DNA of 20,155 bases from a virus (IMGVR_UViG_3300042691_015157:1-20155); one strand, 5' to 3'. Positions 1 to 20,155 are shown, numbered from the stretch's first letter. Notes: generated by a model from the letters alone, not told the origin. Made by a program: numbers and translations.

Positions 1-4
1 CTTG

Positions 5-1846
5 TTATTCGTCATTCTTTTTACTCCTGCGTTTCTTTATGGGTGTGGGGTCCAACGCATGCTGAGCCTCGGTGAGAAACGCACCGCATCCCAGAGCCTT
101 CGCAACCTTCACACATTCGATGATGTACCATTGGTAATCCAAGTCATCCGGTATCGCGTTATAATCTTCGATCAGCATGAAGGCACGAGCGCCATCAGTC
201 TTGGGAACCTTATTGCCATTCTTGGCGTAAGTCAAGGGAGAAAGCGTCCGGTCGGTGGTCTGATACCAGCGGACCACCTTCCCAAGGTACTCTTCGCCCT
301 GGACCGCTCCCCCGGTCACGCTCCGGGCCGAGAGGAACTCTACCAGCTTCCCGGCTCGCACCGTGTCCTCGAACGGGACACCCTTGGACAACCACTCGGC
401 GACAGCCTTGGCGACGACGGAGGCCGAGGGGTTCTTGCGGAGGTCCGGCGGAGCGTAGAGCCCCTTGGCCTTGACCTTGCGCTCGGGGGTGATGGCAACG
501 TAGTTGTTGACGTCTTTGAGTGCCAAGACCCTGTATGGTGTATACTCGAACTCGAAGCCCGAGGTCTTGGAGTAGTCATCGACGATCTTTTCCAGGACGG
601 GGCGATCCTTGTGGGGGTAACGGACAGCAATGCCGTCAGTGTTGGCGCTGACCACCTGGAACCCGGCGGCGACGAAGCGTTCGATGAGAACGAGGAGAGT
701 AAGCTGTCCGGTGAGAGTGATGGCGATCATCAGGTCAGGGCTGTAGAGCGGGCTGTGCTTCGCGGCGGTCTTACCAAATGTTCCGTTCAGCGAGATCTTG
801 AGAGTGTTGGCGGTGGTCTTGTCCCCGCTCTTCTTCGCTGCGAGGCGTCGATTGTAGATGCTCCGGTACTCATCGATGAACTTGCGCCCGGTGTTCTGCG
901 GGATGAGATCGCATAGGATGAGGATGCTGGGATAGTAAGACGCCGCGTCGATGTCGGTCAGCCCCCACTCCTTGTCTGCCAGATGACAGACCGACTTGTC
1001 GTGGGTGCTGTGGAGCCCGCCGACACCCATCTTGTAGGTACCGTCCCCGACTGAGATCGTGCGGTCCAGGAACTCCGGCAGCACCACGTGCCCGGTGTTA
1101 CGGTTGACCGAGAAATGACAGCCGTCAAGCTGTGTCTTGATCGCGTTCAGATGGGGGCTTTCGTAGGTGACGAAGTGAGGCACCTTGTAGGACACCGTGC
1201 CGGGGATCTTGGCCTGTCCGTAGGCGAGCTTGAGCCGCCGGACGAACGCGGCCTCAGCCATCTGCGTGTCTGACTTGGAGCGCATGTCCACGCCGTACAT
1301 CTGACTCATCTGGACCCGGAGCTTGAGCGGCTCGTCAAGCTGCTTCATCAACGCCTCGGTTGTGTCGAGGTCATTGTAGCAGTACTTCAGGACGAGCTCC
1401 CGCTGCTCATCCGTGAGGTGTGTCATGTGGTGGTAGGGGAGGTCCTTGAGCCACGGCATATGCATACGCGCTCCGTAGGCCTTCAGGGACACGAAGGACG
1501 GGGCGACCTCCTTGATGTCCACGTGGTCGGCAAGCACGCGGGGAAGCCTGAGAGCCTTCTCCGCGACCCAAGGGGTAACACGCTCTTCAATCAGACTGTC
1601 CGCGAGCTCCTTTATCTCGGCTTCTGAGAGGCCTTTGGCAGCCGCCGCCATAACCGGCAGGTCGAACCACCGACCGTTGAAGGTGACCAGAGTAATGTCT
1701 TGGTTCTCGATGAGAGCGCGGATGGGCTCGGGACCGCTCTCGTGGAGCCAGAGATGGAAGTACTTCCCGGTGTCCACATTCTTGCCGGCCAGCAAGAAGG
1801 AGTTGGGGTAGGTCTCCGTGTCCACGACGATGGTCTTGCGGGTCAC
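5..1846 (-). CDS. Family B DNA polymerase with 3'-5' exonuclease
   Basis: Replicative polymerase of 613 residues, compact for family B. The exonuclease motifs are visible: Exo I DTET (D9, E11), Exo II FNGRWFD (N57, D62) and Exo III YCYND (Y155, D159). Polymerase motif A is DIDAASYYPS (D300), motif B is KISLNGTFGK (K350, N354, G358) and motif C is ANTDG (D404). The usual first Asp of the DTD motif is Asn402, while the metal-binding second Asp is kept. The start is GTG; its GTGA overlaps the TGA of the 58-residue gene upstream, so translation is probably coupled. The stop TAA lies at 5-7, so the gene is complete. It is the last gene of the run that starts near 4894. It would copy the phage genome, presumably with the primase-helicase at 17-19 kb. 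Confidence 0.93.
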   Translation of the reverse strand: MTRKTIVVDTETYPNSFLLAGKNVDTGKYFHLWLHESGPEPIRALIENQDITLVTFNGRWFDLPVMAAAAKGLSEAEIKELADSLIEERVTPWVAEKALRLPRVLADHVDIKEVAPSFVSLKAYGARMHMPWLKDLPYHHMTHLTDEQRELVLKYCYNDLDTTEALMKQLDEPLKLRVQMSQMYGVDMRSKSDTQMAEAAFVRRLKLAYGQAKIPGTVSYKVPHFVTYESPHLNAIKTQLDGCHFSVNRNTGHVVLPEFLDRTISVGDGTYKMGVGGLHSTHDKSVCHLADKEWGLTDIDAASYYPSILILCDLIPQNTGRKFIDEYRSIYNRRLAAKKSGDKTTANTLKISLNGTFGKTAAKHSPLYSPDLMIAITLTGQLTLLVLIERFVAAGFQVVSANTDGIAVRYPHKDRPVLEKIVDDYSKTSGFEFEYTPYRVLALKDVNNYVAITPERKVKAKGLYAPPDLRKNPSASVVAKAVAEWLSKGVPFEDTVRAGKLVEFLSARSVTGGAVQGEEYLGKVVRWYQTTDRTLSPLTYAKNGNKVPKTDGARAFMLIEDYNAIPDDLDYQWYIIECVKVAKALGCGAFLTEAQHALDPTPIKKRRSKKNDE

Positions 1847-2019
1847 TTCTTCCGGTCCTTGAGCTGGTGCTTGTCTGCGAACTCGATGAGCTTGAGCATG
1901 ACCTCTGGCTCCAGAGTTAGCACCTCGTTGCGGTGGTTCATCACGGCCAGCAAGACGTTGTAGCCGTCAAACCGGGCGTAGACCCCGTCGCCGAGGTAGA
2001 TGTGTGTTGCGTCGCTCAT
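1843..2019 (-). CDS. Small conserved-type phage protein, 58 aa
   Basis: This 58-residue frame (IYLGDGVYARFDGYNVLL near the N terminus, LTLEPEVMLKLIEFA in the second half) fills the gap between the polymerase and the 77-residue gene. Its ATG overlaps the upstream TGA as ATGA and its TGA overlaps the polymerase GTG, which is the coupling pattern of this operon. A small phage protein with a GDGVYA-FDGY beta-hairpin, often near replication genes, is familiar from phage genomes. Its function is unknown to me. No signal or membrane segment is seen. Confidence 0.8.
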   Translation of the reverse strand: MSDATHIYLGDGVYARFDGYNVLLAVMNHRNEVLTLEPEVMLKLIEFADKHQLKDRKK

Positions 2020-2249
2020 TGCAGAGTTCCCTTGACTTCCAGATACAGCTTGGCCTCTGCCGCCAGCTCGCGAATGTGTTGAGAGGGGTACTCATCAACC
2101 AGGAGGGTCATAGACTTGAGGCACTCGGGGCACCCTATTTCGTTGGCCTCAATGTGATCCGCCGCACTGAAAAGGAAGATAGCGGGGACCGGGTGGACCC
2201 AACGGTTCACAGACCGCATGACGAAGACGAGGCGTTCACGCGACCTCAT
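2016..2249 (-). CDS. Hypothetical protein, 77 aa
   Basis: Not recognised. Residues 1-30 are basic and hydrophobic with an IFLF stretch; the middle holds a CPEC pair (about residues 40-43) that could bind a metal but has no clear partner pair; the C-terminal third looks helical. Both ends overlap neighbours as ATGA (start with the DUF3310 gene, stop with the 58-residue gene), which supports it as a real cistron of the replication operon. Confidence 0.7.
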   Translation of the reverse strand: MRSRERLVFVMRSVNRWVHPVPAIFLFSAADHIEANEIGCPECLKSMTLLVDEYPSQHIRELAAEAKLYLEVKGTLQ

Positions 2250-2701
2250 GACCTTACCTCCTTCTCCGCACGAGCCAGAGAGGTTTTGCGCCGCCCCAGC
2301 ATATCTTCACGATACTGTCTCGTCTTGTTGGACGCGATTGTCTTCCAGCACTCCGGGTCAATCTCAAGAGCCCGCGCCATGACCACCGCCCGACGCTTGA
2401 CCCGGTTGACCGGGTGTTGATCCTGATCCACGTAGCCGTGGGGCTGGGGTCCGGCTTCCCGCTCTTGCTGAATCTCGGCGACCAAGAGCTCCCGCTTCTT
2501 GGCGAGGTAGTGAGCCGCCTTATCAAGGTCCTCCAGCTGACCCTGAAGCGACGGGTGCTTCTTGCCAAGCCGCCACAAATACTTGGTGCACGTTGCTACA
2601 AAATAGTCCCAGCCGAGAGCCGCGACGATATCCCAATGCGGGGGGATACCTTCATTCTGGTAATGGGTGCCGCCCACCTGCTTCTTGTTGGCTTCAGACA
2701 T
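2246..2701 (-). CDS. DUF3310 (SaV-like) protein
   Basis: A 151-residue protein whose N-terminal half carries the DUF3310 signature: KQVGGTHY near residue 8, PHWDIV near residue 21, then KYLWRLGKK and EDLDKAAHYL. The family is common in phages next to nucleotide-metabolism and replication genes; its biochemical role is not settled. The C-terminal 70 residues are basic, rich in Arg and Lys, and not part of the usual domain. Its ATG overlaps the TGA of the HD-domain gene by one base (TGATG) and its stop overlaps the next gene (ATGA). Confidence 0.85.
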   Translation of the reverse strand: MSEANKKQVGGTHYQNEGIPPHWDIVAALGWDYFVATCTKYLWRLGKKHPSLQGQLEDLDKAAHYLAKKRELLVAEIQQEREAGPQPHGYVDQDQHPVNRVKRRAVVMARALEIDPECWKTIASNKTRQYREDMLGRRKTSLARAEKEVRS

Positions 2702-3216
2702 CAGAGGTTGTCCTTCATGTCACGATGGTACTGGTTGAGTTCGTCGATGAACGCCGTGAACTTCGCCCCGCCTTCCAGGTAGTAGGGCTCGAGCGCATCA
2801 AGCCCCCGGACGACGATGGCCGAGGCGTAGAGGTTGCCCATCATCACCTCCTTGGTGCAGTGGAGGACAAGCTCGCCGAGGTCCGCCACCTTGAGCACCG
2901 CCGCCTCCTTCTCGGTCAGGTCGTACTCCACGCCCATGTCCATGAGGATACGGGCCTCGGCTTTCTCGATGAGGCTGGCAATCTCTGGTGCTGCCCACTT
3001 GAAGGTCGCCGGCAGATCCCCGGTGACGCTCTCGGCGGCGTCGTGGAAGAGCGCGGCCTTGATCAGAGCGAGAGACGGGTCGGGCTCCAGGTGAAGCACG
3101 ATCGCCAGCACGCCCCAAGCGTGGGCCGAGACGGTCTGGTCGTTCAGCCGGGGAGCGGTGTGGTAACGCAGAGTATCGCCGGAGCGATAGAGCTTGAGGA
3201 GTTGGTCAAAGTTCAC
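2701..3216 (-). CDS. HD-domain 5'-deoxynucleotidase-like protein (YfbR type)
   Basis: A 171-residue HD-domain phosphohydrolase. Metal ligands fit the YfbR family: SAHAW (H32), LFHDAAE (H58, D59), a TGDLPATFK loop after it (compare TGDLPTPVK in YfbR) and KVADLGE (D112). YfbR proteins remove the 5' phosphate from dNMPs. In a phage this can shape the deoxynucleotide pool, which fits the hypermodification cluster upstream. The start is GTG, overlapping the TGA of the DnaA-domain gene as GTGA. Confidence in the HD fold is high, in exact substrate moderate. Confidence 0.85.
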   Translation of the reverse strand: MNFDQLLKLYRSGDTLRYHTAPRLNDQTVSAHAWGVLAIVLHLEPDPSLALIKAALFHDAAESVTGDLPATFKWAAPEIASLIEKAEARILMDMGVEYDLTEKEAAVLKVADLGELVLHCTKEVMMGNLYASAIVVRGLDALEPYYLEGGAKFTAFIDELNQYHRDMKDNL

Positions 3217-3683
3217 TTCGTTATCCTTTTCAGTTCTTGTTCAACTTCGGTTATTTTCTGGCTATCTGCCTCAGCCAGAAAGGTTCGCACCTCGTAGAGT
3301 ATTGTCGTGTGGTCCCGGTTCATGAGCCGCCCGATGCGTGGAAGGCTCATCCCGGTTCGCTGCCGCATCAGGTAAGAGGCGTGCTTGCGAGCGGTAACCA
3401 ATCTGGCCTTTCTACTCCTCCCAGTCAAGTGCATAATTTCGATCCCGTAGACGGTCGACACCGCGCAGAGGATCAGGGAGGCCATGGGTATCAGGTTCTG
3501 CTTGCGCAGATTTTCTACCCGGCGAGCCGTCTCCTCCAACAGGGCGGCGATGCGGCGCTGCTCACGCTCTGCAGCCTGAGCAGCCTTCAGCTTGGCCGCC
3601 ATCCGCCGCTTGTAGTAGGCGTCGGTGCCGTCAATCCTGAAGAACCCACCATCGAGGGCTGCCGCTATCGCCTTCTCGTTCAT
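3213..3683 (-). CDS. DnaA domain IV-like DNA-binding protein without the ATPase
   Basis: A 156-residue protein. Residues 25-62 are a charged, probably coiled-coil helix. Residues about 70-150 match the C-terminal DNA-binding domain of the initiator DnaA: a VSTVYGIEIMHLTGRSR helix, TARKHASYLMRQRTG, then SLPRIGRLMNRDHTTILY with the signature DHTT (D124-T127). In DnaA this domain reads DnaA boxes. No Walker motifs or AAA+ module are present, so it cannot be a full initiator. It may bind host DnaA boxes or phage sites as a helper, a competitor with DnaA, or a transcription factor. Both ends overlap neighbours as ATGA/GTGA. Confidence 0.85.
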   Translation of the reverse strand: MNEKAIAAALDGGFFRIDGTDAYYKRRMAAKLKAAQAAEREQRRIAALLEETARRVENLRKQNLIPMASLILCAVSTVYGIEIMHLTGRSRKARLVTARKHASYLMRQRTGMSLPRIGRLMNRDHTTILYEVRTFLAEADSQKITEVEQELKRITK

Positions 3684-3847
3684 GCGTCGCGCTCAGCCTT
3701 CTTGAGCTCGTCCTTGCGCAGGGTCTCGGTGGTCTCTTCATCGAACCAAGAGACTTCGATCATGTCGTCAGGCAGCACCGCCTTGACCACGCCGGAGTTC
3801 AGGGTCTTCTTGTGGGTGACGAAATCACCCTCTTTGAACTTTGTCAT
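3680..3847 (-). CDS. Small SH3-like beta protein, 55 aa
   Basis: A 55-residue frame in the gap between the 80-residue gene and the DnaA-domain gene. The sequence pattern FKEGDFVTHKK, SGVVKAVL and MIEVSWFDEETTETL looks like a small SH3/KOW-type barrel (GD-V, G-V, V-W strand pattern), followed by a charged helix. The start ATG overlaps the previous TGA and its stop overlaps the next ATG (ATGA at both ends). Function unknown; the fold is my inference. Confidence 0.75.
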   Translation of the reverse strand: MTKFKEGDFVTHKKTLNSGVVKAVLPDDMIEVSWFDEETTETLRKDELKKAERDA

Positions 3848-4086
3848 GATACTATCCTCATTCGGCCGAATTGGCCTGTTTCGTATTTGTGTCTGTTCTC
3901 CATCTCCTCCCAGACGGTGGCCGGGTTGGAGGTGGTTCCGTTGGCGTAAAGTCTCAGGAAGCTCGAGCCCACGGCGGCGTAGAGATAGCCATCCCGCCGG
4001 GCCAGCTTGGTCTGCTTGTAGACTCCCTTGGAGGACCGAAGGATCACTTGGTCCTCGATGATGGTGAAGAGTATGGAGGTGTTCAT
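3844..4086 (-). CDS. Hypothetical protein, 80 aa
   Basis: Not recognised. The first half reads as alternating beta strands (SILFTIIEDQVILRS, YLYAAVGSSFLRLYA), the second half is polar with a basic tail. There is no clear Shine-Dalgarno before the ATG, which lies 7 bases after the outer-membrane protein stop, so translation may rely on coupling. The stop overlaps the 55-residue gene as ATGA. Confidence 0.65.
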   Translation of the reverse strand: MNTSILFTIIEDQVILRSSKGVYKQTKLARRDGYLYAAVGSSFLRLYANGTTSNPATVWEEMENRHKYETGQFGRMRIVS

Positions 4087-4093
4087 AGCGGCG

Positions 4094-4603
4094 TCAGAAG
4101 TTGAAGTTCAAGCCGGTGCGGACTTCAAAGCTCTCGGTCTCGCCGCGATAGAGGCCTTCCAGCTTGATGGACGTGTTGGAGCCCATCATCACTTCGATGC
4201 CGCCGCCGCCCACGATGCCAGCCACAGCCGCGCTGGCGGTGAAGCCGCCGAAGTCGGCACTGAGCGCGGTCGCGCCGTAGCCCGCCGTGGCATAGACCAG
4301 GAAGCCATCGAGGTCGTACCCGGCGCGCAGCCGGATCGAGTCGTTGGCGTAACCGAAGCCTTCCCATGTACCAGCCATCAGGTCGCCTTCGATGCCGATG
4401 ATGACGCTGTCGGCCACGTTCCAGTTATAGCCCAGCGTGACGCCGCCAGCCCAAGCCGGGTCATAGCCCTCAACCAGCGGGCTGACGCCCGTGACGAGGC
4501 CAGCGTAGAAGCCCTGGAAGTCCGACTTGCCATCGGCGTCGGATGCGAGGGTCGGGGTTGCCGCGAGGATGATCGCTGCGGCTGCGAGGAGGTAGGTCTT
4601 CAT
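4094..4603 (-). CDS. Outer-membrane beta-barrel protein (Omp25/31-like)
   Basis: 169 residues from the ATG at 4603, which follows an AGAAAGGTGAG ribosome-binding site. A GTG at 4612 is in frame but lies inside that site, so it is rejected as start. Residues 1-21 form a signal peptide (MKTYLLAAAAIILAATPTLA, cut after A-L-A-S region). The mature protein reads FYAGLVTGVSP, GGVTLGYNW, IIGIEGDLMAG, IRLRAGYDLDGFLVYATAGYG, and ends LNFNF with the C-terminal Phe that BAM recognises, the pattern of a small eight-strand barrel of the porin/Omp_b-brl family. Such a gene is unusual in a phage replication operon. It may be a host-derived moron, for example altering the infected cell surface. That role is inference. 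Confidence 0.88.
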   Translation of the reverse strand: MKTYLLAAAAIILAATPTLASDADGKSDFQGFYAGLVTGVSPLVEGYDPAWAGGVTLGYNWNVADSVIIGIEGDLMAGTWEGFGYANDSIRLRAGYDLDGFLVYATAGYGATALSADFGGFTASAAVAGIVGGGGIEVMMGSNTSIKLEGLYRGETESFEVRTGLNFNF

Positions 4604-4628
4604 ATTGCTCACCTTTCTAAATTATCGG

Positions 4629-4733
4629 TTACAGTGCGAGGAGGAAGTAGGCGACCGCCGCGAGGACGATCAGTGCGAGGAGGCTGCCGATGTTGTCGGC
4701 CAGCGTACCGGGGGTTGTGCGGAAGCGGTTCAT
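4629..4733 (-). CDS. Single-span membrane peptide, 34 aa
   Basis: A 34-residue frame: a short basic N terminus (MNRFRTTPGT) followed by one hydrophobic segment (about residues 14-34, IGSLLALIVLAAVAYFLLAL) running to the end. It starts by ATGA overlap with the 54-residue gene and lies just before the outer-membrane protein gene. It is likely an inner-membrane peptide. Its position among envelope-directed products suggests a role at the cell surface, but it could also be a holin-like or inhibitory peptide; nothing in the sequence decides this. Confidence 0.65.
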   Translation of the reverse strand: MNRFRTTPGTLADNIGSLLALIVLAAVAYFLLAL

Positions 4734-4894
4734 GCCGCCTCCTTCATGGCTTCAGCCACACCGCGCGGATCAGCGCCAGCCATGACAGCCTTGAGGGCCT
4801 CCTGCAGGGCGACTGCAGGAAGGCGACGGCAGGTCTTACCATCGATGAAGCGGCGAAGCTGTTGAGCGGCGGTCATGGGGGAAATCTTGGTCAT
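4730..4894 (-). CDS. Hypothetical helical protein, 54 aa, first gene of its transcript
   Basis: Not recognised. 54 residues, mostly helical (MTAAQQLRRFIDGK, ALQEALKAVMAG). It directly follows promoter P1 and the shared leader hairpin, with the standard ribosome-binding leader ATAACGGAGAACACAG before the ATG. Its stop overlaps the ATG of the membrane peptide. It is thus the first cistron of the run that ends with the DNA polymerase. Confidence 0.7.
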   Translation of the reverse strand: MTKISPMTAAQQLRRFIDGKTCRRLPAVALQEALKAVMAGADPRGVAEAMKEAA

Positions 4895-4914
4895 CTGTGT
4901 TCTCCGTTATAGCC

Positions 4915-4930
4915 GTGGCGTCAGCGCCAC
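4915..4930 (-). promoter_or_regulatory. Leader hairpin, P1 transcript
   Basis: Perfect 6-bp stem GTGGCG / CGCCAC with a CTGA loop in the leftward RNA, ending 4 bases before the ATAACGGAGAAC leader. Similar GGCG-loop-CGCC elements precede other cassette genes. Confidence 0.7.
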
Positions 4931-4939
4931 CGTCCCCTC

Positions 4940-4968
4940 AATATGCGCTGCCTAAAAACAGAAGTCAA
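4940..4968 (-). promoter_or_regulatory. Cassette promoter P1
   Basis: -35 TTGACT (4963-4968), 17-bp spacer, -10 CATATT (4940-4945); AAAAATAAAGC directly upstream as an UP-like box. It drives the run from the 54-residue gene to the DNA polymerase. The -35 box contains the stop codon TGA (4965-4967) of the thymidylate-synthase-like gene. Downstream are a perfect hairpin (4915-4930) and the leader ATAACGGAGAAC (4899-4910). Confidence 0.85.
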
Positions 4969-5918
4969 GCTTTATTTTTGCGCTGCAGCCAACTTTTTTG
5001 CGCGAGGTCCCAATCTTGGGCTGCGACCGGGACGTAACACTGCCTGGAACCCTGTCGATAGCGAAGGAACGACTCCCACATCGGGGCAACCACCTCCCGG
5101 AAGAAGAGGGTATGGGAGTCGACACAGTTACCTCTAGAGAAGAAGTTGAACAGGTCGTCGTCGAAGTCCGCCGGGTCCACGCCGGTCTCGAACAGCGGGT
5201 GAGGTCGGATACCGAGGATGGGGTAGGGGTTGGCGATATACGGGACGTCCTGAACCCGCTCCCAGTCCGGAGTATCCACGTAGGCGTGCATGTTGTTGGT
5301 CGTGTGGTGGTAAAGGCCGACGCCAACCCCGATGTGCCCGGCGAGGTATTCCAATAGCATGGTGAACTGCGGGAAATTGGCACCTCCCGCCGGGCCTCCC
5401 CAGACGACATCGTTGGAACGGTTGAACACGTGGATGTTCAGCTTGCCATCCCGGATGTCCAGGGCAGCGCACAGGTTGCAGGCGGTATCCTTACCCTCGT
5501 ACAAGATGTCGTCGGGATGACGGATCTGCAACACGACCTGACGATCCTGGGGGTTGCGCTTGAGGCGCTTGATCGCCGCGTGGATCTGGTCTACTCCGGC
5601 CCGGAGCCGGAAGCCGTAGGCGGCGTTGAAGTTCTTGCCATCATCCGAATAGTTCCGGAAGCGGGAGACGATGTTGGCGAGGAAGTCCACATCACGTCTG
5701 CCGGCGAGGATCCACAGCGGCTCGAAGAAGTGCAGGTAAGGGTTGATGTTGCGCTTGGAGCAGAACAACACCCGCTGGGTTGGCTGACTGTAAGAGATGG
5801 TGACCGGTGCGGGAGCGCGAAGCACCCGACCGTTGCGGCTGGTCTCCATCACGCCGGAACGCTGGAGCATGCGGACGGTCTGGGGCCATGCGTCGTTGCA
5901 GTTTTCGTAGATGTACAT
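4965..5918 (-). CDS. Thymidylate synthase-family enzyme, probable dUMP hydroxymethylase
   Basis: 317 residues of the ThyA fold. Visible landmarks: EPLWILAGRRDVDFL (substrate loop Trp), RQVVLQIRHPDD, catalytic Cys147 in DTACNLC, the NRSND version of the QRSxD motif (R167, S168, D170), Asn181 at the position that reads the pyrimidine, and MHAY (H211, Y213). The run NRSNDVVWG..GAN..FTMLLEY is typical of phage thymidylate-synthase-like enzymes that make 5-hydroxymethyl-dUMP in phages with altered thymine, and differs from host ThyA by an insertion before Asn181 and by ACN in place of PCH. Next to the kinase and transferase genes this favours dUMP hydroxymethylase; ordinary thymidylate synthase remains possible. 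Start ATG overlaps the kinase stop (TAATG). Its stop codon TGA lies inside the -35 box of P1. Confidence 0.85.
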   Translation of the reverse strand: MYIYENCNDAWPQTVRMLQRSGVMETSRNGRVLRAPAPVTISYSQPTQRVLFCSKRNINPYLHFFEPLWILAGRRDVDFLANIVSRFRNYSDDGKNFNAAYGFRLRAGVDQIHAAIKRLKRNPQDRQVVLQIRHPDDILYEGKDTACNLCAALDIRDGKLNIHVFNRSNDVVWGGPAGGANFPQFTMLLEYLAGHIGVGVGLYHHTTNNMHAYVDTPDWERVQDVPYIANPYPILGIRPHPLFETGVDPADFDDDLFNFFSRGNCVDSHTLFFREVVAPMWESFLRYRQGSRQCYVPVAAQDWDLAQKSWLQRKNKA

Positions 5919-6517
5919 TATTCGTTCTCCTGGAACAGGCGGTAGAGCTGATGGTGGGCGTCGGTGTGGTCGATGTCCACGACGCGGTAGCCCTCCTCGA
6001 TAAGGCGAGCCCGAGCCTTGATCGTGTCTTCGTGCTTCTGGCGAGTGTTGGTCTCGTTGAGAGGCTTCTCCTCACCCCTCGCAGCCCGGCGAGCCCGGAC
6101 GCGGGCCAGGCAGACCTCGATGGGGGTATCAAGCACGGCGAAGATGACCTTGTCCCGGCCAGCCTCCTCAAGCATCGCCTTGGGGAGGGTTGCTCCGGCA
6201 CTCACAGAGCTTGCCAGCAGCCCTTCACACAGGACGTTACCCCCGGCGCGGTAGGCCTTGGTCACGAGCTCGGCGTGCTCGGCCTGCGTTCCCATAACAT
6301 CCAATCCGCCGCAGGTATTGGCGTAGGAGCCCACGAGGTAGAGCGGGAACTTCAGAAGCGGAGGGGTGATGGCGTAGCCCATGACGCGATGAGTGACCAG
6401 ACCCTTGGGACTGGTGAAGGACTTGGTCATCGCGCTGTGTGCGAATTGGAAGAAGCCCCGGACGGCGGTCGTCTTGCCGCTGCCAGAGGTACCACGAAGG
6501 TTGATGATTACAGGCAA
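5918..6517 (-). CDS. P-loop kinase, candidate 5-hydroxymethyl-dU DNA kinase
   Basis: 199 residues with a clear Walker A, GTSGSGKTT (residues 9-17), a NVLCEGLL strand followed by a helix, and an Arg-rich lid (about residues 137-148, ARVRARRAARGE), as in small nucleotide or nucleoside kinases. It sits between the dUMP-hydroxymethylase-like gene and the helical-domain gene, so the best guess is the kinase that phosphorylates 5-hydroxymethyl-dU, in DNA, as the first hypermodification step. A deoxynucleoside monophosphate kinase is the main alternative. The start is TTG at 6517, 8 bases after the GGAG of the shared ATAACGGAGAAC leader. Its own weak cassette promoter and hairpin lie upstream (6539-6573). 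Confidence 0.75.
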   Translation of the reverse strand: MPVIINLRGTSGSGKTTAVRGFFQFAHSAMTKSFTSPKGLVTHRVMGYAITPPLLKFPLYLVGSYANTCGGLDVMGTQAEHAELVTKAYRAGGNVLCEGLLASSVSAGATLPKAMLEEAGRDKVIFAVLDTPIEVCLARVRARRAARGEEKPLNETNTRQKHEDTIKARARLIEEGYRVVDIDHTDAHHQLYRLFQENE

Positions 6518-6538
6518 GGTGTGTTCTCCGTTATAAGT

Positions 6539-6554
6539 GGCGTCACGCTACGCC
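6539..6554 (-). promoter_or_regulatory. Leader hairpin, kinase gene
   Basis: Perfect 5-bp stem GGCGT / ACGCC around AGCGTG, just upstream of ATAACGGAGAAC; it overlaps the poor -10 of P2. Confidence 0.65.
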
Positions 6555-6573
6555 GGGTTGAGGGGAAAGTCAA
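6545..6573 (-). promoter_or_regulatory. Degenerate cassette promoter P2
   Basis: -35 TTGACT (6568-6573) at the family position before the kinase gene, but 17 bp downstream the -10 reads TAGCGT and the AAAAATAA box is missing. The leader hairpin (6539-6554) and ATAACGGAGAAC (6523-6534) are intact. It may be weak, dependent on an activator, or decayed. Confidence 0.5.
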
Positions 6574-6582
6574 GCGGAAAGT

Positions 6583-7473
6583 TCAGTAGGCGGTCTCGGG
6601 CCTGTACTGGGAGCGGGGACGGCTCTCTCCGCGAAGCACTCCTTCTATCTTAGCTGCTTCACAGAAGCAGTTTTGGATATCGTGTAGTGTCAGGTCGGCT
6701 ATGTTCAATTGCTCTTTAATATGGATGTTCACACGTATAAGAGCTTCGCAGAAATCCTCACTTGTCCATGAGTGAGAAGGCTTCAGATTGTAGAGGTAGT
6801 TCAACCCCCGCTGCGAGCCGGGGCCTCGGGGTGCGAAGGTGTAGAGGTCCGTAGCTTTATCAAGCTGCCCAAAAAGATAGGTGAGGTCTGCGGCAGCCTG
6901 CCCTGACATGAATGTCGCCATCCCGTAGGGAGCCGATAAAGCCGTTACCGTATTCTCTATGGAGTTGGAGCGGACAGCCTCACGAACCTTATCCTTGATC
7001 CTTATCAGACCGGCGAGCACCGTGTCGCAGAGGAACTCTTCCTTGTTGGCGGGACTACCGACCTTGTGACCGGGATAAACGAGATACGCACTCGTATATA
7101 CCTTGAACTCGGGCTCCTTCTTGAGCATAGAGATCACGAACTTGAACCCGGCTCCGTCAAAGCTGTCGACGTCGTCCAAGTTGAGCTCGGCTTCCAGTAA
7201 TGCGTCGAGGGTCGGAGGCCAGTTAATTAGTCGGGCGACAACCGCCGCCAGCCAGATGTCGGGACCGGTCATACGGGGATAGTAGTTCTTCAGCAGCCAC
7301 TGCGACACCCGATCATCCCGGCGGCGGATGTTGCAGAAGCGATACTTCTGCAGGATGGGGTCTGTTGTCCACGGGCCGGGATGACCAGAGGCTTTGCGGA
7401 TACGCATGTTTTCACGCTCGTTGACGAAGTAGATAAAGCGGGATAGAACTTCCGCAGAAACTTCAGACTTCAT
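6583..7473 (-). CDS. 5-hmdU DNA kinase helical-domain / thymine hypermodification family protein
   Basis: 296 residues from the ATG at 7473, which has GGAGA 7 bases before it; the longer frame to 7530 overlaps the endonuclease gene and is less likely. The N-terminal region holds the motif I recall from proteins in thymine-hypermodification loci: NERENMRIRKASG, then PWTTDPILQKYRFCN and RRRDDRVSQWLL. The middle and C terminus are helical (AAADLTYLFGQLD, ILEKLW-like helices). I assign it to the helical domain family (HMUDK_hel, also filed near the alpha-glutamyl/putrescinyl-thymine pyrophosphorylase group), known from Iyer and Aravind's analyses. No Walker motif is present, so it may act with the separate 199-residue kinase. 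The 3' quarter is AT-richer than neighbours. Confidence 0.65.
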   Translation of the reverse strand: MKSEVSAEVLSRFIYFVNERENMRIRKASGHPGPWTTDPILQKYRFCNIRRRDDRVSQWLLKNYYPRMTGPDIWLAAVVARLINWPPTLDALLEAELNLDDVDSFDGAGFKFVISMLKKEPEFKVYTSAYLVYPGHKVGSPANKEEFLCDTVLAGLIRIKDKVREAVRSNSIENTVTALSAPYGMATFMSGQAAADLTYLFGQLDKATDLYTFAPRGPGSQRGLNYLYNLKPSHSWTSEDFCEALIRVNIHIKEQLNIADLTLHDIQNCFCEAAKIEGVLRGESRPRSQYRPETAY

Positions 7474-7474
7474 T

Positions 7475-8233
7475 TCAATTCTCCACTCGAAGAGACGATA
7501 CGAAAGCTTCCCATTTAGAAAAATGGGCATTGTGATGAGGAGGCTTAACTTCTGGAAACTGAGATTTCACACTTTCCCAGATAGTGCGAAATGGACCAGA
7601 TAAATATCTCACGTTATATATAGCCTCTTTGTGGCGTCTACGAACCTCAGGATCTTCGTAGGCCTTATTCGTCATTTCAGAAATACGCGATTTAACTTCG
7701 GGTCTGGAGTTAGTTTCTTTCGCTATTATAGAAAACCGCTCTCGCACCTCGGGTCTAGAGAAAGTTTTTCTTAGGGTTGCGGCTCTGGCTTCATAAACTC
7801 CCGGCTTACTCAACGCAGTCTTTACTGCCGCAATCTGTCGCTGCTTATACTCAGGATCCTTATATTTCTGCAGCAAAGCTTCTCTATGCTTTGTTCTTAA
7901 TGCTGGTGACTTCCACAGGACTTTCAGTTGTTCTGAAGTAAGTCCGTCTCCACCTTCCGAACGATTCAGACACTTGCGACCGTATTTGCTTCTAAGTCGA
8001 TCTATTGTTTTTCGTTCCAAGGAGTTCAGCTCATCAAGGTCTCGAGCCCAAAGAACGACTCGGTTTTTGCATGTGGAAGTTCCATACTTCTTTATCGCGG
8101 AATGAAGAATAACCCCGGATCCGAAATAGCTCGGAACATAAGCCTTGGAATGTTTCTTACCGGCATACCAAAGCACTCCTTTCGGGGTGCTTACGCGAGT
8201 CAGGTAGATGTATCCAAAGCGATCTGCGGTCAC
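7475..8233 (-). CDS. GIY-YIG homing endonuclease
   Basis: 252 residues from a GTG at 8233 that overlaps the TGA of the transferase gene (GTGA). The catalytic domain shows GYIYL (residues 7-11), WYAGKK (22-27), Y37 in YFGSG, the WARDLDELNSLERKTIDRL region with the catalytic Glu75, and CLNRSEGGDG (90-99). Residues about 100-220 hold repeated short helices of the SPALRTKHREAL, SRPEVRERF, SRPEVKSR, EDPEVRRRH type, like NUMOD DNA-binding modules of phage homing enzymes (Seg type). The DNA is clearly AT-richer than the flanks. It is a free-standing selfish gene inserted between two hypermodification genes; it is unlikely to take part in the pathway. Confidence 0.9.
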   Translation of the reverse strand: MTADRFGYIYLTRVSTPKGVLWYAGKKHSKAYVPSYFGSGVILHSAIKKYGTSTCKNRVVLWARDLDELNSLERKTIDRLRSKYGRKCLNRSEGGDGLTSEQLKVLWKSPALRTKHREALLQKYKDPEYKQRQIAAVKTALSKPGVYEARAATLRKTFSRPEVRERFSIIAKETNSRPEVKSRISEMTNKAYEDPEVRRRHKEAIYNVRYLSGPFRTIWESVKSQFPEVKPPHHNAHFSKWEAFVSSLRVEN

Positions 8234-9225
8234 AGGAAGTGTTCTCCTCTGTAGGGGAAGCCGGTGCGGGGGAAGATCTTTGCCCGGTCGGGGATGCTCA
8301 GCTTGTCGTTGTGAGCCTCGTTGCGCAGCCATCGGGGCAACTCTTCTCTGATCTGCCAGATCGCAGCGGAGGGCTTGTCCTTGCCCCAAGCCTCCTCGTG
8401 CTTCAGCAGCCGCTCGTAGGCCATGTCGGCATAAACACCCCCATAACGACGACCGAAGAAGTGGTTCTTGAATTGACAAAGCTGGCTCTCGAACGTGAAG
8501 TAGCCGACGTCGGGATGAGGGTATACCGAGAGGTGGTGTTTGATGACCCCGTTGGCCTTCCCGGCCAGCCAGTCGCACATCTTGTCGTAGTCTTCGTACT
8601 TCCCATCGAACCCGTTATTGGCCCGCTTGTCGTTGACGAGGTGGTCCATTCCCATCAGGAACAGCATCCCGTTGCGGTGGGACTTGGAGCCGTCCTTGTC
8701 CCAGAACATCAGGTCCTGACAAGCGGTCCCGTATCCCATGATCTTCACGTACTCCAGGTAGGAGAACGTGGACAGCCGACCGAAGCTGTAATAGTTGGTC
8801 GAGACGAGGTCCCAGAGCTCGGTATAGCTCTTTTCGCTCAGCATCTCCACCTGAGAACCGTATTTGCCGACCAGCCGGGCGTAGGACTTGATGGCGGGGA
8901 CAGTGTTGCGCTTGTTCTTCAGGCGGTCGGTGTCGAAGAACAGCCGGGGCCACTCCAGGTTGAACCACCCGTCGAAGACCTCGATGTTGTCGTCCGGATC
9001 AGGGCAGTCCGACAACTGATGCATCATGAGGAGCGAGGTCAGCGGGTTCTGTGTCATCCCGTTGAGGAAGGCGAACCAGAGAGCCTGCTCGGGGGTCCAG
9101 TTGAAGCGGGACTTGAGGGCTGGCATGTAGAGATACACGAGGCCGGGCATGATCCCATGCTTCAGGTTCATGTCGTAGAGCTTGTGGAAGTAGTCCACAC
9201 GCTGGGGGTGGGGGCGGTAGTCCAT
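8230..9225 (-). CDS. Amino acid:DNA transferase-like protein (aGPT-Pplase2 type)
   Basis: 331 residues. The order of motifs fits the phage family that joins an amino acid to phosphorylated 5-hydroxymethyl-dU in DNA: LNGMTQNPLTSLLMM in a helix after NWTPEQALWFAF, then FFDTDRLKNKRNTV, IKSYARLVG, YTELWDLV, SFGRLSTFSYLEYV and SKSHRNGMLFLMGMDHL with the RNG signature. From family knowledge this step follows the 5-hmdU DNA kinase and sets which amino acid appears on the base. The substrate cannot be read from the sequence. A good ribosome-binding site (AAAGGATAACCG) precedes the ATG, 3 bases after the methyltransferase stop. The assignment rests on motif memory, not on a search. Confidence 0.7.
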   Translation of the reverse strand: MDYRPHPQRVDYFHKLYDMNLKHGIMPGLVYLYMPALKSRFNWTPEQALWFAFLNGMTQNPLTSLLMMHQLSDCPDPDDNIEVFDGWFNLEWPRLFFDTDRLKNKRNTVPAIKSYARLVGKYGSQVEMLSEKSYTELWDLVSTNYYSFGRLSTFSYLEYVKIMGYGTACQDLMFWDKDGSKSHRNGMLFLMGMDHLVNDKRANNGFDGKYEDYDKMCDWLAGKANGVIKHHLSVYPHPDVGYFTFESQLCQFKNHFFGRRYGGVYADMAYERLLKHEEAWGKDKPSAAIWQIREELPRWLRNEAHNDKLSIPDRAKIFPRTGFPYRGEHFL

Positions 9226-9228
9226 CGG

Positions 9229-9969
9229 TTATCCTTTCACAGGCTTGAGACCGTTGTGACCGCACCCGGCCTCGAGCTTCAGGAACTCGATTTGGGCAAC
9301 CGGCTTCGGCTCGATGCGGATGTAGAAACAGGTACCATGGTAGACCATCCCGGTCACATGGTAGCCATACGTCTCGCTGATCATCTTGTCGAAGGCGTAG
9401 GCGTAGGTCTCCCGATCCTCCGTGACCGCGTAGCCCCGCTTCTGCAAGGCTTTCGCCGTGAAGTGATAGCGGCAACTCGCACCGTCCGTGATGAGGATTG
9501 CGCGGGGGCGGTTGGCGACCATACGCGCCATCTCTGGTGCCCAGTAGCCAGACTGGTGCTTTATCAGTGTGAAGAAGGGGAAGTCGCAGACATAGATATC
9601 TGCCGGCGAGGTGCCGAGGGTGTCGTGCGCGTTCTCGTGGTGGATGCTGACGCTCTCGTAGCCCGCGAGAGCGTGCTGAAGTTGGTTGAAGCAGTCTTCA
9701 TCGAGCTCGCTGATGCGATGGTAAGATGGCTTCATCTGCTCCTGGATGGCAACAGAGAAGACCCCGCAACCCCCGAACGGCTCCACGTAGGAGAGCCCCT
9801 TGGGGAACTTCTGCAGCAGCCACGAGATCGCCATCACGTTCTTTCCGGTCTCCTGCCAGCGACCGTTGAGGTATTCGTAGTAGGACAGGTCGCCGTCAGG
9901 CATCTCCTTGGCGGTGCCGGGGATGAGTGAGAACGGGTACTTGTTCAGGATTGTCCAGTTGGTGGTCAT
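9229..9969 (-). CDS. Divergent class I methyltransferase with DFPF in place of DPPY
   Basis: 246 residues from the ATG at 9969 (a longer frame to 10098 overlaps the upstream gene). Motif I reads YVEPFGGCGVFSVAI (about residues 60-75), as in D12-type adenine-N6 methylases (VEPFAGGG), followed by an acidic strand end, SELDED. At the motif IV position, where these enzymes have DPPY, it reads VCDFPFFTL. Later strands ILITDG, TCFYIRIEP complete a Rossmann pattern. The first Pro of the motif is Phe, so it may be an inactive relative or modify an unusual substrate, such as the altered thymine or its side chain. It lies between the PLP-enzyme side and the transferase gene of the hypermodification cluster. 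Confidence 0.65.
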   Translation of the reverse strand: MTTNWTILNKYPFSLIPGTAKEMPDGDLSYYEYLNGRWQETGKNVMAISWLLQKFPKGLSYVEPFGGCGVFSVAIQEQMKPSYHRISELDEDCFNQLQHALAGYESVSIHHENAHDTLGTSPADIYVCDFPFFTLIKHQSGYWAPEMARMVANRPRAILITDGASCRYHFTAKALQKRGYAVTEDRETYAYAFDKMISETYGYHVTGMVYHGTCFYIRIEPKPVAQIEFLKLEAGCGHNGLKPVKG

Positions 9970-9976
9970 GCGAGTC

Positions 9977-10348
9977 TTAGTCCTTTTCACAATTTTGAGC
10001 GGCCTGAAGTTTTCTAGGTTGGATCTCTTTTGTTTCAATTTTAACCTTGAGTTCTTTGGCAAACTCTTCGAAAGAGACGTAATAGAAATATGGTTCATTA
10101 CCGGAAAGCAGTTTTACACGCCGCACGACAGGTATAGCTGACCACAACTTTTCCAATATCGCGTTTATGTTGCGGACGCTGTTATAATCGTCTGTGATTT
10201 CCGGTAAGCTTTTGCCGATATAGTGAGGTTCTCGCGCCGATAAAATACCAACACAGTTATCACACATCCAGTTAAGAACGTAGCTTTGGGAAGCGTTGAG
10301 TATCTCCCACGCTTCCGGACTGGTTCCCGGACCTTGATCTTTGGCCAT
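9977..10348 (-). CDS. Unknown AT-rich gene, 123 aa
   Basis: Not recognised. 123 residues; a strong ribosome-binding site AAGGAGAAAGAT precedes the ATG, so it is very likely translated. Visible features: WMCDNCVG (a single CxxC), a hydrophobic core pattern NAILEKLWSAIPVVRRV, FYYVSFEEFAKEL, and a charged basic tail. The base composition is AT-richer than the flanking PLP and methyltransferase genes, like the homing endonuclease at 7.5-8.2 kb, suggesting separate acquisition. It could be a pathway accessory protein or unrelated cargo. Confidence 0.7.
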   Translation of the reverse strand: MAKDQGPGTSPEAWEILNASQSYVLNWMCDNCVGILSAREPHYIGKSLPEITDDYNSVRNINAILEKLWSAIPVVRRVKLLSGNEPYFYYVSFEEFAKELKVKIETKEIQPRKLQAAQNCEKD

Positions 10349-10365
10349 ATCTTTCTCCTTATACG

Positions 10366-11313
10366 TTATGTTGTGAAATATGGACGGCAGACAGCCGGGT
10401 CGGTGTCAGCCCCGACGATCCAGAACCCCAGACCCTCTGGGTTGTCCAGAGAGCCCTGCTCCCTGAGCCAACGGATCATCTTGCCCTCGTAGGTGGGGTG
10501 GAAGACGATGTCGTCGTAGGTCTCCGGCATCAGGTCTGAGTACGAGGCGTAGCCGCTGTCGTGGAGGGAGATCTTGTAGTTCCAGTCGAACGGCAGGTTC
10601 TCCGGGTCCACCCCCATAACCCGGAGGCGGCTCTTGGTCCAGGCCAGCTTGTCCGGCCCGATGCCGATGCTCACCAGCTTGCGCAAGTTGTGGGGGTTGC
10701 GGGCCAGACCCAGCATCACGCTGGTCAGGGAGTTGCAGCTGCCGGCAGGGACGATGAGCGTGTGCACCTCATCCGGGATGTTCTCGGTCTGCACCGCGCC
10801 GACTTCGTGGAAGGCGGTCACGTCCTCGGCGGTGTTTTTCACGTGGTCCAGAGTGATGCCGTAGGGGACGACAAAAGCCTGCTCCTCACCCTCGTTCTCG
10901 AACTGGTGACGAAGCTCCTCAACCCGGCGCTGTAGGGCGGGGTTGTAGGCGACCTTGATGAAGTCGAACTCGGCTCCGAACCCGGCGGCGATAGCGGGGT
11001 TGGGGTAGTTGAAGAGCGTGGCGGGGGAGGTGGCCCCGACGACGTTGAGGCTCTTCATACCGTATACAGCGGCGAGGAAGGCTGTCATGCTGTGCTGAGG
11101 GGAACGCACGCTCGCACCGGTGACCACCTGTGTAGCGTTGCCTCTGTACTTCTCGAACAGATGGATAAGCTGACGCAGCTTGGAGCCGGACAGACCCCCG
11201 TAGCCGAGGGGTGCGAACTTGTCCTCACGCTTGAACCAGATCCCCTTGTGGAGTTCCCAAGGGGTGAGTCGGGCGGCGAGGCGAGTGAGGTCTTGAGGTG
11301 TCGGCAGGGTCAT
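10366..11313 (-). CDS. PLP-dependent enzyme, fold type II (ACC deaminase / D-cysteine desulfhydrase-like)
   Basis: 315 residues. The N terminus reads IWFKREDKFAPLGYGG then LSGSKLRQL; K45 fits the PLP Schiff-base lysine (compare GGNKxRKL). GASVRSPQHSMTAFLAA corresponds to the substrate loop after it, and VPAGSCNSLTSVMLGL to the Gly/Ser phosphate-binding loop. In cells this family deaminates or eliminates from small amino acids. In thymidine hypermodification a PLP enzyme processes the amino acid already attached to the DNA base, for instance by decarboxylation, which is the probable role here given the neighbours. ATG at 11313 has the AACGGAGAACGTA leader and lies 48 bases after the DUF932 gene, behind a UUCG hairpin. 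Confidence 0.8.
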   Translation of the reverse strand: MTLPTPQDLTRLAARLTPWELHKGIWFKREDKFAPLGYGGLSGSKLRQLIHLFEKYRGNATQVVTGASVRSPQHSMTAFLAAVYGMKSLNVVGATSPATLFNYPNPAIAAGFGAEFDFIKVAYNPALQRRVEELRHQFENEGEEQAFVVPYGITLDHVKNTAEDVTAFHEVGAVQTENIPDEVHTLIVPAGSCNSLTSVMLGLARNPHNLRKLVSIGIGPDKLAWTKSRLRVMGVDPENLPFDWNYKISLHDSGYASYSDLMPETYDDIVFHPTYEGKMIRWLREQGSLDNPEGLGFWIVGADTDPAVCRPYFTT

Positions 11314-11337
11314 TACGTTCTCCGTTGAAGGGGTGGA

Positions 11338-11355
11338 GGGGAGCCGAAGCTCCCC
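11338..11355 (-). promoter_or_regulatory. Intercistronic UUCG hairpin before the PLP gene
   Basis: Leftward RNA forms GGGGAGC-UUCG-GCUCCCC, a 7-bp stem with the very stable C(UUCG)G loop. It lies in the 48-base gap between DUF932 and the PLP enzyme. No U-run follows, so it may protect or process mRNA, or attenuate weakly. Confidence 0.75.
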
Positions 11356-11361
11356 GCCGGG

Positions 11362-12198
11362 TCAGTTGAACATCTTCTGCGACAGGATCTCGCTCGAGAA
11401 GCGATTCTCGTCGTAGAGGCGGCTGGAGGCCACCGCCGTCTTGTGGCGCGAGCGGTGCGTGATGAAGTCCGTGAATGCGTTGTACACGGCGTAGGCGTTG
11501 GCCCCCATCTCGGTCGCGTACTTCTTGTAGGACTCCCGGATGCGGGTGGCCGCGCGGCTGTCGTCGATATGCACCGCCGCGATGGCCAGGAACTTCACGA
11601 CCAGCTTGTCGACCTCGGCCTCCGTGGTGGCCCGGTTCATCATCTTGGTGAACCACTCACCGGAGGTGTTGAACTCGCCGATCATCCGGACGAGGTTCTC
11701 GGCTCCGCGCTCCACGTTCAGACTGGCGTTGTGGTACTGGGAGTACGAGCCGATGATCTTGCCCATCACCTGTCCGTTCAGGCAGGCGACCCGCATACCC
11801 CCGGCCTTGGTCATGTACTTCCAGGTGCCGTCGTAGGCGTTGAGAGTGACGATTTCCAGGTTGGTCTGGTTCTGCCCGGCGAGCACCGAGTATGCCGGCA
11901 TCACGATGCGGATCATGGAGCGAGCGCCGTGGGCGGAGGTCTGCACCATTACCTCGGCGTCGGTCGTGTCCAGCTTGGCGGCCTCGATAGCGTTGAGCGT
12001 GGCGACCACGATGTCGTTGTTGCTCACCACCTTGTAGCGGTTGCTGACGATGGAGAGCGGGTTGCCGGTCTCGGTGTTCACGATGGCGACCCGATCCCGA
12101 ACCGGCTTACCCTGCAGGGTCTGCAGCGGCTCGGTGTGGACGTTGAACAGGACGCCTGCTTCGGCGATCTTGTCGTAGATGTTCTGGGTGGTGTTCAC
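11362..12198 (-). CDS. DUF932 family protein
   Basis: 278 residues matching the DUF932 phage/plasmid family: VAIVNTETGNPLSIVSNRYKVV near the N terminus, then TLNAIEAAKLD, MIRIVMPAYSV, LNAYDGTWKY, MRVACLNGQVMG and a helical C-terminal half. The biochemical function is not established; members are abundant in phages and plasmids. The start is GTG with AAGGA 8 bases upstream. It follows the winged-helix-like gene behind a strong hairpin (12225-12245) and precedes the PLP enzyme, so it may share the promoter P3 transcript with the hypermodification genes. Confidence 0.82.
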   Translation of the reverse strand: MNTTQNIYDKIAEAGVLFNVHTEPLQTLQGKPVRDRVAIVNTETGNPLSIVSNRYKVVSNNDIVVATLNAIEAAKLDTTDAEVMVQTSAHGARSMIRIVMPAYSVLAGQNQTNLEIVTLNAYDGTWKYMTKAGGMRVACLNGQVMGKIIGSYSQYHNASLNVERGAENLVRMIGEFNTSGEWFTKMMNRATTEAEVDKLVVKFLAIAAVHIDDSRAATRIRESYKKYATEMGANAYAVYNAFTDFITHRSRHKTAVASSRLYDENRFSSEILSQKMFN

Positions 12199-12224
12199 TT
12201 TGATGTTCCTTGTTGGTGGAGGGT

Positions 12225-12245
12225 GGGGAGGGATGTGCCCTCCCC
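12225..12245 (-). promoter_or_regulatory. Intercistronic hairpin before DUF932
   Basis: Perfect 8-bp stem GGGGAGGG / CCCTCCCC with CACAT loop, between the 79-residue gene and DUF932. No U-run follows. Confidence 0.72.
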
Positions 12246-12252
12246 GGTTGGG

Positions 12253-12492
12253 TTAGAAGTGGACCCAGCTCAGATCCACTCCGTTGGAGGCGGCGAAGGT
12301 CTTGCCCTCAGCGGTGAAGCTGACCCAGTCGCATCCTTCGTCCTTGAAGGTCTTGACCAGACCATTCTTCTTGAGGTCCGTCAGGTTGCCGCGCTCTTTG
12401 TTGGAGATGTCGAGGAGCGGGGTGCCGTTCCAGTTGCCAGCGTCGTTGGCGAGGGCGAGGAAGAGGGCGAGCGAAGCGGGGGTCAGGTTCAT
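12253..12492 (-). CDS. Small protein with winged-helix-like pattern, 79 aa
   Basis: 79 residues: helix LALFLALANDAG, helix DISNKERGNLTDLKKNGLVKTF, and a beta wing WVSFTAEGKTFA. This L-x2-L-x4-GL-V followed by strand and FTxxGxxFA is typical of small winged-helix proteins of the MarR type. It is the first gene after promoter P3, with the ATAACGGAGAACGAC leader before the ATG. The fold is inference; as a possible regulator it may act on the cassette promoters. Confidence 0.7.
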   Translation of the reverse strand: MNLTPASLALFLALANDAGNWNGTPLLDISNKERGNLTDLKKNGLVKTFKDEGCDWVSFTAEGKTFAASNGVDLSWVHF

Positions 12493-12510
12493 TGTCGTTC
12501 TCCGTTATGC

Positions 12511-12526
12511 GAGGCACCAGCGCCTC
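12511..12526 (-). promoter_or_regulatory. Leader hairpin, P3 transcript
   Basis: 5-bp stem GAGGC / GCCTC around GCTGGT, 2 bases before the shared ATAACGGAGAAC. Confidence 0.6.
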
Positions 12527-12535
12527 AGTACACCC

Positions 12536-12564
12536 TTTATGCGCTGTTCAGAAACGAAAGTCAA
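12536..12564 (-). promoter_or_regulatory. Cassette promoter P3
   Basis: -35 TTGACT (12559-12564), 17-bp spacer, -10 CATAAA (12536-12541). Upstream palindrome TTATTTTTG / CAAAAATAA (12568-12592). Leader hairpin 12511-12526 and ATAACGGAGAAC at 12497-12508. Likely transcribes the winged-helix-like gene, DUF932 and the hypermodification genes behind them. Confidence 0.85.
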
Positions 12565-12593
12565 GCGTTATTTTTGGGCAGGGCAAAAATAAT

Positions 12594-12800
12594 TTACGGG
12601 TTGGTCTGGGGGCCGACCCTGAACTCTCCGCACCAACCATCTGGCGCGACCCTGATCCGGAGGTCGCTACCGTGCAGGTTGCTCTGGGGGTGTGGCGGCG
12701 GGAAGCGTACGCAGTACCCCGTATCCCACCTCCTGCCGAACGTGCCCATCCGTGGGCGAAAGTACCTACAGATGGAGCACGATTCGGACATCTCGTTCAT
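12594..12800 (-). CDS. Four-cysteine small zinc-binding protein, 68 aa
   Basis: 68 residues from the ATG at 12800, which overlaps the coiled-coil gene's TGA by one base (TGATG); a TTG one codon earlier is possible. Four cysteines are arranged CSIC (8, 11), TGYC (30) and WCGEF (57), with PPP and an Asp-Gly-Trp-Cys end, a pattern seen in small phage proteins with a C-x2-C ... C ... C zinc site. Function unknown. Its stop TAA lies just beyond the AT-rich box upstream of promoter P3. Confidence 0.72.
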   Translation of the reverse strand: MNEMSESCSICRYFRPRMGTFGRRWDTGYCVRFPPPHPQSNLHGSDLRIRVAPDGWCGEFRVGPQTNP

Positions 12801-13168
12801 CAACCCTTGGCGTTCTCAGCCCCAGCCTCGGCGTCTTCAATCGGACCGAGGACGTTTTCGATCTCGCTGGCTGCGGCCTCGATGGCGTCCTCCAGGGTGG
12901 AAATGAGGCTGTCGAGAGCATCGTTGGCTTCGTCGGCTGAGGACTCGGCGTTCTCGAGCTCGCTGATGGCCTCTTCGGCGGTGGAGGCGCGGTCGGACGA
13001 GGCCATGTTCTCGGGCATGTTGTCCCGGTACTCCTGCTCTTCGTCCTTGATGGTTTCGAGGTTGTCCTTGGCGTCTTCGAGAGCGGACTTGGCGTTCTCC
13101 AGATCGCCACGGATACCCTGGAGGGTGGAGATGAGTTCGTCGATGGCCTTGCGGCGGGCAGCGTTCAT
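12800..13168 (-). CDS. Acidic coiled-coil protein, 122 aa
   Basis: The ATG at 13168 follows AAAGGATACAGACCA, after promoter P4; a longer upstream reading frame runs through the promoter and is rejected. The 122 residues are strongly acidic and helical, with heptad-like runs (LQGIRGDLENAKSALEDAKD, AEEAISELENAESSADEAND). A central DEEQEYRDNMPENM motif resembles that of small phage coiled-coil proteins. No enzymatic motif. Function unknown. Confidence 0.75.
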   Translation of the reverse strand: MNAARRKAIDELISTLQGIRGDLENAKSALEDAKDNLETIKDEEQEYRDNMPENMASSDRASTAEEAISELENAESSADEANDALDSLISTLEDAIEAAASEIENVLGPIEDAEAGAENAKG

Positions 13169-13216
13169 TGGTCTGTATCCTTTATCAGCGGGGGCACCAG
13201 CACCACCCGTGGTTTC

Positions 13217-13245
13217 TATATGGCGCATTTCGCCGGGGAAGTCAA
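13217..13245 (-). promoter_or_regulatory. Cassette promoter P4
   Basis: -35 TTGACT (13240-13245), 17-bp spacer, -10 CATATA (13217-13222), before the coiled-coil gene. The upstream box occurs twice as a direct repeat, TTATTTTTGGGG on the + strand at 13249-13260 and 13269-13280, 20 bp apart. Here the leader ends with AAAGGATACAG in place of the usual ATAACGGAGAAC. Confidence 0.85.
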
Positions 13246-13268
13246 GCTTTATTTTTGGGGTGCGTAAA

Positions 13269-13577
13269 TTATTTTTGGGGGCGGTTGTTCCAGATTCTTT
13301 CCACAATGAGATACCCCAACTTGTCGTATCCGTTATTCCGGGTGGCGGCGTTGTCAGTGTACCTCTTTTGGTTCGCGGCTGAAATTGTGTGAAAGGGGCC
13401 TTTGTGTCCATATTCACGAGCAACCGTGAGCGGCGTCACATGTTCATGAACCATGGTTGATATGAAAATGTTACCGGCAGGACAGCCGGTCCGAACGTAG
13501 TTGTTGTCGTACTGGTCCACGGTTCTTTCAGATTTGGCCGGGCCAGCGCAGAACGGGCAGGGAAGTAGGGAAGACAT
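13269..13577 (-). CDS. Lar-like zinc-ribbon protein (possible restriction alleviation)
   Basis: 102 residues. The start MSSLLPCPFCAG and the end IVERIWNNRPQK match the Lar family layout (LKPCPFCG ... A...WN.R). C7, C10 and C32 are visible metal ligands; a His or Cys partner further on is less clear. Lar of the Rac prophage reduces restriction by type I enzymes, so an anti-restriction role is possible, but many small zinc proteins share this pattern. GGAG lies 8 bases before the ATG. Its stop TAA is part of the second AT-rich box of promoter P4. Confidence 0.72.
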   Translation of the reverse strand: MSSLLPCPFCAGPAKSERTVDQYDNNYVRTGCPAGNIFISTMVHEHVTPLTVAREYGHKGPFHTISAANQKRYTDNAATRNNGYDKLGYLIVERIWNNRPQK

Positions 13578-13599
13578 AAGTATACTCCGAAGCTTGAAA

Positions 13600-13636
13600 G
13601 CTCCCTCGGAGGGTTGAAGCGGAAATCCGAGGGAGC
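13600..13636 (-). promoter_or_regulatory. Intercistronic hairpin before the Lar-like gene
   Basis: Perfect 11-bp stem GCTCCCTCGGA / TCCGAGGGAGC with a 15-base loop, in the 89-base gap between the 76-residue gene and the Lar-like gene. The strongest stem in the leftward arm; no clear U-run follows. Confidence 0.72.
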
Positions 13637-13666
13637 CGGGGAAGCATGTGTCTGTGCGGATTTCTC

Positions 13667-13897
13667 CTACTCAGTCGTGCTACAGGACCGCTGCGGCTCC
13701 GGAACCCGGCTGCCTGCCGGGATGAGTTGGTGGGCGAGATAGAGCCGGTCCATCTTGAAGACCCGGCAGTGCCGCCCAGTGAAGGCGAAGATGTCGTCAG
13801 CGGCGTTCATCGCGTCGTTGAAGCGGTCGTAAAGGGGAGCGGCTTGAGGACCGACCGGGTCTTTGTTAGACCACTCCGTGACCATGAAGAAGCTCAC
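13667..13897 (-). CDS. Hypothetical protein, 76 aa
   Basis: Not recognised. 76 residues from a GTG that overlaps the TGA of the 90-residue gene (GTGA); an in-frame ATG at residue 5 is the alternative start. Sequence landmarks: LYDRFNDAMNAADDIFAF in a helix, then HCRVFKMDRLYL as a strand. It is translationally coupled to the gene upstream and is followed by a strong hairpin before the Lar-like gene. Confidence 0.62.
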   Translation of the reverse strand: MSFFMVTEWSNKDPVGPQAAPLYDRFNDAMNAADDIFAFTGRHCRVFKMDRLYLAHQLIPAGSRVPEPQRSCSTTE

Positions 13898-14166
13898 TTG
13901 CCAGCCTCCTTTCCTGTCGAGTAGACCCGGACCTTGATGGTGGGGTGTACGTAATCCCGGATGGCCTCGTAGGCCTCGCTCTCGCTCTTGGCGTCCTGCA
14001 GGGCGAAGGTCAGCTTCGCGGCGTTGCGGTCCACGAGGTTGCTCAGGGCGAGCGAGACCATGGAGCCCGTAAAGTAGGAGATGGTCTTGTCGGGCTTGAG
14101 CACGATGTACGATGTGTTGTTGCCGTCGATGATCTCGAAGCGATACGGGCGGGTCTGAGCGGTCAT
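13894..14166 (-). CDS. Hypothetical protein, 90 aa
   Basis: Not recognised. 90 residues; N-terminal beta strands (YRFEIIDG, YIVLKPDKTISYF), then a helix (MVSLALSNLVD), a second helix (ESEAYEAIRDYV) and a final strand (IKVRVYST). It is the first gene after promoter P5, with the ATAACGGAGAACGACC leader directly before the ATG. Confidence 0.72.
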   Translation of the reverse strand: MTAQTRPYRFEIIDGNNTSYIVLKPDKTISYFTGSMVSLALSNLVDRNAAKLTFALQDAKSESEAYEAIRDYVHPTIKVRVYSTGKEAGK

Positions 14167-14213
14167 GGTCGTTCTCCGTTATGAGCAGGGGCACCTCGCC
14201 GCCTGTGTCTTCT

Positions 14214-14242
14214 TATATACGTCGGGTCGGTGTGGAAGTCAA
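14214..14242 (-). promoter_or_regulatory. Cassette promoter P5
   Basis: -35 TTGACT (14237-14242), 17-bp spacer, -10 TATATA (14214-14219), before the 90-residue gene. The upstream element is a GC-flanked 14-bp palindrome (14253-14281). Leader ATAACGGAGAAC at 14171-14182. Confidence 0.88.
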
Positions 14243-14252
14243 GCGTTGTTTT

Positions 14253-14281
14253 GGGCTGGCCAAATACTATTTGACCAGCCC
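14253..14281. promoter_or_regulatory. Palindrome upstream of P5
   Basis: Two 14-base arms (GGGCTGGCCAAATA and TATTTGACCAGCCC) pair with one wobble around a single C. It lies between the 71-residue gene stop and the P5 -35 box. There is no T-run after it in the leftward direction, so it is not a classical terminator. Confidence 0.7.
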
Positions 14282-14287
14282 GGTTGG

Positions 14288-14503
14288 TTATTCGCCGTGG
14301 TCGCGTGCGTACTTCTCCAGGAGCTCGAGCCGATCGATGAGCCGGGAGTAGTCCCGCAGGAGAGTGAGCAGGGGAGCCTTGCTCACGTAGGCCATCTGGG
14401 TGGTCTCCCGGATCTTCTCTACCTGCGAGTGCAGGAGCTCGAAGTCCTCCTGAGAGAGCTCGGTCTTGACCGGGAGGCGGCGATGGGAAAGGTTGGTGGT
14501 CAT
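14288..14503 (-). CDS. Hypothetical helical protein, 71 aa
   Basis: Not recognised. 71 residues with a basic N terminus and two long amphipathic helices (LSQEDFELLHSQVEKIRE and LLRDYSRLIDRLELLEKY), so it may dimerise as a coiled coil. AAGAGGAACC lies before the ATG. It follows the 97-residue gene after a UCCG-loop hairpin and ends just before the palindrome upstream of promoter P5. Confidence 0.65.
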   Translation of the reverse strand: MTTNLSHRRLPVKTELSQEDFELLHSQVEKIRETTQMAYVSKAPLLTLLRDYSRLIDRLELLEKYARDHGE

Positions 14504-14532
14504 GGGGTTCCTCTTGGGGGGAAGGGGAGAGG

Positions 14533-14550
14533 GGGAGGCCGGAGCCTCCC
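14533..14550 (-). promoter_or_regulatory. Intercistronic UCCG-loop hairpin
   Basis: GGGAGGC-UCCG-GCCUCCC in the leftward RNA, 7-bp stem, right after the 97-residue gene stop. Confidence 0.7.
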
Positions 14551-14557
14551 GCCGGGT

Positions 14558-14851
14558 TCAGTTCTGCGAGGCCCAGAGGGCTGCGTCCATGTTCAGCGAC
14601 CATGCCTCAGGGATGTCGCGGCTCGGCTTTCCCTCATAGCAGAGAGCTCCCTTGACAACTAGAGAGGCGAAGGTGCCGCCAGCTTCCTTCTTGGACCAGC
14701 CGTTGGCGGTCAGGGTGTCCGGGTAGGCCCAGGTGTACGGGTCGCTCTCGAGATCGGCGTAGCAGCTGCCACCCATGCCGGACAGGCACTCGGCGTATAG
14801 AAGCTTCACAGCCTTGGCTTCGTTCTCGGTGAAATCAAAGGTCTTGGTCAT
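14558..14851 (-). CDS. Hypothetical protein with winged-helix-like core, 97 aa
   Basis: 97 residues: helix FTENEAKAVKLLYAECLSG, a GGSCYADLESDPYTW loop, then LTANGWSKKEAGGTFASLV followed by VKGALCYEG. The spacing of helices and the GGTFASLVVKG turn resemble winged-helix proteins and echo the 79-residue protein at 12253-12492, though sequence identity is low. It is the first gene after promoter P6 with the ATAACGGAGAACACCG leader. Confidence 0.68.
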   Translation of the reverse strand: MTKTFDFTENEAKAVKLLYAECLSGMGGSCYADLESDPYTWAYPDTLTANGWSKKEAGGTFASLVVKGALCYEGKPSRDIPEAWSLNMDAALWASQN

Positions 14852-14895
14852 CGGTGTTCTCCGTTATCGCGATGCATGTGCGCACCGTAACCTCT

Positions 14896-14924
14896 TATAT
14901 GCGCCCTTTGCGTGCAGAAGTCAA
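14896..14924 (-). promoter_or_regulatory. Cassette promoter P6
   Basis: -35 TTGACT (14919-14924), 17-bp spacer, -10 CATATA (14896-14901), before the 97-residue gene. Upstream perfect palindrome with 10-bp arms (14928-14937 and 14943-14952). Leader ATAACGGAGAAC at 14856-14867. Confidence 0.88.
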
Positions 14925-14927
14925 GCT

Positions 14928-14952
14928 TTATTTTTGGGCTGGCCAAAAATAA
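14928..14952. promoter_or_regulatory. Palindrome upstream of P6 (possible operator or UP element)
   Basis: Perfect inverted repeat TTATTTTTGG - GCTGG - CCAAAAATAA. Its inner copy abuts the -35 box by 3 bases, where RNA polymerase alpha subunits contact UP elements. Related copies lie before P3 and P8. Confidence 0.7.
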
Positions 14953-14967
14953 TTTGCTGGACCTACT

Positions 14968-15132
14968 TCATGTCAGTTCTCCGTTCTTCAGTTTGAGCTT
15001 GTAGTTACCGTTGTTGTTCATGGCGTAGGCAACCGCCTCCGCGAGGGTGAGGACGCACTCGACCTTGCGGCCCTTGAGTGTGATGTCGTAACCGTGGACC
15101 ATGGGGTTGCGGGTGATGATGTAGGTTTTCAT
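14968..15132 (-). CDS. Hypothetical protein, 54 aa
   Basis: Not recognised. 54 residues: strand YIITRN, strand YDITLKGRKVECV, helix LAEAVAYAMNN, strand YKLKLKNG, a small alpha/beta pattern. The ATG directly follows the TAG of the XRE gene (TAGATG). Its 3' end contains a copy of the shared ribosome-binding leader, AACGGAGAAC, read in frame as N-G-E-L, which is followed by a two-codon frame. Confidence 0.65.
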   Translation of the reverse strand: MKTYIITRNPMVHGYDITLKGRKVECVLTLAEAVAYAMNNNGNYKLKLKNGELT

Positions 15133-15381
15133 CTATTTCCTCGGTGGTTTTGGCAGGGTGCGACCCAGCAGGTAGTCGAGCGACACCTTGTAGCCGATGG
15201 CGTAGACCTCCAGAACCTGGAGCTTGGGGTTCCGCCCGGAGTGCTTGGTACCCTCGTGGGCGACCACAGTGGGGATGGGGAGCCCGAGGTATCGGGCTGC
15301 ATCGCTGGCGGTCTCGAAGCCTGCGGCCTCTCGGGCGGCTCGGAGGCGGAGGGCGAAGGGGGTGTAGGTCTTGGTGCTCAT
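15133..15381 (-). CDS. XRE-family helix-turn-helix regulator
   Basis: 82 residues from the ATG at 15381; a very long upstream extension of this frame crosses other genes and is rejected. FALRLRAAREAAGFETASDA, ARYLGLPIPTVVAHEGTKH, LQVLEVYAIGYKVSLDYLLG follow the five-helix pattern of XRE/Cro DNA-binding proteins (R-x2-R-x2-AG at helix 1, S-AA-YLG at helix 2, LDYLLG at the end). It is the only clear DNA-binding regulator in the leftward early region and is a candidate for control of the repeated promoter cassettes. Transcribed with the 59- and 88-residue genes from P7. Confidence 0.8.
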   Translation of the reverse strand: MSTKTYTPFALRLRAAREAAGFETASDAARYLGLPIPTVVAHEGTKHSGRNPKLQVLEVYAIGYKVSLDYLLGRTLPKPPRK

Positions 15382-15382
15382 G

Positions 15383-15649
15383 TTACACCAGCCCCGCGAT
15401 CGCAGCCTCGAGGGAGTCTTCCTGACGGATGACCTCGGCGCGACCGTAGCGGTCCAGCTTGTCGGCATCCCAGACGAACCAGACGACGTCCGGTCCGAGG
15501 CGATTGTGCAGCGGAGCGACCGCGTAGCGGCTGTCTGAGAACTCGTCACCGAAGGACCTCTTGGTGTCGGCGAGCATGCCCGGCATGTGCGGCATGTTCT
15601 CGTATGTGCGGCAGAAGGGGTTCGTGCGGAGGGGGAGGAGGTTAGCCAT
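15383..15649 (-). CDS. Hypothetical protein, 88 aa
   Basis: Not recognised. 88 residues with a beta-rich middle (YAVAPLHNR, DVVWFVWDAD) and a C-terminal helix (SLEAAIAGL). AAAGGAGCCCTCCT precedes the ATG, a good ribosome-binding site. The stop TAA is 1 base before the ATG of the XRE gene. The N terminus has C13 and several Met-Pro pairs but no metal pattern. Confidence 0.68.
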   Translation of the reverse strand: MANLLPLRTNPFCRTYENMPHMPGMLADTKRSFGDEFSDSRYAVAPLHNRLGPDVVWFVWDADKLDRYGRAEVIRQEDSLEAAIAGLV

Positions 15650-15685
15650 AGGAGGGCTCCTTTCTGAGAGCGGGGAGGGGGAGGG

Positions 15686-15701
15686 AGAGGCCGGAGCCTC
15701 T
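15686..15701 (-). promoter_or_regulatory. Intercistronic UCCG-loop hairpin
   Basis: AGAGGC-UCCG-GCCUCU in the leftward RNA, starting directly after the TAA of the 59-residue gene; same design as 14533-14550. Confidence 0.68.
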
Positions 15702-15881
15702 TTAGTTGGCGAAGGCTGCGAAGTGGAAAGTCTCGACGATCGTTACTTCCGGCTTGCTGAGGTCCTGAAGAAGAAACGGGGTGAAGCCGCCCTTGTCGGT
15801 CTTGCCGTAACCGATGATCTTGTAAGCGTCTGCGCCGATGAGAACCGGGGTGTTGAGAAGCTTGTTGAAGTTCTTGTTCAT
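15702..15881 (-). CDS. Hypothetical protein, 59 aa
   Basis: Not recognised. 59 residues: helix FNKLLN, strands PVLIGADAYKIIGYG, FTPFLLQDL and EVTIVETFHFAAF. It is the first gene after promoter P7 and the leader hairpin, with ATAACGGAGAACGACC before the ATG. A UCCG-loop hairpin begins immediately after its stop codon. Confidence 0.68.
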   Translation of the reverse strand: MNKNFNKLLNTPVLIGADAYKIIGYGKTDKGGFTPFLLQDLSKPEVTIVETFHFAAFAN

Positions 15882-15900
15882 GGTCGTTCTCCGTTATCGG

Positions 15901-15921
15901 GGTGAAGCACCTCGCCTCACC
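15901..15921 (-). promoter_or_regulatory. Leader hairpin, P7 transcript
   Basis: 8-base arms GGTGAGGC / GCTTCACC (one G-U pair) around GAGGT, 3 bases before ATAACGGAGAAC. Confidence 0.68.
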
Positions 15922-15930
15922 GTAACTTCT

Positions 15931-15959
15931 TATATACGCTGCCCAGAAACAGAAGTCAA
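15931..15959 (-). promoter_or_regulatory. Cassette promoter P7
   Basis: -35 TTGACT (15954-15959), 17-bp spacer, -10 TATATA (15931-15936), before the 59-residue gene; transcribes also the 88-residue, XRE and 54-residue genes. Upstream 12-bp palindrome 15971-16000. Leader hairpin 15901-15921 and ATAACGGAGAAC at 15886-15897. Confidence 0.88.
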
Positions 15960-15970
15960 GCGTTATTTTT

Positions 15971-16000
15971 GGGCTGGGCAAATTTATTTTTACCCAGCCC
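15971..16000. promoter_or_regulatory. Palindrome upstream of P7
   Basis: Two 12-base arms (GGGCTGGGCAAA and TTTACCCAGCCC, one mismatch that can wobble) around TTTATT, between the papain-like gene stop and P7. It shares the GGGCTGG core with the palindrome at P5. Confidence 0.7.
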
Positions 16001-16006
16001 GGCTGA

Positions 16007-16480
16007 TTATGCCTTTTCGATGCGGTAGATGCTCTGGATGCGCTTGGCCCGGCCAATTGCCCAGTCGTGCAGGGTGCCGTCCACGGCTCCGGACACGTGG
16101 CGAGAGGTGTGGATAATGTAGGCGTGACCGTCCTTCCAGGCCTCCGGGTAGACGGCGAGGTGATGGGTGGTGAGCTGCTTGTAGATGTAGCCGCCGGTCT
16201 TCTTGATGTCGTACTTAGCCTCCATCTCTTCCTTCTTGACGCGGGTGCAGGTGAAGCCGAGCTCACGGATGACAGCGTGCGTGTCCCACTGGAAGGCACC
16301 CTTGCGGCGCTGGCGACCCTTGGCAGCCATCCGGGCGTGGACGTCGGCGTAGGTCGCGCCGGTAACCACGCAGATGGCCTTGACGGTGCAATCGTTGGTC
16401 TCGCCCATCTTCGAGCTTTCCATGCAGAGCTCGTTGAACTTCTCGGTCCAGACCTTGGCGGTGTGCGGGATGGCAGGCAT
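16007..16480 (-). CDS. Papain-like cysteine peptidase-fold protein
   Basis: 157 residues. ETNDCTVKAICVVTG places a Cys (C31) at the start of a helix, SRHVSGAVDGTLHDWA places a His (H128) on a strand and an Asp (D139) on the next, the order of a papain-like catalytic triad. GRQRRKGAF lies between. Small phage proteins of this layout are known, some annotated as C39- or papain-like. Activity and target are unknown; it may act on a host protein early in infection, since it is the first leftward gene from the divergent control region, under promoter P8 with the ATAACGGAGAACTACA leader. Confidence 0.7.
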   Translation of the reverse strand: MPAIPHTAKVWTEKFNELCMESSKMGETNDCTVKAICVVTGATYADVHARMAAKGRQRRKGAFQWDTHAVIRELGFTCTRVKKEEMEAKYDIKKTGGYIYKQLTTHHLAVYPEAWKDGHAYIIHTSRHVSGAVDGTLHDWAIGRAKRIQSIYRIEKA

Positions 16481-16519
16481 TGTAGTTCTCCGTTATGGGT
16501 TATGCGTTGTGGTAGGGTG

Positions 16520-16548
16520 AATATACGCGGGACAGAAGCAGAAGTCAA
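16520..16548 (-). promoter_or_regulatory. Cassette promoter P8
   Basis: -35 TTGACT (16543-16548), 17-bp spacer, -10 TATATT (16520-16525), before the papain-like gene. Upstream palindrome TTATTTTT / AAAAATAA (16552-16576). Leader ATAACGGAGAAC at 16485-16496; no clear leader hairpin. It is the outermost leftward promoter, at the edge of the divergent control region. Confidence 0.87.
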
Positions 16549-16575
16549 GCGTTATTTTTGGGTGGCGTAAAAATA

Positions 16576-16761
16576 ATTTGGGCGGCTGGAATGCTGGCAG
16601 AAGTAACACTTGCCTTTTATGGCGTTCCGGGGCAAGGTAGCGGGTCTGCTTTGAAACTAAAAAAGGCCCGGCGGGTTAGGCCGGGCCAGTCACTCTAGGG
16701 AGGAAAAGTCGCTGCGAACGAACCTTTCAAAACCATCGAACCACGACAAGAAAGAAGAACG
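16576..16761. other. Divergent control region between the two arms
   Basis: About 185 bases without a convincing gene, between leftward promoter P8 and the rightward leader. It holds a leftward terminator (16657-16687) and a weak CTTGCC / GGCAAG inverted repeat near 16609-16636. I see no convincing rightward promoter; the rightward genes may use an activator or a non-consensus promoter here. Confidence 0.6.
16657..16687 (-). terminator. Intrinsic terminator facing leftward
   Basis: Perfect 8-bp stem GGCCCGGC / GCCGGGCC with a 7-base loop, followed in the leftward RNA by UUUUUU. There is no leftward gene to its right within the window, so it would stop antisense transcripts coming from the rightward replication genes. 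Confidence 0.85.
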
Positions 16762-16794
16762 ATGATCAACACAAAGGACAGCCTTTATGCATAG
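16762..16794 (+). CDS. Possible 10-residue leader peptide
   Basis: A 10-codon frame (MINTKDSLYA) after AAGAAAGAAGAACG, ending TAG inside the first codons of the zinc-ribbon gene. It overlaps that gene's ribosome-binding region (AAAGGA at 16773), so ribosomes finishing it would sit on the next start. It could be a coupling leader for the rightward operon or chance. Confidence 0.35.
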   Translation: MINTKDSLYA

Positions 16795-17053
16795 AAGCCC
16801 TTCTACCCTGATCTGGCCGGTAGGTAAAGCAAAAAAGCGTGACATCGCAAAAATAGACAGGGACGGACATTACATCTGCCCTGTCTGCGGAGCACAAAAT
16901 ACCCATCTTCAATCCATACGTATGGCGGAAACAGACAAGTTTACCGTCTTGTACTTGGAAATCCAATGTGAGTCGGGTCTACACGATAGCACGTTGATCA
17001 TCAACGCCGGCAAGGGATGTGTCAATCTTTTTGCGGAGAGCAATGATGAGTAA
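16787..17053 (+). CDS. Zinc-ribbon protein, 88 aa
   Basis: 88 residues with YICPVCGAQ (C31, C34) and a second ligand region QCESGLHDSTLIIN (about 60-73), a layout of small phage zinc ribbons found before primase-helicase genes. It is the first full gene of the rightward operon. AAAGGA lies 8 bases before the ATG. Its stop overlaps the start region of the primase gene. It may bind single-stranded DNA or assist the primase, which is inference. Confidence 0.75.
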   Translation: MHRSPSTLIWPVGKAKKRDIAKIDRDGHYICPVCGAQNTHLQSIRMAETDKFTVLYLEIQCESGLHDSTLIINAGKGCVNLFAESNDE

Positions 17054-19205
17054 CGTGATCTCTTTCGACGACGTCCGGAAACGTATCGACAAGGCACAAC
17101 CCGACGTCACACCCACGGTACCACCCTTCGCTTTCCCAGTGGCCTTCGAACGTCTGAAAGACGAGAAGCGTTGGTGCTCATGGGAATGGCGACTGGTAGA
17201 AGGTAAATGGACCAAGCCCCCGTACAGGGCGATGTCCAACCAGAACGCCGCCAGTAACAACCCCACTACCTGGGACACGTTAGAGGCGGTAATGCTCCGG
17301 GCCAAGGAGGACGAGGGTCGTCGGGGCGTTGGCTTGATGCTCAAGGGTCTGGTCCGGCTCGGTGTCATTGATCTAGACAGATGTATAACGGAAGATGGCT
17401 CCATTGCCGGATGGGCTGAGGAGATCATAGACCGCTGCGGCTCCTATACCGAAGTGTCCCCGAGCCGGACCGGTATCAAGATCTACGGCTTTGTCAAGAC
17501 CCTCGACACCTTGTCCTACAGCTCCGGGTCAAAGACTGAACGCAGCTACGAGCTCTTCTTGAACACCGGACGCTATATCTGCATCACCGGAGAGCAAGTC
17601 GGGGACATCGACTTTCTTGCAGACATCAGCGGGGTATTTGAGAGTCTGGCTGAGGGCTCTAGGTCTGGGGAGACCGCCGATGAGGAAAGCAATCTCATCC
17701 TGCTGGATCCCACGGGGGTGCAGATCGCCCTGCAAAAATGGGACCATGACGACTACAACGAGTGGATACAGGCTGGTATGGCCCTGAAGCGTTATGGACG
17801 CATGGGCAAGCAGATCTGGGATGAGTTCTCCCGGCGGTCTGAAAAGTTCTCCCAGCGCCGCAACGATACTGACTGGGCTGCGTTTGAGGTCCGGGATATC
17901 GACGTCGCGACGATCTTCTACCGTGCGGCGGAGCGAGGCTTCGTCAACGACGGCTCTTGGCACGAGACGGGAAGTAAGAAGGAGAAGGAGGAGGCCGGAG
18001 GGCGGCTGATCCGGGTCCACCTGCCGGTCGACCTTCGAGTCATCAAGCCTATCGAGTACATCCTGGATGGGCAGATACCGGTCGGGTCGCTCACGGTGGC
18101 CGGTGTGCGCGGCGGTGGCAAGACAACCCTGCTGGCAGGCTTGGCCCCCATAATCACCGGCACCTGTAGCGGGCTGCATCCTATGCGGCCCCGCGTCGTC
18201 CGCAAGATGATATGGGTGACGGAAGACGATGCCCAGATCACCCGTATCGTCATCGCCATGATCAACGAAGGCCTGATTGCGGACGTGGAGGCCTTCCGGG
18301 AGCGGTTCATCATGATCCAGGCCAAGAGGTCCGATCCCAAGATGCTCGCCGGGGCGTTGGAGGCTTTGGGCGCGGCGGAAGGTCGCCTGCTGAACAAGTA
18401 CGAGCGGGGAGAGCACGAGGCTGCGCCCTTGGTCCTGCTGGACACGGTGGCTGCCACGCTGGAGATCAAGGACGAGAATTCGAATTCGGATGTTTCGCGG
18501 GCGGTGGCTGCTGTGCGGCAGTCGATTACCGATGCTTCGGTCTGGTTCGTCACCCACGTGGCCAAGGGCATGGGTCGGGTAGACACCTTGAAGGAGATGA
18601 CGGCTCGCGGGGCTTCGGCCTTTGAGTCGGATGTTCAAGGTAATGCGGTGTTGGCTCTGGAGGATGACCTGCCCGACAAGCGTTTCTTGATCCTGGGCAA
18701 GAAGCGTGTGGACGTGGACAAGAACGAGATCACAGCCACGAGAATGCGGTGGCAGACAGAGACCTCGGCGGTCTGGGGCGATAGGCAGGAGCGGGTGAGT
18801 TATGCCGTGCTTGAGGCCACCGATCAGGAGGAGCGTGAGGAGGCTGTAGAGGACGCGCGGGAGCGGGCTGAGGCGGTGCGCGGTGAGGCTCGGGATGCTG
18901 CGGTGCTTGCGGCCTGTCAGGAGGCTGCAAATACTGCGGCGGGTGAAGGCTTCGAGGGGCTCGTGGTGCGTATACAGGCTGGCGGCGGTGACGGGCCGAT
19001 TGCTGGTTATGAGCAGTTCAAGAGACTGTCGCTGAACACCCTTAGAGAAGGGGTGTGTGGTATCGCCAGCGGGAAGAAAGAGGTCAAGGATGGATTCAGG
19101 CAGTCGCTGGGTCGGCTGTTTGAGGTGAATGGGGACATCGATGTGTCTGGGTGCATCGTGTCTATTCGGGCGCAGAAATTTGAGTTCGGAGCAGGTGGTC
19201 GATGA
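17043..19205 (+). CDS. Primase-helicase (AEP-like primase, PriCT_2, RepA-type AAA ATPase)
   Basis: 720 residues from the ATG at 17043; the next ATG at 17046 has better spacing from GCGGAGAG, and an upstream frame to 17019 has no ribosome-binding site. N-terminal third: WCSWEWRLVEGKWTKPPY, ASNNPTTWDTLEA, GVGLMLKG, GVIDLDRC, SPSRTGIKIYGF and RYICITGEQ, the layout of archaeo-eukaryotic primase-like domains. Residues about 215-295 (YNEWIQAGMALKRYG, IWDEFSRRSEKF) fit the primase C-terminal PriCT_2 helices. Then a RecA-like ATPase: Walker A GVRGGGKTT, Walker B-like LVLLDTVAA, VWFVTHVAKG sensor. The C-terminal about 120 residues are charged and helical. It is the main replication protein of the window, directly upstream of an iteron block. 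Confidence 0.85.
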   Translation: MMSNVISFDDVRKRIDKAQPDVTPTVPPFAFPVAFERLKDEKRWCSWEWRLVEGKWTKPPYRAMSNQNAASNNPTTWDTLEAVMLRAKEDEGRRGVGLMLKGLVRLGVIDLDRCITEDGSIAGWAEEIIDRCGSYTEVSPSRTGIKIYGFVKTLDTLSYSSGSKTERSYELFLNTGRYICITGEQVGDIDFLADISGVFESLAEGSRSGETADEESNLILLDPTGVQIALQKWDHDDYNEWIQAGMALKRYGRMGKQIWDEFSRRSEKFSQRRNDTDWAAFEVRDIDVATIFYRAAERGFVNDGSWHETGSKKEKEEAGGRLIRVHLPVDLRVIKPIEYILDGQIPVGSLTVAGVRGGGKTTLLAGLAPIITGTCSGLHPMRPRVVRKMIWVTEDDAQITRIVIAMINEGLIADVEAFRERFIMIQAKRSDPKMLAGALEALGAAEGRLLNKYERGEHEAAPLVLLDTVAATLEIKDENSNSDVSRAVAAVRQSITDASVWFVTHVAKGMGRVDTLKEMTARGASAFESDVQGNAVLALEDDLPDKRFLILGKKRVDVDKNEITATRMRWQTETSAVWGDRQERVSYAVLEATDQEEREEAVEDARERAEAVRGEARDAAVLAACQEAANTAAGEGFEGLVVRIQAGGGDGPIAGYEQFKRLSLNTLREGVCGIASGKKEVKDGFRQSLGRLFEVNGDIDVSGCIVSIRAQKFEFGAGGR

Positions 19206-19421
19206 CCCATAGGACCCCATAGGACCCCATAGGACCCCATAGGACCCCGAGCGCAAGTCCTATGGGTGTGGAGTGGTGTCGCAACTTTAACGACACCACC
19301 CATAGGACCCCGCGTCTCTCACGTAGTGACGGGGTCTTATGGGTCAGGGGGTCGAGAGGGGGTTCGAGGAGCAGGTGGATAAGGAAGGAAAAAGGATGAA
19401 GAATGACACCCATAGGACCCC
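19205..19421. repeat. Iteron block, candidate replication origin
   Basis: ATAGGACCCC occurs four times in tandem with a 10-bp period (19209-19248), then again at 19302-19311 and 19412-19421, each preceded by ACCC or CCCC. Inverted copies lie at 19257-19267 and, with one mismatch, 19331-19344. Total six direct and two inverted copies in an otherwise non-coding 233-base gap directly after the primase-helicase gene. Iterons at one-turn spacing next to a RepA-like ATPase suggest an origin; a packaging site is the alternative because nuclease and terminase-type genes follow. Confidence 0.8.
19257..19308. repeat. Long inverted repeat within the iteron block
   Basis: Left arm GTCCTATGGGT + GGTGTCG (interrupted by 7 bases, 19268-19274) pairs with right arm CGACACC + ACCCATAGGAC, giving 18 paired positions around an AT-rich centre CAACTTTAA (19282-19290). 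It could form a cruciform or an RNA hairpin. Confidence 0.75.
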
Positions 19422-19438
19422 GAGGCTGAGAGGCTGAG

Positions 19439-19822
19439 ATGAGCCCACAAGAGATCGACTTCAAGCGGTGGTTTGTGGCGGCTTGGGGAGACTGGCTGGT
19501 GCGCATCGAGCCCAGACAAGGTGGAGATGTCGGGGTGTCGGACCTGATGGTGGTGGTCGATCGGCGATTAGTGCCGGTTGAGCTCAAGGTGATGGTTGAC
19601 GGTAAGGTGTCGGGGATACGCCCCTCCCAGAAGGTGTGGCACCGGCAGGCTGCTGGGGCTGGGCTGGTGACCCTTCTCTGCGCGGGCGAGAAGAGGCTAG
19701 GGAAGGGCTGGAGCGGGCTTGCGTGGGTCTGGGGTGGGAAGGGTAGGGGTCAAGCGTTCGACCGTTCTAGCCTGGTCCTCGTCGTTTCTAGTATGGTGAG
19801 GGAAGAATGGTCAAGAAGGTAG
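19439..19822 (+). CDS. PD-(D/E)XK nuclease (VRR-NUC/resolvase-like)
   Basis: 127 residues. GDVGVSDLMVVV then RLVPVELKV gives D35 ... E48-x-K50, the PD-(D/E)XK core, and RPSQKVWHRQAAGAG is the following helix (compare PSQ-W-L---G in VRR-NUC nucleases). Such small nucleases cut or resolve branched DNA during replication or packaging. GAGAGG lies 6 bases before the ATG. The C-terminal 40 residues are Gly/Trp-rich (WSGLAWVWGGKGRG). It follows the iteron block and overlaps the HNH gene by 16 bases. Confidence 0.78.
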   Translation: MSPQEIDFKRWFVAAWGDWLVRIEPRQGGDVGVSDLMVVVDRRLVPVELKVMVDGKVSGIRPSQKVWHRQAAGAGLVTLLCAGEKRLGKGWSGLAWVWGGKGRGQAFDRSSLVLVVSSMVREEWSRR

Positions 19823-20112
19823 CGGACCCATACTACCTCTCCCCGGCATGGGAGAAGCTCCGGCTGACGGCTCTGCGGGCTGCGGGCTGGCGGTGTGTAA
19901 CCTGTGGTTGCGGGGTAAGAGGTCAAAAAGCCGGTCAGTCACGACCTATGGTTGATCATATTATAACACGCAGAAAGGGCGGAGCCGACGACCTAACTAA
20001 TCTTCAGGTGCTGTGCGCCCGGTGCCATGGGCAAAAAACTGCGTGGTCTGATTATAATGACAAGCCAGAGGTCGGCCTTGATGGGCTAGCTCCGGGCTGG
20101 GGCGATGACTGA
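19807..20112 (+). CDS. HNH endonuclease
   Basis: 101 residues with a complete HNH motif: zinc pair CVTC (C30, C33), VDHIITRRKGG (D50, H51), DLTNLQVLC (N65, C70) and ARCHGQKT (C73, H74). HNH nucleases of this size lie beside the terminase genes of many phages and take part in genome packaging; the terminase would be just beyond the window. GAGGGAAGA precedes the ATG. Confidence 0.9.
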   Translation: MVKKVADPYYLSPAWEKLRLTALRAAGWRCVTCGCGVRGQKAGQSRPMVDHIITRRKGGADDLTNLQVLCARCHGQKTAWSDYNDKPEVGLDGLAPGWGDD

Positions 20113-20155
20113 CCGGGTGGGGGGGTGTGGTGCGAGAGAGGTCGTTTTGCCCCAA
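20105..20155 (+). CDS. Start of the next gene, cut by window edge
   Basis: An ATG at 20105 overlaps the HNH stop and stays open for 17 codons to the last base (MTDRVGGCGAREVVLPQ). A small terminase subunit would fit this place, but the fragment is too short to identify and there is no strong ribosome-binding site. Confidence 0.35.
   Translation, partial: MTDRVGGCGAREVVLPQ

Follow-up and report, generated by a model that had tools for sequence, protein, structure and literature searches.

The window analyzed here is an IMG/VR viral contig of 20,155 bases, a fragment and not the whole genome of an uncultured phage that we take to be tailed. All five proteins of the original prediction, which had read a thymidine hypermodification set into ~6.3 kb of one strand, were found in place on the minus strand and in the families named (Table 1). 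In the direction of transcription, the gene for the PLP enzyme is followed by those for an orphan open reading frame (ORF), a methyltransferase, the PF18724 transferase (ADDT), a homing endonuclease, the PF18723 protein, the P-loop kinase, and the thymidylate synthase (TS)-like enzyme. Beyond the latter come an outer-membrane-barrel-like protein, a DnaA C-terminal-like protein, a YfbR-like HD nucleotidase, a DUF3310 protein, and the DNA polymerase. The homing endonuclease, methyltransferase, and orphan genes had been omitted from the original prediction, though they lie within the same span.

Table 1 Features of the hypermodification cassette and its surroundings in the 20,155-base window.
Feature	Position	Strand	Length	Evidence and remarks
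Phage DNA polymerase	5..1846	-		phrog_1252; downstream end of the window
YfbR-like HD 5'-deoxynucleotidase	2701..3216	-		PF12917 (3.5e-10); adjoins the cassette
TS-family dUMP hydroxymethylase	4965..5918	-	317 aa	PF00303 (E 1e-19); phrog_5131 (8.9e-88)
P-loop nucleotide kinase, predicted 5-hmdU-DNA kinase	5918..6517	-	199 aa	phrog_800 (3.5e-16); Walker A GTSGSGKT
Promoter-like and Shine-Dalgarno module	6518..6582	-		GCTTGACTT at 6567, ATAACGGAGAAC at 6523; precedes kinase-TS
PF18723 protein (HMUDK_hel / aGPT-Pplase1)	6583..7473	-	296 aa	PF18723 (E 1e-36); phrog_2396 (3.6e-47)
Homing endonuclease (GIY-YIG-like)	7475..8233	-		phrog_314 (1.1e-11); between the transferase and PF18723 genes
Amino acid:DNA transferase (ADDT; PF18724, aGPT-Pplase2)	8230..9225	-	331 aa	PF18724 (E 1.2e-12)
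Class I SAM-dependent methyltransferase	9229..9969	-	246 aa	Motif I EPFGGCG, motif II ELDED, motif IV DFPFF
Orphan ORF	9977..10348	-	123 aa	Between the PLP enzyme and methyltransferase genes
PLP-dependent enzyme (fold type II, ViI-type)	10366..11313	-		phrog_3650 (8.3e-79); PF00291 below cut-off

Most cassette genes are spaced by -4 to 17 bases, and because the gaps are this short or the genes overlap, we consider the cassette a single operon. The 65-base gap before the kinase gene contains a consensus match to a promoter-like and Shine-Dalgarno module, whose two elements, GCTTGACTT and ATAACGGAGAAC, occur in eight and seven copies, respectively, on the minus strand and in none on the plus strand. 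Scans for tRNAs and Rfam families came back empty. The position of the YfbR-like nucleotidase, which could reduce competing dTMP, is common to Pseudomonas phage M6 and most relatives, and synteny with the DNA polymerase is kept in the environmental loci L003, L007, and L058 and in most of L075-L087.

The enzymes predicted to act early retain their catalytic residues. In the TS-like protein, C147, R167, S168, D170, N181, H211, and Y213 are invariant across 11 phage relatives. Two of these, C147 and N181, which we take from the TS literature, mapped by hand, to be the catalytic cysteine and the uracil-type asparagine, are those looked for in a TS-family hydroxymethylase and do not vary among hypermodified phages. 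The kinase is homologous to M6 gp054 and to the kinases of phages Lucjan and Sonora (the latter in IPR040924); it scored 14.1 bits against Pfam PF18748, below the cut-off of 27, but its Walker A motif is intact and, like R143, invariant among relatives. The PF18723 protein scored 127.2 bits against its family (cut-off 25) and shares 43-53% identity with its counterparts in L003, L007, and L058. Its predicted length of 296 residues proved correct with a start at 7473, which the sequence supports.

The 331-residue transferase, like the 296-residue protein, matched a hypermodification family as predicted, with 48.5 bits against PF18724 (cut-off 26.2), and 39 of its positions are invariant across 21 relatives. 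Foldseek searches with its AlphaFold model (pLDDT 93.3) gave the 5-phosphomethyl-dU (5-PmdU) glycinyltransferase structures 8z2m and 8z2n as the sole convincing PDB matches (probability 1.00, TM 0.54-0.62, E 0.008-0.012), and a profile including M6-type transferases matched 8z2m at 2e-74. The PLP enzyme is 40-41% identical to those of phage ViI and Vibrio phage 1.244 and 21% identical to M6 gp052, with the PLP lysine K45 invariant in 13 sequences. It is predicted to trim the attached amino acid by decarboxylation, which is reportedly the PLP step of ViI.

The combination of these five genes, which had been called unusual, turned out to be ordinary. PF18723 and PF18724 are both found in M6, ViI, W-14, Vibrio phage 1.244, Sonora, Lucjan, and phiA8-29, hence in nearly all the hypermodified phages tested, and the pairing was discarded as a distinguishing trait. 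Mycobacterium phage Zemanar has PF18724 only, without PF18723, and Glutamicibacter phage Montesquieu has both families by annotation, its clade-2 gene being missed by the Pfam model. PF18723 was absent from five unmodified phages. A scan of viral contigs with the transferase alignment returned at least 560 relatives among the 600 matching stretches listed, and among 79 close environmental ADDT loci the order PLP-ADDT-KIN-HEL-TS was seen in 34 and ADDT-KIN-HEL-TS in 21. The same cassette is found in L003, L058, L059-L061, L077-L087, and 34 further loci. The gene set also agrees with published accounts of the M6-like cassette (hydroxymethylase, Nmad5, aGPT-Pplase1, kinase, rSAM, PLP, and aGPT-Pplase2; PMC9476957) and of ViI-like phages (PMC10458263). 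The cassette thus belongs to a known class that is very common in the environment. Its reading as a thymidine hypermodification set is supported by the families, by catalytic residues that are conserved, by the operon structure, and by the large number of relatives with the same synteny.

Two genes in the operon stand apart from this set. The 123-residue orphan has no relatives in Pfam, PHROGs, phages, or viral contigs, and L058 carries an unrelated ORF of 121 residues in its place; it is probably outside the pathway. The homing endonuclease gene, where the GC content drops locally to 0.495, overlaps the ADDT stop codon as GTGA. In L058, whose cassette is 53-76% identical to this one, the insert is absent and the ADDT and PF18723 genes overlap by four bases. 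The homing endonuclease is a mobile invader of the operon, outside the pathway. In phage W-14, a homing endonuclease gene also lies directly beside the PF18723 gene. Such a foreign low-GC gene, together with a PF18723 gene/kinase order that is swapped relative to L003 and L077, might suggest a degenerate cassette whose pathway was broken by insertion and reordering. We regard this as highly improbable, as every reading frame is intact, the catalytic residues are retained, and L058 shares the swapped order without the insert.

Phylogenetic trees were then compared for the pathway enzymes. The TS-like enzyme clusters with its counterparts in M6, Sonora, Lucjan, and environmental relatives (100/100). 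The PF18723 protein is likewise found on this side (87/86), away from the ViI group. Conversely, the transferase groups with the ViI proteins (91/94) and is split from the M6 group (100/100), with long branches to the M6-type proteins, and the PLP enzyme, also on the ViI side, is split by a long branch from M6 and Pseudanabaena phage Pam3 (100/100). Pairwise matches agree with this grouping. By its sequences, the cassette is therefore a mosaic, with TS, kinase, and PF18723 protein of M6 type and transferase and PLP enzyme of ViI type, which shows that recombination between the early and late halves of the pathway can occur.

ViI DNA carries 5-NeOmdU (PMC6449724, PMC11721090) and M6 DNA 5-NedU (PMC6449724). 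The late enzymes place this cassette on the ViI branch by the trees, and neither of the radical-SAM and Nmad5 genes present in M6 and Pam3 was seen within the 20-kb fragment. Since the ViI and M6 bases are known and these two genes were not seen here, we favor a ViI-type product as the trimmed base. The M6-type product 5-NedU is disfavored by the lack of a radical SAM gene in the 20-kb fragment and by the different type of PLP enzyme.

The methyltransferase gene is set between the transferase and PLP enzyme genes. Its product has no sequence family in Pfam, PHROG, NCBIfam, PADLOC, or PDB, but its AlphaFold model (pLDDT 93.3, pTM 0.90) has the Rossmann methyltransferase fold that, with the glycine-rich motif I, identifies a class I SAM-dependent enzyme. 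Foldseek matched the model to Trm1 (1.2e-8) and to the carbamoyl N-methyltransferase Asc-Orf2 (1.5e-8), and also to RlmCD, RumA, M.BseCI, and METTL5, while in BFVD two uncultured phage proteins annotated AdoMet_MTases were close to it (42% and 31%). RumA and RlmCD, among the top structural matches, are not amine methyltransferases. The motif IV expected of N6-adenine or N4-cytosine enzymes, [DNS]PP[YFW], is replaced by DFPF in the core clade and by DFGD or DLGR in distant members. N-methylation by this enzyme is putative, given that motif IV departs from that pattern and is lost in distant members.

What ties this family to the pathway is its distribution. It is carried by 19 environmental viral contigs, usually in the order PLP-MT-ADDT, and the transferase is present in 18 of them, nearly always within a few kilobases (~10 kb in one case); the exception is a 9.2-kb fragment with a truncated methyltransferase copy at its end. 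Four of the 19 contigs were first reached through the PLP search; among the 15 not chosen that way, 14 carry the transferase, the L058 contig having been met by both routes. The base rate of the transferase is 374 in 50,697 phage records. A search of 84,980 bacterial and archaeal genomes yielded no confirmed relative of the methyltransferase, and a tblastn search of isolated phages found the family only in Pam3. Conversely, it occurs in only 10 of the 79 ADDT loci, which makes it an optional, accessory sixth component. Linkage and absence elsewhere make the family a candidate new tailoring step.

We tentatively propose, at slightly less than even odds, that the enzyme performs a dedicated step in which the appended aminoalkyl or amino-acid group is methylated, yielding an N-methylated or otherwise methylated 5-NeOmdU derivative, a base not described so far. 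Alternatively, the pathway might end at the 5-NeOmdU of ViI (or a glycyl or aminomethyl equivalent), with an orphan DNA methyltransferase, for example an N6-adenine enzyme, present in the operon by chance. The N6-adenine enzymes M.BseCI and METTL5 among the structural matches, the weak similarity of one relative to MethyltransfD12 (E 0.14), and the absence of the gene from 69 of the 79 relatives would fit this, but its tight operon position in several lineages, the presence of the transferase in nearly all carrying contigs, the failure to confirm any relative in the 84,980 bacterial and archaeal genomes, and the departure from DPPY make it unlikely. An adenine methylase identity, disfavored by motif IV and by the linkage to the transferase, was retained as a rival on these terms. 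The enzyme might also target the amino-acid intermediate, at the carboxylate or the alpha-amine, before or instead of PLP trimming. Indeed, in L075, which has two methyltransferase copies, and in some further loci, the methyltransferase stands without a PLP gene in the sequence covered; yet the PLP gene is directly upstream in most methyltransferase loci, and the L075 fragment starts near its methyltransferase genes, so that a PLP gene may be cut off. We find this quite unlikely.

Taken together, we assign a probability of roughly 0.7 to the reading of these genes as a thymidine hypermodification operon making a ViI-type amine base that is then methylated by the embedded methyltransferase. Families, conserved catalytic residues, operon order, recurrence, and the fold and linkage of the methyltransferase were computed here, and the chemistry is carried over from known phages. 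In this pathway, the TS-like enzyme would convert dUMP to 5-hydroxymethyl-dUMP, which would be incorporated into phage DNA and there be phosphorylated on its hydroxymethyl group by the P-loop kinase. Together with the PF18723 protein, the PF18724 transferase would exchange this phosphate for a free amino acid, from which the ViI-type PLP enzyme would remove the carboxylate, leaving an amine; the base at this stage would most likely be the 5-(2-aminoethoxy)methyl-dU of ViI. The four steps up to and including the amino acid transfer rest on homology with characterized phages. The SAM-methyltransferase would act last, most likely on the new amine, the target being the least certain step; that methylation takes place, what it acts on, and which base results are all inferred. 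The modified thymine, bulky and probably amine-bearing, would protect the DNA from host nucleases or restriction enzymes.

Counting avoided restriction sites in silico, which had been suggested as a check, gave a mixed answer. In the 20-kb window, 6-bp palindromes with TG or TC show no avoidance (O/E 0.98), whereas those without T do (0.20). The TG/TC value is 0.95-0.98 in ViI, W-14, and the contigs of L007, L083, and L086, and 0.50-0.80 in five unmodified phages. This pattern is not followed by Sonora (0.67) and Lucjan (0.83), nor by M6 (0.47) and the closest relative, L058 (0.75), both of which avoid the TG/TC palindromes although they bear the cassette. Site avoidance is hence compatible with protection at TG/TC sites and contradicted by M6 and L058; it lends weak support and was rejected as proof of modification.

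The chemistry of phage DNA decides which host defenses are effective, and biotechnology makes use of enzymes able to write new bases. Salmonella phage ViI (Kuttervirus) shares the TS, P-loop kinase, PF18723, PF18724, and the phrog_3650 type of PLP enzyme (35-41% identity), but its genes are scattered at 37, 87, 140, and 151 kb whereas they are compact here, and ViI-like phages possess a second P-loop kinase (PMC10458263). Pseudomonas phage M6 (Yuavirus) has a compact cassette near the DNA polymerase and, with Lucjan and Sonora, the nearest named relatives of the TS, kinase, and PF18723 protein; unlike the present cassette, it has radical SAM and Nmad5 genes, and its two late enzymes branch very far from those here (transferase 13% identical, PLP enzyme 21%). 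The PaMx11 5-PmdU glycinyltransferase gp46/PUGT (8z2m, 8z2n) has the same fold as the transferase here at 11-13% identity. Montesquieu encodes clade 1 and clade 2 proteins, a PLP enzyme, kinases, and a TS/hydroxymethylase, but in another gene order, with a much longer TS and no annotated methyltransferase. Finally, Pam3 combines an M6-type cassette, radical SAM and Nmad5 included, with a distant methyltransferase homolog that lacks DFPF; this homolog, Pam3_39 (25-28%, E 2e-5), is encoded four genes upstream of the PLP gene. Against these systems, the five-gene class is known, and what sets the present cassette apart is its mosaic make-up, its homing endonuclease insert, and, most of all, the methyltransferase linked to it.

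A promoter-like module recurs between genes of the window, on the minus strand only. Within it, GCTTGACTT (eight copies on the minus strand, none on the plus strand of the window) is followed after ~17 bases by a TATATT/CATATT-like motif, then by ATAACGGAGAAC (seven copies on the minus strand, none on the plus), which precedes the start codon. Judged from its sequence, the module looks like a sigma-70-type promoter joined to a Shine-Dalgarno element. It is partly shared with the closest relative, the environmental viral contig L058.

Most of the short orphan genes that form a series at 12253-16480 (minus strand) have a promoter-like module of their own. The series precedes the primase-helicase gene, which lies on the plus strand, and together they likely constitute a divergent early region. 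Directly past the primase-helicase gene, the 10-base unit CCCATAGGAC stands in four tandem copies (19206-19245).

Features of the window and of phage M6
Feature	Location	Strand	Remarks
Promoter-like module	4899-4970, 6523-6576, 12497-12566, 13239-13247	minus	
Promoter-like module (further positions)	14171-14244, 14856-14926, 15886-15961, 16485-16550	minus	
Predicted outer-membrane beta-barrel protein	4094-4612		adjoins cassette; PF13505, 1.8e-10
Protein with DnaA C-terminal DNA-binding domain	3213-3683		near DNA polymerase; PF08299, 4e-18
Pseudomonas phage M6 gp054	L014:8039-8602		phage 5-hmdU kinase family, phrog_800

The phage-encoded beta-barrel protein possibly acts in receptor masking or superinfection exclusion, and the DnaA-domain protein may mark a phage origin.

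Homologues of the cassette methyltransferase were also seen in other layouts. At L062:393-5776, the methyltransferase, PLP enzyme and transferase genes accompany a Ploopntkinase3 kinase and a TET/JBP oxygenase (PF12851, 2e-19); no thymidylate synthase gene was found within the available locus sequence, and 5hmU is presumably made there through oxidation of thymine in DNA. A copy outside the cassette lies beside a 2OG-Fe(II) oxygenase (PF13640, 1.7e-14) at L085:7441-8741, ~10 kb from the transferase gene on the same contig. At L075:775-2321, two paralogues (45% and 61% identity to the window methyltransferase) stand in tandem, and the PLP gene is absent from this fragment.

PHROGs and several GenBank records label the phage 5-hmdU kinase family, which includes M6 gp054, the homologue of the window P-loop kinase, as terminase small subunit; this label is probably a propagated error.
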